Positions 1 through 64,000 of a stretch of DNA of 64,000 nt are shown piece by piece. Position numbers and translations under genes: made by a program. The notes beneath the pieces were generated by a model that was not told where the DNA came from, did no database searches, and saw only the letters and a list, made by a program, of their open reading frames with translations. The DNA lies in the NCBI RefSeq assembly GCF_033705735.1, contig NZ_CP131131.1:1612001-1676000 (forward strand). The letters run 5' to 3'. Source of the stretch: Shinella zoogloeoides (GTDB lineage Bacteria; Pseudomonadota; Alphaproteobacteria; Rhizobiales; Rhizobiaceae). The first letter of the stretch is position 1, and each line of letters starts with the position of its first letter.

Positions 1-212
1 ATCTCGCCGCCGGAAACGGCGAGCGGCTTCTTCAACAGCCCCATGACGGCGAGCGACGTCACCGACTTGCCCGAGCCGGATTCGCCGACGAGCCCGTAGG
101 CCTCGCCCGGCATGATCTGGAAGGAGACGCCCTTGAGGAGCGGATGGGAAACCGAGCGGCCGAACGCGACGCCGAGCTGCAGGTCCCTGATGTCGAGCAG
201 CGGCTGGGTCAT
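1..212 (-). CDS. Peptide ABC transporter ATP-binding protein (DppD/OppD type), 5' part only
   Basis: This is the N-terminal 70 or so residues of a nucleotide-binding subunit, cut by the window edge. The protein begins MTQPLLDIRDLQL and shows the Walker A motif GESGSGKS, typical of the OppD/DppD family that powers oligopeptide uptake at the inner membrane. Its ATG shares four bases (209-212) with the stop of the upstream permease gene, so it is translationally coupled as the fourth gene of an amidohydrolase, binding protein, permease, permease, ATPase operon. The substrate cannot be read from this fragment. The D-peptidase genes nearby suggest peptides or modified amino acids. Confidence 0.9.
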   Translation of the reverse strand, partial: MTQPLLDIRDLQLGVAFGRSVSHPLLKGVSFQIMPGEAYGLVGESGSGKSVTSLAVMGLLKKPLAVSGGE

Positions 213-1030
213 GGCCTGCGCGTCCTCATATGCGGGTCGAGGCTGTCGCGCAGGCCATCGCCGAGAAGGTTGAAGCCGAGCACCGAAAGGAAGATGGCAA
301 GGCCGGGGAAGAGCGCCACCCAGGGCGCGAGCTGGATGAGCTGGCGCGCATCCGTCAGCATCGAGCCCCAGCTCGGGAACGGCGGCTGGATGCCGAGGCC
401 GAGGAAGGAGAGCGCCGCTTCCGACAGTACCGCCGAGCCCATGCCGAGCGTCGCCATGACGAGGATCGGCCCCATCATGTTGGGCAGGATCTGCGTGAAC
501 ATGATGCGCAGGTCCCCGTAGCCGAGCGTCTGCGCCGCCTGCACATAGCCCTGCGATTTCAGCGACAGCGTCGAGGAGCGGGCGATGCGGCAGGTCCAGC
601 TCCAGTTGGTGAGGCCGAGCGCGACGAGGAGCGAGGGCAGGCCCGGGCCGAGCACCGCCATCACCGCGAGCGCGAAGATCAGCGAGGGAATGGCGAGCAT
701 GACATTGGTGAGGCCGTTGACGAGGTCGTCCCACCAGCCGCCCCAATAGCCGGCGGTCATGCCGAGCGTGACGCCGATGATCGAGTTGATCACCTGCGAG
801 ACGATGCCGACCGTCAGCGAGATCTGCGCGCCGTAGAGGATGCGGGTATAAACGTCCCGCCCCTGCCCGTCCGTGCCGAACCAGAAGGTGGCGTCCGGCG
901 GCAGTTCGGAATTCATCAGGTCCGCGTCGAGCACCGGATCGAAGGGCGCGATCCACGGCGCGAGGACACCGGCGAGGATCACCAGCACCGTCAGCCCCGC
1001 GCCGAGCCAGAAGTTGAAGCCGAGGCGCAT
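209..1030 (-). CDS. Peptide ABC transporter permease, DppC/OppC type
   Basis: This 273-residue inner-membrane permease has an N-terminal membrane segment followed by a periplasmic stretch with the DppC hallmark FGTDGQGRDVYTRI. The C-terminal half has several membrane helices and the cytoplasmic EAA-type loop that docks the ATPase. I chose the start at 1030 (MRLGFNFWLG) because it lies five bases after the upstream permease stop; the frame stays open further upstream but only antisense to that gene. It forms the translocation channel with the DppB-type partner. The dipeptide/oligopeptide family is clear; the exact ligand is unknown. Confidence 0.92.
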   Translation of the reverse strand: MRLGFNFWLGAGLTVLVILAGVLAPWIAPFDPVLDADLMNSELPPDATFWFGTDGQGRDVYTRILYGAQISLTVGIVSQVINSIIGVTLGMTAGYWGGWWDDLVNGLTNVMLAIPSLIFALAVMAVLGPGLPSLLVALGLTNWSWTCRIARSSTLSLKSQGYVQAAQTLGYGDLRIMFTQILPNMMGPILVMATLGMGSAVLSEAALSFLGLGIQPPFPSWGSMLTDARQLIQLAPWVALFPGLAIFLSVLGFNLLGDGLRDSLDPHMRTRRP

Positions 1031-1035
1031 TCCGC

Positions 1036-1971
1036 TCACTCCTGCTTGATGCGCGGATCGATCGCGGCATAGATCAGATCGACGGCGGTGTTGATGACGA
1101 GGAACCACAGCACGATGACGAGGATCGTGCCCTGCACCACGGGAATATCGCGGATCGCCACGCTGTCGACCAGCAGCGAGCCGATGCCCGGCCAGGCGAA
1201 AAGCTTCTCGATGACGACGGCCTGGCCGATCAGCGAGCCGAACTGCAGGCCGACCGTGGTGACGATCAAAACCAGCGCATTGCGCGCCACATGCCAGCGC
1301 ACCACCTTGACCTCGCTCATGCCCTTGGAATGGGCGGTGCGGATGAAGTCGGCATTCAGCACGTCGAGCACGCCCGCCCGCGTGGTGCGTGCCAGAAGCG
1401 CCAGTGGCGTCACCCCGAGCGTGACGGCGGGCAGGATGAGGTTTCGGAACGATCCGTCGCCATAGCCAAAGCTCGGCAGCCAGTTCAGTTGCAGGGCGAA
1501 AAGGTACATCAACAGCAGGCCCAGCCAGAACTGCGGCATGGAAAGCCCCGAGACCGCCCCGACCATCGTCACCGTATCGAGCACCGAGCCCGGCCGGAGC
1601 GCCGCGAGGAAGCCGAGCGGCACGCCGACGACGAGGGCGAAGACCATGGCGGCGATGGCCAGTTGCAGCGAGGCCCACATGCGGTCGTTGATGAGGTCGA
1701 TCACCGGCTGGCGGGTGCGGAAGGAGGTGCCGAGGTCGAAACGCGCAAGGTCGGTGACATAGGTCACGAAGCGCTCGACGAGCGGCTTGTTCAGCCCGAA
1801 CTCCTCGTTGAGGCGGGCGATCATCTGCGGGTCGGCGGCGCGCTTGCCATCGGCGAAGAGGCTCGCCGCGAAGGTGCCGGGCACCACGGAGAAGATGACG
1901 AAGATGAGCAGCGCCACCACGACGACCGTGGGGATGACCTGCAGGATGCGGCGCAGGGTGAAGCGTAGCAT
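1036..1971 (-). CDS. Peptide ABC transporter permease, DppB/OppB type
   Basis: The 311-residue protein starts MLRFTLRRILQ, the usual beginning of DppB-family permeases, and has a first membrane helix rich in valine and leucine. It then has the family's conserved external segment (GLNKPLVERF, FDLGTSFRTRQPV) and a permease core ending in DLIYAAIDPRIK. I chose 1971 over an upstream ATG at 2010 because the family normally begins at this point. It lies between the binding-protein gene and the DppC gene in one minus-strand operon. A stem-loop at 2017-2044 separates it from the binding-protein gene. Confidence 0.9.
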   Translation of the reverse strand: MLRFTLRRILQVIPTVVVVALLIFVIFSVVPGTFAASLFADGKRAADPQMIARLNEEFGLNKPLVERFVTYVTDLARFDLGTSFRTRQPVIDLINDRMWASLQLAIAAMVFALVVGVPLGFLAALRPGSVLDTVTMVGAVSGLSMPQFWLGLLLMYLFALQLNWLPSFGYGDGSFRNLILPAVTLGVTPLALLARTTRAGVLDVLNADFIRTAHSKGMSEVKVVRWHVARNALVLIVTTVGLQFGSLIGQAVVIEKLFAWPGIGSLLVDSVAIRDIPVVQGTILVIVLWFLVINTAVDLIYAAIDPRIKQE

Positions 1972-2016
1972 GAGCGGTTCCGTGTTGGGCGCCCTTGCGG
2001 GGCGCGACAATCGATG

Positions 2017-2044
2017 CGGGGGCGGCCTGAAGGTGCCGCCCCCG
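2017..2044 (-). terminator. Stem-loop between binding-protein and permease genes
   Basis: The arms CGGGGGCGGC and GCCGCCCCCG pair perfectly over 10 bp around an 8-nt loop. The structure lies just downstream of the binding-protein stop codon. There is no T-run after it on the minus strand, so it is more likely a processing or mRNA-stabilising element that allows excess binding protein than a full terminator. That role is inferred from well-known cases such as malE-malF. Confidence 0.5.
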
Positions 2045-2057
2045 AACCCCTCAAGGC

Positions 2058-3650
2058 TTATTTGCGCGAGTCCGGCGCGGTCTCGTCGATCCAGATCTCG
2101 TCATAGGGCTGGACCGCCAGCTCGTTCGCATTCGGAACGAGGCCGTGGATCCACGGCTGGTAGGCCATGACGGCCTTGTTGTAGTTGAAGAACCAGACCG
2201 GCGCGTCGTCCTGCACGATGTTGTTGGCCTGGCGCAGGAGATCGTTCTGCTTGGCCGGGTCACGTTCCTGCACGGCCGCATCGTAGAGCTTGTCGAATTC
2301 GGGGCTCGCATAGCTCGTATAATTGCAGGCCGATTGCGCCGTCCTGGAATGGTAGCAGCGCAGCGCGTTCAGCGGGTCGGGACCGGACAGGTTCGACCAG
2401 ATGAAGGCCTGGAAGTTGTTCGTCGTCACCGCCTCGCCGAGGGCGGAGCTTTCCACCGGCTTCGGCTTCACGGTGATGCCGACCTTCTTCAGCATCGGCA
2501 GGATCGCCTCGACGATCGGCACGCCCCAGCTTTCGTTCGGGCTTGCCGTGACTTCGAACTCGAAGCCGTCGGCATAGCCGGCTTCCGCCAGCAGCGCCTT
2601 GGCCTTTTCCGGATCGAAGGCATAGGGCGCCTTGTCCTTGTCGAAGGCCGGCGAGGAGATCGGCAGCCAGCCGGAGGCCGGATAGGCCTTGTTCTTGACG
2701 AGGCGCTCGATGATCAGCGGCGAATTGATCGCATAGTTGATCGCCTGGCGGACCCGCTTGTCCTTGAAGGGCTCGAAGGCCGGGTTGAAGCCGATGTTGC
2801 GGGTATAGACCTCGGCGACCTCGAGGAGATGATCCTTCAGTCCCTCCTCGCCCTGATAGGCCTGGTACTGCGTCGGGCCGAGGATCGAGGCGTCGATTTC
2901 CTTGTTGCGGAAGGCGACGTCGCGCGCGGCGTCCTCGGCCATCAGCACGATGTTGATGCGGTCGAGATAGGGCTTGCCTTCCTCGTAGTACTTGTCGAAC
3001 TTCTCGACGACGACCTGCGAGCCCGGCACATGTTCCTTGAAGACGAAGGCGCCGAGGCCGACGGGGTTCTTGCCGAAAGAGGATTCGTCCTCGACATTCG
3101 ACGGATAGATGACCGTCGTGTTCTGCATCAGCGGGAAGCCCGGATTGATCGGGCCGGTATAGGTGATCTCCAGCGTGTTGTCGTCGATCTTCTTCAGGCC
3201 GGAAATCTCCTCGGCCTTGCCGGCGATATAGTCGTCCGCGCCATTGATGTTGGCGATGAAGCTAGCGCCCGGGAAGGCGTTCTTCGGATTGGCGATGCGC
3301 TTGTAGCTGTAGACGATGTCGTCGGCCGTCAGCGGCTTGCCGTTGTGGAAGACGGCGTTCTTGCGCAGGTGATAGGTATGGGTCGTGCCGTCCTCGGAGA
3401 CTTCTTCGGAATCGGCGAGTTCCAGCACCGGCTTGTTCTGGATGGAGTCCCAGCTGTAGAGCGCGCGGTGGATGGCCTGGGTGATGAATTCTTCCTGCGT
3501 GTTCGGGCTTGCCTGTACGTCGAGCGTCGCGAAGCTCGAGCCGTAGGGCGCGGTGAAGACGAGCGTTCCGCCGGAACGTTCACCCGCTGCCAGCGCCCCG
3601 GTAGCCACCCCGAGGCCGAGCATTGCGGCCAATGTCAGTCTTTTCAGCAT
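2058..3650 (-). CDS. Periplasmic peptide-binding protein (ABC family 5 solute-binding)
   Basis: This 530-residue exported protein begins with a Sec signal peptide (MLKRLTLAAMLGLGVATGALAAG). The mature part has the SBP_bac_5 signature region around the phrases HTYHLRKNAVFHNGKPLTADD and FKDKRVRQAINYAINSPLI, as in DppA/OppA binding proteins. It delivers ligand to the permeases encoded downstream. The start at 3650 is supported by a purine-rich ribosome site (GGGAGAACGAA). It lies 56 bases after the amidohydrolase gene and probably belongs to the same transcript. The ligand is unassigned. Confidence 0.93.
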   Translation of the reverse strand: MLKRLTLAAMLGLGVATGALAAGERSGGTLVFTAPYGSSFATLDVQASPNTQEEFITQAIHRALYSWDSIQNKPVLELADSEEVSEDGTTHTYHLRKNAVFHNGKPLTADDIVYSYKRIANPKNAFPGASFIANINGADDYIAGKAEEISGLKKIDDNTLEITYTGPINPGFPLMQNTTVIYPSNVEDESSFGKNPVGLGAFVFKEHVPGSQVVVEKFDKYYEEGKPYLDRINIVLMAEDAARDVAFRNKEIDASILGPTQYQAYQGEEGLKDHLLEVAEVYTRNIGFNPAFEPFKDKRVRQAINYAINSPLIIERLVKNKAYPASGWLPISSPAFDKDKAPYAFDPEKAKALLAEAGYADGFEFEVTASPNESWGVPIVEAILPMLKKVGITVKPKPVESSALGEAVTTNNFQAFIWSNLSGPDPLNALRCYHSRTAQSACNYTSYASPEFDKLYDAAVQERDPAKQNDLLRQANNIVQDDAPVWFFNYNKAVMAYQPWIHGLVPNANELAVQPYDEIWIDETAPDSRK

Positions 3651-3706
3651 TTCGTTCTCCCTCTCGTGCCGTTTTCGGCATCGTTTCGTTTCAGTCCGGC
3701 AGGCCG

Positions 3707-5332
3707 TCAGCGCGCATCGTGCACGACGCGGCCTGCAAGCAGGGTCAGCAGGCAGCGCGTGCCTGAGAGAATGGTGTCTGTCGGGGCCTCCAGAAGATCG
3801 TTGTCGAAGACGGCGATGTCCGCCCACTGGCCGGGCACGAGCCGGCCCTTCACGCCCTCCGCCTTCTGCGAATAGGCGCCGTATTCGGTATAGGCCTGCA
3901 GGGCCTCCTCGCGGCTCAGCGTCTCGGATGCCTCCATCACCGTGCCCTTGCCGGTCTCGCGCGTCACCATGGCGTGGAGGTTCGGGAAGGGATCGGGCGA
4001 GCAGACCGGCGAATCCGAGCCGGTCGAGGGCTTGAGACCGAGGCGCATCCAGGTGCCGATGGGGTAGGACGGAAGGCCGCGCTCCTCGCCGAGCACCGCG
4101 ATATAGCTGTCGCCGAAATCGTGGATGAAGGCCATCTGCGGCGCCGGCAGGATGCCCGCCGCCTTCATGCGCTCATGCTGCTCGGGCGTTGAAAAGCCGC
4201 AATGCTCGATGCGGTGGCGGCGATCCGGGTCGGGATTGCCAGCCAGCGCCTTCTCGTAGGCGGTGATGAGCTGCTCGATCGCCCCGTCGCCGATGGCGTG
4301 GCAGACCATCTGGTAGCCCCGGTCGTGATAGTCCTTGACGGCGGCATAGACCACCTCGTCGGGCAGCATCTGCACGCCGATATTGTCCGGCTCGCCCTCA
4401 TAGGGCTTCGTCATCCAGGCCGTGCGCCCGCCGGCCGAGCCGTCGAGGAAGACCTTGACGCCGCCGACGCGCAGCATGTCGTCGCCCTTGCCCGAAAGCA
4501 GCCCGGCGCGCCAGCAATCCTCGACGATGGAGACGCCGGGATCGCCGAGCAGCGTCAGCCAGACGCGCACCGGCAGGCGGCCGGCGAGCTTGGCCATCTC
4601 ATAGGCCTGGATCTCGGCAAAGCCGGCGACATGGCCGACGGCCGCGTCCATGCAGCTCGTGATGCCGAAGGCGAGAAGGTGCCTGCCGCCGCGCTCGATG
4701 CCGTCGATCAGCTCCTCGGTCGTCGCCTCGGGCATTACGGCCTTGACGAGGTTCTGTGCATTTTCCGCAAGCAAGCCGTTCAGCCTGCCATCGGTGAGGC
4801 CGATCACGCCGCCATCCGGCACCGGCGTCGCCTCGGTGATGCCCGCCAGCTCCAGCGCGCGTGAATTGGCGATGGAGACATGGCCGCAGGCCCGCGTCAG
4901 CAGGACCGGATGATCCGGCGCGGCGCGGTCGAGATCCTCGCGGGTCGGGTGCCGGCCGGTATCGAGCTTGACCTGGTCGTAGCCGCGGCCGCGCACCCAA
5001 GCCCCCTTCGGCGTCGCCGCCGCACGCTCGGAAATCCGCGCCATGAGGTCGGCGAGCGTCGGCGCGGCGGCGGGCGTCGCATCCACATGGCCCATGGCGA
5101 TGCCGGTGGCGATGAGATGCAGGTGATTGTCGATGAGGCCGGGGCTCGCAAAGCGGCCTTCGAGATCGATGACCTCGGTCGAGGGGCCCTTGAGGCCCAG
5201 GATATCGGCATTGCTGCCGGTTGCGAGAACCTTTCCCTGCCAGACGGCAAGGGCTTCGCTGATGCCCTCCGCACGGCCGCGCCAGATGCGGCCATTCACC
5301 AGGATAAGATCAGCTTCAATTCCGAATGCCAT
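3707..5332 (-). CDS. Amidohydrolase family 3 protein (YtcJ/N-acyl hydrolase-like)
   Basis: The 541-residue protein is a metal-dependent amidohydrolase. An N-terminal beta-sandwich strand (LILVNGRIWRG) leads to the metal-binding HxH motif at His70-Leu-His72 (LIDNHLHL). Later histidines include CHAIGDGAIEQ and RRHRIEHCGF, and the C-terminus is composite (GQWADIAVFDNDL). The Amidohydro_3 family cleaves N-substituted amides, formamides or cyclic amides; the exact substrate cannot be told. It is the first gene of the operon with the peptide importer and is divergent from the LysR gene at 5575. One 41-nt element (5472-5512) lies in the shared promoter region. Confidence 0.9.
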   Translation of the reverse strand: MAFGIEADLILVNGRIWRGRAEGISEALAVWQGKVLATGSNADILGLKGPSTEVIDLEGRFASPGLIDNHLHLIATGIAMGHVDATPAAAPTLADLMARISERAAATPKGAWVRGRGYDQVKLDTGRHPTREDLDRAAPDHPVLLTRACGHVSIANSRALELAGITEATPVPDGGVIGLTDGRLNGLLAENAQNLVKAVMPEATTEELIDGIERGGRHLLAFGITSCMDAAVGHVAGFAEIQAYEMAKLAGRLPVRVWLTLLGDPGVSIVEDCWRAGLLSGKGDDMLRVGGVKVFLDGSAGGRTAWMTKPYEGEPDNIGVQMLPDEVVYAAVKDYHDRGYQMVCHAIGDGAIEQLITAYEKALAGNPDPDRRHRIEHCGFSTPEQHERMKAAGILPAPQMAFIHDFGDSYIAVLGEERGLPSYPIGTWMRLGLKPSTGSDSPVCSPDPFPNLHAMVTRETGKGTVMEASETLSREEALQAYTEYGAYSQKAEGVKGRLVPGQWADIAVFDNDLLEAPTDTILSGTRCLLTLLAGRVVHDAR

Positions 5333-5471
5333 TCACAGTCCCCCTGTCGGCACCGGCGGAGCGCGGAAACGCGATCACACACGCAACAGCGCTGAACGCT
5401 CCTGCGGCAAGACGGCTCCAGCCAGCACCTATTTCCTCCATAGGCAAGGTGAGAGGTTAAGCCGGCCTTGG

Positions 5472-5512
5472 CCAATTCGCTTTTGGCACCACTCTATGCG
5501 AAATCGGCATAG
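5472..5512. promoter_or_regulatory. 41-nt conserved element, copy A (candidate LysR operator)
   Basis: This stretch lies between the divergent amidohydrolase and LysR genes. It matches 9299-9339 without gaps at 30 of 41 positions. The most conserved blocks are CCAATTC, TTT, GGCA, TATGC and GC-TAG. An inverted repeat TATGC-N7-GCATA (5495-5511) sits inside it, the kind of short dyad that LysR regulators bind. The assignment to the adjacent LysR protein is inference. Confidence 0.6.
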
Positions 5513-5574
5513 TGATTTCTATTGAATGACTTATGATCGCATTTTGGGGCGCGCGGGAGGCGATGGAGCCGGCG

Positions 5575-6510
5575 ATGGAGATCAAGTGGCTTGAGGATTT
5601 CGTGACGCTTGCCGACACGTCGAGCTTTTCGCGCGCGGCTCAATTGCGCAATGTCACGCAGCCGGCCTTCAGCCGGCGCATCAAGCAGCTGGAAGGCTGG
5701 CTCGGCGCCACGCTGATCAGCCGCGCCACCATGCCCGCGGAACTCACACCGGCCGGGCGCAACTTCCTGCCCGTCGCGCAGGAGGCGATCCGCACCTTCT
5801 ATGCGGCGCGCGAGGCGCTTCGTCCGTCGAACGAGCCCGGCCTCATCCGCTTCGCCGCGCTGCATACGCTGACCGTCACCTTCTTTCCGCGCTGGCTGCA
5901 GGCGCTGGAAAAGGCCGGCGGCGCCTTCAGTACCTCGCTCATTCCCGACCGCGGCGGCATCGAGGCCAATCTCGACGCGCTCATCGGCGACGAGGCGGAT
6001 TTCTTCTTGACCTATGCCCATCCCGAAGTGCCGTTCCACCTCGATCGTGGGCAGTTCGCCTCGCTGACCGTCGCCCAGGACCGGCTGGTTCCGCTCGTGG
6101 CGACGGAGATCGTGCTGTCCGGCACGCCGCAGCCGGGGCGCAACATCCTCGACCGGGCCGTCGCGCAGCCGCGGCTTGCCGTTCCCTATCTCAGCTACGG
6201 CTTCAATTCGTTCTTCGGCGTCGCGCTCTCGCGCCTCATGCTGCGCCGCCCACCCTTCCGCCGCCGCACGACGCATGAGAACACGATCAGCGCCGGCCTG
6301 ATGAACATGGCCGTGACGGGGGCCGGCGTGTGCTGGCTGCCGGAAAGCCTTGCGCGCGACGAAATAGAAGCCGGCCGCCTCGTGCCCGCCTCGGCGGACG
6401 AGGGCTGGAACCTCGACCTCGACATCCGCCTCTATCGGCACGCCGCGCCGCGCAACCGCAAGGTCGAGGACCTGTGGCGCATGGCGCAGCAGGCACTGGA
6501 AAGCGCCTGA
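5575..6510 (+). CDS. LysR-family transcriptional regulator
   Basis: The 311-residue protein opens with the LysR winged helix-turn-helix: MEIKWLEDFVTLADTSSFSR, then NVTQPAFSRRIKQLE as recognition helix. A periplasmic-binding-like effector domain follows from about residue 90. The start at 5575 gives the family-typical MEIKWLEDF beginning, with GGAG six bases upstream; ATGs at 5563 and 5533 are possible but worse placed. It is divergent from the amidohydrolase-transporter operon and convergent with the D-aminopeptidase operon, whose stop codon abuts its own at 6508-6513. It is the best candidate to bind the repeated 41-nt element. Confidence 0.92.
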   Translation: MEIKWLEDFVTLADTSSFSRAAQLRNVTQPAFSRRIKQLEGWLGATLISRATMPAELTPAGRNFLPVAQEAIRTFYAAREALRPSNEPGLIRFAALHTLTVTFFPRWLQALEKAGGAFSTSLIPDRGGIEANLDALIGDEADFFLTYAHPEVPFHLDRGQFASLTVAQDRLVPLVATEIVLSGTPQPGRNILDRAVAQPRLAVPYLSYGFNSFFGVALSRLMLRRPPFRRRTTHENTISAGLMNMAVTGAGVCWLPESLARDEIEAGRLVPASADEGWNLDLDIRLYRHAAPRNRKVEDLWRMAQQALESA

Positions 6511-7311
6511 TCAGACCTTGAGGAAGAGCAGCGCGCGCAGGATCTCGGAAAAGTCCCTGTGCTCGAAGGCGACAGCGCGGGGGCCGTGCGCCTTGGCGCC
6601 CGGATACCAGCCGGCGCGATAGGCCTCCGTCGGCGTGGCGAACTCGATGACCACCTCATAGTGATCGGGCCTTGCCGGAAGCGCCTGCGCGAAATCGCCC
6701 GAGAGCGCCGCCGCCACGCCTTCGCGGATCAGGCGGCGCGACCAGACGGGCGAGATCGACGTGGAGGCCTTGCCCCTGCCGTCCAGCGTCTCGACCGCGG
6801 CAAGGCCGGGCACCATGGCCCGCGCCTCCGCGCACATGCCGACATCGCCCGAAAGGAAGACGGACGGCACGCCGTAGCCGGCGGCACAGAGCGCATTGAA
6901 GGTGAATTCCGAGGCGACCTCGCCGTTGAGCAGCAGCCGCGAGATGCGCAGGTTCGACGTATGGGCGAGCGGATTGACCTCCGTCCCCGCCTTGGAATGG
7001 TAGCCGGTATAGAGCGCCGCCGCGAAGGTTTCATCGATGCCGAACATCATCTCGTCGGGATGGCCGGACCAGCCGCGCACGATGCGGGCATAATCCGGCA
7101 GGCGGTCGAGGATGAGATTGCGGCCGCTGTCATGGGCGTCCTTGATCACCACTTCCGTCGCGCCGGCAGCCCGCGCGCCCTCGCAGGCGGCAACCACCTC
7201 GGCGGTCATCAGGGCACGGAACTCGGCCCAGTCGGGGTGGGCGCGGTCGGCCTCGTTCCAGTGGGCGATACCGGCGGTGCCTTCGATATCTGCGGAGATG
7301 AAGACTTTCAT
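6511..7311 (-). CDS. dppA: D-aminopeptidase, DppA-type (M55 family)
   Basis: The 266-residue protein matches the zinc D-aminopeptidase DppA of Bacillus subtilis in length and motifs. Residues Asp8 and Glu10 lie in FISADIEG, His60 in IKDAH, His105 in YTGYHSK and Glu131 in LLLNGE, where the family's metal ligands lie. Such enzymes release N-terminal D-residues, for example from D-Ala-D-Ala, in the cytoplasm. Its start overlaps the stop of the DmpA-type gene by four bases, so the two are coupled. It should not be confused with the E. coli dppA binding protein of the same symbol. Confidence 0.93.
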   Translation of the reverse strand: MKVFISADIEGTAGIAHWNEADRAHPDWAEFRALMTAEVVAACEGARAAGATEVVIKDAHDSGRNLILDRLPDYARIVRGWSGHPDEMMFGIDETFAAALYTGYHSKAGTEVNPLAHTSNLRISRLLLNGEVASEFTFNALCAAGYGVPSVFLSGDVGMCAEARAMVPGLAAVETLDGRGKASTSISPVWSRRLIREGVAAALSGDFAQALPARPDHYEVVIEFATPTEAYRAGWYPGAKAHGPRAVAFEHRDFSEILRALLFLKV

Positions 7312-8345
7312 GGCAGCGGGTTCTCCTTGAGCCAGTCGGCGAGCGAGGGATAGAGGCGGCCGTTGCGGGCGGGCGTGGCGGGCGCCATGCAGAGCGCGTT
7401 CAGCACGGCCTCCTGCGTGGTCTCGGCGGCGGCGCGGAAAGCGATGTCGATATGGTCGTCGGCAAGCCGCTCCTGCGTGGAAAAGGCCCTGGCCGGATCG
7501 TGCTCCACCGGATCGGCGGTGGTGAAACAGAGGACGACGTCGCCGCTGCCATGCCCCCAGAACGCGCCGAGCCGGGCAAGCCCCGCCCCACCGCGCCGCG
7601 CGACGCGCTGCAACTGGCGGTCGCCGAGCGGAAGGTCCGTCGCCATGACGACGATCACCGAGCCGCGTTCCGGATTGATTGGCGCGCGCGGATCGGGCCG
7701 GCGTCCGTCCGGCAGGACGAGATCGCCCGCCGCGCCGAAATTGGCGAGCACCAGCGTGCCGAGCGTGAAATCGCGCTTGCCGATGCGCATCAGCCGCGAG
7801 GCCGTGCCGATACCGGCCTTGAAGCCGAAGGCGGTCATGCCGGAGCCCGCCCCGACCGCGCCCTGCTCCACCGGACCGGGCTTCGCCGCATCCAGAGCCG
7901 CCTCGGCATCGGCGGGCGTCACCGCCAGCGCCTGGATATCGTTGATGCTGCCGTCGTTGCACTCGCAGACCAGCGCATTGACCGTCGAGGTCTTGCGGCC
8001 GATGGCGGGATTGGCGGCGATGGCGCGGCGGATGAGTGCCTCGGTGCAGGCCGCGACGCCGAAGGTGTTGGTGAGCAGGATCGGCGTTTCGATGGTGCCG
8101 AGCTCGGCCACCTGCATCAGGCCGGCCGACTTGCCGAAGCCGTTGATGACCTCGACCGCCGCCCGCGGCTTCAGGCGGAACGGATCGTCGGCATGGGGAA
8201 CGATGGCCGTGACGCCGGTGAAGCGCCCATCGCCGCGCAGCGAGCGATGGCCGACGGCAACGCCGGCAACGTCCGTGATGGCATTGCCCGGTCCCGGCGC
8301 GAGCCTTCCTTCGGGCATCAAGCCCCATTCCCGTGCCGTCTTCAT
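7308..8345 (-). CDS. dmpA: P1-family peptidase, DmpA/BapA-type self-processing aminopeptidase
   Basis: This 345-residue protein belongs to the Ntn-fold P1 family (DmpA, L-aminopeptidase/D-esterase and beta-aminopeptidases). These cleave their own precursor before a serine that becomes the nucleophile. The expected site is Gly228-Ser229 in ERGSVIVVMATDLPL. Other family segments are PGPGNAITDVAGVAVGH at residues 17-33 and the glycine-rich GAGSGMTAFG near 166. DmpA members accept N-terminal D- or L-residues or beta-amino acids. It is the middle gene of a transaminase, DmpA, DppA operon. The D-preference is inferred from context. Confidence 0.88.
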   Translation of the reverse strand: MKTAREWGLMPEGRLAPGPGNAITDVAGVAVGHRSLRGDGRFTGVTAIVPHADDPFRLKPRAAVEVINGFGKSAGLMQVAELGTIETPILLTNTFGVAACTEALIRRAIAANPAIGRKTSTVNALVCECNDGSINDIQALAVTPADAEAALDAAKPGPVEQGAVGAGSGMTAFGFKAGIGTASRLMRIGKRDFTLGTLVLANFGAAGDLVLPDGRRPDPRAPINPERGSVIVVMATDLPLGDRQLQRVARRGGAGLARLGAFWGHGSGDVVLCFTTADPVEHDPARAFSTQERLADDHIDIAFRAAAETTQEAVLNALCMAPATPARNGRLYPSLADWLKENPLP

Positions 8346-8371
8346 GCCGCCCCTCCCAGCTCTTTCCGTTC

Positions 8372-9223
8372 CTAAACCGGAACGCCGGCCGCTTCCAGAT
8401 AGAGGGCCTGGAGTTTTCGCGTCATCGGGCCGGGCCTGCCATCGCCGACCGTGCACTCGCCGATGCGCACGACGGGCATGACGAGGCTGGAGGCGGAGGT
8501 CTGGAACGCCTCGGCGGCGCCCTGCGCCTCTTCCGGCGAAAAGGCGCGCTCCTCGATGGTGAGCCCCTCGGCGGCGCAGAGCCGGGCAAGGGCGCGCTGC
8601 GTGCAGCCGGGCAGCGTCGCCTGCGAGGCGGCGCGGGTGAGGATGCGCCCGTCGGCGGTGATGACATGGGCCGTCGCAGATGCGCCCTCCGTCACCAGTC
8701 CGCCCTCCACCAGCCATACGTCGTCGAAGCCACGGGCGCGCGCTGCCTGCTTGGCCATGACCTGGCCGAGCAGCATGGCGGTCTTGATATCCCGCCGCTG
8801 CCAGCGCGGATCCTCTGCCAGATCGACGGAAATGCCCTCCCGCTGGCCTTTGGTGCCGGTCAGCACCTTTGCCTGCGTGAAGCCGACGAGCCGCGGCGCG
8901 AGCCCGTCCGAATAGAAGAAGTCGCGGTCCGCCTCGCCGCGCGAGACATGCAGGTAGATCGTGCCGTCCCGCAGGCCGTTGCGGGCCATCAGCTCCATCT
9001 GCACTGCGGCGATCTCCTCCATCGGCAGCGGCAGCGGAATGGCGAGTTCCCCCACCGAGCGTTCGAGACGGGCAAGATGAAGGTCGTTGTCGATCATCCG
9101 GCCGTTGATGACGGCCGTCACCTCGTAGATGGCATCGCCGAACAGGAAGCCGCGGTCGAAAAGCCCGATGCGGGCCTCCTCCTCCGGCACGAATTGACCG
9201 TGGATATAGACGATCCTGCCCAT
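8372..9223 (-). CDS. dat: D-amino acid aminotransferase (class IV PLP transaminase)
   Basis: The 283-residue protein has the layout of D-alanine transaminase. Its N-terminus is MGRIVYIHGQFVPEEEARI, with the FDRGFLFGDAIYEV segment. The PLP lysine is Lys147 in RRDIKTAMLL, and the class IV signature is near EGGLVTEGASATAHVI. It would swap the amino group of D-amino acids onto a 2-oxo acid, turning D-residues released by the two downstream peptidases into common metabolites. The start at 9223 has AGGAAGAG just upstream. A branched-chain or 4-amino-4-deoxychorismate role is possible in this family, but the length and neighbours favour D-amino acids. Confidence 0.85.
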   Translation of the reverse strand: MGRIVYIHGQFVPEEEARIGLFDRGFLFGDAIYEVTAVINGRMIDNDLHLARLERSVGELAIPLPLPMEEIAAVQMELMARNGLRDGTIYLHVSRGEADRDFFYSDGLAPRLVGFTQAKVLTGTKGQREGISVDLAEDPRWQRRDIKTAMLLGQVMAKQAARARGFDDVWLVEGGLVTEGASATAHVITADGRILTRAASQATLPGCTQRALARLCAAEGLTIEERAFSPEEAQGAAEAFQTSASSLVMPVVRIGECTVGDGRPGPMTRKLQALYLEAAGVPV

Positions 9224-9298
9224 CTCTTCCTCTTGGCTCCGGCTGCGCGGGACTGCCCCGCTTTCGCGCGGACCATAGGAACGACCGGCATCGGCTGA

Positions 9299-9339
9299 CC
9301 AATTCAATTTGGGCAGGACCTTATGCAAATTCTGCCTAG
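9299..9339. promoter_or_regulatory. 41-nt conserved element, copy B
   Basis: This is the second copy of the element at 5472-5512, placed about 80-115 bases upstream of the D-amino acid transaminase start. It shares 30 of 41 positions without gaps. Its inner dyad is TATGC-N7-GCCTA, one base off the perfect form in copy A. It lies in the gap between the DAP stop codon and the transaminase gene, so it probably marks a separate promoter for the transaminase-peptidase operon. Confidence 0.6.
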
Positions 9340-9358
9340 GCTATTATCTTTCAGAAGC

Positions 9359-10921
9359 TTAGCTGCATTTTTCATAGCCGATGCCGCGCGCCAGCCAGCA
9401 ACCGAGCGTCAGGCCGGCAATGCGTCCGGCCTCGTCGCGATGGGCTTGCAGGGTCCAGTCGCCGGGCGCCGGCGCGTCCATCGAGCGCCGCGTCGCGACG
9501 ATCCAGAGGTCCGGCCCGGCCGGCAGGACGATCTCCGGACGGCCTGTCCCGAGGAAACCCTCGGCCCAGAGATAGGTGCCGCCATCCCGGCATTCGATGA
9601 CGATGCCGGCATCCAGCTCCGCGGAATGGTAGCGTCCGGCGATCTCCGTCGAACCGACCGGCGGCGCGGCGGCTACCGGCATCAGCCGCTCGGCAAGGTT
9701 TTCCGAGGGGCGCCGCATCAGGATATCCTCGCCCTCCCGACTGATCGTGACGGAGGCGGAGGCAAGGCCGCCCTCCGGCACCTCCCAAAGCGTTTCCGGC
9801 GATGTGGCGAAACGCAGGGTGGCCGCGTCGTATCCCGATTCCAGCCGCGCCAGCAGCCCGGTCTCGCGGCTGAGCCACCGGCCCGTCCAGCGCTCCTTGA
9901 GGGGCTGGGCGACGGGATGCGGCAGGCCGAGCGCCGCGCGCAGGATCCGGTGGGCCGCACCATAGGCATCGCCGTGATGGTTGAACATGACGACAACCGA
10001 AAGCCGCGCCTCGGTCGAGGCGATGCGGTAGGCGCGGAAGCCGCGCAGGGCGCCACTGTGGCCAGTGAAGGCGAAATCGCCGACGCGCGCATGCTGCAGG
10101 CCGAAACCATAGGCCGCCGGGGCACCGTCGCGGAAGGTCTGCGGCACGGCGATGCGCCGGTAGAGGCTTTCCGGGTCCTCGCGCGTCGCGTCGATCCAGC
10201 ATTCATAGGCCAGCATGTCGTCGAGCGAGGCGGAAATGCCGGCATCGCCCCGCCAGTAGATGCTGTTTTCCGCCGGCATGTAGCCCGTCGCGTCATTGCC
10301 CTCATAGCCGACGACACCGTCTTCCGGCCGGCGCGTATCGGCCGTCAGCACCGCGCCCGCCATGCCGGCCGGCTGCCAGATGTGGCGCGCATAAAGCGCC
10401 TCCAGCGTCTCGCCGGAAGCCTCCTCGACGAGTTCGGCGACGAGCCGGAAATTGCCGTTGCTATAGGAATAGCGCGTGCCCGGCGCGAAATGCCCGGTGC
10501 GCGTGCGGGCAAAGACCTTCGCCGCATCCCCGCGCGAGAATTCCTGCTCGGCCTTCGCGCCATGCAGCACGGTCAGCGCCCAGTAGTCGCGCAGACCAGA
10601 CTGGTTGTTGCAGAGGTCGCGCACCGTCGGCAGGGGGCCCTCGAAATTCGGCAGGCGCGCGGCGAGCCGTTCGTCGAGCGCCTCCGGCGCGCCGCAGGCG
10701 GCAAGCATCGCCGCGCAGGTGAACTGCTTGGAGACCGAGCAGATCGGCAGCCGCGTTGCCGCGGTCATCGCCCGATGCGTGTCGAGATCGGCAAAGCCGA
10801 AGGCCCGCCGGGCGATCACGCGCCCCTCGCTCACCACCCCGACAACGCCGCCCGGACCGGAAAAGCGCGCCGCAAGCCCGTCCAGCTCCGCCTCGATCCG
10901 CCCGCCGTCGATCATGCCCAT
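9359..10921 (-). CDS. dap: D-stereospecific aminopeptidase DAP (S12 family, penicillin-recognising fold)
   Basis: The 520-residue product has the same length as Ochrobactrum anthropi DAP. Its catalytic residues fall at the numbers I recall for that enzyme: Ser62 and Lys65 in CSVSK, and Tyr153 in the YSN motif. The third motif, HSG, begins at His288. Beyond about residue 330 come the beta-barrel domains that in DAP shape the active-site gorge. The family removes N-terminal D-Ala, D-Ser or D-Thr from peptides and amides. No signal peptide is visible, so it acts in the cytoplasm. The start at 10921 has GAGGGAGA upstream. A plain class C beta-lactamase is excluded by the long C-terminal part. Confidence 0.9.
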   Translation of the reverse strand: MGMIDGGRIEAELDGLAARFSGPGGVVGVVSEGRVIARRAFGFADLDTHRAMTAATRLPICSVSKQFTCAAMLAACGAPEALDERLAARLPNFEGPLPTVRDLCNNQSGLRDYWALTVLHGAKAEQEFSRGDAAKVFARTRTGHFAPGTRYSYSNGNFRLVAELVEEASGETLEALYARHIWQPAGMAGAVLTADTRRPEDGVVGYEGNDATGYMPAENSIYWRGDAGISASLDDMLAYECWIDATREDPESLYRRIAVPQTFRDGAPAAYGFGLQHARVGDFAFTGHSGALRGFRAYRIASTEARLSVVVMFNHHGDAYGAAHRILRAALGLPHPVAQPLKERWTGRWLSRETGLLARLESGYDAATLRFATSPETLWEVPEGGLASASVTISREGEDILMRRPSENLAERLMPVAAAPPVGSTEIAGRYHSAELDAGIVIECRDGGTYLWAEGFLGTGRPEIVLPAGPDLWIVATRRSMDAPAPGDWTLQAHRDEAGRIAGLTLGCWLARGIGYEKCS

Positions 10922-11012
10922 GCGCGTCTCCCTCGATTCTTCCGGCCGGATATTGGTCAGCGCCGGCAGGCGAGGCAACTCCTCAAATTCGCCAACGCCG
11001 GAAGATACCGGC

Positions 11013-11029
11013 ATTGCCGGTTCGGCAAT
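11013..11029. promoter_or_regulatory. Palindromic candidate Lrp operator
   Basis: The sequence ATTGCCG-GTT-CGGCAAT is a perfect inverted repeat of 7-bp arms and a 3-nt centre, the form Lrp/AsnC sites often take. A half-site CGGCAAT recurs at 11064-11070. It lies between the divergent DAP and lrp genes, about 90 bases upstream of the DAP start. Confidence 0.55.
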
Positions 11030-11096
11030 TTTTCCAACCCAATCTTCCGAAGCGGGATATTTTCGGCAATGTTTCCCGGTGACGGCTGAAATATTC

Positions 11097-11125
11097 TTGA
11101 CATAATTCCGTTTCGGAAATTTACT
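11097..11125 (+). promoter_or_regulatory. Candidate sigma-70 promoter of the Lrp gene with an embedded dyad
   Basis: A consensus -35 box TTGACA (11097-11102) is followed after 17 bases by TTTACT as a weak -10. The spacer carries a second dyad, TTCCG-TTT-CGGAA (11106-11118), whose CCG-NTT-CGG core matches the palindrome at 11013. A regulator bound there would cover the promoter, which suggests autoregulation. Confidence 0.5.
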
Positions 11126-11143
11126 CCTCCCATTCAGGCCGAA

Positions 11144-11659
11144 ATGGAACCGGAAATGAGCCAGCGCTACATCATCGACGATCTGGACCGTGAGATCATC
11201 CGCTATCTCTCCGAGGACGGCCGTCTTTCGGCGGCGGAAATCGCCGGCCGGATCGGCAGCGTCTCCGAGCGCACGATCCGCAACCGCATTGCCACCCTGC
11301 TGCAGGCGAAGATGATCGTCATCGGCGCCATTCCCGATCCTGTCGCCCTTGGGCGCGATGTTCAGGTGGAATTGCTCATCGAGGTCGAGGCGGGTCGGCA
11401 GGAAGAGGTCGCCATCCAGCTCGCCGAATATGACGAGATCGGCTACCTCGCGGCGACCAGCGGCACGGCCAATCTCAGCGCCTCGCTCTTCGTCGCCGAC
11501 CATGCGGCGCTTCTCGAATTCATCGACCAGGAGCTGGGCAAGCTGCCCGGCGTCAAGCGCGTGACGAGCTCGGTGGTCCTGCGGCTCTACAAGGTATTCG
11601 GCACGAGGACGACCGCGATCAGCCGCGGCTCGGACCTCGGCGGCAAGAAGAAAGGATAA
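11144..11659 (+). CDS. Lrp/AsnC-family transcriptional regulator
   Basis: The 171-residue protein has an N-terminal helix-turn-helix (IIRYLSEDGRLSAAEIAGRI, then VSERTIRNRIATL). It ends in a RAM ligand-binding domain (VQVELLIEVEAGRQEEVA ... KLPGVKRVTSSVVLR). Such proteins sense amino acids and form octamers on DNA. An internal ATG at 11156 (MSQRYIIDD) is an equally good start. The gene is divergent from DAP and directly upstream of the HyuA-like gene (3-nt gap). It probably controls DAP, itself and the downstream operon. Confidence 0.92.
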   Translation: MEPEMSQRYIIDDLDREIIRYLSEDGRLSAAEIAGRIGSVSERTIRNRIATLLQAKMIVIGAIPDPVALGRDVQVELLIEVEAGRQEEVAIQLAEYDEIGYLAATSGTANLSASLFVADHAALLEFIDQELGKLPGVKRVTSSVVLRLYKVFGTRTTAISRGSDLGGKKKG

Positions 11660-11662
11660 CCC

Positions 11663-13207
11663 ATGCTGCGCATTGGGGTGGATGTGGGCGGAACCAACAC
11701 GGATGCAGCGCTGCTGCGCGGCACCGAGGTTCTGGCGACGGTGAAGTCCTCGACCACGGCAGACGTGACCTCGGGCGTCAGCGCGGCCATCCGCACGGTG
11801 CTCGCCGAGGCGGGCGTCGCCGCCGGCTCGGTCGATGCCGTCATGATCGGCACCACGCATTTCCTCAATGCCGTCGTCGAAGGCCGGCATCTGGAAAAGG
11901 TCGGCGTGCTGCGCCTTTGCGGCGCCTCCACCCGGTCCCTGCCGCCGATGATCGACTGGCCGGACACGCTCCGCCCCGTCGTCGACGGCGGCGCGGCGCT
12001 GGTCGGCGGCGGCGTCAACTATGACGGCTCGGAGATCGCCCCGCTCGACGGTCCGGCGATCCGTGAGGCCTGCCGCGACTGGCGCGCCCGCGGCATCGGC
12101 GCCGTCGCCATCTGCTCCGTCTTCGCGCTGGTCGATCCGCGCATGGAAAACGAGGCTGCCGAGATCGTCGCCGAGGAAATGCCGGAGGCGGCGATCAGCC
12201 TGTCGCACCGCGTCGGCCGCACGGGCCTCCTGCCGCGCGAGAGCGCCACCATCCTCAATGCCAGCCTCCACACGCTCGGCCGCGAGACGGTCGGCGCCTT
12301 CCGCTCGGCGTTTTCCGCGCTCGGCCTTAACTGCCCGCTCTACCTCACCCAGAATGACGGCACGCTGATGACGGCGGACTTCGCCGAGCGTTATCCGGTC
12401 TTCACCATCGCCTCCGGCCCGACCAATTCCATGCGGGGTGCGGCCTTCCTCACCGGGCTTTCCGACGCCGCGGTGATCGACATCGGCGGCACCACCACCG
12501 ATATCGGCATGCTGGTCGCCGGCTTCCCGCGCACCCGCAGCGAGGGCGCGATGATCGGCGGCGTGCCGACCAATTTCCGCGTGCCCGACGTCTATTCCTT
12601 CGGCCTCGGCGGCGGCAGCATCGTGCGGCCCGGCGACGCGCCTACGGTCGGCCCGGATTCGGTCGGCTTCCGTCTGCCGGAAAAGGCGCTCTCGTTCGGC
12701 GGCGACACGCTGACGGCGACCGACATCGCGGTGGCCGCCGGCCTCGTCGATCTCGGCGACCGCGACCACCTTTCGCAGATCACGCCCGATTTCGCCCGCC
12801 GGATGCTGGCGCAGATGAAGGCGAGCATCGAGACGGTGCTCGACCGCATGAAGCCGAGCGCGGAGCCGATCCCGGCCATCCTCGTCGGCGGCGGTTCGGT
12901 GCTCGTCGACGGGCTGCTGGAGGGCACCTCCGTCTCGCTGAAGCCGGATCACTTCGGCTCGGCCAATGCCATCGGCGCGGCCATCGCGCAGGTCTCCGGT
13001 GAGGTCGACAGCGTGGTCTCGCTGGAAGGCACGACGCGCGAGAAGGCGCTCGAAAGCGTGGTGGCCGAGGCGCGCGCCCGCGCGGTCGAGGCGGGCGCTG
13101 CGGCCGAGACGGTGACGCTGGCCGAAATCGAGGAGACGCCGCTGGCCTACCTGCCCGGCAATGCCGTGCGCATCGCGGCGAAAGTCATTGGAGAACTCAG
13201 GGCATGA
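11663..13207 (+). CDS. Hydantoinase/oxoprolinase family protein (HyuA-like, short form)
   Basis: The 514-residue protein starts with the phosphate-binding loop of the ASKHA fold (RIGVDVGGTNTDAALL). A second glycine-rich motif (VIDIGGTTTDIGML) lies near residue 273. This marks the hydantoinase A/5-oxoprolinase family, which uses ATP to open cyclic amides. At 514 residues it is shorter than the roughly 700-residue HyuA proteins and lacks their C-terminal region. It overlaps the DUF917 gene by four bases, a pairing often seen for this short form. The substrate is unknown; a lactam, hydantoin or cyclic dipeptide would fit the neighbours. Confidence 0.85.
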   Translation: MLRIGVDVGGTNTDAALLRGTEVLATVKSSTTADVTSGVSAAIRTVLAEAGVAAGSVDAVMIGTTHFLNAVVEGRHLEKVGVLRLCGASTRSLPPMIDWPDTLRPVVDGGAALVGGGVNYDGSEIAPLDGPAIREACRDWRARGIGAVAICSVFALVDPRMENEAAEIVAEEMPEAAISLSHRVGRTGLLPRESATILNASLHTLGRETVGAFRSAFSALGLNCPLYLTQNDGTLMTADFAERYPVFTIASGPTNSMRGAAFLTGLSDAAVIDIGGTTTDIGMLVAGFPRTRSEGAMIGGVPTNFRVPDVYSFGLGGGSIVRPGDAPTVGPDSVGFRLPEKALSFGGDTLTATDIAVAAGLVDLGDRDHLSQITPDFARRMLAQMKASIETVLDRMKPSAEPIPAILVGGGSVLVDGLLEGTSVSLKPDHFGSANAIGAAIAQVSGEVDSVVSLEGTTREKALESVVAEARARAVEAGAAAETVTLAEIEETPLAYLPGNAVRIAAKVIGELRA

Positions 13208-14325
13208 AGTACTGGACGCTCACCGAGGCGGATATCGACCGGATCGCGGTCGGCTGCGGCATTCTCGGCACCGGCGGCGGCGGCAGCACCTATCACGGCT
13301 CTCTGCGCGCCAAGGCGCTGCTGCGCGAGGGCAAGCGCATCCGCATGGTGCGCCCGGCCGACATGGCGCCGGACGCGCAGATCATCGGGATCGGCGGCAT
13401 CGGCGCGCCGACCGTCGGCATCGAGAAGATCGCCGAGGGCGGCGAGGGCGTGCGCCTGATGCATGCACTCGAACGGCATATGGGCCGCAAGGTCGATGCG
13501 CTGCTCGGCGACGAGGTGGGCGGCGGCAACGGCATCGCGCCGATGCTGACGGCGGCCATGGTCGACCTGCCGGTGGTGGACGCCGACGGCATGGGCCGCG
13601 CCTTCCCCGAAGTGCAGATGACGACCTTCTTCATCCACGGCCAGCCGGTGCAGCCGGCGGCGCTCGCCGATGCCGACGGCAACGTGCTGATCGTCACCGA
13701 GGCGACCACGCCGAAGATGCTGGAAAAGCTTTTGCGCGCCAGCACCATCGCCATGGGCTGCACGGCGCTGATGACGACAGCGCCGATGTCCGGCGACTTC
13801 GTGCGCCGCTTCGGCGTGCCGCACACGACGAGCCAGGCCTGGAGCCTCGGCAATGCGGTGCTGAACGCCCGCGCCGCCAAGGAGGATCCGGTCGAGGCGA
13901 TCCTCAGGCAATCCGGCGGCATGCGCCTGATGCGCGGCAAGGTCACCGACATCGCCCGCCGCGTCAGCGCCGGCTTCAACCGCGGCACGCTGACCGTCGC
14001 CGGGCTCGACGAGGATGCGGGACGCTCGATCGCCATCGAGATCCAGAACGAATATCTCATCGCCCGCGAGGGCGAGACGATCATCACAATGGTGCCGGAT
14101 CTGATCTGCATCGTGGATTCGGAGACCGGCCGCGCCATCGGCACGGAAGAGCTGCGCTACGGCCTGCGCATCGACGTGCTCTCCATGCCCGCGCCGGTGC
14201 TGCTGCGCAGCGAGATCGCGCTGGAATCCGTTGGCCCGCGGGCCTTCGGCTATGATTTCGACTTCGTGCCCGTCGGCATATCCGCCGATGCGCCCGCCGT
14301 TCCGCAATATGAAGAAGACGCCTGA
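13204..14325 (+). CDS. DUF917-family protein
   Basis: This 373-residue protein matches the DUF917 family: the N-terminus contains ILGTGGGGSTYHGSL, and a central segment reads LLGDEVGGGNGIAPM. DUF917 proteins occur next to hydantoinase/oxoprolinase-like genes, as here, and no reaction is firmly assigned to the family as far as I know. The start overlaps the stop of the HyuA-like gene (ATGA), so the two products are likely made in step and may form a complex. There is no signal peptide. Confidence 0.85.
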   Translation: MKYWTLTEADIDRIAVGCGILGTGGGGSTYHGSLRAKALLREGKRIRMVRPADMAPDAQIIGIGGIGAPTVGIEKIAEGGEGVRLMHALERHMGRKVDALLGDEVGGGNGIAPMLTAAMVDLPVVDADGMGRAFPEVQMTTFFIHGQPVQPAALADADGNVLIVTEATTPKMLEKLLRASTIAMGCTALMTTAPMSGDFVRRFGVPHTTSQAWSLGNAVLNARAAKEDPVEAILRQSGGMRLMRGKVTDIARRVSAGFNRGTLTVAGLDEDAGRSIAIEIQNEYLIAREGETIITMVPDLICIVDSETGRAIGTEELRYGLRIDVLSMPAPVLLRSEIALESVGPRAFGYDFDFVPVGISADAPAVPQYEEDA

Positions 14326-14357
14326 CCGTCCGCCCACCAACCTCCCGGGAGACCGAC

Positions 14358-15920
14358 ATGAATCGCCGTAATTTCCTGAAGACGACCGCTCTTGCCGCCC
14401 TTGCCGCCGCCGGCACCCGCTGGAACCTCGCGATGGCGCAGGGCACGGGCAGCATTTTCACCCTCGCCTGCCCGACGAGCTTCCCCGACCTCGACCCTGC
14501 GACCTCGTTCTCCAACGACGGCGCGGTGCTCGCCAATGTTTATGAGAGCCTTGCCCGCTACATTCCTGCGACCGACACGACCGCTGCGAAGATCGAGCCG
14601 TTGCTCGCCACCGGCTGGGAGGTCAGCGAAGACGGCAAGACCTGGACCTTCACCCTGCGCGACGGCGTGACGTTCCACGACGGCAGCCCGCTCACCTCCG
14701 AGGCCGTCAAGGGCTCCATCGAACGCACGAAGAAGATCGCGGGCGGTGCCTCCTTCATCTGGGGACCGGTGACGTCAATCGAAACGCCGGAGCCCCTGAA
14801 GGTCGTCTTCAAGCTCTCCGAGCCGCAGCCGCTCGACCTCATCGCCTCGGCCGGCTTTGCCGCCTGGATCTATGCGCCCTCGTCCTTCGACAAGGACAAT
14901 GCCTGGTTCAACGCCGGCAACGACGCCGGCACCGGCCCGTTCCAGATCTCGCGCTACGAACCCGGCCAGCGCGCGGTGCTCGAGCGCGCGGAAGGCTATT
15001 GGGGCGAAGTGCCCGAAGGCGCCTTCCAGACGGTCTCCTTCGAGATCGTCGAGGATGCGACGCTCGCCCAGAACATGATCGAGAGCGGCCAGGCCGACTG
15101 GACCTACAGCCTGCCCTACGAAAACCTCGAAGCGCTGAAGTCCAACCCGGACCTCAACGTCGTCGTCAACCCGTCCTTCGAGACGCTGTTCGGCCTCTAC
15201 AACGTCAAGCGCGCGCCGCTCGACAAGCTGAAGGTGCGCCAGGCCCTGTCGCTCGCCTTCCCCTATGACGATATCATCGCCGCAGGGACCAGCGGCTTCG
15301 CCACGCGCGCCAAGGGCGTCGTTCCGGCCGGCATCTGGGGCCACGACGCGGACGCGCCGGTTCCGAAGACCGACCTCGAAGCCGCCAAGGCGCTGCTGGC
15401 CGAGGAAGGCATCGAGCCAGGCCTCGAACTTACCATGACCTATTCCACCTCGCAGGCGCTCGAAGCCGTCGCCGGTGAACTCTGGAAGGCCAATCTCGAA
15501 ACCCTCGGCATCACGCTGACGCTGCAGCCGATGGCCTGGGAGGCCCAGTGGCAGCTCGGCAAGTCGAACCCGGAAGCCGCGCAGGACATCTTCGTCATGT
15601 TCTGGTGGCCGACCTTCGTCACGCCCTACGACTTCCTCTTCAATCTGTTCCACAGCGAGGAGAAGCCCAACTTCAACCTCGGCTACTACTCAAATGCCGA
15701 TGTGGATGCGAAGATCGACGAGGCGGCAAAGCTCTCCGGCACCGACCGCGCCCGCGCGGAAGCCCTGTTCATCGAGGCGCAGCGCAAGATCATCGAGGAA
15801 GCTGCGGCCGTGTTCATGCTGGACCAGCCCAACATCCACGTCATCCGCGCGGACGTGAAGGGTTATGTCGACAACCCGGCCTACGGGCACGTCAACTTCG
15901 TCAACAAACTGAGCCGGTAA
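14358..15920 (+). CDS. Peptide ABC transporter binding protein (family 5), Tat-type signal
   Basis: The 520-residue binding protein begins MNRRNFLKTTALAALAAAGTR. Its twin arginines followed by a hydrophobic stretch suggest export through the Tat pathway, unlike the Sec signal of the protein at 2058. The mature part carries family 5 features: GWEVSEDGKTWTFTLRDGVT, PLDKLKVRQALSLAFPYDD and late tryptophan-rich segments. It lies 32 bases after the DUF917 gene and starts the transporter part of the operon. The ligand is presumably the substrate of the HyuA-like/DUF917 pair, which is inference. Confidence 0.92.
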   Translation: MNRRNFLKTTALAALAAAGTRWNLAMAQGTGSIFTLACPTSFPDLDPATSFSNDGAVLANVYESLARYIPATDTTAAKIEPLLATGWEVSEDGKTWTFTLRDGVTFHDGSPLTSEAVKGSIERTKKIAGGASFIWGPVTSIETPEPLKVVFKLSEPQPLDLIASAGFAAWIYAPSSFDKDNAWFNAGNDAGTGPFQISRYEPGQRAVLERAEGYWGEVPEGAFQTVSFEIVEDATLAQNMIESGQADWTYSLPYENLEALKSNPDLNVVVNPSFETLFGLYNVKRAPLDKLKVRQALSLAFPYDDIIAAGTSGFATRAKGVVPAGIWGHDADAPVPKTDLEAAKALLAEEGIEPGLELTMTYSTSQALEAVAGELWKANLETLGITLTLQPMAWEAQWQLGKSNPEAAQDIFVMFWWPTFVTPYDFLFNLFHSEEKPNFNLGYYSNADVDAKIDEAAKLSGTDRARAEALFIEAQRKIIEEAAAVFMLDQPNIHVIRADVKGYVDNPAYGHVNFVNKLSR

Positions 15921-15936
15921 GGCTTACGGCGGTCCG

Positions 15937-16959
15937 ATGGAACTTCTCCGCTACATCCTGCGTCGCATGATCCTCTCCGCCTTCGTGGTGGTGGGGGTGA
16001 CCTTTCTGGTCTTCATCGTGGCGCAGGTGGTTCCTTCGGACCCGGCCGCGCTCTATGCCGGCCCGCGCCCGACGGCCGAGCAGATCGAGAAGGCGCGTCA
16101 GGAACTCAATCTCGACGCGCCGCTTCCCGCCCGTTTCGCGACCTTCGCCACGGCCATGGCCTCCGGCGATTTCGGCGTTTCCTACAAGTCGCGCCGGCTG
16201 ATCGCGGAGGACCTCCGGGCCTATCTTCCGGCGACGCTGGAGCTTGCGGTCTTCTCCACCGGCCTTGCGCTGCTGATCGGCATTCCGCTCGGGGTCGCCG
16301 CCGCCGCGCGGCAGGGCCGGTGGCCGGATCGGCTCGGCAGCCTCGGCTCGATTGCGGCCGTCGCCATGCCGACGTTCTTCCTGGCGATGCTGCTGCAGCT
16401 CGTCTTCGCGCAATGGCTCGGCATCCTGCCGCTCTCCGGACGCCTGTCCCGCGAGATCGCCATTGCCGCGCCGTTGCAGATGGTGACCGGCTTCAACCTC
16501 ATCGATGCGATCATCGCCGGCCGCGCCGACGTCTTCGGCAATGCGCTGGCGCATCTGATCCTGCCGGCCCTGACGCTCGCCTCCTATCCCGCCGGTGTCG
16601 CCATGCGGCTGACGCGCTCGGCGATGATCGAGATCCTGGAGCGTCGCCACGTCGTCGCCGCCCGCGCGCTCGGCCTTTCCGAGCCGCGCATCCTGTTCGG
16701 CCACGCGCTGCCGAACGCCATGGGGCCGGCCCTGACCGTGATCGGCCTCTCCTTCGCCTATGCGCTGACCGGGGCGGTGCTGGTCGAGATCATCTTCGCC
16801 TGGCCGGGCCTCGGCCGCTATGTCTCCGAGGCGATCCTCGCCAAGGACTTCCCGGTCATCGCCGCCGTCACCATGGTGGTGACGATCTGCTATGTCGTGA
16901 TGAACCTCCTTATCGACATCGCCCAGGCCCTGGTCGACCCGCGGGTGGCGCTCTCATGA
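15937..16959 (+). CDS. Peptide ABC transporter permease, DppB type
   Basis: The 340-residue permease begins MELLRYILRRMILSAFVVVG, the usual DppB start. It carries the external segment NLDAPLPARFATF and FGVSYKSRRLI, and ends DIAQALVDPRVALS. About six membrane helices are expected. It follows the binding-protein gene by 16 bases, and its stop overlaps the next permease start by four. It forms a channel with the DppC-type partner at 16956. Confidence 0.92.
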   Translation: MELLRYILRRMILSAFVVVGVTFLVFIVAQVVPSDPAALYAGPRPTAEQIEKARQELNLDAPLPARFATFATAMASGDFGVSYKSRRLIAEDLRAYLPATLELAVFSTGLALLIGIPLGVAAAARQGRWPDRLGSLGSIAAVAMPTFFLAMLLQLVFAQWLGILPLSGRLSREIAIAAPLQMVTGFNLIDAIIAGRADVFGNALAHLILPALTLASYPAGVAMRLTRSAMIEILERRHVVAARALGLSEPRILFGHALPNAMGPALTVIGLSFAYALTGAVLVEIIFAWPGLGRYVSEAILAKDFPVIAAVTMVVTICYVVMNLLIDIAQALVDPRVALS

Positions 16960-17795
16960 CACGTTTCGTTCAACGCCTCGGCTGGCCGGGCACCATCGCC
17001 CTCGCAATCGTCGTCCTCTTCGTCGCCGCCGCGATCCTCGCACCGTGGATCGCGCCCTATCCGGCGCAGGGCGCCGGCGCGCCGAACGTCATCGCCAAGC
17101 TGCGGCCGCCCTCGGCGGAGTACTGGCTCGGCACCGACCATCTCGGCCGCGACATCCTCAGCCGCATCATCTACGGCACCCGCGTCTCGCTGACCAACGG
17201 CGTGCTGATCGTCGCCTTCTCGCTGCTCATCGGCCTGCCGGTCGGGCTGGCCGCCGGCTATTTCGGCGGCTGGATCGACGAGGCGCTGATGCGCGGCACG
17301 GATGTCTTCCTCGCCTTCCCCGCCCTGCTGCTCGCCGTCCTGATGGCGGCTGCGCTCGGGCCGGGCTTCCTCAACAGCATCATCGCCGTCGCCGTGACCT
17401 GGTGGCCCTGGTATGCCCGCCTTGCCCGCGCGGAAGTGCTGGTGCTGCGCGGGCAGCCCTATGTCGAGGCCGCGCGCCTTGCCGGCGTCTCGCATCCGCG
17501 CATCATCATAAGGCACATCCTGCCCGCGACGGGCCGGCCGCTGACCGTCCAGGCCGCGCTCGACGTCGGCCCGGCGCTGCTGACGGCCGCCGCCCTCTCC
17601 TTCCTCGGCCTCGGCGTCCTGCCGCCGACCGCCGACTGGGGCCAGATGGTCGATGCCGGCCGCAAATTCTTCCCGGCGCGCTGGTGGTATTCGGCCATGC
17701 CCGGCATGACGATCTTCATCGTGGCGCTCGCCTTCAGCGTGCTCGGCGATGCCCTGCGCGAGCGCAAGGGAGGTGCCGCCCGTGCCTCTGCTTGA
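16956..17795 (+). CDS. Peptide ABC transporter permease, DppC type
   Basis: The 279-residue permease shows the DppC hallmark YWLGTDHLGRDILSRIIYGT after its first membrane helix, and a core with the EAA-like segment EAARLAGVSHPRIIIRHILP. It ends with the usual short charged tail. The start is fixed by the ATGA overlap with the preceding gene. Its own last codons overlap the GTG start of the ATPase gene by 14 bases, showing a tightly coupled operon. Confidence 0.92.
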   Translation: MTRFVQRLGWPGTIALAIVVLFVAAAILAPWIAPYPAQGAGAPNVIAKLRPPSAEYWLGTDHLGRDILSRIIYGTRVSLTNGVLIVAFSLLIGLPVGLAAGYFGGWIDEALMRGTDVFLAFPALLLAVLMAAALGPGFLNSIIAVAVTWWPWYARLARAEVLVLRGQPYVEAARLAGVSHPRIIIRHILPATGRPLTVQAALDVGPALLTAAALSFLGLGVLPPTADWGQMVDAGRKFFPARWWYSAMPGMTIFIVALAFSVLGDALRERKGGAARASA

Positions 17796-18735
17796 TGTCC
17801 GCGACCTTTCCGTCAGCATCCCGACGCCGGATGGCGACGTCCATGCCGTGCGTTCCGTCAGCCTTGAGATCGAGCGCGGCGAAATCCATGGCGTGATCGG
17901 CGAATCCGGCTGCGGCAAGACCATGACCGGCATGGCGGCGCTCGGCCTCGTGCCGAAGGGCGCGCGCATTACCGCCGAGCGCTTCCATTTCGATGGCGAG
18001 GACCTTCGCGAAAATGCGGCGCGCCTGCGCGGCCGGCGCATCGGCCTCATCTCGCAGGACCCCGCCGCCGCGCTCAATCCCGTGCTCTCCATCGCCCGCC
18101 AGCTCGACGACGTGATCCGCGCCCATCGCGACATGTCCCGGCAGGCCCGCCGCGCGGAAGCCCTATCGCTTCTGGCCGCGACCGGCCTTCCCAACCCGGA
18201 AAGAGTGCTGAAGAGCTATCCGCACCAGCTCTCGGGCGGCATGCAGCAGCGCGTCGTCATCGCACAGGCGCTCGCCACCGGCGCAGACTTCCTGATCGCC
18301 GACGAGCCGACGACGGCGCTCGACGTCTCCGTCGGCGCGCAGGTGCTGGCGCTCCTGCGCAAGCTCGTCGCCGAGCGGGGCCTCACCGTGCTGATGATCA
18401 CCCACGACATGGACGTGATCACAGAGGCCTGCGACCGGGCGACCGTGCTCTATGCCGGCCGCTCCGTCGAGACCGGGCCGGTCGCCGCCGTGCTGCAAAG
18501 CCCCGGCCATCCCTATACCCGCGCGCTTCTCGCCGCCCTTCCCGACGCGGGGCCGCACGGCGCGCGCCTTGCCGCCATCGAGGGCTCGATCCCGCCGCCG
18601 CGCTCGGCCATCACCGGCTGCGCCTTCGCGCCGCGCTGTCCGCAGGCCATGCCCGTCTGCGGCGCCGAGCCGCCGCCCGAGCGCCGCCGCGATGCCCATC
18701 GCTGGCTGTGCCACCTGCCGGAGGACGCGACATGA
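17782..18735 (+). CDS. Peptide ABC transporter ATP-binding protein, DppD type (GTG start)
   Basis: The 317-residue ATPase has Walker A GESGCGKT, signature LSGGMQQR, and Walker B FLIADEPTTALD. The C-terminal cysteine-containing extension (GCAFAPRCPQAMPVC) is diagnostic of the oligopeptide/dipeptide class. The start is a GTG at 17782, chosen because a strong ribosome site (GGGAGGTG) lies six bases upstream and the family begins at PLLDVRDLSV. It energises uptake with the second ATPase encoded next. Confidence 0.92.
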   Translation: MPLLDVRDLSVSIPTPDGDVHAVRSVSLEIERGEIHGVIGESGCGKTMTGMAALGLVPKGARITAERFHFDGEDLRENAARLRGRRIGLISQDPAAALNPVLSIARQLDDVIRAHRDMSRQARRAEALSLLAATGLPNPERVLKSYPHQLSGGMQQRVVIAQALATGADFLIADEPTTALDVSVGAQVLALLRKLVAERGLTVLMITHDMDVITEACDRATVLYAGRSVETGPVAAVLQSPGHPYTRALLAALPDAGPHGARLAAIEGSIPPPRSAITGCAFAPRCPQAMPVCGAEPPPERRRDAHRWLCHLPEDAT

Positions 18736-19520
18736 CCCCGGCCCCGATGCTCGACGTCGACACGCTCGTCATCCGCTACCGCGCCGGTCTCTTCGCCGCG
18801 CGGCCGAAGCCCGCCGTCAACGGCGCGAACTTTCGCCTCGAAAGGGGCGAGACGCTCGGCATCGTCGGGGAAAGCGGCTCGGGCAAGACGAGCCTGCTTC
18901 GCGCCATCCTGCGGCTTCTGCCGGTCGAAAGCGGCGCGATCCGGCTCGACGGGCAGGACTGGCTGGCGCTGAAGGGCGACGCGCTTCGAAAGGCGCGCCA
19001 GAAGATCGGCGTCGTCTCGCAGAACCCCTTCCTGTCGCTGAGCCCGCGGCTCACCATCGAGGAAATCCTCGCCGAACCCATGCTGGCGGCCGGCCAGCGG
19101 CAGGGCGCGGCCATGCGCGAGAAGATCGCAAGCCTCCTCTCCGACTGCGGCCTTCCGGCCGACTTCCTCGCAAGGCGTGCCCGCGAGCTTTCGGGCGGGC
19201 AGGCGCAACGCGTCGCCATCGCCCGCGCGCTGGCGCTGGAGCCCGGGCTCCTCATCCTCGACGAGCCGACCTCGGCGCTCGACGTCTCCGTGCAGGCGCA
19301 GATCCTCAACCTGCTCTCGGACCTCAAGGAAAGCCGTGGCCTTTCCATGCTCTTCGTCACGCACAACCTGAAGGTCGTCGCGCATATCTCCGATACGCTC
19401 CTCGTCATGCGGCGCGGCGACGTCGTCGAGTTCGGCCGGACCGAGGACGTGATCCGCGCGCCCGCCGAGGCCTATACACGCGAGCTTCTTTCCTTCGGCC
19501 GCAACCCGGCCATCGGCTGA
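18732..19520 (+). CDS. Peptide ABC transporter ATP-binding protein, DppF type
   Basis: The 262-residue ATPase carries Walker A GESGSGKT, signature LSGGQAQR and Walker [13 protein letters not shown]. It is shorter than typical OppF/DppF proteins (about 320) and lacks their C-terminal cysteine-rich tail, ending soon after the TRELLSFG region. Its start overlaps the DppD stop by four bases. It is the last gene of the lrp-hyuA-DUF917-transporter run and is followed by a strong hairpin at 19540-19569. Confidence 0.9.
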   Translation: MTPAPMLDVDTLVIRYRAGLFAARPKPAVNGANFRLERGETLGIVGESGSGKTSLLRAILRLLPVESGAIRLDGQDWLALKGDALRKARQKIGVVSQNPFLSLSPRLTIEEILAEPMLAAGQRQGAAMREKIASLLSDCGLPADFLARRARELSGGQAQRVAIARALALEPGLLILDEPTSALDVSVQAQILNLLSDLKESRGLSMLFVTHNLKVVAHISDTLLVMRRGDVVEFGRTEDVIRAPAEAYTRELLSFGRNPAIG

Positions 19521-19539
19521 TCATTCCCCCAAACGACGA

Positions 19540-19569
19540 CGCCGACCCCGGGGCTTCCCGGGATCGGCG
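19540..19569. terminator. Hairpin between convergent operons
   Basis: The arms pair over 13 positions with one mismatch (CGCCGACCCCGGG against CCCGGGATCGGCG) around the loop GCTT. It lies between the plus-strand DppF-type gene and the minus-strand amino acid ATPase gene. There is no clear T-run on either side, so it may be a weak bidirectional terminator. Confidence 0.5.
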
Positions 19570-19594
19570 CAACAGGTCGGACTGAACGCCCCTT

Positions 19595-20386
19595 TCAGTG
19601 CTTGAGCACGCGGGCGAGGAAGGAGCGCGCGCGCTCGTTCTGCGGGTTGTCGAAGAACTCGTCCGGCTTGCCGACCTCCAGGATCGAGCCCTGGTCGATA
19701 TAGACGATGCGGTCGGCGACTTCACGGGCGAAGCCCATTTCGTGCGTCACGATCATCATCGTCATGCCGTCGGCGGCAAGCTCGCGCATGACGTCGAGCA
19801 CTTCGCCGATCATTTCCGGGTCGAGCGCCGAGGTCGGCTCGTCGAACAGCATGAGATGCGGCTCCATCGCCAGCGAGCGGGCAATCGCCACGCGCTGCTG
19901 CTGGCCGCCGGAGAGCTGGCCGGGATATTTGTGCGCATGGGCCTTGAGGCCGACGCGGTCGAGCAGCTTGAGGGCGGTCGCCTCGGCCTCGGCCTTCGAC
20001 TTCTTATGCACGCGCATCGGCGCGATGGTGATGTTCTCCACCACCGTCTTGTGCGGGAAGAGGTTGAACTGCTGGAACACCATGCCGACGCCCTTGCGGA
20101 TGGCCGCAAGCTCGCGCTCGCCGCCGAGCAGACGGTCTTCCTCGACCGGCACATGGTAGCCGTCGACGATGAGGCTGCCGTTCTGGTACATTTCGAGGCC
20201 GTTGACGCAGCGGATCAGCGTGGACTTGCCCGAGCCGCTGGCGCCGATCACCACCACCACCTCACCGCGCGTGACGGCAAGGTCGATGCCCTTGAGGACG
20301 TGGTGGCTACCGTAGAACTTGTTGAGGTTCTTCATTTCGACGATGGTGCTCATGGAGCGGCCTCCGGCATTGTTCGTTTCGCTCAT
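19595..20386 (-). CDS. aapP: General amino acid ABC transporter ATP-binding protein (AapP/GlnQ type)
   Basis: The 263-residue ATPase shows Walker [10 protein letters not shown], signature LSGGQQQR and Walker [13 protein letters not shown], with the polar amino acid family segment [17 protein letters not shown]. The start at 20386 overlaps the permease stop by four bases. An internal ATG at 20353 ([10 protein letters not shown]) also has a good GGAGG site and gives a more usual length. It is the last gene of a four-gene operon matching aapJQMP/bztABCD in order. Confidence 0.9.
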
Positions 20387-21513
20387 CGGGTGCCTCGTGC
20401 AAGATGCTTTTCGAGCTTCCGGGCGACGAAGGTGATCAGGGATCCGACGAGGAAATAGGTCAGGAACAGGAACGAATAGACTTCATAGGTGCGGTCGCCG
20501 TATTGCGGATTGGCGAGGATCATCTGGCCGGCGCGCAGGAAATCGGTAAGGCCGATGATGAAGACCAGCGGGGCGGTGTTGAAGATGTCGAGCACGTTGC
20601 CGACGAGCGGCGGCACCACCACGCGAAGGGCCTGCGGCAGGACGATCGAGCGGTTGATGTCGAACTCGCTCATGCCGAGCGAACGGGCAGCTTCCGTCTG
20701 GCCACGCGGCACCGCCTGCAGGCCGCTGCGCACATACTCGGCGACATAGGCGGAATAGAACAGCGTGAAGCCGATCATGCCGCGCACCACGTCGGCGAGG
20801 TTGAGCTGCGGCGTCAGCACGGGCATCAGGATCCAGATCCAGTAGACGACCATGATGAGCGGCACGGAGCGCATGACCTCGATATAGGCCGTCGAGATCC
20901 AGCGGACGCTGGAAAAGCGGCTGCGGCGGCCGAAGGCGAGCAGGATGCCGAGCGGCAGCGTGACGATCGAGGTGACGAGCGTCAGAAGGATGCTGAGCAG
21001 CAGGCCGCCCCAGAGGCCGGCGCCGGGCGGCGCCATGACGGCGAAGATCGCGATCAGGCCGACGAAGCTGGCCGGCACCAGGACCCTGCGGACGGCCGGA
21101 AGGCGGGAGCTCGCCGCCCAGCCGAGGGCAAAGAGCGCGACGGTCGCGGCGACCAGCGCGACATTGGCGGGATTCTCCGTCCCGGTGAGGACGAGCGACG
21201 CCGCGACGACGGCGACGAGACCACCGGCATGGCGCATGCGGAAGGCGAAGACGCAACCGAGCGCCGCGCCCAGAAGGACGGCGATGATCATCACCGCCAC
21301 CCAGGTGCGCCAGATCTGATCGGCTGGGAAGATGCCGATCATCAGGACGCGCAGGCTCTGCGGAATGATATCCCACCGCGCCACCGTCAGCGCCCAGCTG
21401 GCGATCTGCCAGAGGAGCCAGAGGACGCCGGGAATGACCGTCAGGGACAGGAGGGCGTCGAACGGCTTGCCGAACAGGTTGTGCCGCGACCATTTGAGGG
21501 ATTTTGCGATCAT
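20383..21513 (-). CDS. aapM: General amino acid ABC transporter permease (AapM type)
   Basis: The 376-residue inner-membrane permease has an N-terminal third with extra helices, as is typical of the M subunit. A core permease domain follows, with the conserved loop [19 protein letters not shown] near the ATPase docking site. The start at 21513 ([17 protein letters not shown]) overlaps the AapQ stop by four bases. It pairs with the AapQ-type subunit to form the channel for broad-range L-amino acid uptake. Confidence 0.9.
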
Positions 21514-22718
21514 CGCGAGGCTCCGCGTTTGCTCATGCGGCGGTCGGCAAAGTCGACGGCGGCGCTGATGGCCCAGCTCAGGATCAGGTAGGACACCATG
21601 ACGATCACGATGCCTTCGAGGCTGTGGCCGGTCTGGTTGGCGATGGTGCCGTAGATGTTGAAGAGTTCGGGATAGCCGATGGCGATACCGAGCGCCGTGT
21701 TCTTCGTCAGGCTGATATACTGGTTGCCGAAGGACGGCAGCACGACGCGGAAGACCTGCGGCAGGATGATATCGTTGACCGTATCGCGGCGGGTAAGGCT
21801 GAGCGAGGCGGCGGCCTCCCACTGGCCTTTCGGCAGAGCGTCAATGGCGCCGCGCACGATCTCCGCGATGTAGGAGGCGCTGTTGAAGACGATGGCGAGC
21901 AGCAGGGCGGCCATTTCCGGGCTCATGCTGGTGCCGCCGCGCGCCTGGAACTTCGAGGTGACCGGGACGTCGAGGCCCAGCACGCCTGTCGCGAACATGA
22001 CGCCGGCAAGAACGACGGCCGCGCCGGCGCACATCCAGCGCGCCTTCTTCTGCCGGATGAAGATCAGGCCGAGCACGGCCGCCCAGAAGAGGACGGCTGC
22101 GCCGAGGGCGAGCGGCGAGGAGCCGCCCTGCCACGCGGGCGCGGGAAAATAGAGGCCCTGCTGGCTGATGACGACGCCGTAGAACTTGGCGGCCGCGGCA
22201 ATCGGCGGGAAATGCAGGACGACGGCGAAATACCAGAAGACAAGCTGGATCAGCAGCGGCGTGTTGCGCACGAACTCCACGCACCAGAAGGAGAGGTTGC
22301 GCACCACCCAGTTGGTCGAGAGCCGGCCGACGCCGAGCAGCGTGCCGAGCACGGTGCTGAGGATGATGGCGAGGATCCCCACCTTGATCGTATTGAAGAT
22401 GCCCGTAATGAAGGCCTGCGCGATCAGGCGATCCGACGTGAAGTCCGTCAGGCCCGGCCAGAAGCTGCCGTCGAAGACGAAGGTCTTGCCTTCGCTGATG
22501 TCGAAGCCGGCGGCGTCCCACAGGAACGAGAAGCTGAACTTGATGCCGTGGCGGGCAAGCCCTTCCTTCACGGCATAGCCGAAGAGAACCACCAGGACGA
22601 CAGCAGCCGCGATGACGGCGAACTGGATGGCGTCATACCGGATCCGGTTGCGCCGGCGGCGGGCCAGAAGATCGTCGTCGGCCGGAGCTCCGGCCGCGTT
22701 CGCTTGGTGCACAGTCAT
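21510..22718 (-). CDS. aapQ: General amino acid ABC transporter permease (AapQ type)
   Basis: The 402-residue permease carries the AapQ pattern: a long insertion between early helices (WDAAGFDISEG, SDRLIAQAFITG), then FVRNTPLLIQLVFWYF and the docking loop RGAIDALPKGQWEAAASLSL. It lies 65 bases after the binding-protein gene, with a perfect 12-bp hairpin in that gap. The product acts in the inner membrane with the AapM-type subunit. Confidence 0.92.
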   Translation of the reverse strand: MTVHQANAAGAPADDDLLARRRRNRIRYDAIQFAVIAAAVVLVVLFGYAVKEGLARHGIKFSFSFLWDAAGFDISEGKTFVFDGSFWPGLTDFTSDRLIAQAFITGIFNTIKVGILAIILSTVLGTLLGVGRLSTNWVVRNLSFWCVEFVRNTPLLIQLVFWYFAVVLHFPPIAAAAKFYGVVISQQGLYFPAPAWQGGSSPLALGAAVLFWAAVLGLIFIRQKKARWMCAGAAVVLAGVMFATGVLGLDVPVTSKFQARGGTSMSPEMAALLLAIVFNSASYIAEIVRGAIDALPKGQWEAAASLSLTRRDTVNDIILPQVFRVVLPSFGNQYISLTKNTALGIAIGYPELFNIYGTIANQTGHSLEGIVIVMVSYLILSWAISAAVDFADRRMSKRGASR

Positions 22719-22742
22719 ATCGAGATACCAGAGCCGAAGGAG

Positions 22743-22770
22743 GGACCGGGGCGGAATGCCGCCCCGGTCC
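22743..22770 (-). terminator. Stem-loop between aapJ-like and aapQ-like genes
   Basis: GGACCGGGGCGG and CCGCCCCGGTCC form a perfect 12-bp stem around AATG just after the binding-protein stop codon. No T-run follows. As in other binding-protein operons, it probably limits read-through or protects the upstream message. Confidence 0.55.
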
Positions 22771-22783
22771 GGTCATGAAAGGA

Positions 22784-23815
22784 TCAGTTCCAGAGGGGCG
22801 AGTAGATCGAGCCGCCCTGCGACCACTGGGCGTTCGGCGTGCCCTTGCGGTCGAGGAACATCTTGGTGTTCGGGCCGAGGTTGCGGTCGTAGATCTCGCC
22901 GTAATTGCCGACGGCCTTGATCGCCTGCATGACGAAGTCGTCGGACAGGCCGAAGTCCTTGCCGTAACCGCCGCCGACGCCGAGGAACTTCTGGACGAAG
23001 GGATCTTCGCTCTTCAGCTTCTCTTCGAGATTGGCCTGGGTGATCTCGGACTCCTCAGCCTGGAACAGGCCGTAGGTGACCCAGCGCAGCGCGTTGCGCC
23101 ACTTGGAATCGTTCGCCGCGACGAAACCGCCGAAGGGCGACTTGTCGAGCGTGTCGGGCAGGATCAGGTAATCGGCCGGCTTCGGCGAGTTGCCGGCCCA
23201 GGCGGCGAGTGCGGACTTGTCCGTGCTCATCGCGTTGCAGCGGCCGGAATTGAGGGCGGCGAACAGCTTTTCGAGGTTTTCGTAGGTGAGAACCTTGGAG
23301 CCTTCCCAGCCGCGCGCCTTGAAGGCGCTGGTGAGGACCGTCTCGGTCACGGAGCCCTGCGTCGTGCAGAAGGTGGCGCCGTCGAGATCGGCGAATTCCT
23401 TAACGCCGGAATCCGTCTTCACCATGATGCCCGTGCCATCGTAGAAGTTGATCGGCAGGAAGTCGATGGCGATCGAGGATTCGCGCGCCGGCTTGATGGT
23501 GGTGTGGGCGAAGACGACGTCGACCTGGTTGGTCAGCACCGCGTCGAAGCGGCTCTTGTCCGTGACGGTGACGAACTTGACCTTCGAGGCGTCGCCGAGA
23601 ACGGCTGCCGCGACGGCGCGGCAGAAGTCCACGTCGAGGCCTTCCAGCTGGCCGGTCGTGGTGTTCAGGTAGCCGAAACCGGGCGCCGTGTTGTCGGTGC
23701 CGCAGTTCAGCGTGCCGCGCTGCTTGACGGTATCGAGGACGGAGGCCGACGCCTGACCTGCGGTAAAGGCAAGACCGGCAAACACGCCGGCCGTGAGGAG
23801 CTTCATCAGTTTCAT
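22784..23815 (-). CDS. aapJ: General amino acid ABC transporter binding protein (AapJ type)
   Basis: The 343-residue protein starts with a Sec signal peptide (MKLMKLLTAGVFAGLAFTAGQASA). The mature part reads VLDTVKQRGTLNCGTDNTAP, as in AapJ/BztA periplasmic proteins, with the family 3 signature GLDVDFCRAVAAAVLGD. It binds a broad range of amino acids in the periplasm. It is the first gene of the operon; the roughly 250 bases upstream hold its promoter. Confidence 0.93.
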   Translation of the reverse strand: MKLMKLLTAGVFAGLAFTAGQASASVLDTVKQRGTLNCGTDNTAPGFGYLNTTTGQLEGLDVDFCRAVAAAVLGDASKVKFVTVTDKSRFDAVLTNQVDVVFAHTTIKPARESSIAIDFLPINFYDGTGIMVKTDSGVKEFADLDGATFCTTQGSVTETVLTSAFKARGWEGSKVLTYENLEKLFAALNSGRCNAMSTDKSALAAWAGNSPKPADYLILPDTLDKSPFGGFVAANDSKWRNALRWVTYGLFQAEESEITQANLEEKLKSEDPFVQKFLGVGGGYGKDFGLSDDFVMQAIKAVGNYGEIYDRNLGPNTKMFLDRKGTPNAQWSQGGSIYSPLWN

Positions 23816-23978
23816 TGCATTCCCCTGTGAATATCGCGACGGCTCGCACCCCGGTGCGCAGCCCTGTTCTCTTGCCGAGATCTGATTTGGGCGATAGGCA
23901 ACAGCGGCTCTTGCCGTTCTGCAGCGATTGTTCCCGCCATTGGCCTAAGTCCGCCGTCTGGTATCCAGATTACGAACC

Positions 23979-24005
23979 CATATCAATCGACAAATGAACG
24001 ATATG
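23979..24005. promoter_or_regulatory. Inverted repeat upstream of the amino acid importer
   Basis: CATATC and GATATG form a 6-bp inverted repeat spaced by 15 bases, about 165 bases upstream of the aapJ-like start. It lies in an AT-richer stretch between that gene and the end of the LysR gene at 24069. It could be an operator, but the evidence is only the symmetry. Confidence 0.3.
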
Positions 24006-24068
24006 AACAGGGTTTATTCAGGTCTACTTAATTCTGCTTTACGTACTCTTTAGCAAAATTGATCGAAT

Positions 24069-25037
24069 TCAGCCGCCGGCGGCCTCCACGGGCGTTGCGC
24101 CAAGGCCGATCTTCGGCTCGCCCTTGCCGGTCGGCAGGCGGCGGCGGGAATCGATCCGGGCATTCACCTCGGCGATGAAGGCCTGCACGGCGGGGCTGCG
24201 CTTTTCCCCCTTGCGGAAGGCAAGCGAGATCTTGCGGCGGATCTCCGGCTCCACCTTGCACACCCAGACGTCCTCGAGATCGTAGCTCGCGCGAAGGCCC
24301 GGCAGGATCGAGATGCCGTAGCCCTCCCGGATCAGCGCGATCGTCACCTCGAAGCCCTTGCAGCGGGCGATGATGTTGGGCGTGAAACCGGCATCCTGGC
24401 AGGCGTCGGTGATCATGCGATTATAGGCGGAGGAGGCCGTATCGAGCGCCCAGCGCTCGTCGCGAAGCTGGTGCAGCATCACCGTCGGCTGCTCGGCGAG
24501 CGGATGGGTCTGCGAGACCATGACGTTGAAGACGTCCTCCATCAGCGGGATCGTCTCGATATTGGGATCGAGCGCGCCGGCGGGGACATTGAGGTCGTCG
24601 ATGATGGCGATATCCGTCTGCCAGCTTCGAAGCGCCGCGAGGCTTTCGGCCGGCTCCATCTCGTCGAACTGCACCGTCAGATGCGGATGGAGGCGGTGCA
24701 GCTCATGGATGGCGCCCGCCACCACCGCCGCGGCGACGGAGGGAAAGGCGGCCACCCGCAGCTCGCCGGCAATCACCTTCTTCAGTTCGGCGATGTCGGC
24801 GCGGGCCGATTCGAGTTCGATGAGGATGCGCTCCGCCCGCTCGACGAGCTGCTTGCCGGCCGGCGTCAGTTCGACGCCACGGCCGCGCCGCTCGATGAGG
24901 TCGATCCCCACCTCCTGTTCCAGAAGCGCGATCTGCTGCGAGACGGCGGATGGCGAGACGTAGAGCGCCTCGGCCACGGCCGCCATGGTCTTGCGGATCG
25001 ACAGTTCGCGCAGCGCGCGCAGGCGGGCAAGGTCCAT
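24069..25037 (-). CDS. LysR-family transcriptional regulator
   Basis: The 322-residue protein begins MDLARLRALRELSIRKTMAA, with the helix-turn-helix segment YVSPSAVSQQIALLEQEVG, then an effector domain with the late motif GYGISILPGL. The start at 25037 has GGAGGAGAG upstream. It is divergent from the one-carbon/D-serine operon starting at 25170, so it probably controls that operon. The 132-base gap contains an AT-rich stretch but no dyad I would rely on. The effector could be a serine-related compound. Confidence 0.92.
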   Translation of the reverse strand: MDLARLRALRELSIRKTMAAVAEALYVSPSAVSQQIALLEQEVGIDLIERRGRGVELTPAGKQLVERAERILIELESARADIAELKKVIAGELRVAAFPSVAAAVVAGAIHELHRLHPHLTVQFDEMEPAESLAALRSWQTDIAIIDDLNVPAGALDPNIETIPLMEDVFNVMVSQTHPLAEQPTVMLHQLRDERWALDTASSAYNRMITDACQDAGFTPNIIARCKGFEVTIALIREGYGISILPGLRASYDLEDVWVCKVEPEIRRKISLAFRKGEKRSPAVQAFIAEVNARIDSRRRLPTGKGEPKIGLGATPVEAAGG

Positions 25038-25169
25038 TCTCTCCTCCTCCAATCGTTACCGGAATGATTAGCAGATCAGAACGCATGTGCAAATATTATT
25101 AACTTTTTCTGGATCGAAGCCATCGCTAGCCTTTCTCCAAGCCCTCATACCCTTCCGCGGAGACAGGTC

Positions 25170-26447
25170 ATGACCGAACAGACGAAAGCCTATTTCAACA
25201 CGCCCATCCACGAGCGCGACCCGCTCGTCGCACAGGCGCTCGACAACGAACGCAAGCGCCAGCAGGACCAGATCGAGCTCATCGCGTCCGAGAACATCGT
25301 CAGCCGCGCCGTGCTCGACGCCCTCGGCCACGAGATGACCAACAAGACGCTGGAAGGCTATCCGGGCAACCGCTTCCACGGCGGCGGCCAGTTCGTCGAC
25401 GTCGTCGAGCAGGCGGCCATCGACCGCGCCAAGGAGCTCTTCGGCTGCGCCTATGCCAACGTGCAGCCCCATTCGGGCACGCAGGCGAACCTCGCCGTCT
25501 TCTTCCTGCTGCTGAAGCCGGGCGACAAGGTTCTCTCGCTCGACCTCGCCGCCGGCGGCCACCTTTCGCACGGCATGAAGGGCAACCTTTCGGGCCGCTG
25601 GTTCGAATCGCACAATTACAATGTGAATCCGGAAACCGAAGTCATCGACTATGACGAGCTGGAGCGCATCGCCGAGGAAGTCCGCCCGACGCTGCTCATC
25701 ACCGGCGGCTCGGCCTATCCGCGCGAGCTCGATTTCGAGCGCATGGGCAAGATCGCCAAGAAGGTCGGCGCCTGGTTCCTCGTCGACATGGCGCATATCG
25801 CCGGCCTCGTGGCGGGCGGCCAGCATCCCTCGCCCTTCCCGCATGCTGACATCGTCACCTGCACGACCACCAAGACGCTGCGCGGCCCGCGCGGCGGCCT
25901 GATCCTCACCAACAACGAAGCCTGGTTCAAGAAGCTGCAGGCCGCCGTCTTCCCGGGCGTCCAGGGTTCGCTGCACAGCAACGTGCTCGCCGCCAAGGCC
26001 GTCTGCCTCGGCGAAGCGCTGCGCGACGACTTCAAGGTCTACGCCGCACAGGTCAAGGCAAACGCCCGCGCGCTCGCCGAAACCCTGATCGCCCGCGGCG
26101 TGCGCATCGTCTCCGGCGGCACGGATACCCACATCGTGCTGGTCGACCTGTCGAGCAAGGGCCTGATCGGCAAGCAGGCGGAAGGCCTTCTCGCCCGCGC
26201 CAACATCACCGCCAACAAGAACCCGATCCCGAACGACAGCCCGCGTCCGCCGGAATGGGTCGGCATGCGCCTTGGCGTTTCGGCGGCCACCACCCGCGGC
26301 ATGAAGGAAGACGAGTTCCGCACGCTCGGCAACATCATCGCCGACCTCATCGAGGCGGAAGCCGCCGGCAAGGCCGATGACGTCGTTCCGGGTGCCAAGG
26401 CCAAGGTCGCGGAACTCACCGCCGCCTTCCCGGTCTACGCTCACTAA
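25170..26447 (+). CDS. Serine hydroxymethyltransferase-family enzyme with altered active site (candidate 2-methylserine hydroxymethyltransferase)
   Basis: The 425-residue fold-type I PLP enzyme keeps the SHMT frame (ELIASENIVSRAVL, VDMAHIAGLVAGG) and the PLP lysine Lys235. Several residues that are near invariant in housekeeping GlyA are changed. The usual NKYAEGYPG reads NKTLEGYPG (Tyr to Thr60), RYYGG reads RFHGG (Tyr to His70), and the THK before the lysine is TTK (His to Thr234). The GGPLMH segment is GSLHSN. These changes point to a different substrate. As I recall, 2-methylserine hydroxymethyltransferases from Ensifer, Aminobacter and Paracoccus have this pattern and make D-alanine plus methylene-tetrahydrofolate. 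It is the first gene of an operon with folD and purU. Confidence 0.85.
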   Translation: MTEQTKAYFNTPIHERDPLVAQALDNERKRQQDQIELIASENIVSRAVLDALGHEMTNKTLEGYPGNRFHGGGQFVDVVEQAAIDRAKELFGCAYANVQPHSGTQANLAVFFLLLKPGDKVLSLDLAAGGHLSHGMKGNLSGRWFESHNYNVNPETEVIDYDELERIAEEVRPTLLITGGSAYPRELDFERMGKIAKKVGAWFLVDMAHIAGLVAGGQHPSPFPHADIVTCTTTKTLRGPRGGLILTNNEAWFKKLQAAVFPGVQGSLHSNVLAAKAVCLGEALRDDFKVYAAQVKANARALAETLIARGVRIVSGGTDTHIVLVDLSSKGLIGKQAEGLLARANITANKNPIPNDSPRPPEWVGMRLGVSAATTRGMKEDEFRTLGNIIADLIEAEAAGKADDVVPGAKAKVAELTAAFPVYAH

Positions 26448-26543
26448 ACGCGGGTTCTCACAACCGCAATGGAGTGCCGCGCCGCAAGCGCGGCGCTCTT
26501 GCCGGCCCATGACCGGGCCTTGGAAGATGCGAAAGGGAACGTC

Positions 26544-27437
26544 ATGGGAATGGATAGAATTGCCGCCGGTGCGATCATCGACGGCAAGGCCTTCGCGGCC
26601 GGCCTCTTGGAAGACGTGGCGGCGAAGGTCGCCAAGCTGAAGGAAACGACCGGCGCCGTCCCCGGCCTTGCCGTGGTCCTCGTCGGCTCCGATCCCGCCA
26701 GCGCCGTCTATGTCGGCTCGAAGCACCGCCAGACGGTCGCCGCCGGCATGAATTCCTTCAAGCACGAGCTTGCGGCCGATACGACGCAGGACGAGCTGAT
26801 GGCGCTGATCGGCCGGCTGAACGTCGATCCCGCCGTGCACGGCATCCTCGTGCAGCTTCCGCTGCCCGCCCATCTCGATGCGAATGCCGTCATCCAGGGC
26901 ATCAATCCCGACAAGGATGTCGACGGCTTCCACATTTCCAATGCCGGCCGGCTTTCCACCGGCCAGCCGGCGCTGGTGCCCTGCACGCCGCTCGGCTGCC
27001 TGATGCTGCTGAAGGACCGTCTCGGCGGCAACCTCTCCGGCCTCCATGCCGTGGTGATCGGCAAGTCCAACATCGTCGGCAAGCCGATGGCGCAGCTCCT
27101 GCTTTCGGAAAACTGCACGGTGACCATCGCCCATTCGCGCACGAAGAACACGCCGGAACTCTGCCGCGCCGCCGATATCCTCGTCGTTGCCGTCGGCCGT
27201 CCGGGCCTCGTGCGCGGCGACTGGATCAAGCCGGGGGCCGTGGTCATCGACGTCGGCATCAACCGCGTGGAGATCGACGGCAAGTCGCGCATCGTCGGCG
27301 ATGTCGCCTTCGAGGAAGCCCGCCATGCCGGCGCGATCACGCCGGTTCCGGGCGGCGTCGGCCCGATGACCATCGCGTGCCTCCTCTCCAATACGCTCAC
27401 GGCCTTCCGCCGCCAGCATTCCGTCACCATCGACTGA
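26544..27437 (+). CDS. folD: Bifunctional methylene-tetrahydrofolate dehydrogenase/cyclohydrolase
   Basis: The 297-residue protein has the FolD catalytic segment with Tyr and Lys in [10 protein letters not shown], the PGVGPMT-type C-terminal motif ([12 protein letters not shown]) and the cofactor-binding segment [16 protein letters not shown]. It oxidises methylene-tetrahydrofolate and hydrolyses methenyl to 10-formyl-tetrahydrofolate. I chose 26544 because AAAGGGAAC lies just upstream. In this operon it would process the one-carbon unit released by the SHMT-like enzyme. It is probably a second, catabolic folD copy. Confidence 0.93.
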
Positions 27438-27457
27438 TCGACCCGAAAGGATCGCCA

Positions 27458-28354
27458 ATGTCCGCTCTTTCCAACCGCTATGCCCTGCGCGTCGCCTGCC
27501 CCTCCATCCGGGGCGTGACCGCCGCCATCGCGACCTACCTCTCCGCCAACGGCTGCAACATTTCCGACAGCGCCCAGTTCGACGACAAGAGCACGGGCCG
27601 CTATTTCATGCGCGTCAGCTTCCAGTCCGAGGAAGGCCGCACGCTGGAGGAGTTGCGCGAAGGCTTTGCCGAGATAGCCGCGACCTATGAGGCCGACGCC
27701 GAATTCTTCGACGAGACGACCAAGCGCAAGGTCATCCTCATGGTGTCGCGCTTCGGCCATTGCCTCAACGATCTGCTCTACCGCTGGCGCATCGGGGCGC
27801 TGCCCATCGACATCGTCGGCGTCATCTCCAACCATTTCGATTACCAGAAGGTCGTCGTGAACCACGATATCCCCTTCCACCACATCAAGGTGACGAAGGA
27901 AAACAAGCCGGAGGCCGAGGCCGAGCAGATGCGCATCGTCGAGGAGACGGGCGCCGAGCTGATCGTGCTCGCCCGCTACATGCAGGTGCTCTCCGACGAG
28001 ATGTGCAGGAAGATGTCGGGCCGGATCATCAACATCCATCACTCATTCCTGCCCTCCTTCAAGGGTGCAAACCCCTACAAGCAGGCCTTCGAGCGCGGCG
28101 TGAAGCTGATCGGCGCGACATCGCACTATGTCACCGCCGACCTCGACGAAGGCCCGATCATCGAGCAGGACACCGTGCGCGTGACGCATGCCCAGAGCGC
28201 CGACGACTATGTCAGCCTCGGCCGCGACGTGGAGAGCCAGGTGCTCGCCCGAGCCATCCACGCCCATATCCACGGCCGCGTCTTCATGAACGGCAACAGG
28301 ACCATCGTCTTCCCGCCCTCGCCCGGCTCCTACGCCTCCGAGCGCATGGGCTGA
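27458..28354 (+). CDS. purU: Formyltetrahydrofolate deformylase
   Basis: The 298-residue protein has an N-terminal ACT domain (YALRVACPSIRGVTAAIATYL) and a formyltransferase-fold domain. The latter carries the catalytic Asn-His pair in NIHHSFLPSF and the Asp in the SHYVTADLDEGPII segment. It hydrolyses 10-formyl-tetrahydrofolate to formate and tetrahydrofolate, so it recycles the cofactor for the SHMT-like enzyme. GAAAGG lies ahead of the ATG. It follows folD by 20 bases. Confidence 0.93.
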   Translation: MSALSNRYALRVACPSIRGVTAAIATYLSANGCNISDSAQFDDKSTGRYFMRVSFQSEEGRTLEELREGFAEIAATYEADAEFFDETTKRKVILMVSRFGHCLNDLLYRWRIGALPIDIVGVISNHFDYQKVVVNHDIPFHHIKVTKENKPEAEAEQMRIVEETGAELIVLARYMQVLSDEMCRKMSGRIINIHHSFLPSFKGANPYKQAFERGVKLIGATSHYVTADLDEGPIIEQDTVRVTHAQSADDYVSLGRDVESQVLARAIHAHIHGRVFMNGNRTIVFPPSPGSYASERMG

Positions 28355-28385
28355 GGCCCGCCCCCCGACATTTGGAGACCATGCC

Positions 28386-28766
28386 ATGATCCAGGAAATC
28401 CATACCACCGACGCCCCGGGCGCCGTCGGCCCCTTCTCGCAGGCGATCAAGGTCGGCGACCTGCTCTTCGTCTCCGGCCAGCTGCCGATCGTCCCGGCGA
28501 CGGGCGAGTTCAATTCCGACGATGCGGTCGAACAGGCCGGGCAGTGCCTGAAGAACCTCGCCGCAATCGCGGCCGCCGCCGGCACCAGCCTTGCCAATAC
28601 CGTCAAGACCACCGTGCTCCTGACCGACCTCGGCAAGTTCGCCGACATCAACGCCGTCTATGCCGGCTTCTTCTCGAAACCCTATCCGGCGCGCGCCTGC
28701 TATGAAGTGAGCGCCCTTCCGAAAGGCGCGAAGGTCGAGATCGAGGCCGTCATCGCCCTTGCGTGA
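28386..28766 (+). CDS. ridA: RidA-family enamine/imine deaminase
   Basis: The 126-residue protein is a typical RidA (YjgF/YER057c/UK114) member. It shows APGAVGPFSQAIKVGDLLFVSGQLP at the start and the key arginine in ARACYEVSALPKGAKVEIE near the end. RidA hydrolyses the reactive enamine 2-aminoacrylate that PLP dehydratases release from serine. Its place directly before D-serine dehydratase and in the same operon as a PLP transferase, the kind of enzyme that 2-aminoacrylate damages, fits a protective role. Confidence 0.94.
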   Translation: MIQEIHTTDAPGAVGPFSQAIKVGDLLFVSGQLPIVPATGEFNSDDAVEQAGQCLKNLAAIAAAAGTSLANTVKTTVLLTDLGKFADINAVYAGFFSKPYPARACYEVSALPKGAKVEIEAVIALA

Positions 28767-28837
28767 CGGCGCAAGGTGCGAGAAACCGGACACGCCCTCT
28801 TTGTTGCCGAAGCGACCGCTTCAGACAGGAAGCCGAC

Positions 28838-30160
28838 ATGACGATTGAACTGCCGAACGATCCCGCCCGCGCGGACGTGCTTGCCGCCCGCCCGACGCTC
28901 TGGACCAATCCCCTCTACCGCGACGACGCGATCGCCGACGCCTCGCTGCCGCTCGATCCCTCCGACGTGGATGCGGCGGCGGCGAACTGGAAGCGGCTCG
29001 CGCCGCTACTCGAGACCTGCTTTCCCGAACTTGCGGCGGCCTCCGGCGCGATCCGTTCCGAGCTGATCGAGCTGAAGGCGCTGCGGGATGGTCTCGGCTA
29101 TGGCGGCCCGGAGTTCGGCCGGGTCTTCGTGAAGGCCGACAATGCCCTGCCGGTCGCGGGATCCATCAAGGCCCGCGGCGGCGTCTACGAGGTCTTCGTC
29201 TATGCCGAGGAACTGGCCAAGCGTGAAGGGCTGTTGAAGGACGGGGAGGACATCCGCACGCTTGCCGGGCCGGACGCGAAAGCCTTCTTCTCCCGCTACA
29301 CCATCGCCGTCGGCAGCACCGGCAATCTCGGCCTCAGCGTCGGCATCGCCGCACGCGCACTCGGCTTCAAGGCGACGGTCCACATGTCTTCCGACGCCAA
29401 GGCCTGGAAGGTCGAGCGCCTGAGGAAACTCGGCGTCGAGGTCGTCCAGCACGAGGCGGATTATACGACGGCGGTTGAAAAGGCCCGCGACGTCGCCGAG
29501 AGCGACCCGACCATCTATTTCGTCGACGACGAGCAGTCCCGCCGCCTCTTCCTCGGCTACAGCGCCGCCGCCTCGGAACTGGCCGCACAACTTGCCTATG
29601 CGGACGTAACGGTCGATGCGGACCATCCGCTCTTCCTCTACCTGCCCTGCGGCATCGGCGGCGCACCGGGGGGCGTTGCCTATGGCGCCAAGCGTATCTT
29701 CGGCGACAACGTGCATTGCTTCTTCGTCGAGCCGGTGCAGTCGCCCTGCGCGCTCGTCCACATGATGAGCGGCGCGCAGGACCTCGTCTCCGTCTACGAC
29801 GTCGGCCTCACCAATGTCACGGAAGCCGACGGCATGGCGGTCGCCCGCATGTCCGCCTTCGTGGCGACGGTGATGCGCGACATGCTTGCCGGCGTCTTCA
29901 CGGTCGATGACGCCTCGCTCTTCCGTTGGCTCCTACTGGCCCACGAAATGCAGGACATCCGCCTCGAGCCCTCCGCGACGGCAGGCTTCGCCGGGCCGGA
30001 CTTCGTCGTGAAGCATCCGCAGGGCCGGGCATTCTGCAAGGCGCAGCGGATCGAGGGCCACCTTGACCGGGCGACCCACATCGTCTGGACCACCGGCGGC
30101 TCTTTCGTGCCGCAGGAGCAGTTCGAGGCCTTCCTGAAGACCGCGGCCGAGAACCGGTAA
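28838..30160 (+). CDS. dsdA: D-serine dehydratase
   Basis: The 440-residue fold-type II PLP enzyme matches DsdA in length. The PLP lysine is Lys111 in VAGSIKARGGVYEVF, the phosphate-binding glycine loop is CGIGGAPGGVAYG, and the conserved VGSTGNLGLSVG segment is present. It deaminates D-serine to pyruvate and ammonia through 2-aminoacrylate. AGGAAG precedes the ATG at 28838. It is the last gene of the operon; a large hairpin and a palindromic repeat follow. The presence of ridA next door supports the dehydratase assignment. Confidence 0.93.
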   Translation: MTIELPNDPARADVLAARPTLWTNPLYRDDAIADASLPLDPSDVDAAAANWKRLAPLLETCFPELAAASGAIRSELIELKALRDGLGYGGPEFGRVFVKADNALPVAGSIKARGGVYEVFVYAEELAKREGLLKDGEDIRTLAGPDAKAFFSRYTIAVGSTGNLGLSVGIAARALGFKATVHMSSDAKAWKVERLRKLGVEVVQHEADYTTAVEKARDVAESDPTIYFVDDEQSRRLFLGYSAAASELAAQLAYADVTVDADHPLFLYLPCGIGGAPGGVAYGAKRIFGDNVHCFFVEPVQSPCALVHMMSGAQDLVSVYDVGLTNVTEADGMAVARMSAFVATVMRDMLAGVFTVDDASLFRWLLLAHEMQDIRLEPSATAGFAGPDFVVKHPQGRAFCKAQRIEGHLDRATHIVWTTGGSFVPQEQFEAFLKTAAENR

Positions 30161-30184
30161 CGCCACGCAAGCTCCGGCGCGTAC

Positions 30185-30228
30185 GGCGCGGGGTGCGGAC
30201 CTGCCATCGGCAGGTTCCGCCCCGCGCC
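30185..30228. terminator. Long hairpin between convergent genes
   Basis: A near-perfect GC-rich stem runs from GGCGCGGGG... to ...CCCCGCGCC, with inner arms CTGCC and GGCAG around ATC. It lies 24 bases after the dsdA stop and before the convergent flavoprotein gene. There is no T-run, so it may block read-through from both sides by structure alone. Confidence 0.55.
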
Positions 30229-30240
30229 GTCGTCCGTCTG

Positions 30241-30288
30241 GAGCATTTCCAGCAAAAGTGCGAAGCGGTTTTGCGTTCGGAAATGCTC
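30241..30288. repeat. Rhizobial-type intergenic palindrome
   Basis: Outer arms GAGCATTTCC and GGAAATGCTC form a perfect 10-bp inverted repeat. An inner pair GCAAAA (30252-30257) and TTTTGC (30269-30274) nests inside. Sequences of this form are, to my knowledge, dispersed many times in Rhizobium and relatives. The right arm reaches into the stop codon (TAG, 30288-30290) of the minus-strand gene. Confidence 0.6.
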
Positions 30289-31712
30289 TAAAAGCGCAAC
30301 GTGCGCGCCCCCGCCATCCGGTGCGCGACCTTCTGCGCAACGAGGAGGGCGTGCTCCGTCACCTGCGGCAATCCCATCAGCTCGCCGAAGGTCCCGCGCG
30401 CCAGCGGGCCGGCGATGAAAAGCGTTTCGGCGGCCTCTCCGCTCGTGCCGATGGCGCGGCTGTCGTCGTCGACCGCAAGGCCGAGGCCGACCGTATCGAG
30501 CTGCAGCGCACCCGCTGCCGCCAGCGCTTCGAGAAACGGCTGGCTCGACAGGATCGCGCGATGGCCCGGCCCCGTCGTCACTACCACGGTATCGTAATGC
30601 TCCACGAACGGCCGTTCGCCCCGGCGCGGCCGGAAGGTCACCGCGATCGTGCCGTCCGCCCGAAGCGCGGCATCGGCGAGGGAAGCCGCATGGATATGCA
30701 GCGAGCCGGCCGCGAGACGCCGGTCGATGACGGCCTCCACCTGCGGCGCGATGCGGAAGCGATGCACATCCCAGTAAGGTCGAAGGAAGCGGACGAGGCG
30801 GCGGCGCTCGGCAGCGGGCAGCGCGCGCCAGATCGCGCCGCCCTCGCCGCGCAGCCTGTCGAAGACGGCATGCCAGGTGATGCCCTCCCCCGCTGCCTGT
30901 TCGAGCGTGCGGCGGACGCGGCGGAGAAGCTCGCGCGCCGAACGGGCGGGAGTGGTCGTGAAGTCGCCGAACGGCTCCTGCGGCAGGAGGGTGTGTCCGC
31001 GCGAGCGCAGGCCCCGGCGCGAGACGGCGGTGATCGGTCCTTCATGCCCCGCCGCATCGAGCACGGCGATCACGTCGGCCGCGGTCAGCCCCGTGCCGAC
31101 GATGAGCACGCGATCCTTGCGGGAAATGCCGGCAAGCGCGCCCGGCACCGTGGCATCGGGAATATAGGCCGGGTGGCCGGCAAGCGCCCGGTCGAGGGCG
31201 GCGGGCGCCTGCGGGATCGGATGGGTTGCCGCCACCACAACGCAGCCCGCTTTCAGGACGGAACCGTCCGCCGCCGCGACCCGCCATCCGCCGGCCGCGG
31301 CCGTCACGGCGCGAACGCGGCTGCGGCGGTGCTCGATCCGCCCCGCGGCGACGAGCGGCCGGAGCGTCGCATCGACATAATGCCCGAAGGCCGAGCGTCG
31401 CGCGAAGATGCGGCCGTCCTTCGTCACCGCCTCGCCGTCATCGGCGAGGGCGCCCGTTTCGAGCAGCCAGCGCTCGAAATGCGTATCGTCGTCGGGAAGA
31501 AGCGTCATGCGCGCGGCCGGCACGTTGATGCGGTGGACCGGCTCGTCCGTGTCATAGGCAAGACCACCGCCGAGCATGGCACGCGGCTCGTAGACGACGA
31601 TCCGCGCCGTGCCTTCGGGCAGCAGCCGGGCCAGATGATAGGCGACGGCCGCGCCGGTGAAGCCGCCGCCGACGATCGCGACGACCGGGACGGATATCGC
31701 GCCGACGATCAT
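30288..31712 (-). CDS. FAD/NAD(P)-binding protein (NAD_binding_9 type)
   Basis: The 474-residue protein begins with a dinucleotide-binding fold (VPVVAIVGGGFTGAAVAYHLA). A second glycine motif (RVLIVGTGLTAADVIAVLD) lies near residue 200, giving a two-dinucleotide flavoprotein layout. It ends with the AGPLARGTFGELMGLPQV region common to the PF13454-like family. The reaction is unknown. It is one base downstream of the NtaA-type monooxygenase gene on the same strand, so it could serve sulfur-compound oxidation. It has no signal peptide. Confidence 0.8.
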   Translation of the reverse strand: MIVGAISVPVVAIVGGGFTGAAVAYHLARLLPEGTARIVVYEPRAMLGGGLAYDTDEPVHRINVPAARMTLLPDDDTHFERWLLETGALADDGEAVTKDGRIFARRSAFGHYVDATLRPLVAAGRIEHRRSRVRAVTAAAGGWRVAAADGSVLKAGCVVVAATHPIPQAPAALDRALAGHPAYIPDATVPGALAGISRKDRVLIVGTGLTAADVIAVLDAAGHEGPITAVSRRGLRSRGHTLLPQEPFGDFTTTPARSARELLRRVRRTLEQAAGEGITWHAVFDRLRGEGGAIWRALPAAERRRLVRFLRPYWDVHRFRIAPQVEAVIDRRLAAGSLHIHAASLADAALRADGTIAVTFRPRRGERPFVEHYDTVVVTTGPGHRAILSSQPFLEALAAAGALQLDTVGLGLAVDDDSRAIGTSGEAAETLFIAGPLARGTFGELMGLPQVTEHALLVAQKVAHRMAGARTLRF

Positions 31713-31713
31713 C

Positions 31714-33129
31714 TCAGGCGCCGACGGATTTGAGGGCGGGAACCGCTTCGGCCTCGCGGCGCTTCACCGCCTCGATGTCACGGTAGCCGTCGGCGGGGTG
31801 GGTCTTCGGCAGGTACGGCCCCTCGCCGAAGAGCTTTTCGCGAAGCGTCCCCGGCCTGTAGGCCGTCGGATAGGCGCCGCGCCTCTGCAATTCCGGCACG
31901 ATATGGGCGACGATGTCCTCGAAGCTGTCGGGCGTCACCGCATAGGCGAGGTTGAAGCCGTCGACATCCGTATCGTCCACCCATTCCTGCAGGATGTCGG
32001 CGATGCGCTCCGGCGAGCCGACGAAGACCGGCCCCATGCCACCGATGCCGCCGAACTGCGCCAGCTCCTCGATGGTCCACGACTTGTCGCCACCGGCAAT
32101 GTGCTCGACGAAGGAATGGATGGCGTTGGTCTCGATCTTCTCCACCACGTCCGCCGGTGCATATTGCCCGAAGTCGATGCCGCTCCAGCCGGACATGAAG
32201 GTGAGCGAGCCGTCATAGGAGACGTAGCTCCTGTATTCCTCGAATTTCTTGTGCGCCTTCTCCTCCGTTTCGTCGGTGATGACGGTGACGAGCGTGTAGA
32301 TATAGACTTTCTTCGGATCGCGGCCGGCGGCGGCGATGCGCTGGCGGATGTCGGAGACATAGGCCTTCAGCACCGATTTCGTCGGCGCGGCGACGAAGAT
32401 GCACTCCGCATGGGCGGCGGCGAAGGCCTTGCCGGGGCCGGACGCACCGGCCTGGTAGAGAACCGGCGTGCGCTGCGGCGAGGGCTCCGTCAGGCCATAG
32501 CCCGGCACTTCGAAATACCTGCCCTTGTGGCCGATCTCGTGAACCTTTTCCGGATGGGTGAAGATGCGCTTCTTGCCGTCGCGGACCACCGCTCCCTCCT
32601 CCCAGGAACCTTCCAGAAGCTTATACAGCACTTCGACATATTCCGCAGCGACCTCGTAGCGATCGTCGTGCCGGCGCAGGCCGCCCTGCCCGACATTCCT
32701 CGCCCCGCTCTCCAGATAGGAGGTGACGATGTTCCAGCCGACGCGGCCCTTGGAATGATGGTCGGCCGTCGCGAGCCGGCGGGCGAAGGTATAGGGGTGC
32801 TCGAAGGAGGTGGACGCCGTGATGCCGATGCCGAGATGCTCGGTGGCGAGCGCGATGGGGGCGGCGAGCTGCAGCGGATCGTTCACCGGGAGCTGCGCGG
32901 CCTGGTGGATGGCGTGATAGTTGGAGCCCTTGTAGACATCGTAATAACCGATGACGTCGGCGATGAAGATGCCATCGAAAACGCCGCGCTCCAGCGTGCG
33001 CGCGAGATCCTGCCAATAGTCGAGGTCCTTGTATTTCCAGGACTTGTCGCGCGGATGCGCCCAGAGGCCGGGCGACTGGTGGCCGACGCAGTTCATGTCG
33101 AAGGCGTTGAAGCGGATAGGACGGGCCAT
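31714..33129 (-). CDS. FMN-dependent monooxygenase, NtaA/SnaA/DszA family
   Basis: The 471-residue protein has the luciferase-like fold of the two-component nitrilotriacetate/dibenzothiophene-sulfone monooxygenases: RFNAFDMNCVGHQSPGLW at the start, ASTSFEHPYTFARRLATADH in the middle. It uses reduced FMN, supplied by a separate reductase, to oxygenate its substrate. The start at 33129 has CTGGAGAGA upstream. It is the first gene on the minus side of a divergent promoter (motif at 33201-33230). The setting among sulfur genes suggests an organosulfur substrate. Confidence 0.88.
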   Translation of the reverse strand: MARPIRFNAFDMNCVGHQSPGLWAHPRDKSWKYKDLDYWQDLARTLERGVFDGIFIADVIGYYDVYKGSNYHAIHQAAQLPVNDPLQLAAPIALATEHLGIGITASTSFEHPYTFARRLATADHHSKGRVGWNIVTSYLESGARNVGQGGLRRHDDRYEVAAEYVEVLYKLLEGSWEEGAVVRDGKKRIFTHPEKVHEIGHKGRYFEVPGYGLTEPSPQRTPVLYQAGASGPGKAFAAAHAECIFVAAPTKSVLKAYVSDIRQRIAAAGRDPKKVYIYTLVTVITDETEEKAHKKFEEYRSYVSYDGSLTFMSGWSGIDFGQYAPADVVEKIETNAIHSFVEHIAGGDKSWTIEELAQFGGIGGMGPVFVGSPERIADILQEWVDDTDVDGFNLAYAVTPDSFEDIVAHIVPELQRRGAYPTAYRPGTLREKLFGEGPYLPKTHPADGYRDIEAVKRREAEAVPALKSVGA

Positions 33130-33200
33130 GGGTCTCTCCAGAATAGCGAGGATGCCGGACGGCATCGTTCGCAGGCGAGGATAGCGCGGACATTCCTTAA

Positions 33201-33230
33201 ATACAGAAATTCTATCTTTTATATAGAATA
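33201..33230. promoter_or_regulatory. Sulfur-cluster promoter motif, site 1
   Basis: An AT-rich stretch in the divergent promoter region holds ATAGAATTT on the minus strand (33207-33215). It also has an inverted repeat ATTCTAT-N7-ATAGAAT (33209-33229). The block starting ATACAGAAA matches 22 of 25 positions of the motif at 37185. It probably serves both the NtaA-type gene and the flavin dehydrogenase-like gene at 33371. Confidence 0.55.
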
Positions 33231-33370
33231 CTTTCAGGAATGCCTTTTCTCGCGGCCGTCCTACCCCTCTGGGAAGATGTGCGGGCGCGGCGGAAAGCCC
33301 TTCCGCCAGCCTTCACCCCTCCTTGCCGTGGCGCCCTGCCCGGAAGGAAACCGACAGCAGGAGACCCGCC

Positions 33371-34582
33371 ATGACCGCCCTACACCTTGTCAAGGAGCCC
33401 GATCCGCAAGCCGACCGGGTCCGCCTCTTCGCGAAAGCCGAGGAGATTTCCGCCGATCTCGCCCGCCGCGGCGCGCAGCTCGATGCCGAGGGCAAACCGC
33501 CGCTGGAGGAGATCGACCGGCTGAAGACGGAAGGCCTGCTGACGGCGTTGCATCCGGCCGGGATCGGCGGCGGCGGGCTCGACTGGGTGGACGGACTACG
33601 GCTGGTGCGCATCCTGGCGCGCGGCGAAAGCTCGATCGGCCAGTTGCTCGGCTATCACTTCGTCAACAGCCAGTATGTCTACTGGGCCGCCGACGATCCG
33701 GACAGGGCCTGGACCCTCGGCGCCGAGACCGTCGAAAAACGGCTCTACTGGGGCGCCGCCGTCAATCCGCGCGATCCGGGCCTGACGCTGACCCGCAGCG
33801 GCGACCATTACCTCCTCAATGGCCGCAAGACCTTCTCCACCGGCGCGCATGTTTCCGACCGCATCAATGCCAGCGCCGCCTTCGGCGAGGCGGTCGCCAG
33901 CCTCGTCCTGCCGACCGACCGGCCCGGCTACATCGCCAATGACGACTGGGACAATATCGGCCAGCGGCTCTCCGACAGCGGCAGCGTCGATTTCCACGAC
34001 TTCCCGGTCTACGAGAGCGACTTCCTCCTGCCGCTCGCCGCAAAGGATGCCGCGCCACGGGTGCTCGCGACGTTCAACACGCCGCTGATCCAGCTCGTCT
34101 TCGTCAATTTCTATCTCGGCACGGCGGAGGGCGCGCTGGCAGCCGCCGCAGACTATGTGCGGACGACGACGCGCCCCTGGATCACCTCCAGCGTCGAGAA
34201 GGCGAGCGAGGATCCGTATATCCTCGAGCGGATCGGCGAATTCCGCGCCGCGCTGAAGGCCTCAGCGGCGCTTGCCGATGCCGCTGCAACCGCCGTTCAA
34301 TCGGCGCTTGCGCACGGCCGGGCCGTCACCGCGCGCGAACGCGGCGAGGCGGCGATCGAGGCCTATGAGGCCAAGGTCAACGCCACCCATGTCGCGCTCG
34401 ACATCACCGCCCGCGTCTTCGAACTGACCGGCGCCCGCTCGACGGCCTCGCATTACCGCTTCGACCGCTATTGGCGGAACGTGCGCACCCACACGCTGCA
34501 CGACCCGGTATTCTACAAGGCCCGCGAGGTCGGCGACTTCGTGCTCAACGGCCGCGTGCCTGAGCCGAGCCTTTATAGCTGA
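33371..34582 (+). CDS. Acyl-CoA dehydrogenase-fold flavin monooxygenase (DszC/SfnB-like)
   Basis: The 403-residue protein has the acyl-CoA dehydrogenase fold. An N-terminal helical domain contains RILARGESSIGQLLGYHF, the middle strand region contains LLNGRKTFSTGAHVSDRIN, and the C-terminal helices end YWRNVRTHTLHDPVFYK. The last motif is typical of the DszC/SfnB branch, which acts as an FMN-dependent monooxygenase on sulfur compounds rather than on acyl-CoA. AGGAGA precedes the ATG at 33371. It is divergent from the NtaA-type gene. Confidence 0.87.
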   Translation: MTALHLVKEPDPQADRVRLFAKAEEISADLARRGAQLDAEGKPPLEEIDRLKTEGLLTALHPAGIGGGGLDWVDGLRLVRILARGESSIGQLLGYHFVNSQYVYWAADDPDRAWTLGAETVEKRLYWGAAVNPRDPGLTLTRSGDHYLLNGRKTFSTGAHVSDRINASAAFGEAVASLVLPTDRPGYIANDDWDNIGQRLSDSGSVDFHDFPVYESDFLLPLAAKDAAPRVLATFNTPLIQLVFVNFYLGTAEGALAAAADYVRTTTRPWITSSVEKASEDPYILERIGEFRAALKASAALADAAATAVQSALAHGRAVTARERGEAAIEAYEAKVNATHVALDITARVFELTGARSTASHYRFDRYWRNVRTHTLHDPVFYKAREVGDFVLNGRVPEPSLYS

Positions 34583-34603
34583 GGCTAGAGACTCCCAAGG
34601 CCA

Positions 34604-34653
34604 CCATCCGCCGGCATGCCCGGCGGATGGATCCTCGGCTCAAAGCCGAGGAT
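34604..34653. repeat. Tandem hairpins (rhizobial-type intergenic repeat)
   Basis: Two adjacent perfect stems occur here. CCATCCGCCGG pairs with CCGGCGGATGG across CATGC (34604-34630). ATCCTCGGCT pairs with AGCCGAGGAT across CAA (34631-34653). They lie just after the plus-strand flavoprotein gene and may end its transcript. The second stem resembles a repeat seen often in rhizobial intergenic DNA. Confidence 0.5.
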
Positions 34654-34716
34654 GACGGCAGCGGGCGGGGCAACCTCGCCGGCAAAAGGCTTCTCATGCT
34701 CTTCCTTCGTTCACGC

Positions 34717-34748
34717 AAAAAAGGCCGCAATCCCGAAGGATTGCGGCC
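34717..34748 (-). terminator. Rho-independent terminator
   Basis: On the minus strand a perfect 11-bp stem (arms GGCCGCAATCC and GGATTGCGGCC, 4-nt loop) is followed by six T residues. It lies 30 bases after the stop codon of the sfnB-like gene, so it ends the 2-oxoglutarate oxygenase-sfnB transcript. Confidence 0.85.
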
Positions 34749-34778
34749 AGGCGACCACCCCCACCACGAGGGTTGATT

Positions 34779-35993
34779 TCAGAGCGCGCCGTTTCTCGGC
34801 GGCGTGACGCCGTTGAGGTGATAGTTGCCGACGACGTGGTATTTCCAGCGCACCGGATCGTGCAGCGTGTGGGTGCGGGCGTTGCGCCAGTGGCGCTCGA
34901 GGTTGAGGCCGCGTTTGGTGGCGGAGGTGCCGGCCAGCTCGAAGAGCACGTTGGCCGCGTCGATGGCGAGTTCCGTCGTCAGCACCTTGGCGGCGGCGAC
35001 GGCGAGGGTTGCCGCGACGGCACTTTCCGCGCTGAGATTCACCTGCGCCAGGTCGACCTTCCGCCCGGCCCGCTCCAGCGTCGCCTCGGCCGCCTCGACG
35101 CGGATGGCGAGCTCGCCGATGCGGGCGATGGTCAGGGGATCGTCCGCCGCGCGCTCGACGCCGCTGTCGGTCCACGGCCGCGCCTTGTCGCGGACATAGC
35201 CGATGGTCTCCTTCAGCGCCGCGCGCGCGATGCCGAGATCGATGGCGGCATGGATGATCTGGCCGACCGAGCCGATGGTGCCGGGTCGCTCAAAACCCTT
35301 CTGGTGCGGCACGACGGCATCGGCCGGCACGTAGACGTCGCGCAGGATCGTCGTGCCGCTGCCCGTCGTGCGCTGGCCGAAACCGTCCCAGTCGTCGACG
35401 ATCTCGATGCCCTCCGTCTCGCGCGGCACGAAGGACATGGTGAGGCGGTCTTCCCCATCCAGCGCGAAGATCGCTACCCAATGGGCGAAGAGCACGCCGG
35501 TCGAATAGAATTTCCGCCCATTGATGCGGAAGCCCGCACCGTCGGGGGTGATGCGCGTGTTGTAGTCGCCGACGGTCTTCGTGCCGACCTCGGAAAGCGC
35601 GTTGCCGAAGCGGTCACCGGCAAGCGCGCGGCCGAAATAGAAGCGCTTCTGCGCCTCGCTGCCGTCATGACGCAGGGCTTCCAGGATATAGAAGTGGTTC
35701 TGCGGGATCTGGCCGATGGAGCTGTCGGCCTCAGACAGGATCGCCGTCACCTCGGCCAGAACGGCATTCGACACGTCGATGCCGCCATAGTCCGCCGGCA
35801 CCGTTATGGCGAGGAGGCCGGAGGCCGAAAGCCGGTCCAGCTCGGCGAAGGGAAGCGCGCGCTCGTAGTCGCGCCGGCTCGCGCCGCCCTCGAATTCGGC
35901 GGCAAGCGAGCGGGCGACGGCAAGCGCCTCCTCCTCGCTGGCGATGCGGTGGGCGGTCTCCTGCCGTTCGGCGAGCCGGGTGACGCTGCTCAT
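34779..35993 (-). CDS. sfnB: SfnB-family sulfur acquisition oxidoreductase
   Basis: The 404-residue acyl-CoA dehydrogenase-fold protein matches SfnB. It contains PADYGGIDVSNAVLAEVTAI, then IPQNHFYILEALRHDGS, FRINGRKFYSTGVLFAHWVA, and ends HWRNARTHTLHDPVRWKYH. SfnB proteins take part in using sulfones and sulfonates as sulfur source; the precise reaction is not well settled. It follows the oxygenase gene by 25 bases in one transcript that ends at the terminator at 34717-34748. It is a paralogue of the protein encoded at 33371. Confidence 0.9.
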   Translation of the reverse strand: MSSVTRLAERQETAHRIASEEEALAVARSLAAEFEGGASRRDYERALPFAELDRLSASGLLAITVPADYGGIDVSNAVLAEVTAILSEADSSIGQIPQNHFYILEALRHDGSEAQKRFYFGRALAGDRFGNALSEVGTKTVGDYNTRITPDGAGFRINGRKFYSTGVLFAHWVAIFALDGEDRLTMSFVPRETEGIEIVDDWDGFGQRTTGSGTTILRDVYVPADAVVPHQKGFERPGTIGSVGQIIHAAIDLGIARAALKETIGYVRDKARPWTDSGVERAADDPLTIARIGELAIRVEAAEATLERAGRKVDLAQVNLSAESAVAATLAVAAAKVLTTELAIDAANVLFELAGTSATKRGLNLERHWRNARTHTLHDPVRWKYHVVGNYHLNGVTPPRNGAL

Positions 35994-36018
35994 GGTCGTT
36001 CCTTTCGCGCGGGCGGGA

Positions 36019-37059
36019 TCAGGCCCTGGCCGGTTTTTCGAGAAGGTGAAGCAGGTCGGGATGATGCTTCGCCGCGACGTCGGGATGCGAGCGCAGGCGG
36101 CTCTTCAGGTGGTTGATGCCGACCTCCCGGAAGATCGGGTTGAGCGGGTCGACGGTGACGCCGCGCTCGCCGCGCTTCAGCTCCTCCGGCAGCGGAATGA
36201 CCGGGATGGTCGCGTCGTAGCGGGCGCCGAGGAAGAAGGCGACCGAGAAGCGCTCCGTGCCGGCCGGCGGGGTGACGACGTCGTGCACGTCGGCGCGCAC
36301 GAAGCCGTTCGTCGCCAGCTCAAGGAGCTCGCCGCTGTTGATGACGAAGGTGCCCGGTACCGGCGGCGCATCGATCCAGACGCCATCCTCCGTGCGGATG
36401 CGCAGGCCCGGCGTCGTATCCTGAAGCAGCACGGTGACGAAGCCGCCATCCTTGTGCGCGCCGACGCCCTGGTCGCTGCCCGCCGCCTCGCGGCCCGGAT
36501 AGCGGATGATCTTCAGGAGCTGCGACGGCGACGGCTCGTAGATGTCGGCGAAGGCGTTTTCCGGCTGGCCGAGGGAGAGCGCGATGGCCTTCAGCACGTC
36601 GATGCCGATGCGGGTGACTTCCGCCTGGTACCGCAGAAGCAGCGGCTTCAGCTCCGGCAGGGCCTCCGGCCACTGGTTCGGGCCATAGAGGCGGTTCCAG
36701 GGCGCCTCGGCGCTGTCCGCCACCGGCTCGCCCTCGGTGTTGACGTCGAGCTGTTCGCGCCAGTCCTGCTCGCCGCGGGTGCGCTCGTAGCCGGCACGGT
36801 TATAGCCGCGGAAATGCGGCGACCTGACCATCTCGATCGACAGCTTGTCGGCTTCCGGCAGCGCGAAGAAGCGCTTGGAGGCGGCGAGCACGTCGTCGAT
36901 CAGGCTCTGCGGCACGCCATGGCCGGTGAGATAGAAGAAGCCGTGATCGTGCAGGACGCGCGTCAGCTCCTTGATGAAAGCCGCGCGCTCGTCCGCGCTG
37001 CCGTAGAAGCGGGAAAAATCGATCGTCGGCAGGTGGACGGGCTTGGTGTGGATGGTCAT
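36019..37059 (-). CDS. 2-oxoglutarate/Fe(II) oxygenase, isopenicillin N synthase-like
   Basis: The 346-residue protein has the two-part IPNS-like layout. The N-terminal DIOX_N segment reads LPTIDFSRFYG and HGFFYLTGHGVP. The iron-binding HxD is in VGAHKDGGFVTV, and the distal His lies in RADVHDVVTPP. The 2-oxoglutarate-binding Arg-x-Ser is in ERFSVAFFLGA. Such enzymes hydroxylate or desaturate small molecules. In this cluster it may release sulfite or open a carbon-sulfur bond, but the substrate is not known. Start 37059 gives MTIHTKPVHLP. Motif site 2 lies about 130 bases upstream. Confidence 0.88.
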   Translation of the reverse strand: MTIHTKPVHLPTIDFSRFYGSADERAAFIKELTRVLHDHGFFYLTGHGVPQSLIDDVLAASKRFFALPEADKLSIEMVRSPHFRGYNRAGYERTRGEQDWREQLDVNTEGEPVADSAEAPWNRLYGPNQWPEALPELKPLLLRYQAEVTRIGIDVLKAIALSLGQPENAFADIYEPSPSQLLKIIRYPGREAAGSDQGVGAHKDGGFVTVLLQDTTPGLRIRTEDGVWIDAPPVPGTFVINSGELLELATNGFVRADVHDVVTPPAGTERFSVAFFLGARYDATIPVIPLPEELKRGERGVTVDPLNPIFREVGINHLKSRLRSHPDVAAKHHPDLLHLLEKPARA

Positions 37060-37184
37060 GTCGGCTCTCTCCCCGAGAAAATGGTTGGACCTTGCGTCAT
37101 TACCGCGCCGTTGCGGCCGGTTGCACCGGCCCGTTCGCGCGGCCACGCCTGGAACTGGAGGAGAGTAGCGGCCATTCGGGCCGA

Positions 37185-37210
37185 ATACAGAAAATCTATC
37201 ATTTTTATAC
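37185..37210. promoter_or_regulatory. Sulfur-cluster promoter motif, site 2
   Basis: ATAGATTTT lies on the minus strand (37191-37199) inside a block that matches site 1 at 22 of 25 positions, starting ATACAGAAA. It lies upstream of the 2-oxoglutarate oxygenase gene and shares its orientation. Confidence 0.55.
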
Positions 37211-37257
37211 ACTTCAAGGAGGAATGATGTTTCTTTCTGAAGAACCGGCCGGAGGAA

Positions 37258-37286
37258 ACCCCGGCGCGAGGAGGGAGCGCCGGGGT
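37258..37286 (-). terminator. Hairpin terminator of the metY operon
   Basis: ACCCCGGCGC and GCGCCGGGGT form a perfect 10-bp stem with a 9-nt loop, 25 bases after the metY stop. On the minus strand it is followed by TTTCC, a short U-run, so termination may be partial. Confidence 0.6.
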
Positions 37287-37310
37287 CGCACGCCGATCAG
37301 GCGGCCGGCC

Positions 37311-38672
37311 TCAGGCCAGCGCTATGGCTCTTTCAAGATCGGCGATCAGGTCTTCGGGATGTTCGAGGCCGATGGAAAGCCGCACATAGCCGGGCGTGAC
37401 GCCCGTCGCGAGCTGGTCTTCCAGCGAGAGCTGCGAATGGGTCGTGGTCGACGGATGGATCGCCAGCGACCGCGCATCGCCGATATTGGCGAGGTGGTAG
37501 AAGAGCTGGAGGCTGTCGATGAAGCGGCGCCCCGCCTCCCGTCCGCCCTTCAGCTCGAAGCCGACAAGCGCGCCGAAATGCCCGGCCTTGAAGTATGTCT
37601 CCGCCCGCGCCCTGGCGGCACCCTCCTGGAACTTCGGGAAGATCACCCGCTCCACCTTCGGGTGGGCCTTCAGGTATTCGGCCACTTTCACGGCGTTCTC
37701 GTTGTGCTGGCGGAGGCGCAGCGGCAGCGTTTCAAGCCCCTGGATGAACTGGAAGGCGTTCTGCGGACTGATCGCCGCGCCGAGATCGCGCAGCAGCACG
37801 GCCCGGGCGCGCAGGATATAGGGATGGAAGGCGATCGCCGCCGCCTTCTCGATCCACGTCCTGCCCTGGTAGCTCGCATCCGGCTCGTTGAGGCTCGGCT
37901 GGCGCGCGGCATGGTCAGCCCAGGGGAAATTGCCGCCGTCTACGATGGCGCCGCCGATGGAGGTGCCGTGGCCGCCGATATATTTGGTGGTCGAGTAGAC
38001 GACGACCGCCGCGCCATGCTCCAGCGGCCGGATGATGAGGGGCGCGGCCGTGTTGTCGATAATCAGCGGAATGCCGTGGCGACGGCCGATGGCCGCGACT
38101 TCGGCGATCGGGAAGACTTCCAGCTTCGGGTTCGGCAGGGATTCGGCATAGTAGGCGCGGGTGCGCGCGTCGGTCGCCTTCTCGAAGGCTTGCGGATCCG
38201 CCGCATCGACGAAGCGCGCCTCGATGCCGAAGCTCTTCAGCGTCGCGGCGAAGAGCGCCCAGGTGCCGCCATAGAGGCCGGCGGCGCTGACGATATTGTC
38301 GCCGGCCCGCGCCAGATTGAGGATCGCGAAGGCCGAGGCCGCCTGGCCGGAAGAGACCGCCAGCGCCGCCGCCCCGCCCTCAAGCTCGGCAAGGCGCTGC
38401 TCGAAGGCATCCTGCGTCGGGTTGGAGACGCGGGTATAGAGATGGCCGGGCGCTTCCAGCGCGAAAAGCTTGTCGGCGCCGTCCGTGCCGGGAAGCTGGA
38501 AGGAACTCGTCTGGTAGATCGGCACGGCCACCGCGCCGCTTGCCGGATCGAAGCGGAAGCTGCCGCCGTGCAGCGCTATGGTTTCGGGATGCCGGCTCTT
38601 GAAGGTCGCGGTTCCGGCCGGGACCTCGACGATATCCTGTTCGGCGACCTCGGGGGATTGATGGATCGTCAT
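37311..38672 (-). CDS. metY: O-acetylhomoserine sulfhydrylase (aminocarboxypropyltransferase)
   Basis: The 453-residue protein belongs to the Cys/Met metabolism PLP family. The PLP lysine is Lys230 in VYSTTKYIGGHG, the phosphate-binding region is SSGQAASAFAI, and the N-terminus is ETIALHGGSFRFDPASGA. The length and the HPSTTTHSQLSLEDQ segment fit O-acetylhomoserine sulfhydrylases, which make homocysteine directly from sulfide. AAAGGAG precedes the ATG. It is the last gene of the importer operon, so sulfide released from imported organosulfur could be fixed at once. Confidence 0.92.
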   Translation of the reverse strand: MTIHQSPEVAEQDIVEVPAGTATFKSRHPETIALHGGSFRFDPASGAVAVPIYQTSSFQLPGTDGADKLFALEAPGHLYTRVSNPTQDAFEQRLAELEGGAAALAVSSGQAASAFAILNLARAGDNIVSAAGLYGGTWALFAATLKSFGIEARFVDAADPQAFEKATDARTRAYYAESLPNPKLEVFPIAEVAAIGRRHGIPLIIDNTAAPLIIRPLEHGAAVVVYSTTKYIGGHGTSIGGAIVDGGNFPWADHAARQPSLNEPDASYQGRTWIEKAAAIAFHPYILRARAVLLRDLGAAISPQNAFQFIQGLETLPLRLRQHNENAVKVAEYLKAHPKVERVIFPKFQEGAARARAETYFKAGHFGALVGFELKGGREAGRRFIDSLQLFYHLANIGDARSLAIHPSTTTHSQLSLEDQLATGVTPGYVRLSIGLEHPEDLIADLERAIALA

Positions 38673-38998
38673 GACACTTCTCCTTTGGTGAGGCGCCCTC
38701 GGGCGCGCGAGGAACGAGCGGACAGAAGGGCGCCCGCGACGAGAATGGCCGCTGCGGCCCAGAAGGCTTCCGGCGCGTACCACCGGATGCCGTAGAGGTG
38801 ATCCTCGGTGCAGAGCGCCTGGGCGAGCGTGCAGAGGTCGCTTGTGCCCGCAAGGCAGGTGACGGCCTGCCGGACGGTGAGATAGTCGTTCCCGACCACC
38901 TTGCCGAAGATCAGCCACCACCAGCCGACGGAAAGGAGCGCGAGGACGCCGCCGGCGAGCGCGACGGCATGGTGGGAAAGGCGCGTGCTAGACGTCAT
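38669..38998 (-). CDS. Small membrane protein of unknown function in the sulfur operon
   Basis: The 109-residue protein has two hydrophobic segments: residues 9-31 (HAVALAGGVLALLSVGWWWL, continuing) and about 78-92 (FWAAAAILVAGALL). Between them lies a polar loop with three cysteines (CLAGTSDLCTLAQALC). I do not recognise the family. It overlaps the ATPase gene by 11 bases and the metY start by four, so it is translated as part of the operon. The loop with cysteines probably faces the periplasm, which would let it take part in thiol chemistry or transporter assembly. That is speculation. Confidence 0.75.
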   Translation of the reverse strand: MTSSTRLSHHAVALAGGVLALLSVGWWWLIFGKVVGNDYLTVRQAVTCLAGTSDLCTLAQALCTEDHLYGIRWYAPEAFWAAAAILVAGALLSARSSRARGRLTKGEVS

Positions 38999-39776
38999 GG
39001 GAGATCCCCAGCTTTTCCAGCAATGACCGGCGAAGCGCGACGAGGTCCGGATCGTCCCGGCGGCGCGGATGCGGCTGGCCGACGCGCACCTCCGCGACGA
39101 TGGCGGCGGGCCGATCGGAAAGAACGATCACCCGGTCGGCCAGAAGCAGCGCCTCCTCGACATCGTGCGTGACGAGGAGCGCGGTGAAGCCGGCGCTCTT
39201 CCAGAGATCGAGAAGCTCGTTCTGCATCCTCAGCCGCGTCAGCGAGTCGAGCTTGCCGAAGGGCTCATCGAGCAGCAGCAGCTTCGGATCGTTGACCAGC
39301 GCCCGGGCAAGCGCGGCGCGCTGCGCCATGCCGCCGGAAAGCTGGTGCGGGTAGAAATCGGCAAAGCCTTCCAGCTTCACCAGCTTCAGCACCTCGTCGA
39401 TGCGGTATTCCCGCTCGCGGATTAGGCCGCGCGCCTCCAGGCCCGTCGCGATGTTGGCGCGCACGGTGCGCCAGGGAAACAGCGTGGCGTCCTGGAAGAC
39501 AAGGATGCGGTCCGGGTCCGGCGCGGCGATCGGCCGGCCGTCTTCCAGCACCCTGCCCGTCGTCGGCGTCTCCAGTCCGGCGGCAAGGCGCAGCAGCGTG
39601 GACTTGCCGCAGCCGGAGGGGCCGAGAAGGGCGACGAATTCGCCCGGCGCGAGGGAAAGGCTGACATCGTCGAGGACCGCAAGGTCCCTGCCGTCGAGGT
39701 CGTAGCGATGGGTCACGCCCTCGATATCGAGCGCGATGCTGCTTGCGGGCGTGGCTTCGGCAAGAGCGAGCGACAT
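38988..39776 (-). CDS. Sulfonate/nitrate/taurine-type ABC transporter ATP-binding protein
   Basis: The 262-residue ATPase has Walker A GPSGCGKST, signature LSGGMAQR and Walker B LLLLDEPFGKLD. The DEPFGKLDSLTR form is typical of the SsuB/TauB/NrtD class. The segment VFQDATLFPWRTVRANI also fits. The start at 39776 shares one base with the permease stop. It powers uptake of an organosulfur compound with the permease at 39776 and the binding protein at 40783. Confidence 0.92.
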   Translation of the reverse strand: MSLALAEATPASSIALDIEGVTHRYDLDGRDLAVLDDVSLSLAPGEFVALLGPSGCGKSTLLRLAAGLETPTTGRVLEDGRPIAAPDPDRILVFQDATLFPWRTVRANIATGLEARGLIREREYRIDEVLKLVKLEGFADFYPHQLSGGMAQRAALARALVNDPKLLLLDEPFGKLDSLTRLRMQNELLDLWKSAGFTALLVTHDVEEALLLADRVIVLSDRPAAIVAEVRVGQPHPRRRDDPDLVALRRSLLEKLGISHDV

Positions 39777-40777
39777 CAGAGGATCCCCTTCTGCCAGCCG
39801 AGGAGCTGGTCGCGCAAGACGAAGAGCAGGCGCACGAGGCCGGCGCAGATCAGCGCCATGACGATCAGCGCGGCATAGACATTGGCATAGGCCGAATAGG
39901 CGGTGTTGAACTGGAGGTACCAGCCGAGGCCGAACTTCGCCCCGAGCATCTCGGCGACGACCAGCACGGCGAAGGAGTAGTAGAGCCCCATGAAGACGCC
40001 GACGAAGACATTCGGCAGCGCGGCGGGGATCGCCACCTTGAAGATGAGGAAGCGGTTGTCCGCGCCGAGGGTGCGGGCGACGTCGTAATAGGCGCGGTTG
40101 ACCTGCGCGACGCCGGCCGCCGTGAGGATCGCGACGGGAATGCCCGAGGCAAGCGCCACGAGGAAGATCGAGGCGTGGAACGTCGTCGGGAAAAGGAAGA
40201 AGGTGCAGGGGATCCAAGCGCTCGCCGGCACCGGGCCGATGAGTTTCAGGAGCGGCATGCCCCAATAGGCGAAGCGCTTCGACCAGCCGAGCGCCACGCC
40301 CCCGGCAAAGCCGGCGAGGATGCCCGAGAAGAAGCCGAGCCCCCAGAGCCGCCCGGTATAGGCGACGCAGACGAGCAGGCGCTCCCAGTCCGTCACATAG
40401 ACATGCAGCAGGCCCTGCGGCGGCGAGAAGAACGGCTTCGGCAGCCAGCCGAGCTTGGCCGTCAGCACCTCCCAGCCCGCAAGCCAGAGGCCGAGGACGA
40501 TGAACCACGGCCCGTAATGCACCAGCGTGCGGCCGAAGCGGCCGAGCCTGTGCACGGTGAGCGACAACGCGAGAAAGAGCCCCGCGCCGGCAAGGGTGAC
40601 GGCAGCGAAAAGCGCCGTCGCACCCCAGGTGATGACATCCGGCAGGCCATAGGTGACGGCCGCGGCGAGAAGCCACGTGCCGGCCGCGTAAAGGCCGTTT
40701 CGCCAGATCCCGCCGGAAGGCAGGGCGAAGGCCCGCCGCCCTGCCCCGCCGAATGTTTCCTCTATCGCCGCGCTCAT
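39776..40777 (-). CDS. Sulfonate-type ABC transporter permease
   Basis: The 333-residue permease has two or three extra N-terminal helices before the typical SsuC/TauC core (PVPASAWIPCTFFLFPTTFH, then ARTLGADNRFLIFKVAIPAA). It is longer than the 250-270 residues usual for SsuC because of this N-terminal part. Start 40777 gives MSAAIEETFGG; it lies five bases after the binding-protein stop. Confidence 0.9.
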   Translation of the reverse strand: MSAAIEETFGGAGRRAFALPSGGIWRNGLYAAGTWLLAAAVTYGLPDVITWGATALFAAVTLAGAGLFLALSLTVHRLGRFGRTLVHYGPWFIVLGLWLAGWEVLTAKLGWLPKPFFSPPQGLLHVYVTDWERLLVCVAYTGRLWGLGFFSGILAGFAGGVALGWSKRFAYWGMPLLKLIGPVPASAWIPCTFFLFPTTFHASIFLVALASGIPVAILTAAGVAQVNRAYYDVARTLGADNRFLIFKVAIPAALPNVFVGVFMGLYYSFAVLVVAEMLGAKFGLGWYLQFNTAYSAYANVYAALIVMALICAGLVRLLFVLRDQLLGWQKGIL

Positions 40778-40782
40778 CGGGA

Positions 40783-41817
40783 TCACGCGAAGATATCGAT
40801 GGTGACGCGGCCGGCGATTTCCGCGGGGTCGGTCGAGGCGTCGATGACGCCCGTCAGTTTCAGGTCCTCGTAGCCGATCTGCACTTCCTTCAGGAGATCC
40901 TTGCCGAACCAGTGGTCGTGATAGGTGAAGGCGGCGAGGACTTCCGTCAGGTCCTCCAGGGAGAGGCCCGGCTTCAGCGTGTCGAAGTACCATTTGGCCA
41001 CCTCGTCGGGGTGCCTGGCCGTGTACTGGTGGATTTCGAGATTGGCCGCCGCGACGCGCTTGATGGCGTCCTTGTTGGCCTCGTAGTAGTCGCCGTTGAC
41101 GCCGAGCACGCAGCAGACACGGTCCTTGAAGGTGCCGGTCTGCGTGTCCGCGACGCGGCGGAAGCCGTGCTGCTTCTCGTAGGAATAGGCCCAGGGATCC
41201 ATATGCGCGACGGCATCCGCCTCGCCCTTCAGCACGCCCTCGGCGACGAGATCGAAGGGGAAGACCTTCCAGGTGACGTCAGTCTCCGGGTTGAGCCCGG
41301 CCTTGGCGAGCGCGACCGAGAAGGCGACGCGCGAGGGCGACATGACGTCGAAGGTGCCGATGGTCTTACCCTTGAGGTCGGTCAGCGTTTTGATATCGGA
41401 GTCCGGCTTGACGAGGATGCTCTGGCAGCCGCCATGCGAGCCGGCGAAGAGCCGCACGTCGAAGCCCTGTTCGATCGGCTTCAGCCAGTCGTAGAGAAGG
41501 CCGGGGCCGGCCTCGGCCTTGCGGGTGGCGAGCGCCTGGATGAGCGTCTGGCCGCTCGAACCCTGGTAGAACAATTCCACATCGAGGCCGTGCTTGGCAT
41601 AGATGCCCTTGGCAAGGCCGAAACCGACGGGAGAATGGCAGGCGGCGACCTCGGTCCATTCCAGCTTGATCGGAATGAGGTTGCCGGCAATGGCATAGCG
41701 CGTCGAGCGCGCGCCGATCACGCCGGCGGTGGCGGCAAAGGCGGTGACGCCGGCGGCCTTGATCAGGCCGCGGCGCGACAGGCCCCTGGAAAGGATGGTT
41801 TCGGACTGCTGGCTCAT
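40783..41817 (-). CDS. Sulfonate-type ABC transporter binding protein, Tat-type signal
   Basis: The 344-residue binding protein has a twin-arginine signal (SRRGLIKAAGVTAFAATAG) and NMT1/SsuA-like mature features: FGLAKGIYAKHGLDVELF, ALATRKAEAGPG and DLKGKTIGTFDVMSPS. It is the first gene of the minus-strand operon that runs through permease, ATPase, small membrane protein and metY. The ligand could be an aliphatic sulfonate or another organosulfur compound. Motif site 3 is about 55 bases upstream. Confidence 0.9.
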   Translation of the reverse strand: MSQQSETILSRGLSRRGLIKAAGVTAFAATAGVIGARSTRYAIAGNLIPIKLEWTEVAACHSPVGFGLAKGIYAKHGLDVELFYQGSSGQTLIQALATRKAEAGPGLLYDWLKPIEQGFDVRLFAGSHGGCQSILVKPDSDIKTLTDLKGKTIGTFDVMSPSRVAFSVALAKAGLNPETDVTWKVFPFDLVAEGVLKGEADAVAHMDPWAYSYEKQHGFRRVADTQTGTFKDRVCCVLGVNGDYYEANKDAIKRVAAANLEIHQYTARHPDEVAKWYFDTLKPGLSLEDLTEVLAAFTYHDHWFGKDLLKEVQIGYEDLKLTGVIDASTDPAEIAGRVTIDIFA

Positions 41818-41870
41818 CGGATGTCCCCTCGAATGACGATGAGACCAGCCTAGCGATAATTAATTTTGTT

Positions 41871-41890
41871 TATAGATTTTATAGATTATT
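41871..41890. promoter_or_regulatory. Sulfur-cluster promoter motif, site 3
   Basis: TATAGATTTTATAGATTATT carries ATAGATTTT (41872-41880) and a direct repeat of TATAGATT with a 10-base period, about one helix turn. It lies upstream of the binding-protein gene. The 9-mer is on the opposite strand to that gene, unlike at the other three sites. Confidence 0.5.
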
Positions 41891-42020
41891 ATGGCGTCGG
41901 AAAGGGAAATATTCTTTCATCGAGGGCCGGCGCGATGGATTTGGCATGCGGCGTCGATAGCTGGCGGAGCAAACGAAAATCTGCGACAGCCCTTCAAGGA
42001 AAGCGGAAGGCGCCCGCCCC

Positions 42021-42362
42021 TCAGAACGCGAAGCGGATGGAAGCGCCGAGATTCACGCGCAGCACACGATCGATCTCATAGGGATTGATCGGTGTCGTGC
42101 CCAAATTACCGAAACGGGTATTGCCGGTCTCGAACCCGCCCGCATAGGAAACCAGGGCATCGAGGCCCAGGACGGCTTTGGGTGTGATCCTGTGCCAGAC
42201 GCCGGCGCCGACCTGCGCGACGGGGCCGATCTTCGTATGGTCCGCGACATCGGACACGAAACTCCCCGTCCCCCTGTCCGTCTCCGTCACGCCGGACAAC
42301 GTGTTGAACGTCAGTCCCAACCCGGCCGTGCCCCTGAGCGTGGTGGCCTCGGAGAGGGGCAT
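42021..42362 (-). pseudogene. Remnant of an outer-membrane beta-barrel protein gene
   Basis: The reading frame encodes 113 residues with the look of the C-terminal half of an outer-membrane barrel: alternating strands (GTAGLGLTFNTL, GPVAQVGAGVWHRI, AVLGLDALVSYAGGF) and a final strand ending in phenylalanine (LRVNLGASIRFAF). There is no signal peptide and no ribosome site. An ATG at 42362 exists by chance or as a leftover. The homologous part stops where the plus-strand permease gene begins, so the 5' part was probably lost when that gene arrived. Confidence 0.6.
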
Positions 42363-43452
42363 GTCATATGCGACGCTGCCGGCGCTGCGCACCGGCCTTT
42401 TCGGAACACGCACCAACACGCTCATCACGCTTGCGATGCTCCTCGTCCTCTCGCAGGTCATGCCGCCGTTCCTGCGCTGGGCGGTGCTCGACGCCACCTT
42501 TTCCGGCAATGCGGAGGCCTGCAGCCGCGAGGGCGCCTGCTGGGCCTTCGTCACGGCGAAGCTGCGCTTCATCCTCTTCGCCTTCTATCCGCCGGAGCTG
42601 CAATGGCGGCCGTCGCTGGTCATCGTGCTCCTCGGCGCGATCCTTGCGGCAAGCGCGCTGCCGCGCTTCTGGGGGCGGACGCTGCTCGTCGCTTGGCCGC
42701 TGACCATCCTTGCCTGCTGGCTCCTGATGCAGGGCGCCTTCACCGCCACGCCCATTCCGTCCAACCAGTGGGGCGGCCTGCCGGTGACGCTCTTCGTCTG
42801 GGCGGTGTGCTTCGCCGCGGCGACGCCCATCGCCGTGCTTCTGGCGCTCGCCCGCCACTCGACGCTCGGGGGCCTGCGCACCTTCTCCATCCTTTATATC
42901 GAGCTGATGCGCGGCACGCCCATGGTCGCCATCCTCTATGTCGCCATGCTGATCTTGCCGATGGCGCTGCCGGACGGCCTTTCCTTCGACAAGATGCTGC
43001 GCGCCATCCTCATGGTCACGCTGTTCTGGGCCGCCTATATCGCCGAGGTCATCCGCGCCGGCCTTCAGGCCATCCCCAACGGCCAGACCGAAGCGGCGAC
43101 GGCGCTCGGCCTCGACTACTGGCGCACCCAGCGCCTGGTGATCCTGCCGCAGGCGCTGCGCATCGTCATCCCCGGCATGGTGAACCTTGCCATCGGATTC
43201 CTGCTCGCGACCTCGCTGCTCGCCGTCATCGGCATCTTCGACCTCCTCAACGCCGCCCGCGCCTCGGCCGCCGATCCGCAATGGCTCGGCTTCTACAACG
43301 AAGCCTATATCGTCGTGGCCGTCATCTATTTCGTGATCTGCTTCGGCGCCTCGCGCTACAGCCGCTGGCTGGAGCGGCGCCTTGCGGGCGGGAAGGAAGG
43401 CTCCGCCTCCGCGCCCGCAGGCGGCCCATCGCCCGCCCTGCGCAAGGAATAA
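42361..43452 (+). CDS. Lone amino acid ABC transporter permease (AapM-like)
   Basis: The 363-residue permease has the AapM layout: an N-terminal part with [39 protein letters not shown], then the core with [17 protein letters not shown] and the docking loop [19 protein letters not shown]. No AapJ, AapQ or AapP partner is beside it. The start at 42361 has GGAGAGGGG upstream. The usual AapM N-terminus is somewhat longer, so it may be 5' truncated. It might work with subunits of the operon at 19595-23815 or be a relic. Confidence 0.8.
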
Positions 43453-43496
43453 TCCCGCCGGAGCGCTACAAGAGAATATAATTCCTTACTCAAACT

Positions 43497-43505
43497 ATAG
43501 AATTT
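43497..43505 (+). promoter_or_regulatory. Sulfur-cluster promoter motif, site 4
   Basis: ATAGAATTT lies about 45 bases upstream of the ssuD start, in the same strand as the gene, inside an AT-rich stretch (CTATAGAATTTATTATCG). The distance fits a position overlapping the core promoter. Confidence 0.5.
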
Positions 43506-43549
43506 ATTATCGTACCGGCATTCTCGTTCCCCAACCCGGAAGACAGCGC

Positions 43550-44719
43550 ATGAGCAAGTCCGACCAGCCCCTCGATTTCCTCTGGTTCATCCCCAGTTCC
43601 GGCGATGGCGCCTATCTCGGTTCCGATGAGCTCGCCCGTTCGCCTGATCCGGGCTATCTGCGCGAGATCGCCGTCGCCGCCGACCGGCTCGGCTATTCCG
43701 GCGTGCTCATCCCGGTCGGGGCAGCGTGCGAGGAATCCTTCGTCCTCGCCGCCGATCTTGCCGCCCGCACCGAGAGGCTGAAGTTCCTTGTGGCGATCCG
43801 CCCCGGCACCGCGACGCCGGCCTATTACGCCCGCCTTGCCGCAACGCTCGACCGCGTGTCGAACGGCCGTCTCCTCCTCAACATCGTGGTGGGCGGCAGC
43901 GCGCAGGAACTGGCCGGCGACGGCATCTTCCTGCCGCATGACGAGCGCTACGACCATGCCGCCGAATTCTTCCAGGTCTTCAACGAGCTGATCGAGACGG
44001 GCCGTTCCACGCTCGACGGCAAGTACATCAAGGCGATCGATGCGAAGCTCGGCCTGCCGCCGGTGCAGCAGCCGCGCCCGCCGATCTATTTCGGCGGCTC
44101 GTCCGATGCGGCGATCGATTTTGCCGGTGGCCTCGTCGACAAGTATCTCACCTGGGGCGAACCGCCGGCGCAGGTGGCCGGGAAAATCGCCCATGCCCGC
44201 AAGGCCGCGGCCGCGAAAGGCCGGGAAGCCTCCTTCGGCATCCGCCTGCATTTCATCGTCCGCGAGACGGACGAGGAGGCGTGGGAGGCCGCCGACCGGC
44301 TGATCTCGAAGCTTTCCGACGACGCCATCGCCGCCGCGCAGGAGACGCTGACGAAGAACTCCGATTCCGTCGGCCAGGCGCGCATGGTGGCGCTGCACAA
44401 CGGCCGGCGCGACAGGCTGGAGGTCTCACCGAACCTGTGGGCCGGCATCGGCCTCGTGCGCTCGGGCGCCGGCACCGCCCTCGTCGGCTCGCCGAAGACG
44501 GTGGCCGCGCGGCTGCGCGAATACCAGGCGCTCGGCATCGACACGGTCATCGCTTCGGGCTACCCGCATGTCGAGGAGGCCTACCGCGTCTCCGAGCTGC
44601 TCTTCCCCGAACTCGGCCTGCCCGGCCCCCATGGCCAGCTCCGCTCCTCCTTCGGCGACCGGCAGGTCTTCGGCGGCGGCGGACATGCCGGCAATGTCAA
44701 GCTGACATCGGCCTCCTGA
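43550..44719 (+). CDS. ssuD: FMNH2-dependent alkanesulfonate monooxygenase
   Basis: The 389-residue luciferase-fold enzyme matches SsuD (381 in E. coli): [16 protein letters not shown] at the start, [37 protein letters not shown] and the [15 protein letters not shown] segment. It releases sulfite from alkanesulfonates using reduced FMN from a partner reductase, which is not encoded beside it here. It has its own promoter with motif site 4. The import genes for its substrate are probably those at 38988-41817. Confidence 0.93.
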
Positions 44720-44818
44720 ACGATGAGGCAAGGCGCCTGTCTTGGCGCGCGCCCGGCCGGGCGATATAAGGCGGTCCGCACCCTTCGTTCGACCGCCCTC
44801 CCGCCCGGCTCCAGGACA

Positions 44819-45358
44819 ATGACGACCATTCCGGTAGTAGAAACAGACCGCCTGCTGCTGCGCGGCTTCCGACCCGACGATCTCGACGCCATGGCCGCTA
44901 TGTGGGTGATGCCCGAGGTCGTGCGCTATATCGGCGGCGTTCCGCAGACGCGCGAGCAATGCTGGGTCCGCCTTCTCCGGCAGATCGGCATGTGGAGCGT
45001 CATGGGCTTCGGCTTCTGGGCGATCACGGAGCGGGCAACGGGCGCGCTGATCGGTGAAGGTGGCTTCCATGAGATGCACCGCACCATGGACCCCAGCATC
45101 GCGGGCACGATGGAGGCCGGCTGGGGCCTGATGCCCGCCTGGCACGGACGCGGCTATGCCAGCGAGGCGCTGGACGCCATGCTGACCTGGGCCGACGCGA
45201 CCCATCGCGGCAAACCCGTCACCTGCATCATCGCCCCCGAGAACGCGCCCTCCATGCGGCTTGCCCGCAGGCACGGCTTTGCGGAATTCGCGCGCACCCT
45301 GTACCAGGATAGCGAGATCGCGGTCTTCCGTCGCCTCGAAGGGCCGAACGCGGCTTGA
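44819..45358 (+). CDS. GNAT-family N-acetyltransferase (RimJ/RimL type)
   Basis: The 179-residue protein has the RimJ-like pattern: ETDRLLLRGFRPDDLDAM at the N-terminus, the acetyl-CoA pyrophosphate loop in AWHGRGYASEALDAML, and APENAPSMRLARRHGF towards the end. The acceptor could be a ribosomal protein, antibiotic or small amine; it cannot be told from sequence. The start at 44819 gives MTTIPVVETDRL. It appears to be a single gene, with a hairpin at 45380-45404 after it. Confidence 0.88.
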   Translation: MTTIPVVETDRLLLRGFRPDDLDAMAAMWVMPEVVRYIGGVPQTREQCWVRLLRQIGMWSVMGFGFWAITERATGALIGEGGFHEMHRTMDPSIAGTMEAGWGLMPAWHGRGYASEALDAMLTWADATHRGKPVTCIIAPENAPSMRLARRHGFAEFARTLYQDSEIAVFRRLEGPNAA

Positions 45359-45379
45359 GCCTCGACGCCCCGAACGATA

Positions 45380-45404
45380 AAGGCCCGCCGGGAGGGCGGG
45401 CCTT
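45380..45404. terminator. Bidirectional hairpin terminator
   Basis: AAGGCCCGCC pairs with GGCGGGCCTT over 10 bp with a 5-nt loop. It lies between the convergent acetyltransferase gene and the secreted-protein gene. The minus strand continues TTTATCGTT, giving a short U-rich tail; the plus side has none. Confidence 0.7.
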
Positions 45405-45433
45405 CGTCATGCGATAGGATACCTTGACCGCGA

Positions 45434-45889
45434 TCAGCCGCCGGCCTTCAGGGCCGCGCTGCAAAGGCTCCAGTAGCCGCCGCCCTTCTGGATCCATTTC
45501 AGGTCGTTGAGCGTGCCGGCATCCTTGTTGACGTGATAGGAGTCCACGCAGGTCTTCAGACGACCCTTCGCCGGGGTCTCACCGGCATATTTCTTGTCGA
45601 CGGCCTTCGGGAAGCTGACGCCCTTCGGCGCTTTCACCTTCGCCTTGGCCGGTTCCTTCTCGGTCGTCGCCGCAACGGCCTTGTTATCGGCGTCGTCTTC
45701 CTTGGCGGCATCCGCGCCGCAGAACTTCGCGCGGAAATCGTTCCACTTGACGTCCTTGGCGGAGCCGTCGGCCTTGGCGGCCTGATATTTGGTGCTGCAT
45801 TCCTTCATCGTGAGAGCGGAAGCAGGGCTGACGAAAGCCATGGAAGCCAGGAGTGCTCCCGCAGCCATAAGCGTGACACGTTCGAACAT
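45434..45889 (-). CDS. Secreted four-cysteine protein of unknown function
   Basis: The 151-residue product starts with a Sec signal peptide (MFERVTLMAAGALLASMAFVSPASA). The mature part holds four cysteines in two pairs, MKECSTKYQAAK with FRAKFCG and LKTCVDSYHV with YWSLCSAAL. They flank a lysine/alanine-rich linker. Each half has the same plan (Cys, a Tyr, then an amphipathic stretch, then Trp and Cys), which suggests an ancient duplication with two disulfides. I do not recognise a named family beyond uncharacterised rhizobial proteins. The start at 45889 is chosen for the signal peptide. Confidence 0.8.
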   Translation of the reverse strand: MFERVTLMAAGALLASMAFVSPASALTMKECSTKYQAAKADGSAKDVKWNDFRAKFCGADAAKEDDADNKAVAATTEKEPAKAKVKAPKGVSFPKAVDKKYAGETPAKGRLKTCVDSYHVNKDAGTLNDLKWIQKGGGYWSLCSAALKAGG

Positions 45890-45935
45890 GGATTTAGCCT
45901 CGATTGAATCGTGATGTCTGCGAAGGCCGCCCGGC

Positions 45936-46283
45936 TCAGGAGGGCAGCGTTCCATTCGGCGTGGCGGCATCGACCGCCTTGGGGAGATATTGCGCGAGAA
46001 GCGTCGGCACCTCGCTCAGATCGACCCCGAATGTCTTGGCCAGGTTCTGAAGTTGCGTTGAAGAGAGGGCTTGCTGGATCTGCTCGGCAGAAACCGGAAG
46101 ATTCTCACCGGTCCCGACCCAGGATGTGACCTGTTCGCTGAGGCCCGCCGAATGCAGCTGCGCGAGAACCCCGTCGAGACCGCCCGCGTTCTCGAACATC
46201 TGCGTGGCGACCGCCCCGAGATTCACGTCCTTGCCCTGCAATACATCGGTCAGCACCGATCCCAGCCCATCGAACAATCCCAT
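45936..46283 (-). CDS. YidB/DUF937-family protein
   Basis: The 115-residue protein begins MGLFDGLGSVLTDVLQG and contains GLDGVLAQLHSAGLSEQVTSWVGTGEN, followed by LPVSAEQIQQAL. This is the usual pattern of the YidB/DUF937 family, small helical proteins of unknown role. GAAGGAGAC precedes the ATG at 46283. It lies just upstream of the secreted-protein gene on the same strand (46-base gap), but nothing links their jobs. Confidence 0.88.
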   Translation of the reverse strand: MGLFDGLGSVLTDVLQGKDVNLGAVATQMFENAGGLDGVLAQLHSAGLSEQVTSWVGTGENLPVSAEQIQQALSSTQLQNLAKTFGVDLSEVPTLLAQYLPKAVDAATPNGTLPS

Positions 46284-46685
46284 TGCGGATGTCTCCTTCC
46301 ATTGCTGCGGACAGCTATTCCTAGCACCGGCAAAACCCGTCCGCAAACGCGCAAATACGGCAGGCGAGACCTGCCCGTCACGCGCGGGCGCCGGAATTTT
46401 CCCGTCCGCCCGCATCGTCCCTCCAAACAACCATGCGGCGAAAATTCGGACAAATTTATGGAGAGTTCATGGCAGCACCCCGGCAGCGTCGATCTCCTCT
46501 GCGGTAAAGCCCCGCGGCAAGGGACCGACTCGCGCGCGCCAACAGGCAACGCGCCATGAAACGACGGGGCATTTCGCCACCTCATCTTGAACCGAAGGTT
46601 GAAAGTCTTGTGCGCTTTCCGTGAAGACACCATGCGGGAAAGCGAGCAGTGCGCCGCCAAGCATTTGACATTTCTGCATTATCGC

Positions 46686-46709
46686 CCTTGCGGGATTATC
46701 TCCGCAAGG
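46686..46709. promoter_or_regulatory. Inverted repeat upstream of the NCS1 transporter
   Basis: CCTTGCGG and CCGCAAGG form a perfect 8-bp inverted repeat around GATTATCT. It could be an operator or a small hairpin in the leader, about 110-130 bases before the transporter start. Confidence 0.4.
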
Positions 46710-46729
46710 CGCCCGGACAAGGCCGCAGT

Positions 46730-46744
46730 ACCGAACGGTTCGGT
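46730..46744. promoter_or_regulatory. 15-bp palindrome upstream of the NCS1 transporter
   Basis: ACCGAAC-G-GTTCGGT is a perfect palindrome with 7-bp arms, about 75 bases before the transporter ATG and just ahead of a TTGACA hexamer. The form suits a GntR- or TetR-type repressor, but none is encoded beside it. Confidence 0.45.
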
Positions 46745-46819
46745 TCGGCATTGACACAGGCATGACTGTAGGATCACTTTCCATAGGCACAGGGTTCATT
46801 ACGTCAAGAGGGGAAAACA

Positions 46820-48271
46820 ATGACGATACCACCCGGTGCATCTCCGCAATTGTACAACGAGGACCTCGCGCCCGCCGAAAAGCGCAACTGGGGCGCCTTC
46901 TCGATCTTCAACGTCTGGACATCGGACGTGCACAGCCTCTGGGGCTACTATCTCGCCGCCAGCCTCTTTCTCTTCTGCGGCAGCTTCGTCAACTTCCTGC
47001 TCGCGATCGGCATCGGCTCGCTGGTCATCTTCGTGCTCATGCACATGGTCGGCCTTGCCGGCGTGCGCACGGGCGTGCCCTTCCCGGTTCTCGCCCGTGC
47101 CTCCTTCGGCATCTGGGGCGCGAATTTCCCGGCGCTGGTGCGCGCCATCGTCGCCTGCTTCTGGTACGGCGCGCAGACCGCGGCGGCCTCGGGCGCCATC
47201 GTCGCACTGCTCATCCGCAACGAGAGCATCCTGCAGTTCCACCAGTCCAGCCACATGCTCGGTCATTCGACGCTGGAGCTGATCTGCTACGTCATCGTCT
47301 GGGGCCTGCAGCTCCTCATCATCCAGAACGGCATGGAAACGGTGCGCAAGTTCCAGGACTGGGCCGGCCCGGCCGTCTGGATCATGATGCTGCTGCTCGC
47401 CGTCTATCTCGTCGTCAAATCCGGCGGCTTCTCCTTCAACCACACGATCCCGATGGACGTGCTGCTCGAGAAGACCAAGGATGCGGGCGTGCCGGGCACG
47501 CCGGGATCCTTCGCCGCGCTGACGGCGGTCGCCGCGATCTGGGTGACCTATTTCTCGGCGCTCTACCTCAACTTCTGCGATTTCTCGCGCTATTGCCCGA
47601 GCGAACGCTCGCTGACGGTCGGCAATCTCTGGGGCCTGCCGGTCAACCTGATCCTCTTCTCGCTGGTCGCCGGCGTCACCACCATCGCCGCCTATAACGT
47701 CTATGGCGAGGTGTTGCTCTATCCCGACCAGATCTCGGCCAAGTTCGACAGCATCTTCCTGGCGCTGCTCGCCGCGCTCACCTTCGCGGTGGCGACGCTC
47801 GGCATCAACGTCGTCGCCAACTTCGTTTCGCCGGCCTTCGACTTCGCCAACGTCTTCCCCAAGCATATCGACTTCAAGCGGGGCGGCTATATCGCGGCGC
47901 TGATCGCGCTGGTGCTCTATCCGTTCGCGCCCTGGGAAGGCGGGGCTGCCCATTTCGTCAACATGGTCGGCAACACGATGGGCCCGATCTTCGGCGTGAT
48001 GATGGTCGACTACTACCTCATCCGCAAAGGCCGGGTGAATGTCGAGGCGCTCTACCGCGAGGACGGCGAGTTCCGCTTCGAGAACGGCTGGCACGTCAAT
48101 GCGCTGATCGCCGCCGGCATCGGCATCGTCTTCTCGTCGATCCTGCCGGGCCTGACCTCCATCATGCCGTCCTGGTGGGGCGTCTACGGCTGGTTCTTCG
48201 GCGTCGCCATCGCGGGCGTGATCTACTACGCCCTGCGCTCGGCACGCGCCGGCAAGCCGCTGCCGGCCTGA
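46820..48271 (+). CDS. NCS1-family nucleobase/hydantoin:cation symporter
   Basis: The 483-residue protein has about 12 membrane segments and NCS1 features: NEDLAPAEKRNWGAFSIFNV before helix 1, the inter-helix motif GVPFPVLARASFGIWGANFP, and a conserved ALYLNFCDFSRYCPS. Members import cytosine, uracil, allantoin or hydantoins with sodium or protons. The substrate cannot be fixed here. Given the hydantoinase-like gene at 11663, a hydantoin is possible, but that gene has its own importer and is 33 kb away. AAGAGGGG precedes the ATG. It appears to be a single gene. Confidence 0.9.
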   Translation: MTIPPGASPQLYNEDLAPAEKRNWGAFSIFNVWTSDVHSLWGYYLAASLFLFCGSFVNFLLAIGIGSLVIFVLMHMVGLAGVRTGVPFPVLARASFGIWGANFPALVRAIVACFWYGAQTAAASGAIVALLIRNESILQFHQSSHMLGHSTLELICYVIVWGLQLLIIQNGMETVRKFQDWAGPAVWIMMLLLAVYLVVKSGGFSFNHTIPMDVLLEKTKDAGVPGTPGSFAALTAVAAIWVTYFSALYLNFCDFSRYCPSERSLTVGNLWGLPVNLILFSLVAGVTTIAAYNVYGEVLLYPDQISAKFDSIFLALLAALTFAVATLGINVVANFVSPAFDFANVFPKHIDFKRGGYIAALIALVLYPFAPWEGGAAHFVNMVGNTMGPIFGVMMVDYYLIRKGRVNVEALYREDGEFRFENGWHVNALIAAGIGIVFSSILPGLTSIMPSWWGVYGWFFGVAIAGVIYYALRSARAGKPLPA

Positions 48272-48457
48272 CGGGACTTCCCCGCGGGACGGGCGGCCTG
48301 CCGCACCGTCCCCGACTCCGGATCGGGGGTATCACGCTCCCGATCCCTTTCGCGTCACGGCCCGCCGCCGGGGATAGAGCCCGCGTATCTTTCCCGTCCA
48401 TAGTGACTTTGCGCCGCGAAACTGGCTATGCTTCCGCCGACCAGAAGGATGGATTGC

Positions 48458-49363
48458 ATGACCGAGAAATCTCCGAACGACAATTTCCCCGCCGGCTACG
48501 AACCGGCCGAAGTGTGGACCTGGGACAAGGGAAACGGCGGCACTTTCGCCAATATCAACCGCCCCGTCGCCGGCCCGACGCATGACAAGGCGCTGCCCGT
48601 CGGCAAGCACCCGCTGCAGCTCTATTCGCTCGCCACACCCAACGGCGTGAAGGTGACGATCATGCTGGAGGAGCTGCTGGCCGCCGGCCATGCGGGCGCC
48701 GAATACGACGCCTGGCCCATCCGCATCGGCGATGGCGACCAGTTCGGCTCCGGCTTCGTCGACGTCAATCCGAACTCGAAGATCCCGGCGCTGATGGACC
48801 ATGCGCCGAAGGACGGCGGCAAGCCGCTGCGCGTCTTCGAATCCGCCTCGATCCTGCTCTATCTCGCCGAGAAGTTCGGCGCCTTCCTGCCGGCCGAGCT
48901 GCGTGCCCGCACCGAGGCGATCAACTGGCTGTTCTGGCAGATGGGTTCCGCCCCCTTCCTCGGCGGCGGCTTCGGCCATTTCTATGCCTATGCGCCGATC
49001 CGCATCAAATATGCGATCGACCGCTATGCCATGGAAGTCAAGCGCCAGCTCGACGTGCTGGACCGCCATCTCGCCGACAACCGCTTCATGGCCGGCGCCG
49101 ACTACACCATCGCCGACATGGCGATCTGGCCCTGGTACGGCAGCCTTGCGCAGAACAAGCAGTACGGCAATGCCGGCACGTTCCTCGAAGTCGAGAGCTA
49201 CAGGAACGTCCAGCGCTGGACGGCGGAGATCGCCGCCCGCCCGGCGGTGCAGCGCGGCCGCATGGTCAACCGCCTCACCGGCGACCCGTCGGAGCAGCTG
49301 CACGAGCGGCACGACGCCTCCGACTTCGACACGCAGACCGAGGACAAGCGCGGCAGAGCGTAG
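48458..49363 (+). CDS. yghU: Glutathione S-transferase, YghU (nu-class) type
   Basis: The 301-residue protein matches YghU, with the N-terminal extension FPAGYEPAEVWTWDKGNGG before the thioredoxin-like domain. Further YghU-like segments are LYSLATPNGVKVTIMLEELL, NPNSKIPAL and the SAPFLGGGFGHFYAYAP helix region. Nu-class enzymes bind two glutathiones and act as disulfide-bond reductases or peroxidases. The start at 48458 has AGAAGGAT upstream. It lies 11 bases before a small gene of unknown function, probably the same transcript. Confidence 0.92.
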   Translation: MTEKSPNDNFPAGYEPAEVWTWDKGNGGTFANINRPVAGPTHDKALPVGKHPLQLYSLATPNGVKVTIMLEELLAAGHAGAEYDAWPIRIGDGDQFGSGFVDVNPNSKIPALMDHAPKDGGKPLRVFESASILLYLAEKFGAFLPAELRARTEAINWLFWQMGSAPFLGGGFGHFYAYAPIRIKYAIDRYAMEVKRQLDVLDRHLADNRFMAGADYTIADMAIWPWYGSLAQNKQYGNAGTFLEVESYRNVQRWTAEIAARPAVQRGRMVNRLTGDPSEQLHERHDASDFDTQTEDKRGRA

Positions 49364-49374
49364 GAAGAATCGAC

Positions 49375-49752
49375 ATGGCAAACCTGCCCGACATGACCAA
49401 GCACCGCGGCTTTCCCTCCGGCATGCCGGGGACCGGCGTGCAGTTCACCATCCGCCGCGCCAATCCGCGCGGCGTGACGCCCATCAAGGCGCTGCCCCGG
49501 CGCGCCCGGCCGGGCACGGCGGAACACCGCATCGACGCGGCGTTCCTGCATGCCCTCTGGCATCATTTCGGCGACGAGCCCTTCGAGCGGGGCAATCTCG
49601 ACGCCGCGCGCCTCAGCCTGCTCTTCGGCCGCGAGGTCGTGCCGGCGGAGAAGGATTTCGATCCGCTCTCCTACGAGGCCATGCTGATGATCGACGAGCG
49701 GGTCGCCCGCCAGAGCTTCCCGGAATCCTTCGAGGACGTGTTCGAGGTCTGA
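49375..49752 (+). CDS. Conserved-looking hypothetical protein after yghU
   Basis: The 125-residue protein is not recognised. It has a basic, proline- and glycine-rich first half (FTIRRANPRGVTPIK, LPRRARPGT). The acidic helical second half includes DAAFLHALWHHFGDEPFERG and ends EDVFEV. There is no signal peptide or membrane segment. AGGAAGAATC precedes the ATG, and codon use follows the neighbours. It follows yghU by 11 bases and converges on the ATPase gene at 49764 with only 11 bases between stop codons. Confidence 0.65.
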   Translation: MANLPDMTKHRGFPSGMPGTGVQFTIRRANPRGVTPIKALPRRARPGTAEHRIDAAFLHALWHHFGDEPFERGNLDAARLSLLFGREVVPAEKDFDPLSYEAMLMIDERVARQSFPESFEDVFEV

Positions 49753-49763
49753 CGCGCGGCGGC

Positions 49764-50828
49764 TCAGTTGAGCCGCTGCTCCGTTTCCGCGTCGAAGACG
49801 TGGAGGGCGGCAGGATCGACGGTGAGGAACACATCCCCGCCCGCCTCGATGCGGGCCGAGGCGGGGAGCGCCGCGACGAGGCGCTGGCCGCCGACCGTGA
49901 CGGTGACGATGCGCTCCGGCCCGGTCAGTTCGGCGACCTCGCAGCGCGCGGCAAGGCGCAGCCCCTCGCCGCCGGTCCTGACGGCCTCAGGGCGCAGGCC
50001 GAGCACCAGCTTGCGCCCCGGCGCGAGCCTTTCCAGCCCCGGAACCGCAAGCACGATATCCGTCCCTTCGACCTTCACCCCGTCCGGCCCGGCGGTGGCG
50101 GCAAGGAGGTTCATCGGCGGCGCGCCGACGAAGGTCGCGACATAGAGCGTCGCCGGCCGGTCGTAGATCGCTTCCGGCGTGTCGAGCTGCTCGATGCGGC
50201 CGTTCCGCATCACGGCGATGCGCGTCGCCAGCGTCATCGCCTCGATCTGGTCATGGGTGACATAGACGACGGTCGTCCTCGTCATCTGGTGCAGGCGCTT
50301 CAGCTCCGTGCGCATCTCCATGCGCAGCTTGGCATCGAGGTTGGAGAGCGGTTCGTCGAAGAGGAAGATCTTCGGGTTGCGCACCAGCGCGCGGCCGATG
50401 GCGACGCGCTGGCGCTGGCCGCCGGAAAGCTGGCCGGGCTTGCGCTCGAGAAGATTCTCGATCTGGAGGAGCCTTGCCGTCTCCTCCACCGCGCGGTCGC
50501 GCTCGGCCTTGGCCACCTTGCGCATTTCCAGGCCGAAGCCGATGTTCCGGTGCACCGTGAGGTTGGGATAGAGCGCATAGGACTGGAACACCATGGCGAT
50601 GTCCCGGTCCTTCGGATGCATGCCGACGATGGAGCGGCCGTCGATGCGGATATCGCCGCTCGTCGGCTCGGCAAGGCCGGCGATGATGTTGAGCAGCGTG
50701 GACTTGCCGCAGCCCGACGCGCCGAGCAGCACGAGGAACTCGCCGCTTTCCAGCGCGATATCGATACCCTTCAGCGTCTCGACGGCGCCGTAGTTCTTGC
50801 GGATGGCCTCGATGGTCAGCGTGCTCAT
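49764..50828 (-). CDS. Sugar-type ABC transporter ATP-binding protein (UgpC/MalK type)
   Basis: The 354-residue ATPase has Walker A GASGCGKST, signature LSGGQRQR and Walker B IFLFDEPLSNLD. It also has the C-terminal OB-fold (TOBE) domain that marks the MalK/UgpC class, with VGAPPMNLLAA in the link region. It is the last gene of a sugar-uptake operon, and its start overlaps the kinase stop by four bases. It probably drives the permeases at 52768 and 53613. Confidence 0.92.
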   Translation of the reverse strand: MSTLTIEAIRKNYGAVETLKGIDIALESGEFLVLLGASGCGKSTLLNIIAGLAEPTSGDIRIDGRSIVGMHPKDRDIAMVFQSYALYPNLTVHRNIGFGLEMRKVAKAERDRAVEETARLLQIENLLERKPGQLSGGQRQRVAIGRALVRNPKIFLFDEPLSNLDAKLRMEMRTELKRLHQMTRTTVVYVTHDQIEAMTLATRIAVMRNGRIEQLDTPEAIYDRPATLYVATFVGAPPMNLLAATAGPDGVKVEGTDIVLAVPGLERLAPGRKLVLGLRPEAVRTGGEGLRLAARCEVAELTGPERIVTVTVGGQRLVAALPASARIEAGGDVFLTVDPAALHVFDAETEQRLN

Positions 50829-51748
50829 GCCGGTCCTTTCTCGGCGGTCGGGACATACCGCCTCGGATGGGTGGAAATCGCCGTGGAGGCGACGGTCGTG
50901 CCGGCCGCAAGGCTCGCTTCCAGCCCCCTGCCCCCGGCATAGGCGGCAAGGAACGCCGCATTGAAGACGTCGCCGGCGCCGATCGTGTCGACCACCGCGA
51001 CCTGCGGGGCCTCGGCCCGCAAGAGCCCGCCATCCGCATCGACGGCGATGGCGCCCTTCGGCCCGCATTTCACGACGACGACGGCGTCCTCCGGCATGCC
51101 CCGCTGCAGGATGCGGCCGGCCTCCGCCGGATCGGCGACGCCGGCAAGGCTCGTCGTCTCCACCTCGTTGAAGAGGGCGATGCGGCAGTGCGACAGCCAG
51201 CCTTTCGCCGCCGCCCGGTTGCTTTCCGTCCAGCCGTGCAGCGGCCAGCCGGTATCGAGCGCGACGGCGATGCCGTAGCGGTCCGCCCAGTCGAAGAAGC
51301 GGTCGTAGTCCTCCACCAGCCGGTCGGTGAGGAAGGAGCCGCACAGAAGCGCGATGCCACCAGCAAGGCGCGAACCGTCGAGCACCGCGAAGACATCCTC
51401 CAGGCTGAAGAGCGGCAGGTGCCCCCGCGTCGTGAAGAAGGTGCGCTCGCCATCCGGATGGGTGATGCCGACGGAAAGCGTCGTGCTGTCGCCGTGCACC
51501 GGCCAGTTTCGCGCCCGCTCGCCGAAGCCTTCCGCAAGCCAGGCGCCGAAGCGGTCGCTGCCGATGCTGGCGGCGATCTCGAAGGGTGTGCCGAGCGCCA
51601 TCCAGGCAAGCGCCGCATTGCCGGCGGAGCCGCCGACACGCAACTCGTCATGATCGACGATGATCTCCGTACCCGGCTGCGGCCAGGGCGCGGCCGGGCC
51701 CATGATCAGGTCGACATTGACGTTTCCGACGACGGCAAGCGGTCTCAC
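50825..51748 (-). CDS. PfkB-family carbohydrate kinase (GTG start)
   Basis: The 307-residue kinase has the PfkB first signature region VGGSAGNAALAWMALG and the second with the catalytic aspartate in DTIGAGDVFNAAFLA. The best start is a GTG at 51748, directly after the SIS-gene stop; no in-frame ATG precedes it. It would phosphorylate an imported sugar or sugar-amine. Together with the SIS-domain protein it resembles the FrlD-FrlB pair, in which the kinase acts first and the SIS enzyme cleaves the phosphorylated Amadori product. Confidence 0.88.
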   Translation of the reverse strand: MRPLAVVGNVNVDLIMGPAAPWPQPGTEIIVDHDELRVGGSAGNAALAWMALGTPFEIAASIGSDRFGAWLAEGFGERARNWPVHGDSTTLSVGITHPDGERTFFTTRGHLPLFSLEDVFAVLDGSRLAGGIALLCGSFLTDRLVEDYDRFFDWADRYGIAVALDTGWPLHGWTESNRAAAKGWLSHCRIALFNEVETTSLAGVADPAEAGRILQRGMPEDAVVVVKCGPKGAIAVDADGGLLRAEAPQVAVVDTIGAGDVFNAAFLAAYAGGRGLEASLAAGTTVASTAISTHPRRYVPTAEKGPA

Positions 51749-52765
51749 TCATTCACTCCGGGTAATCTTGCTGGAGCGCACCGGCGTTCCGGCATCAGCG
51801 ACACGCGCGGCCGCAAAGGCGATCATCAGGCGCTGTGCCGTCGGCAGCATGGAAAAGACCGCGGCAAGTCCCGCCGAGGGCGGGAAGGCGATCGTCGCGG
51901 CCCCAGCCACCGGCGGATGGCCGGAAGCGTCGAAGACGACGAGCTTGGCGCCGGCCTCGGCCACGGAGACGGCCATGGCCGTCACCAGGTCGGCGGTCGC
52001 ATCGTTGCCACGGAAGAGCACGACGCCCATTTCCGGCGACAGCATCTCCATCGGCCCATGCCGCAACTGGCCGCCTTCCAGCGAGAAGCACGGCACCCGC
52101 GACAGCTCCGTAAAGCCGAGCGCGATGGCTTCGGCAAGGCCCTGCAGATGCCGGCCCGACGTCACGACGGAGCGAACGCTTGAAAGGGCGGCAAGTGCCT
52201 CCTCGATGGCGGGCTCCTCGGGGTTTTCCAGTGCGGCGATGGCCGGCCCCGTCTCCTCGCCGAGCGCGCCGAGGATGGCAAGATGCAGCGCGAAGCTCAC
52301 CATCAGGCTGCGTGTGGCGGCGAAGGCCTGCTCCGTGCCGCCCGCGCCGACAAGGCAGGGCGCGGTGCGGGCGAGGAAGGAGCCACCCTCCAGCGTGAAG
52401 CCGAAGGTTTCCGCATTGCCGCCGGTCTCGCCGAACCAGCGCAGGACCTCGGCGCTCTCGCCCGACTGGGACGTGATGAAGACGGTCCGCCCGTCGAGAA
52501 CGAGCGGCGCGCAGAGCTGTTCGGAGAGCGGCAGCGCAATGGCGTCGATGCCGAGGCGACGGTAAAGCGGCTCGACCGCGCGGCCGACGGCATGCGAGCC
52601 GCCCATGCCGAGAAGCAGGAGCCGGCCCGTCCGCTTGAGGCTTTCGGCAGCCCGTGCCGCCATGGCGCCATTGGCTTGGAAGGAGGCCAGCGCATCGGCG
52701 TGCTGGCGTGCCATTTCCCGGTCGATGGCCCGGAGCCCTTCCGGCCGTGTCGCATTCGTCGTCAT
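51749..52765 (-). CDS. SIS-domain sugar isomerase/deglycase (FrlB/AgaS/GlmS-C-like)
   Basis: The 338-residue protein has two SIS domains as in GlmS isomerase halves: LLLLGMGGSHAVGRAVE, VFITSQSGESAEVLRWF and, late, SLEGGQLRHGPMEML. The HGP motif region is the usual catalytic end. It lacks a glutaminase domain, so it works on a sugar phosphate with an amine already present. It may be a deglycase or an aminosugar deaminase. An ATG six bases upstream (52771) overlaps the permease stop; I prefer 52765 for its ribosome site (AAAGG). Confidence 0.87.
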   Translation of the reverse strand: MTTNATRPEGLRAIDREMARQHADALASFQANGAMAARAAESLKRTGRLLLLGMGGSHAVGRAVEPLYRRLGIDAIALPLSEQLCAPLVLDGRTVFITSQSGESAEVLRWFGETGGNAETFGFTLEGGSFLARTAPCLVGAGGTEQAFAATRSLMVSFALHLAILGALGEETGPAIAALENPEEPAIEEALAALSSVRSVVTSGRHLQGLAEAIALGFTELSRVPCFSLEGGQLRHGPMEMLSPEMGVVLFRGNDATADLVTAMAVSVAEAGAKLVVFDASGHPPVAGAATIAFPPSAGLAAVFSMLPTAQRLMIAFAAARVADAGTPVRSSKITRSE

Positions 52766-52767
52766 CG

Positions 52768-53613
52768 TCATCCTTTCACACCGCCGCTGGTGAGGCCGGA
52801 AATCAGGGCCCGTTGCATGAGAAGTCCGACCAGCACCGGCGGCAATGCGGCAAGCACGCCGGCGGTCGCGATCAGCCCGTAGTCGGAGACGCGCCCGCCC
52901 GCGAGGTCGGCGATTGCGACCGTCAGCGTGCGTGCGCGCTGGTCGGAGGTGAAGAGCAGCGCATAGAAGAACTCATCCCAGCCGAGCAGGAAGGCGAAGA
53001 GCGCCGACGTCGCGACGATGGGCATGGCGAGCGGCAGGGTGACGATGCGCAGGGTGGCAAAGAGGCTCGCCCCGTCCATCATCGCCGCCTGCTCGATCTC
53101 GCGCGGGATCCCGTCGAAGCCGGACTTCATCAGCCAGGTGGTGAAGGGCGCAAGGATGCTGAGATAGACGAGCGCAAGGCCGAAGACGGAATTGAGCAGG
53201 CCGAGCGCGGCGAGCGCCATGTAGAGTGGCACGGCGAGCGCGACCGGCGGCAGCATGTAGGTGGCGATGACGAGCGACAGCGACCAGCCGACGGACGGCG
53301 TGCGCGAAACGGCCCAGCCGGCCGGAATGGCGAGCGCGATGGCCGCGATCGTCGCCATTCCGGCAACGAGGATGCTGTTGACGAGCGATGCGACGAAGGA
53401 GGCGCCGGCGCTGTTCGGCACGGTGGACAGGAGGTTGGCGTAGCGCGAGAAATCCACCGTGCCCGGCCACCAGCGCAGCGGCCGCGCCATCAGGTCGGCG
53501 GCCGGCGAAATGCTCATGACGAAGAGCCACAGGATCGGCGCGAGGATGACGGTCGCCAGAAGAAGCGCGGCACCGTGGATGAGGATCGAAGCGAGGAGGC
53601 TGCGGCGTTCCAT
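52768..53613 (-). CDS. Sugar ABC transporter permease (UgpE/MalG type)
   Basis: The 281-residue permease has six predicted helices and the MalG-like docking loop DGIPREIEQAAMMDGASLFATLRIVTLP. It shares one base with the stop of the upstream permease. It forms the inner-membrane channel with the MalF-type partner. Confidence 0.92.
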   Translation of the reverse strand: MERRSLLASILIHGAALLLATVILAPILWLFVMSISPAADLMARPLRWWPGTVDFSRYANLLSTVPNSAGASFVASLVNSILVAGMATIAAIALAIPAGWAVSRTPSVGWSLSLVIATYMLPPVALAVPLYMALAALGLLNSVFGLALVYLSILAPFTTWLMKSGFDGIPREIEQAAMMDGASLFATLRIVTLPLAMPIVATSALFAFLLGWDEFFYALLFTSDQRARTLTVAIADLAGGRVSDYGLIATAGVLAALPPVLVGLLMQRALISGLTSGGVKG

Positions 53614-54497
53614 CAGGCGGCACTCCCGGCGGCGCGGCGCACCAGCATGCCGTAGCCGATCGCCAGCACCGTCACGATCAGCGTGACGACGAGGGCGAGC
53701 GAGGCCCCGGAGCCGGCGCGCTGGAAGGAGAAGGCCTCCTGGTAGACGAGGATCGACAGGGTGCGCGTGGAGTTGGCCGGCCCGCCGCGCGTCATGACCC
53801 AGATGATATCGAACACCTTGAAGGCCTCGATGGTGCGCAGCACCAGCGCCACCATCAGCGGCCCGGCAAGATAGGGCAGGATGACGAAGCGGAAACGGGC
53901 GAAGGGCCCGGCGCCGTCGACCAGCGAGGCGGAGGTGATGTCGCGCGGCACCGCCTGCAGCGCGGCGAGCGCGATGAGGGCGACCAGCGGGAAGTTCTTC
54001 CAGCAGTCGGCAAGGATCAGCGCCGTCATCGCGGTGGCGGGCTCGCCGAGCCAGGACCGGTAGGCATCGAGGATGCCGACCTGCGTCAGCGCGGCGTTCA
54101 GCGCGCCGTATTCCGGATTGTAGATCAGCCGCCAGAGCGTCGCGTTGACGACCGTCGGCAGCGCCCAGGGCAAGATGAGCAGGGCGCGCAGTACCGTGCG
54201 GCCATAGAATTGCTGGTTGAGAAGCAGGGCGGCGAGCACGCCGAGCACCATTTCCGCAGTCACCGAGACGACGGCGAACCATGTGGTCGCGGAAAGCGCG
54301 CGCAGGAAATTGCTGCTCGTCAGCATCTTCGCGTAGTTGTCGAAGCCGACGAAACTGCCGCCGAGGCCCACCAGCTTGGCATCGGTGAAGGAAAGCCGCA
54401 CCGTGTCGACCATCGGCCAGCCGATGACGGCCAGCATGATCGCCAGAAGCGGCAGCATGAGAAGCCATGCCCGGGTCGTCATCCAGGTGCTGGACAT
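53613..54497 (-). CDS. Sugar ABC transporter permease (UgpA/MalF type)
   Basis: The 294-residue permease begins MSSTWMTTRAWLLMLPLLAI and has a MalF-like docking loop (LQAVPRDITSASLVDGAGPF). The first gene after the binding protein, it is separated from it by a GC-rich hairpin at 54530-54553. Confidence 0.92.
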   Translation of the reverse strand: MSSTWMTTRAWLLMLPLLAIMLAVIGWPMVDTVRLSFTDAKLVGLGGSFVGFDNYAKMLTSSNFLRALSATTWFAVVSVTAEMVLGVLAALLLNQQFYGRTVLRALLILPWALPTVVNATLWRLIYNPEYGALNAALTQVGILDAYRSWLGEPATAMTALILADCWKNFPLVALIALAALQAVPRDITSASLVDGAGPFARFRFVILPYLAGPLMVALVLRTIEAFKVFDIIWVMTRGGPANSTRTLSILVYQEAFSFQRAGSGASLALVVTLIVTVLAIGYGMLVRRAAGSAA

Positions 54498-54529
54498 AGC
54501 GTCCTCTCGTCCATTTCGATCAGAGCGTG

Positions 54530-54553
54530 CGCGGGCGGCCGGGGCCGCCCGCG
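54530..54553 (-). terminator. Stem-loop between sugar-binding protein and permease genes
   Basis: CGCGGGCGGCC and GGCCGCCCGCG form a perfect 11-bp stem around GG, ten bases after the binding-protein stop. There is no T-run. Its position mirrors the stem-loops at 2017-2044 and 22743-22770. Confidence 0.55.
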
Positions 54554-54563
54554 AGGCATTCCA

Positions 54564-55802
54564 TCAAAGGCCGCTGTTTTCCGCAGCGGACTTCAGCGCG
54601 TCCTCGGGCGTCGCCTGGCCGAGCAGTGCTTCCTGGATGGCCTGCTGCAGCGCCGTCGACAGTTCCTGATACTTCGGCGTGGTCGGACGCGGATACATGG
54701 CGGCAAGGCTGAGCTTGGCGGCCGCGATCATCTCCTCCTGGCCGGCGGTGACGGCCGGATCGTCATAGGAGGAGGCCCAGATCGGCAGGCTTAGCTTCGC
54801 ATAGGCGTTCTGCGTTTCCTGCGAGGTCATGTGGACGATGTATTTCCAGGCTTCGTCCTGGTGCTTGCTCGTGGAGGTGATGCCGAGGCCCATCGAGCCG
54901 TTGACGGCCGAAACCTCGCTCTTGCCTTCCACGCCCGGCGCCGGCACGACGCCGACCTTGCCGGCAACCTTGCTGTCCTTGCCGGCATTGGCCATGTTGT
55001 ACATGTAGGTCCAGTTGAGCGCGAAGGCCGCCTCGCCGTTCTGGAAGACGTTGCGCACGTCCTCCTCGAGGAATTCCTTCGAGTTCGGGTTGGTGACGCC
55101 CGACGTGTAGCTGTCGACCATGTATTTCAGCGCGTCGAGCCCGCCGCCTTCGGTGAAGGCCGGCTTGCCGTCCTTCAGGAATGCGCCGCCATAGGCGCTG
55201 ACGAGGGTGGTATAGTCGCAGATCGCCGCTTCCGCCTGCGACCAGCTCCAGGCGATCGGCGTGGCGAGAATGCCCTTGTCCTTGATGGTTTTGGCCTGCT
55301 CGTTCAGTTCGGCCCAGGTCTTCGGCGGCGCCTTGATGCCGGCCTTTTCAAGGATCTCCTTGTTGTAGAACAGGTATTTGGTGTCGAGGATCCAGGGCAT
55401 GCCGTAGGACTTGCCGTCATAGTCGACGGTGGTCCAGGCGCCGGGCAGCACGCCCTTCTTCATGTCGTCGGTGATGCGCGGGGTGACGTCGGCCAGCACG
55501 TTGTTCGTGGCATATTCGGCCGGCCAGATCACGTCGAAGAGCACGACGTCGTAGCCGCCGCCGGAGCCCTGCGCCAGCACGGTCTTGTCGTGCAGGCCCT
55601 CATAGGGCACGAATTCTAGGTTCACCTTGATATCCGGGTTCGCCTTGGTGAAGGCATCCGTCATGGCGCGCACATCCGCCTCGCTATAGGCGGCCTGCGC
55701 CATGAAGAGCGCGTTGAGCGTGGTTTCGGCAAAGGCGTGCGGGGCCGCTGCGCCCACGATGAATGCCGCGCCGAGAAGGGTCTTCGTAATCGATTTCAAC
55801 AT
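54564..55802 (-). CDS. Sugar ABC transporter binding protein (family 1)
   Basis: The 412-residue exported protein has a Sec signal peptide (MLKSITKTLLGAAFIVGAAAPHAFA). Its family 1 solute-binding features include TDAFTKANPDIKVNLEFVPY, DVVLFDVIWPAEYA and GKSYGMPWILDTKYLFYNKE. It binds an oligosaccharide or sugar conjugate in the periplasm. It is the first gene of the operon and is divergent from the ROK gene; a 23-bp palindrome lies between them. Confidence 0.92.
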   Translation of the reverse strand: MLKSITKTLLGAAFIVGAAAPHAFAETTLNALFMAQAAYSEADVRAMTDAFTKANPDIKVNLEFVPYEGLHDKTVLAQGSGGGYDVVLFDVIWPAEYATNNVLADVTPRITDDMKKGVLPGAWTTVDYDGKSYGMPWILDTKYLFYNKEILEKAGIKAPPKTWAELNEQAKTIKDKGILATPIAWSWSQAEAAICDYTTLVSAYGGAFLKDGKPAFTEGGGLDALKYMVDSYTSGVTNPNSKEFLEEDVRNVFQNGEAAFALNWTYMYNMANAGKDSKVAGKVGVVPAPGVEGKSEVSAVNGSMGLGITSTSKHQDEAWKYIVHMTSQETQNAYAKLSLPIWASSYDDPAVTAGQEEMIAAAKLSLAAMYPRPTTPKYQELSTALQQAIQEALLGQATPEDALKSAAENSGL

Positions 55803-55880
55803 GCCGTCCTCCAGTTTGCTTGGTTATAAGCAAGGCGCCCGCGGCGCCCTGCCCTGTTCCCGGAACGCTTCGGTTCCTTA

Positions 55881-55903
55881 TTAAGTCAAAACTATTGACT
55901 TAA
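55881..55903. promoter_or_regulatory. Candidate ROK-repressor operator
   Basis: TTAAGTCAA-N5-TTGACTTAA is a perfect inverted repeat with 9-bp arms in the 141-base gap between the divergent binding-protein and ROK genes. It lies about 80 bases from the importer start and about 40 from the ROK start, a good place to repress both. Confidence 0.7.
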
Positions 55904-55943
55904 GTGTTCTGTATTCTTCAAATGGTGTCAAGAGGGGATGCCG

Positions 55944-57149
55944 ATGAACGAACTCAGGAAGATCCGCGCCAAGAGCGGCACCAACCAGGAAGGCACGAGC
56001 GCCCACAACCGGCGCGTCCTCATCGAAGCCATCCGCCTCAACGGCCCCCTGTCGCGCGCGGACCTCGCCCGCGCGACGCGCCTGACCAAGCAGACGGTGT
56101 CCAACCTTATCGAAAGCCTGGAGGCCGACGGGCTCGTCGCCTCGCAGGCGGTGGTGCGCGGGGCGCGCGGACAGCCCTCGACGCCCTATGGCCTCGTTCC
56201 CGAGGGCGCCTTCGCCCTCGGCGTGCAGATCGACCGGGAGCTTGCCCGGGTCGTCGCAGTCGATCTCCTCGGGCGGGAAAGTGCCCGCGCGGTGGCCAAC
56301 CTGCCACCCGGCGATCCTGCCGGCGGCAGCCGCGTGATCCTCGACCTCGTCGATACGGTGCGGGGCGAGCTTGCCGCGCGCATTCCCGCCTCCGTCCACC
56401 GCCTCACCGGCCTCGGCGTCGCCATGCCCGGCCCTTTCGGCCTGGAGCCGCCGGACGACGACCGCTGGATGATGGGCAAGTGGCAGACCTTCCCGCTTCT
56501 CGAAACGCTCGCCGCCGGCACGGGGCTCGAAACCAGCCTGCAGAACGACGCCTCCGCCTGCGCCACCGCCGAGCGAATGGGCGGGGTGGCCGACGGCCTC
56601 GACCATGTGGTCTGCCTCTATCTCGGCTACGGCATCGGCGCCGGCCTCATCCTCGGCGGCGAACTCTACAGCGGCAGCAACCGCAATGCCGGCGAGCTGG
56701 GCATGGTGCTGTTTTCCCGCGGCGGCAGCGTGCAGCCGCTCGAGCACCGCGCCTCGCTCGCCTCGCTCTTCCAGAGCCTCGGCCTCGATTCCGCGACGAC
56801 CGACGCCTATGACGCGGTCGAGCGGCTGGCGGCGCAAGACGATCCGCGCATCCGCGCCTGGCTCGCCGGTGCGGCGGCGGATTTCCGCCAGGCGGTGCAC
56901 ATGGTCGAGACCCTTTTCGATCCGCAGACCGTCATCCTCACCGGCAGCGCGCCGCAGCCGCTGGCGCTCCGGCTGTTCGAGGCGATCTTTCCCCTGCTGC
57001 CTTCCAATGCCGAGCGGCCGGGCCGGGCCCTGCCCCGCCTCCAGCTCGGCACGATGGATCCCTGGGCCGTCGCGCTCGGCGCTGCCGCCGAGCCGATCCG
57101 CCGGACCTTCGATCCGCTTTTCGCGGCGATCCTGAAGGAAGCCTCCTGA
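55944..57149 (+). CDS. ROK-family transcriptional repressor
   Basis: The 401-residue protein has an N-terminal helix-turn-helix (EAIRLNGPLSRADLARATRL, then TKQTVSNLIESLEADGL), followed by a ROK sugar-kinase-like domain. The domain lacks the zinc-binding GCxGC cysteine motif and a clear ATP-binding DxGxT, so it senses sugar rather than phosphorylating it. The start at 55944 is chosen because GAGGGG lies six bases ahead; the ATG at 55938 is too close. It is divergent from the sugar importer operon and probably its repressor. Confidence 0.9.
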   Translation: MNELRKIRAKSGTNQEGTSAHNRRVLIEAIRLNGPLSRADLARATRLTKQTVSNLIESLEADGLVASQAVVRGARGQPSTPYGLVPEGAFALGVQIDRELARVVAVDLLGRESARAVANLPPGDPAGGSRVILDLVDTVRGELAARIPASVHRLTGLGVAMPGPFGLEPPDDDRWMMGKWQTFPLLETLAAGTGLETSLQNDASACATAERMGGVADGLDHVVCLYLGYGIGAGLILGGELYSGSNRNAGELGMVLFSRGGSVQPLEHRASLASLFQSLGLDSATTDAYDAVERLAAQDDPRIRAWLAGAAADFRQAVHMVETLFDPQTVILTGSAPQPLALRLFEAIFPLLPSNAERPGRALPRLQLGTMDPWAVALGAAAEPIRRTFDPLFAAILKEAS

Positions 57150-57155
57150 GAAGCC

Positions 57156-58070
57156 TTAGGCGATGTTCATCGCCCGCTTGTGCCCGGCGACCTCCGCCAG
57201 CAGCCAGTCCTGGAAGACGCTGGTCCCCGCCTTGTTGCCGATGCTGCGGCGCTGCTGGAGATAATAGCCCGCCGGGTAGGCATGGCGGGCGGCGAAGGGC
57301 GCGACGAGCTTGCCCTGCCGCAGGAGATCCTCCGCCATGATCGTGTCCGCAAGCGCGATGCCCGCGCCGTTCATGGCCTCGCGCATGATCAGGGTACAGT
57401 CGTGCAACGTGGAGCCGGCCGGCACGGCACCTTCGGAAAGGCCCTCCTGCTCCAGCCACTGCTTCCAGCGTGTCGTCTCGCATTCGTGAATGAGGTGATG
57501 GTGGAAGAGATCGGCGGGTGAGCGCAGCGGCACCGGCCCCTCCAGCAGCGACGGCGCGCAGACCGGCGTCAGCAGCAGCGGGATCATCATCGTCAGGGCG
57601 GGCCCGGCCTTGTAGACGAATTCGTCGACGATCGCGAGGTCGACATTGGTGCGCTTGCCCGAGGTGGAGATTTCGAGGTCGACATTCGGATGCAGGCGGC
57701 GGAAGTCCGGCAGGCGGTCGGCAAGCCACAGGTTGAGGAAGGTCGGCTCGCACATCAGCTTGACGCGCTGCGCCTTCTGGCTGCGCGGCCCCTCGCGCAG
57801 GCTGACATCCTCCGTCGCGCGCCAGATCGTCTCGAAGGCTTCCGAAAGCGTGCGGGCATAATAGGAGCCGCGCATCGTCGGCGTCACCTGCCGGAAGCCG
57901 CGCTCGAACAGCTCCTGGCCGAGCGTCTTTTCGAGCGTGCGGATATGCCGGCTGACCGCCGACGGCGTCAGATGCAGCTCTTCCGCCGCGTCCTTGATGC
58001 TGCCGAGACGCGCGGCGGCTTCGAAAGCGCGCATGCCGTTGAGGGAAGGTAGAACCATGGCGGCGACCAT
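57156..58070 (-). CDS. LysR-family transcriptional regulator (GcvA-like)
   Basis: The 304-residue protein starts with a GcvA-like opening (LPSLNGMRAFEAAARLGSIK) and the helix-turn-helix AAEELHLTPSAVSRHIRTLE. The effector domain follows. An ATG at 58058 is an alternative start. It is divergent from pepA, with 260 bases between, and converges on the ROK gene with a gap of six bases. It is the likely regulator of the pepA-peptide importer run. Confidence 0.92.
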   Translation of the reverse strand: MVAAMVLPSLNGMRAFEAAARLGSIKDAAEELHLTPSAVSRHIRTLEKTLGQELFERGFRQVTPTMRGSYYARTLSEAFETIWRATEDVSLREGPRSQKAQRVKLMCEPTFLNLWLADRLPDFRRLHPNVDLEISTSGKRTNVDLAIVDEFVYKAGPALTMMIPLLLTPVCAPSLLEGPVPLRSPADLFHHHLIHECETTRWKQWLEQEGLSEGAVPAGSTLHDCTLIMREAMNGAGIALADTIMAEDLLRQGKLVAPFAARHAYPAGYYLQQRRSIGNKAGTSVFQDWLLAEVAGHKRAMNIA

Positions 58071-58090
58071 GGATTATCACTTGAGTTTTT

Positions 58091-58115
58091 GTCAATCGAT
58101 ATGGACGAAATTGAC
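58091..58115. promoter_or_regulatory. Inverted repeat in the LysR/pepA divergent region
   Basis: GTCAAT-N13-ATTGAC is an inverted repeat about 20 bases from the LysR start, in the AT-richer part of the gap. The T-N11-A-like geometry suits LysR binding. The rest of the 260-base gap has no recognisable gene. Confidence 0.45.
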
Positions 58116-58330
58116 GCTTGAATGGCCGTCCCCTTCGGCGGTACCGATTTGGACCGAGCCCCTAAGTCGCCACGGGAAAACGGTTATTCCGCCCATGGCT
58201 CCCATCTTGCCACCGCTGATGGTTGGTTTCGGCACGGCCATCTCTTGCGGACAGGCGCCCAGTGCTGCCTTCCGGGAATGGGACGGGCCTCGCAGCCAGC
58301 CTCCGCGTTGCCGTAACAGGAAGCAGGCCT

Positions 58331-59836
58331 ATGCCCCAATCGCCCGTCCCGGTCTTCGAAGCGGCTAACACCATCGCTGCCGATGCCTCCGTCATCGTGA
58401 TCCTGAAGGCCGACGGGCAAGCCCTCGGCCCGCGTGCCGCGGCGCTCGACGAGGCCGCCGGCGGCATTCTCTCGCGCGCCTGTTCCACCGCGGCCGAAGC
58501 CGGCACCTGCATCGATCTCGTTCCGCCGCAGGGCGTTGCAGCCCGCCGCCTGATCGTCCTGTCGCTCGGCAAGGCCGAGACCGTCAGCGCGCTTTCGCTG
58601 GCCAAGGCCGGCGGCAGCCTTGCCGCCCATCTGGAGGACAAGGGCGAGGACGAAGCGACCCTCGTCCTCGATCCCATTGCCGGCGTCTCGCTTTCCGGCG
58701 CAGAAATCCTGGCGCGCGTGGCGCTCGGCCTTAGGCTGCGACGCTACCGTTTCGACCTGCGCAACAAGCGGCCCATCGCCGCGGCCGACAAGGTCTGGCG
58801 CCTGCAACTGGTCGGCGCGGACAAGAATGCACTGGAGGCTGCGCTTACCCGCACCATTGCCGTCGCTGAGGGCGTCGAATATGCCCGCACACTGGTCAAC
58901 CTGCCGCCCAACCACCTTCATCCCGAGAGTTTCCCGAGCCATCTCGAGCCGCTGCGCGCAGCCGGCATCGAGGTCGAGGTGCTGGACGCCGGCCACCTGA
59001 AGGAGCTCGGCATGAACGCGATCCTCGCGGTCGGCGCGGGCTCGCTGCGCGCGCCGAAGATCGCCGTGCTGCGCTATCGCGGCGAAGGATCGGGCGAGCA
59101 GCCGCTCGCCTTCGTCGGCAAGGGCGTCTGCTTCGATTCCGGGGGCCTGTGCATCAAGGGCGGCGAGCAGATGTTCGACATGAAAGCCGACATGGCCGGA
59201 GCGGCGGCCGTCGTCGGTCTCCTCCTGTCGCTCGCCCGGCAGAAGAGCCCGGTTCATGCCGTCGGCGTTCTCGGCATTGCCGAGAACCTGCCCTCCGGCA
59301 CGGCGCTGAAGCCCCGCGAGATCATCACCACCGGGTCGGGCCAGACCGTCGAGGTCTTCGACACCGACGCGGAAGGCCGTCTCATCCTTGCCGATTGCCT
59401 CTACTATACGGCGACACGCTTCGAACCTTCCGCCATCGTCGATCTTGCGACGCTCACCTATTCCGTGATGCGCGGCCTCGGCTCGATCTTCGCCGGCATC
59501 TTCAGCACGGACGACGCGATCGCCGCGCAGATGATCGCGGCCGGCGAGACGGTCGGCGAGCGCTTCTGGCAGCTGCCGCTTGACCGCGCCTATGACGAAG
59601 GGTTGAAATCGCCGCTGGCGGATCTGCGCCACCATGCCAAGGACATGGAGGACGGCGATGCGCCCTATGCCGCCGCCTTCCTCCGCCATTTCACGGAAGA
59701 CCGTCCCTGGGTGCATCTCGACATCGCCGGCAAGGAGCTGGCTGGCGAGGATCGCCCGCTCGGCCGGGAAGGCGCCACGGCCTTCGGCGTTCAGATGCTG
59801 GAGGAATGGGTGCAGATGAATAGAAAGAGCGCTTGA
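58331..59836 (+). CDS. pepA: Leucyl aminopeptidase (M17 family)
   Basis: The 501-residue protein carries the two-metal M17 site: VGKGVCFDSGGLCIKGG with the ligand Lys and Asp, MKADMAGAA, and VFDTDAEGRLILAD, the active-site signature (NTDAEGRL in most members, with Asp replacing Asn here). It removes N-terminal residues from peptides in the cytoplasm. The start at 58331 has AGGAAGCAGG upstream. It leads an operon with an alpha/beta hydrolase and a peptide importer. Confidence 0.93.
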   Translation: MPQSPVPVFEAANTIAADASVIVILKADGQALGPRAAALDEAAGGILSRACSTAAEAGTCIDLVPPQGVAARRLIVLSLGKAETVSALSLAKAGGSLAAHLEDKGEDEATLVLDPIAGVSLSGAEILARVALGLRLRRYRFDLRNKRPIAAADKVWRLQLVGADKNALEAALTRTIAVAEGVEYARTLVNLPPNHLHPESFPSHLEPLRAAGIEVEVLDAGHLKELGMNAILAVGAGSLRAPKIAVLRYRGEGSGEQPLAFVGKGVCFDSGGLCIKGGEQMFDMKADMAGAAAVVGLLLSLARQKSPVHAVGVLGIAENLPSGTALKPREIITTGSGQTVEVFDTDAEGRLILADCLYYTATRFEPSAIVDLATLTYSVMRGLGSIFAGIFSTDDAIAAQMIAAGETVGERFWQLPLDRAYDEGLKSPLADLRHHAKDMEDGDAPYAAAFLRHFTEDRPWVHLDIAGKELAGEDRPLGREGATAFGVQMLEEWVQMNRKSA

Positions 59837-59864
59837 CGCGACTTCGGCCTTGGGAGGGGGAAAC

Positions 59865-60770
59865 ATGTCGGATCGGATCAACAGCACGGAGGGACGGGCA
59901 CCGTTCCGGGGCTACGAGACCTGGTACCGCGTCAGCGGCGACCTTCGCAGCGGCAAGCTGCCGGTGGTCATCCTGCATGGCGGACCGGGCGTCGCGCACA
60001 ATTATGTCGACGCCTACAAGCTGCTGGCCCGCGACGGCCGGACGGTCATCCATTACGATCAGCTCGGCTGCGGCAACTCCACCCTGCTGCCGGAAAAGGG
60101 CGCGGACTTCTGGACGCCGCAGATCTTCATCGACGAGCTGGAAAGCCTCGTCGACCACCTCGGCATCCGTGGCGGTTTCCATGTGCTCGGCCAGAGCTGG
60201 GGCGGCATGCTGGGCGCCGAATATGCCGTGCTGCAGCCCGAAGGCCTCGTCTCCCTGACCATCGCCAATTCACCCGCCTCCATGAAGCTCTGGGTCGAGG
60301 AAGCCAACCGGCTGCGCGCCGACTTGCCGCAGGACGTGCAGGACACGCTGACGCGGCACGAGACGGCCGGCACGACGGACCATGCGGATTACCAGCAGGC
60401 GACGAACGTCTTCTACGAGCGGCATGTCTGCCGCGTCGTGCCCTTCCCGCCGGAGGTGACGGCGAGCTTCGAGCAGGCGGCGCGCAATCCCACCGTCTAC
60501 ACGCTGATGAACGGGCCGAACGAATTCCACGTCATCGGCACGCTGAAGACCTGGAGCGTCATCGACCGCCTTCCGGCCGTCGACGTGCCGACGCTCATCA
60601 TTTCCGGACGATACGACGAAGCCACGCCCGCCACGGTGCAGCCCTTCAAGGACGGCATCAAAGGCGCGCGCTGGGAAATATTCGAGCATTCCAGCCACAT
60701 GCCGCATGTCGAGGAACAGGAAAACTGCATGCGGGTGGTCGGGGACTTCCTCAATCAGCACGATCGATAG
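59865..60770 (+). CDS. Proline iminopeptidase-family alpha/beta hydrolase
   Basis: The 301-residue protein has the oxyanion segment HGGPG (38-42), the nucleophile Ser111 in GQSWGG, a catalytic aspartate in SGRYDEATP and the histidine in SSHMPHVE. This is the S33 family pattern, shared by proline iminopeptidases and L-amino acid amidases. GGGAGGGGG precedes the ATG at 59865. In a transcript with pepA and a peptide importer, it probably cleaves N-terminal residues or amides from imported peptides. Confidence 0.9.
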   Translation: MSDRINSTEGRAPFRGYETWYRVSGDLRSGKLPVVILHGGPGVAHNYVDAYKLLARDGRTVIHYDQLGCGNSTLLPEKGADFWTPQIFIDELESLVDHLGIRGGFHVLGQSWGGMLGAEYAVLQPEGLVSLTIANSPASMKLWVEEANRLRADLPQDVQDTLTRHETAGTTDHADYQQATNVFYERHVCRVVPFPPEVTASFEQAARNPTVYTLMNGPNEFHVIGTLKTWSVIDRLPAVDVPTLIISGRYDEATPATVQPFKDGIKGARWEIFEHSSHMPHVEEQENCMRVVGDFLNQHDR

Positions 60771-60784
60771 AAAAGGGGACAGAC

Positions 60785-62446
60785 ATGAAGAAACTGCTTT
60801 TGACGGCCTCGACCGTCGCGCTCCTGGCCGGCGGATGGCTGGCTCCGGCGCAAGCCGAATACCAGCAGGACCACCGCGGCGGCACGATGCGCCTTCTCGC
60901 CCGCTCGGCGGCCGGCACGCTCGACCCGCATATCAACTACACCGACCAGGGCTGGCAGATGTATCAGCCGATCTATGACGGCCTCGTCGCCTTCCGCAAG
61001 GCCGAGGGCACGGACGGCTTCACCATCGTCCCGGACCTCGCCGAGGCGCTGCCGGAGGTCACCAACGACGGCAAGACCTTCACCTTCAAGCTGCGCAAGG
61101 GCATCAAGTTCTCCACCGGCCAGGAGGTCGGCGTGAAGGACGTGGTCGCCTCGTTCCAGCGTATCTTCAAGATTTCCGGCCCGACCTCGGGCACCTTCTA
61201 TGCCGGCATCGTCGGCGCGGACAAGTGCCTTGCCGAGACGAAGACCTGCACGCTGGAAGGCGGCGTCGTGGGTGACGAGGCCGCCGGCACGGTGACGATC
61301 AACATCGTCAAGCCGGATGCCGAATTCCTCTACAAGCTCGCCCTTCCCCACGCCGTGACGCTGCCGGCCGACACGCCCGCCGAGGATGCCGGCTCCGTGC
61401 CGATCCCGAGCACCGGCCCCTACATGATCTCGGCCTTCGACCCCAACAAGGGCATGACCGTCTCGCGCAACCCGCACTTCAAGCAGTGGAGCGAGGAAGC
61501 CCAGCCGGACGGCTACCCGGACGTGGTGCAGTACGACTTCGGCCTTTCGGAAGAAGCCGCCGTGACGGCGATCCAGAACGGCGAGGCGGACTGGATGTTC
61601 GACGCGCTGCCGAGCGACCGCCTTGGCGAACTCGGCACCAAGTACAAGGACCAGCTCCACATCGCGCCGCTTTCGGCCTGGTGGTATGCGCCGCTCAACA
61701 CGCGCCTTGCGCCCTTTGACAACATCAAGGCCCGCCAGGCGGTGGCCTTCGCAATCGACCGCAACACGCTGGTCAAGCTCTTCGGCGGCAAGGTTCTCGC
61801 CTCCCCGGTCTGCCAGGTCCTGCCGCCGGACTTCCCCGGCCATGTCGACTATTGCCCCTATACGAAGGACCCGGGCGCCAAGTGGTCGGCTCCCGATCTC
61901 GAAAAGGCCAAGCAGCTTGTCGAGGAATCCGGCACCAAGGGCCAGAAGGTCACGATCATCGTCGAGGATACCGCGGTCTCGCGTTCGATCGGCGTCTACC
62001 TGCAGAGCGTCCTGACGAGCATCGGCTATGTCGCCGACGTCAAGCCGATCTCCGCCAACATCCAGTTCACCTATATCCAGAACACCAACAACAAGGTGCA
62101 GATGTCGGTGACCCAGTGGTACAAGGACTATCCGGCCGCTTCCGACTTCCTGCACATCCTGTTCGGCTGTGCCTCGTTCCGCGAAGGTTCGGACGCCTCG
62201 ATCAACATTGCAGGCTTCTGCGACGAGGCGATCGATGCCAAGATGCAGAAGGCGCTCGACCTCGGCGTGACCGACCAGGCCGCGGCAGACGCGCTCTGGG
62301 CCGAGATCGACCATGAAGTCACCGACCAGGCGCCGGCCGTCGGCCTCTTCACGCCCAAGCGCCTCGACTTCGTCAGCAAGCGCCTCGGCAACTTCCAGTT
62401 CAACCCCCAGTTCAACTGGATGATCACCCAGTCCTGGGTACAGTAA
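60785..62446 (+). CDS. Peptide ABC transporter binding protein (family 5)
   Basis: The 553-residue exported protein begins with a Sec signal peptide (MKKLLLTASTVALLAGGWLAPAQAE, cut after AQA). It has family 5 signatures: AGTLDPHINYTDQGWQMYQP, EVTNDGKTFTFKLRKGIK and FDNIKARQAVAFAIDRN. It has a loop with cysteines (ADKCLAETKTCTLEGG) that may form a disulfide. It is 15 bases after the hydrolase gene. The ligand is presumably a peptide. Confidence 0.92.
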   Translation: MKKLLLTASTVALLAGGWLAPAQAEYQQDHRGGTMRLLARSAAGTLDPHINYTDQGWQMYQPIYDGLVAFRKAEGTDGFTIVPDLAEALPEVTNDGKTFTFKLRKGIKFSTGQEVGVKDVVASFQRIFKISGPTSGTFYAGIVGADKCLAETKTCTLEGGVVGDEAAGTVTINIVKPDAEFLYKLALPHAVTLPADTPAEDAGSVPIPSTGPYMISAFDPNKGMTVSRNPHFKQWSEEAQPDGYPDVVQYDFGLSEEAAVTAIQNGEADWMFDALPSDRLGELGTKYKDQLHIAPLSAWWYAPLNTRLAPFDNIKARQAVAFAIDRNTLVKLFGGKVLASPVCQVLPPDFPGHVDYCPYTKDPGAKWSAPDLEKAKQLVEESGTKGQKVTIIVEDTAVSRSIGVYLQSVLTSIGYVADVKPISANIQFTYIQNTNNKVQMSVTQWYKDYPAASDFLHILFGCASFREGSDASINIAGFCDEAIDAKMQKALDLGVTDQAAADALWAEIDHEVTDQAPAVGLFTPKRLDFVSKRLGNFQFNPQFNWMITQSWVQ

Positions 62447-62466
62447 GACCCGGCGGAGGGGTTTGC

Positions 62467-63483
62467 GTGTCGAATGAAGCCGTTGCCGTGCAGCGCCGGA
62501 CGCGGGGGCCATGGGCCCTCGCTTTCGCGCGGCTGAGGCGCAACAGGGCCGCGATGGCGTCCCTTAGCGTCTTCCTCATCATCGTCCTCGCCTGTCTCAG
62601 CGCGCCGCTCTATGCGCGCTGGGCGGGCGTCGATCCGTTCACGTCGACGCTCGACGCGGTCATCCACGTCGACGGCGTGGAGGTTCCGGTGATGGAGCCT
62701 TCGACGGAAGGCCTCGGGCTCGGCTACACGCCGATCGGCCCGACCTGGGAACCCGGCAACTACTTCCTCGGCTCGGACAACCAGGGCCGCGACGTCATGG
62801 CCCGCCTGCTCTACGGCGGACTCAACTCCCTGATGATCGCGGGGGCCGCGACCATCTTCACGCTGATCATCGGCACGGCGGCGGGCCTGACGGCCGGCTA
62901 TTTCGGCGGGCTCACCGACACGGTGCTGTCGCGCCTGCTCGACGTCCTCTGGGCGTTTCCGATCTACCTGCTCGCGATCTCGCTCTCCATCGTGACGATC
63001 GCGCAGGGCATTTCCATCGGGCCGATCCTTATCGAATCCGGCAGCCTCTGGCTGCCGGTCATCATCATCGGCATCGTCTACGTGCCCTATGTGGCCCGGC
63101 CGATTCGTGGCCAGGTGCTCTCGCTGCGCAACAGCGAATTCGTGCTCGCCGCCATCAATCTCGGCGTTCCCGGCTGGCGCATTCTCCTGCGCGACATCCA
63201 GCCGAACATCACGACGACCCTCATCGTCTTCGTGCCGCTGATGATGGCGCTGAACATGCTGACGGAATCGGCGCTGTCCTTCCTGTCCATCGGCGTGCAG
63301 CCGCCGGCGGCAAGCTGGGGCACGATCATCCAGGACGGACAGGCGCTGCTCTATACGCGCCCGCTCGTGGCGCTCGCGCCGGGCATCGCCATCGCGCTGT
63401 CCGTCATGGTCCTCAACGTCTTCGGCGACGGTCTGCGCGATGCGCTCGACCCACGCTCGAAGGTCCAGCTGGGGCGCACGTGA
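62467..63483 (+). CDS. Peptide ABC transporter permease, DppC type (GTG start)
   Basis: The 338-residue permease starts at a GTG (62467), with GGAGGGG ten bases ahead. It has the DppC hallmark NYFLGSDNQGRDVMARLLYG after a longer-than-usual periplasmic segment (residues 52-95), and ends SVMVLNVFGDGLRDALDPR. Gene order is binding protein, DppC, DppB, the reverse of the other two importers. Its stop overlaps the next ATG by one base. Confidence 0.9.
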   Translation: MSNEAVAVQRRTRGPWALAFARLRRNRAAMASLSVFLIIVLACLSAPLYARWAGVDPFTSTLDAVIHVDGVEVPVMEPSTEGLGLGYTPIGPTWEPGNYFLGSDNQGRDVMARLLYGGLNSLMIAGAATIFTLIIGTAAGLTAGYFGGLTDTVLSRLLDVLWAFPIYLLAISLSIVTIAQGISIGPILIESGSLWLPVIIIGIVYVPYVARPIRGQVLSLRNSEFVLAAINLGVPGWRILLRDIQPNITTTLIVFVPLMMALNMLTESALSFLSIGVQPPAASWGTIIQDGQALLYTRPLVALAPGIAIALSVMVLNVFGDGLRDALDPRSKVQLGRT

Positions 63484-64000
63484 TGATCTACGCCATCCTG
63501 CGCCGCTTCGGTCAGATGCTGTTCGTGATGTTCGGCATTTCCGTGATCGTCTTCCTGATCTTCTTCGCAACGCCCGGCTCCGATCCCGCCGCACGCATCG
63601 CGGGCCGCAACGCCTCGCCCGAAGTACTGGAGGCCGTGCGTCATTCCTTCGGCTTCGACCGTCCGCTCTATGTCCAGTACGGGCTGATGATGCAGAAGAT
63701 CTTCGTCACCGGCGACCTCACCTCCTTCGTCAACCGCGGCTGGAAGGTCGTGCCGGCCGTGCTCGATGCCATCCCCGTCACGCTGTCGCTGGTCTTCGGC
63801 GCGGCGATCCTGTGGGTGGTGATCTCCGTCATCATCGGCATCGTGGCGGCCGCCACGCGCGACAGCTGGCTGGACAAGCTCCTGATGGCGCTCGGCCTCA
63901 TCGGCATCTCCATGCCCGTCTACTGGCTCGGCGAGGTGATGAACCTCATCACCCAGAGCCGCTATCACGATACCTGGCTGTTCTCCTGGGTGCCGCCGCT
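63483..64000 (+). CDS. Peptide ABC transporter permease, DppB type, 5' part
   Basis: The first 172 or so residues of a DppB-family permease are visible, running off the window. It starts MIYAILRRFGQMLFVMFGIS, with the family's external segment FGFDRPLYVQYGLMMQ and core helix GLIGISMPVYWLGEV. The start is set by the one-base overlap with the DppC-type stop. ATPase genes for this importer presumably lie beyond position 64000. Confidence 0.92.
   Translation, partial: MIYAILRRFGQMLFVMFGISVIVFLIFFATPGSDPAARIAGRNASPEVLEAVRHSFGFDRPLYVQYGLMMQKIFVTGDLTSFVNRGWKVVPAVLDAIPVTLSLVFGAAILWVVISVIIGIVAAATRDSWLDKLLMALGLIGISMPVYWLGEVMNLITQSRYHDTWLFSWVPP

Follow-up and report, generated by a model that had tools for sequence, protein, structure and literature searches.

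A composite operator shared by a peptide importer operon and a D-aminopeptidase and transaminase operon in a putative LysR regulon of Shinella zoogloeoides

The window (the whole stretch analysed: 64,000 nucleotides of Shinella zoogloeoides contig NZ_CP131131.1) begins inside a cluster of peptide import and peptidase genes. All of the genes that a sequence-only reading had named were found where it placed them, as open reading frames with Pfam scores far over the cut-offs. The genes and sites, with the evidence for each, are as follows:

1 to 212, minus strand: first ATPase gene of the importer, DppD-like, truncated by the window start (open reading frame list)
209 to 1030, minus strand: ABC permease, DppC-like (co-conserved in relatives)
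1036 to 1971, minus strand: ABC permease, DppB-like (co-conserved in relatives)
2058 to 3650, minus strand: periplasmic peptide-binding protein, SBP_bac_5, with an N terminus that looks like a signal peptide by eye (Pfam)
3707 to 5332, minus strand: amidohydrolase, Amidohydro_3, first gene of the importer operon (Pfam, PDB match)
5468 to 5511, minus strand: operator 1, reading toward the amidohydrolase-importer operon and containing ATGC-N7-GCAT (matrices, pattern search)
5575 to 6510, plus strand: LysR-type regulator, presumed to bind both operators (domain match, co-occurrence)
6511 to 7311, minus strand: M55 D-aminopeptidase, DppA family (Pfam, alignment to 1HI9)
7308 to 8345, minus strand: P1/S58 peptidase, DmpA superfamily (Pfam, Gly-Ser motif)
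8372 to 9223, minus strand: class IV D-amino acid transaminase, DAAT (NCBIfam, alignment to 1DAA)
9295 to 9338, minus strand: operator 2, inside the DAP-DAAT gap and reading toward DAAT-S58-M55 (matrices)
9359 to 10921, minus strand: S12 D-aminopeptidase DAP, an associated gene outside the operator (Pfam, NCBIfam, 1EI5)
11144 to 11659, plus strand: Lrp, first gene of a separate operon

The importer operon extends beyond the window start, with two ATPase genes in the adjoining stretch (L002). The LysR gene is convergent with the M55 gene and divergent from the amidohydrolase gene; its start at 5575 was set by inspection, the open reading frame opens at 5533, and searches used position 5578 onward. 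Its product has HTH_1 and LysR_substrate domains, and a T-N11-A box lies in the divergent intergenic region.

The M55 protein matched the Pfam M55 domain at 277.3 bits (cut-off 25), and residues D8, E10, H60, H105, H117 and E135 align with residues of the DppA structure 1HI9 that we take to be the zinc ligands and catalytic His. It scored 137 bits against the 430 required by the NCBIfam Bacillus DppA equivalog model, and it is therefore a member of the M55 family yet not an equivalog of Bacillus DppA, which is described as a D-aminopeptidase in the available text of PMC2651629. The S58 protein matched Pfam Peptidase_S58 at 345.5 bits and had no NCBIfam match; its RGS at 227-229 is aligned with ERGS of 1B65, and the Gly-Ser cleavage motif is kept. 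Its nearest solved structure was 2DRH (236 bits; record name '361aa long hypothetical D-aminopeptidase'), followed by DmpA (193) and BapA (138). The label of three D-active peptidase types is therefore too simple for S58, because the DmpA family includes an L-aminopeptidase. The S58 and M55 genes overlap by 4 bp, as they do in 29 of 36 loci.

DAP matched Pfam Beta-lactamase (165 bits) and DAP_B (162 bits), scored 684 against a cut-off of 443 for the NCBIfam model 'D-aminopeptidase' PRK13128, and could be aligned over its full length with Ochrobactrum anthropi DAP (1EI5). The proposed Ser62, Lys65 and Tyr153 were confirmed with the start taken at 10921, and S62, K65, Y153 and H288 were invariant in a 14-sequence alignment. 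The transaminase matched Pfam Aminotran_4 (158 bits) and exceeded the NCBIfam 'D-amino-acid transaminase' PRK06680 cut-off (331.6 versus 320), but fell below that of equivalog TIGR01121 (201.5 versus 277.5). Its K147 aligns with Lys145 of 1DAA, presumably the catalytic Lys, and R100 aligns with Arg98; F102 stands in place of His100 in the alignment, so that the Arg is retained of what we take to be the carboxylate trap (Arg98/His100). The binding protein matched SBP_bac_5 at 316 bits and the amidohydrolase matched Amidohydro_3 at 431 bits. The solved structures nearest to the amidohydrolase were 3ICJ/3IGH, named uncharacterized metal-dependent hydrolase, and there was no characterised close relative among the PDB matches. 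Assignment as a D-aminoacylase (N-acyl-D-amino acid deacylase) was rejected, as no named D-aminoacylase was among the PDB or NCBIfam matches at E 0.001.

Gene order was compared in relatives taken from four sets of matches. For M55, 67 of 74 match rows were taken (the window's own genome and six partial rows omitted); from the second set, 17 of 22 (omitting the own genome, one partial row and three rows below the cut-off); from the third, 5 of 9 (omitting the own genome, one duplicate of the 67, a partial row and a row below the cut-off); and from the fourth, 6 of 13 (the rest being the window's own or already included). The clade of the window's M55 comprises 37 rows, all of which contain M55 by selection. 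The layout was retained in Rhizobiaceae and Paracoccaceae, with importer, amidohydrolase, DAAT, S58 and M55 recurring together, and the system is also present on an Ochrobactrum plasmid; DAP was present in 12 of the 37 clade rows. Three copies (L206, L212, L214) lacked S58 and DAAT. The trio of M55, S58 and importer recurs elsewhere, including on plasmids of Klebsiella and Pantoea, where D-glutamate genes accompany it.

Sites bound by LysR-type regulators typically contain a T-N11-A box. A 44-bp composite operator containing such a dyad precedes both the amidohydrolase-importer operon and DAAT-S58-M55. A 40-bp form of it had exactly two matches at up to 3 mismatches in the 5.79-Mb genome, compared to 0 for the control. 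A matrix made from the relatives' amidohydrolase-promoter sites scored the DAAT promoter at 29.0 bits (next best in the window, -9.0), and the reciprocal matrix from their DAAT-promoter sites scored the amidohydrolase promoter at 29.5 bits (next best, -6.7), such that both cross-trained matrices gave positive scores in the window at the two operators only. Training omitted L010 and L216, in which the site fell outside the regular expression, and the cross-test additionally omitted L003, L241 and L242, leaving 21 and 15 distinct training sites. The composite site is needed for this result, because the simple dyad CTATGC-N7-GCATAG at up to 2 mismatches was found twice against 1.59 expected, which is not significant alone. 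Among 394 genomes of the same family, the core pattern gave at least 46 matches, 39 of them at this system; this count is a minimum, and a genome without a match gives weak grounds for inferring absence, because the one-mismatch pattern misses real sites, such as those of G620 and G510, which the matrix finds in L203 and L192. L257 and L264 gave weak matrix scores (8.0-8.6 bits) at sites away from this system. From their co-occurrence, the LysR protein is presumed to bind both operators.

Within the M55 clade (37 rows, window counted), 26 of 27 rows have operator 1 ahead of the amidohydrolase gene, whereas operator 2 precedes the leading gene of operon 2 in 26 of 37. The 28 intergenic gaps compared represent 25 distinct ones, since L003/L241, L004/L245 and L005/L243 are each one and the same stretch. 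Six of the 11 rows without operator 2 also have no close LysR in the locus, and the link between the two operons is not universal, because L161, L176, L181, L216 and L217 keep LysR and operator 1 without operator 2. In the Ensifer-type genomes G590 and G459, M55 retains the operator and the LysR-amidohydrolase-ABC locus, with its own operator copy, is 400-680 kb away. In G514, G461, G602 and G591, there was no pattern match, which is weak evidence of absence, and LysR was absent at E <= 1e-60.

We interpret the two operons as probably one nutrient pathway, because the same rare operator is present at both; the proposal of a single pathway is thus supported for importer, amidohydrolase, DAAT, P1 and M55, with their recurrent synteny, is loose for DAP and fails for Lrp. 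It is likely that this two-operon LysR regulon serves the uptake and use of peptides containing D-residues, a substrate class suggested by the enzyme families. LysR would bind the composite operator before each operon, activating operon 1 for the amidohydrolase and a Dpp/Opp-type ABC importer and operon 2 for the transaminase, the P1/S58 aminopeptidase and the M55 D-aminopeptidase. The importer would bring peptides in, and cytoplasmic aminopeptidases might then strip residues stepwise, M55 taking D-residues and S58 probably L-residues or amide/beta-type bonds. The transaminase would convert free D-amino acids to 2-oxo acids with formation of D-glutamate, and in some strains DAP, which has no operator, may supply a further D-aminopeptidase. 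Counting against this reading are the five rows that keep LysR without operator 2, the L-aminopeptidase of the DmpA family, the copies without M55 or without S58 and DAAT, the Phe at the His100 position of the transaminase, the lack of a characterised close relative of the amidohydrolase among the PDB matches, and the 67 of 81 DAP rows that lie apart from the module. We lean, with a little less assurance, toward a general form of this proposal, in which a mixed-chirality peptide regulon of Rhizobiaceae, an Ochrobactrum plasmid and Paracoccaceae uses a system-unique operator to switch on the importer and the aminopeptidase/transaminase set, with genes that can be split over the replicon while the operator is kept. 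The operator and regulator provide a handle, in that the LysR inducer would point to the natural substrate.

A narrower version of the same regulon, specific to the D-Ala and D-Glu peptides that other bacteria release as peptidoglycan fragments, has somewhat less than an even chance of being correct. It is in keeping with related M55 loci that carry DgcN/DgcA for D-Glu, MurR/RpiR regulators or D-Ser ammonia-lyase, and with the muropeptide debris proposed by the Pab87 authors for a similar archaeal locus (PMC2651629, available text). However, MurR/RpiR is not the regulator of the Shinella locus, and no LD-carboxypeptidase, NlpC/P60, amidase or muramyl enzyme was among ten module-side proteins scanned. 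Ten genes close to other DAP or M55 loci were also scanned against Pfam and offered no clear hint of the substrate.

It is doubtful that DAP is a full member of the pathway, co-transcribed with DAAT-S58-M55 and required. DAP stands immediately ahead of DAAT or S58 in Shinella, Rhizobium Root1334, Gemmobacter and Falsigemmobacter, and in two Falsigemmobacter it lies about 37 bp from the next match without an operator between them; however, in Shinella, Root1334 and two Gemmobacter the operator separates DAP from the gene that follows, and DAP is absent at the corresponding spot in Shinella sp. PSBB067, where the other module genes are annotated. Control of DAP itself by the operator was rejected, as the best upstream matrix score was negative in 12 of 12 rows. 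At the thresholds used, 67 of 81 DAP rows adjoin none of the module's enzymes or LysR. Lrp had been grouped with LysR as a regulator of the module and is discarded, since it heads another operon (Lrp-HyuA/DUF917/ABC) that adjoins only in L003/L241, which are one contig, and L242/L269, which are one plasmid of the same genus.

It is unlikely that the substrate is instead an amide, beta-peptide or N-acyl compound, with amidohydrolase and S58 as the main enzymes and the D-specific families acting on a side product. Otherwise similar copies without M55 (L289-L292) do keep S58 and amidohydrolase together with LysR and importer parts, and DmpA has D-esterase and D-amidase activity in the available text of PMC11796326. 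In contrast, of the 32 clade rows having S58, 22 also have DAAT (M55 being in 37 of 37 by selection), and in other lineages M55 or M55-S58 is paired with D-amino acid transaminase, D-Glu (DgcN/DgcA) or D-Ser enzymes. That the peptidase genes are unrelated chance neighbours is very improbable: DAP and Lrp are looser neighbours and five relatives lack operator 2 despite LysR, but the genome-unique shared operator, the layout kept in Rhizobiaceae and Paracoccaceae, the 4-bp gene overlap and the retention of both operators in the two-locus version argue against it.

Regarding known systems related to the mixed-chirality peptide regulon, the Bacillus subtilis dpp operon couples the M55 D-aminopeptidase DppA to a dipeptide ABC importer, and to our knowledge has no S58, DAAT, DAP or amidohydrolase; its regulator differs from the Shinella LysR, and the two M55 proteins are only distantly related (105 bits). 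The Escherichia coli D,D-dipeptide system ddpXABCDF combines a D-peptide hydrolase with a Dpp-type importer, the hydrolase being of VanX type, in contrast to M55/S58/S12 in Shinella. The Pyrococcus abyssi Pab87 locus also resembles that of Shinella: the gene for a CubicO S12 D-peptidase lies with those for a dipeptide ABC transporter and for two enzymes, a PLP aminotransferase and a D-aminoacylase, and proteolysis of D-residue cell debris was proposed (PMC2651629, available text). It is archaeal, M55, S58, LysR and a shared operator are not named for it in that text, and in Shinella, the S12 gene lies outside the operator. The view that no such system had been described therefore holds for the gene set itself, which was not found in the literature searched, but not for the analogous Pab87 locus. 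A literature search covering few subscription papers found no description of whole D-peptide uptake and dismantling by such genes, nor an account of such a LysR regulon or gene set. The kind of system is already known from the Pab87 and B. subtilis dpp analogues; what is new is the regulatory evidence, namely the shared operator.

Bacteria able to catabolise D-amino acids are common in soil, according to the available text of PMC4912152. O. anthropi has both DmpA and DmpB/DAP, and their coexistence through different regulation was deemed plausible (PMC11796326, available text). The Shinella locus bears on this remark: S58 (DmpA-type, although closer to 2DRH than to DmpA) and DAP are near neighbours, and the operator is on the S58 operon only. 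DgcN-DgcA, which is described for D-glutamate catabolism in the available text of PMC10845958, is clustered with importer-P1-M55-LysR on the Klebsiella and Pantoea plasmids, whereas on two related plasmid stretches, from Shinella and R. daejeonense, DgcN/DgcA are not annotated and DAAT is present instead.

More distant M55 genes without an adjoining importer or P1 were found on plasmids of Deinococcus, Lacticaseibacillus and Nonomuraea, the Nonomuraea gene having a D-Ala-D-Ala ligase and also a dehydratase in its vicinity. On pAMI5 of Paracoccus aminophilus, M55 has ABC and LysR genes nearby and P1 is not annotated. Agrobacterium vitis has an importer-M55-isoaspartyl peptidase arrangement without P1, and in Alicyclobacillus, M55 is accompanied by an Lrp gene as well as a peptide importer.

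The genes named in the sequence-only reading were all found to be present, in the following arrangement (window positions):

from 212 leftward past the window start, minus strand: two importer ATPase genes (the first cut by the window start), in the operon headed by AH3
209-1030, minus strand: importer gene DppC
1036-1971, minus strand: importer gene DppB
2058-3650, minus strand: peptide-binding protein of the importer
3707-5332, minus strand: amidohydrolase AH3, heading the importer operon
ending at 6510, divergent from AH3: LysR
6511-7311, minus strand: M55 peptidase
7308-8345, minus strand: P1/S58 peptidase
8372-9223, minus strand: D-amino acid transaminase (DAAT)
9359-10921, minus strand: D-aminopeptidase (DAP)
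11144-11659, divergent from DAP: Lrp, first gene of a separate operon
11144-19520, plus strand: this second operon, encoding Lrp, a HyuA-like hydantoinase/oxoprolinase (N-terminal domains), an S-Me-THD/DUF917 protein and a second peptide importer

The DAP, 96% identical to that of S. zoogloeoides strain PQ7, had Ser62, Lys65 and Tyr153 at the positions previously assigned, and these residues and His288 were invariant in a 14-sequence alignment. By alignment, M55 kept all six residues matching those of DppA that we take to be the zinc ligands and catalytic His, S58 retained the Gly-Ser motif, and DAAT had equivalents of the catalytic Lys and of Arg98 but not of His100, the latter two being the carboxylate trap of 1DAA. 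The genome contains one M55 gene, one DAP_B gene and two S58 genes (the second 29% identical to the module S58), and class IV aminotransferases at six places, the nearest DAAT paralogue being 37% identical. The module enzymes are probably cytoplasmic, because a signal-peptide-like N terminus was seen (by eye) in the peptide-binding protein alone among the proteins read.

The gap of about 240 bp between LysR and AH3 contains TATGCGAAATCGGCATA, and a related site lies in the DAP-DAAT gap. The dyad alone, with 2 mismatches, was not significant. A longer composite, YAKGC-N7-GCATR-N6-TGCCNAAANNGAATTGG, was found at both sites, oriented toward AH3 (operator 1, 5468-5511) and toward DAAT (operator 2, 9295-9338), and a whole-genome scan with up to 3 mismatches returned exactly these two places (control, 0). 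On the 64-kb window, an AH3-promoter matrix of 21 distinct sites of relatives, with the three nearest loci left out, scored the two operators at 67.2 and 29.0 (the rest at most -9.0), and a matrix of 15 DAAT sites scored them at 66.6 and 29.5 (the rest at most -6.7); a reversed control of 3.86 Mb of fetched sequence gave no matrix match above 2 bits.

The best reading, which we consider likely, is a regulon for D-residue peptides made up of operon 1 (AH3-importer) and operon 2 (DAAT-S58-M55), both of which LysR would control via the shared operator. The earlier proposal of one pathway is supported in part: for the importer, AH3, DAAT, S58 and M55 by the shared operator and recurrent synteny, whereas DAP, which is outside the operator, belongs to it loosely at most, and Lrp is in another operon. 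No paper on this gene set was found in the literature searched, with subscription journals mostly outside coverage.

Within relatives, ATGC-N7-GCAT was found in the LysR-AH3 gap of 26 of the 28 loci having both genes (25 distinct); locus L010 had a looser dyad form, and L216 had no match to this expression yet a 50.5-bit site by matrix. In the M55 clade containing the window (37 rows), operator 1 preceded AH3 in 26/27 rows and operator 2 stood at the head of operon 2 in 26/37, window included in both; operator 2 preceded DAAT in 21/22 rows. It was missing from 11 rows, six of which also had no close LysR in the locus (L040, L049, L193, L201, L207, L215). The other five (L161, L176, L181, L216, L217) had LysR and operator 1, and operon 2 there must therefore be otherwise controlled. 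Sites outside the training set were found before S58 in Gemmobacter (34.8 and 37.3 bits), before DAAT in three loci (L178, 43.9; L192, 25.8; L204, 27.7 bits), and on Ochrobactrum and R. daejeonense plasmids (51.3 and 54.1 bits), whose enzymes adjoin an importer of the amino acid type. These plasmids, of Ochrobactrum MT180101 (L258, typed conjugative) and Rhizobium daejeonense (L259), carry a compact LysR-operator-DAAT-amino acid ABC-P1-M55 unit, in which an amino acid importer replaces the peptide importer of the window's system. The DAAT match at L292:11633-12479 is in two abutting pieces, which suggests a frameshift or sequencing error.

The core operator pattern, with one mismatch, gave 46 matches in 31 of 394 same-family genomes; the backward control was zero in every row listed. 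Thirty-nine matches, in 25 genomes, were located at a module-type system. Four of these genomes (G332, G377, G499, G581) had no M55 match; LysR, AH3, S58 and importer genes were present (in G332, the binding protein only, then the contig end), and three had DAAT. Two matches (14.8 and 6.1 bits) were near a paralogous LysR-DAAT-S58 locus, before the importer (L295, L296), and the gene after the importer was 26-27% identical to DAP. These loci and L288 combine paralogous LysR, DAAT and S58 with a peptide importer and a DAP-like gene (24-27% identity), and L288 has a weaker operator-like site before the importer (5.4 bits). Two genomes of a single genus (L293, L294) each have a one-mismatch match next to the gene of a distant LysR (35%), which may be a related regulator whose site is similar. 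The three remaining matches look like chance.

Genomes G590 and G459 had M55 with the operator and no close LysR nearby; their M55 contigs also carry an 84% identical LysR, at distances of about 400 and 680 kb from M55, where AH3 and importer genes adjoin it and a separate operator scores 57.5 bits. No LysR at E 1e-60 or better was found in G514, G461, G602 or G591; the M55 loci of the first three were without operator, and G591 had no M55 match. In G587, a 59% LysR relative lay in a LysR-DAAT-S58 locus of its own, where the site scored a weak 10.5 bits, and G512 and G554 had relatives of 45-47% at best. This pattern points to LysR as the putative binder.

M55 was uncommon, being over the cut-off in 62/394 same-family, 8/249 order and 16/385 class genomes, and in 13/21 at the genus level. 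S58 was common (370/394 same-family genomes, one to five matches each), and by our estimate should rarely, about 1%, lie within 10 kb of M55 by chance. Of 95 M55 neighbourhoods (up to 19.8 kb), 36 contained S58, 27 DAAT, 21 AH3 and 7 DAP, one of these DAPs being only 23% identical. The S58 and M55 frames shared a 4-bp overlap in 29/36 loci; elsewhere, four pairs were on the same strand with other spacings (30 bp or less, or farther) or in reversed order, and two were on opposite strands, with one each at 1 and 2 bp. Of the 37 clade rows, window counted, 32 contained S58, 29 LysR (identity of at least 60%), 27 AH3, 22 DAAT and 12 DAP; five of the DAP rows stem from loci chosen by DAP. S58 also occurred in other deep M55 clades, some with DAAT and an importer (the L153 group, L227, L186/L188/L189/L229); further deep clades had neither.

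Seen from DAP, the best 80 of 390 confirmed stretches plus the window (81 rows) were scored for S58, M55, DAAT, AH3 and LysR within 7 kb at identity thresholds of 30-45%. At least one partner was found in 14 rows and none in 67, 34 of which had an ABC permease near DAP. The full set was beside DAP in Shinella (L003-L005), Rhizobium Root1334 (L008) and the window; two Gemmobacter loci had the set without DAAT, two Falsigemmobacter loci had it without DAAT and LysR, and L007, L009, L013, L078 and L080 had only parts. Twelve of the 14 partner-bearing rows fell in one 17-row group of the DAP tree (SH-aLRT 86). In Shinella, Root1334 and two Gemmobacter, DAP is separated from the following gene by the operator and is therefore outside it, and the best matrix score upstream of DAP was negative in 12/12 clade rows. 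Shinella sp. PSBB067 has no DAP at the corresponding spot, where the other module genes are present. In the two Falsigemmobacter, which are without a close LysR and strong operator, DAP, S58 and M55 are near enough for one transcript. DAP is thus a recurrent partner and not core.

A DAP from a contig that is labelled Bacillus subtilis SK6B4 (L073) groups with a Brucellaceae MAG, and contamination is possible. In PSBB067, the genes immediately past the importer encode a phosphopantetheinyl transferase and a non-ribosomal peptide synthetase (L269:20951-24798). Lrp was rejected as a module part, as it and its operon adjoin the module in the nearest strains only; the Lrp-HyuA-DUF917 operon may handle hydantoin-like or thiohydantoin compounds.

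In other lineages, M55, often with P1, is repeatedly joined to an importer and a D-amino acid disposal route, though not in every record examined. Klebsiella and Pantoea plasmids carry DgcN-DgcA-importer-P1-M55-LysR, and Skermanella has MurR/RpiR-D-AAT-importer-P1-M55-isoaspartyl peptidase. On pSymA of Sinorhizobium meliloti, M55 is accompanied by a peptide importer, MurR/RpiR and ornithine cyclodeaminase, with D-serine ammonia-lyase past a LysR. A similar archaeal neighbourhood, that of Pab87, was already described and interpreted by its authors (PMC2651629). Together with these M55-importer-D-amino acid links, that description makes the D-peptide idea less novel and more credible. On the Klebsiella INF206 plasmid (L261:5080-7068), the match to the first importer permease falls into two parts on either side of an IS5 transposase, and that copy looks broken; both permeases are annotated in the Pantoea cluster.
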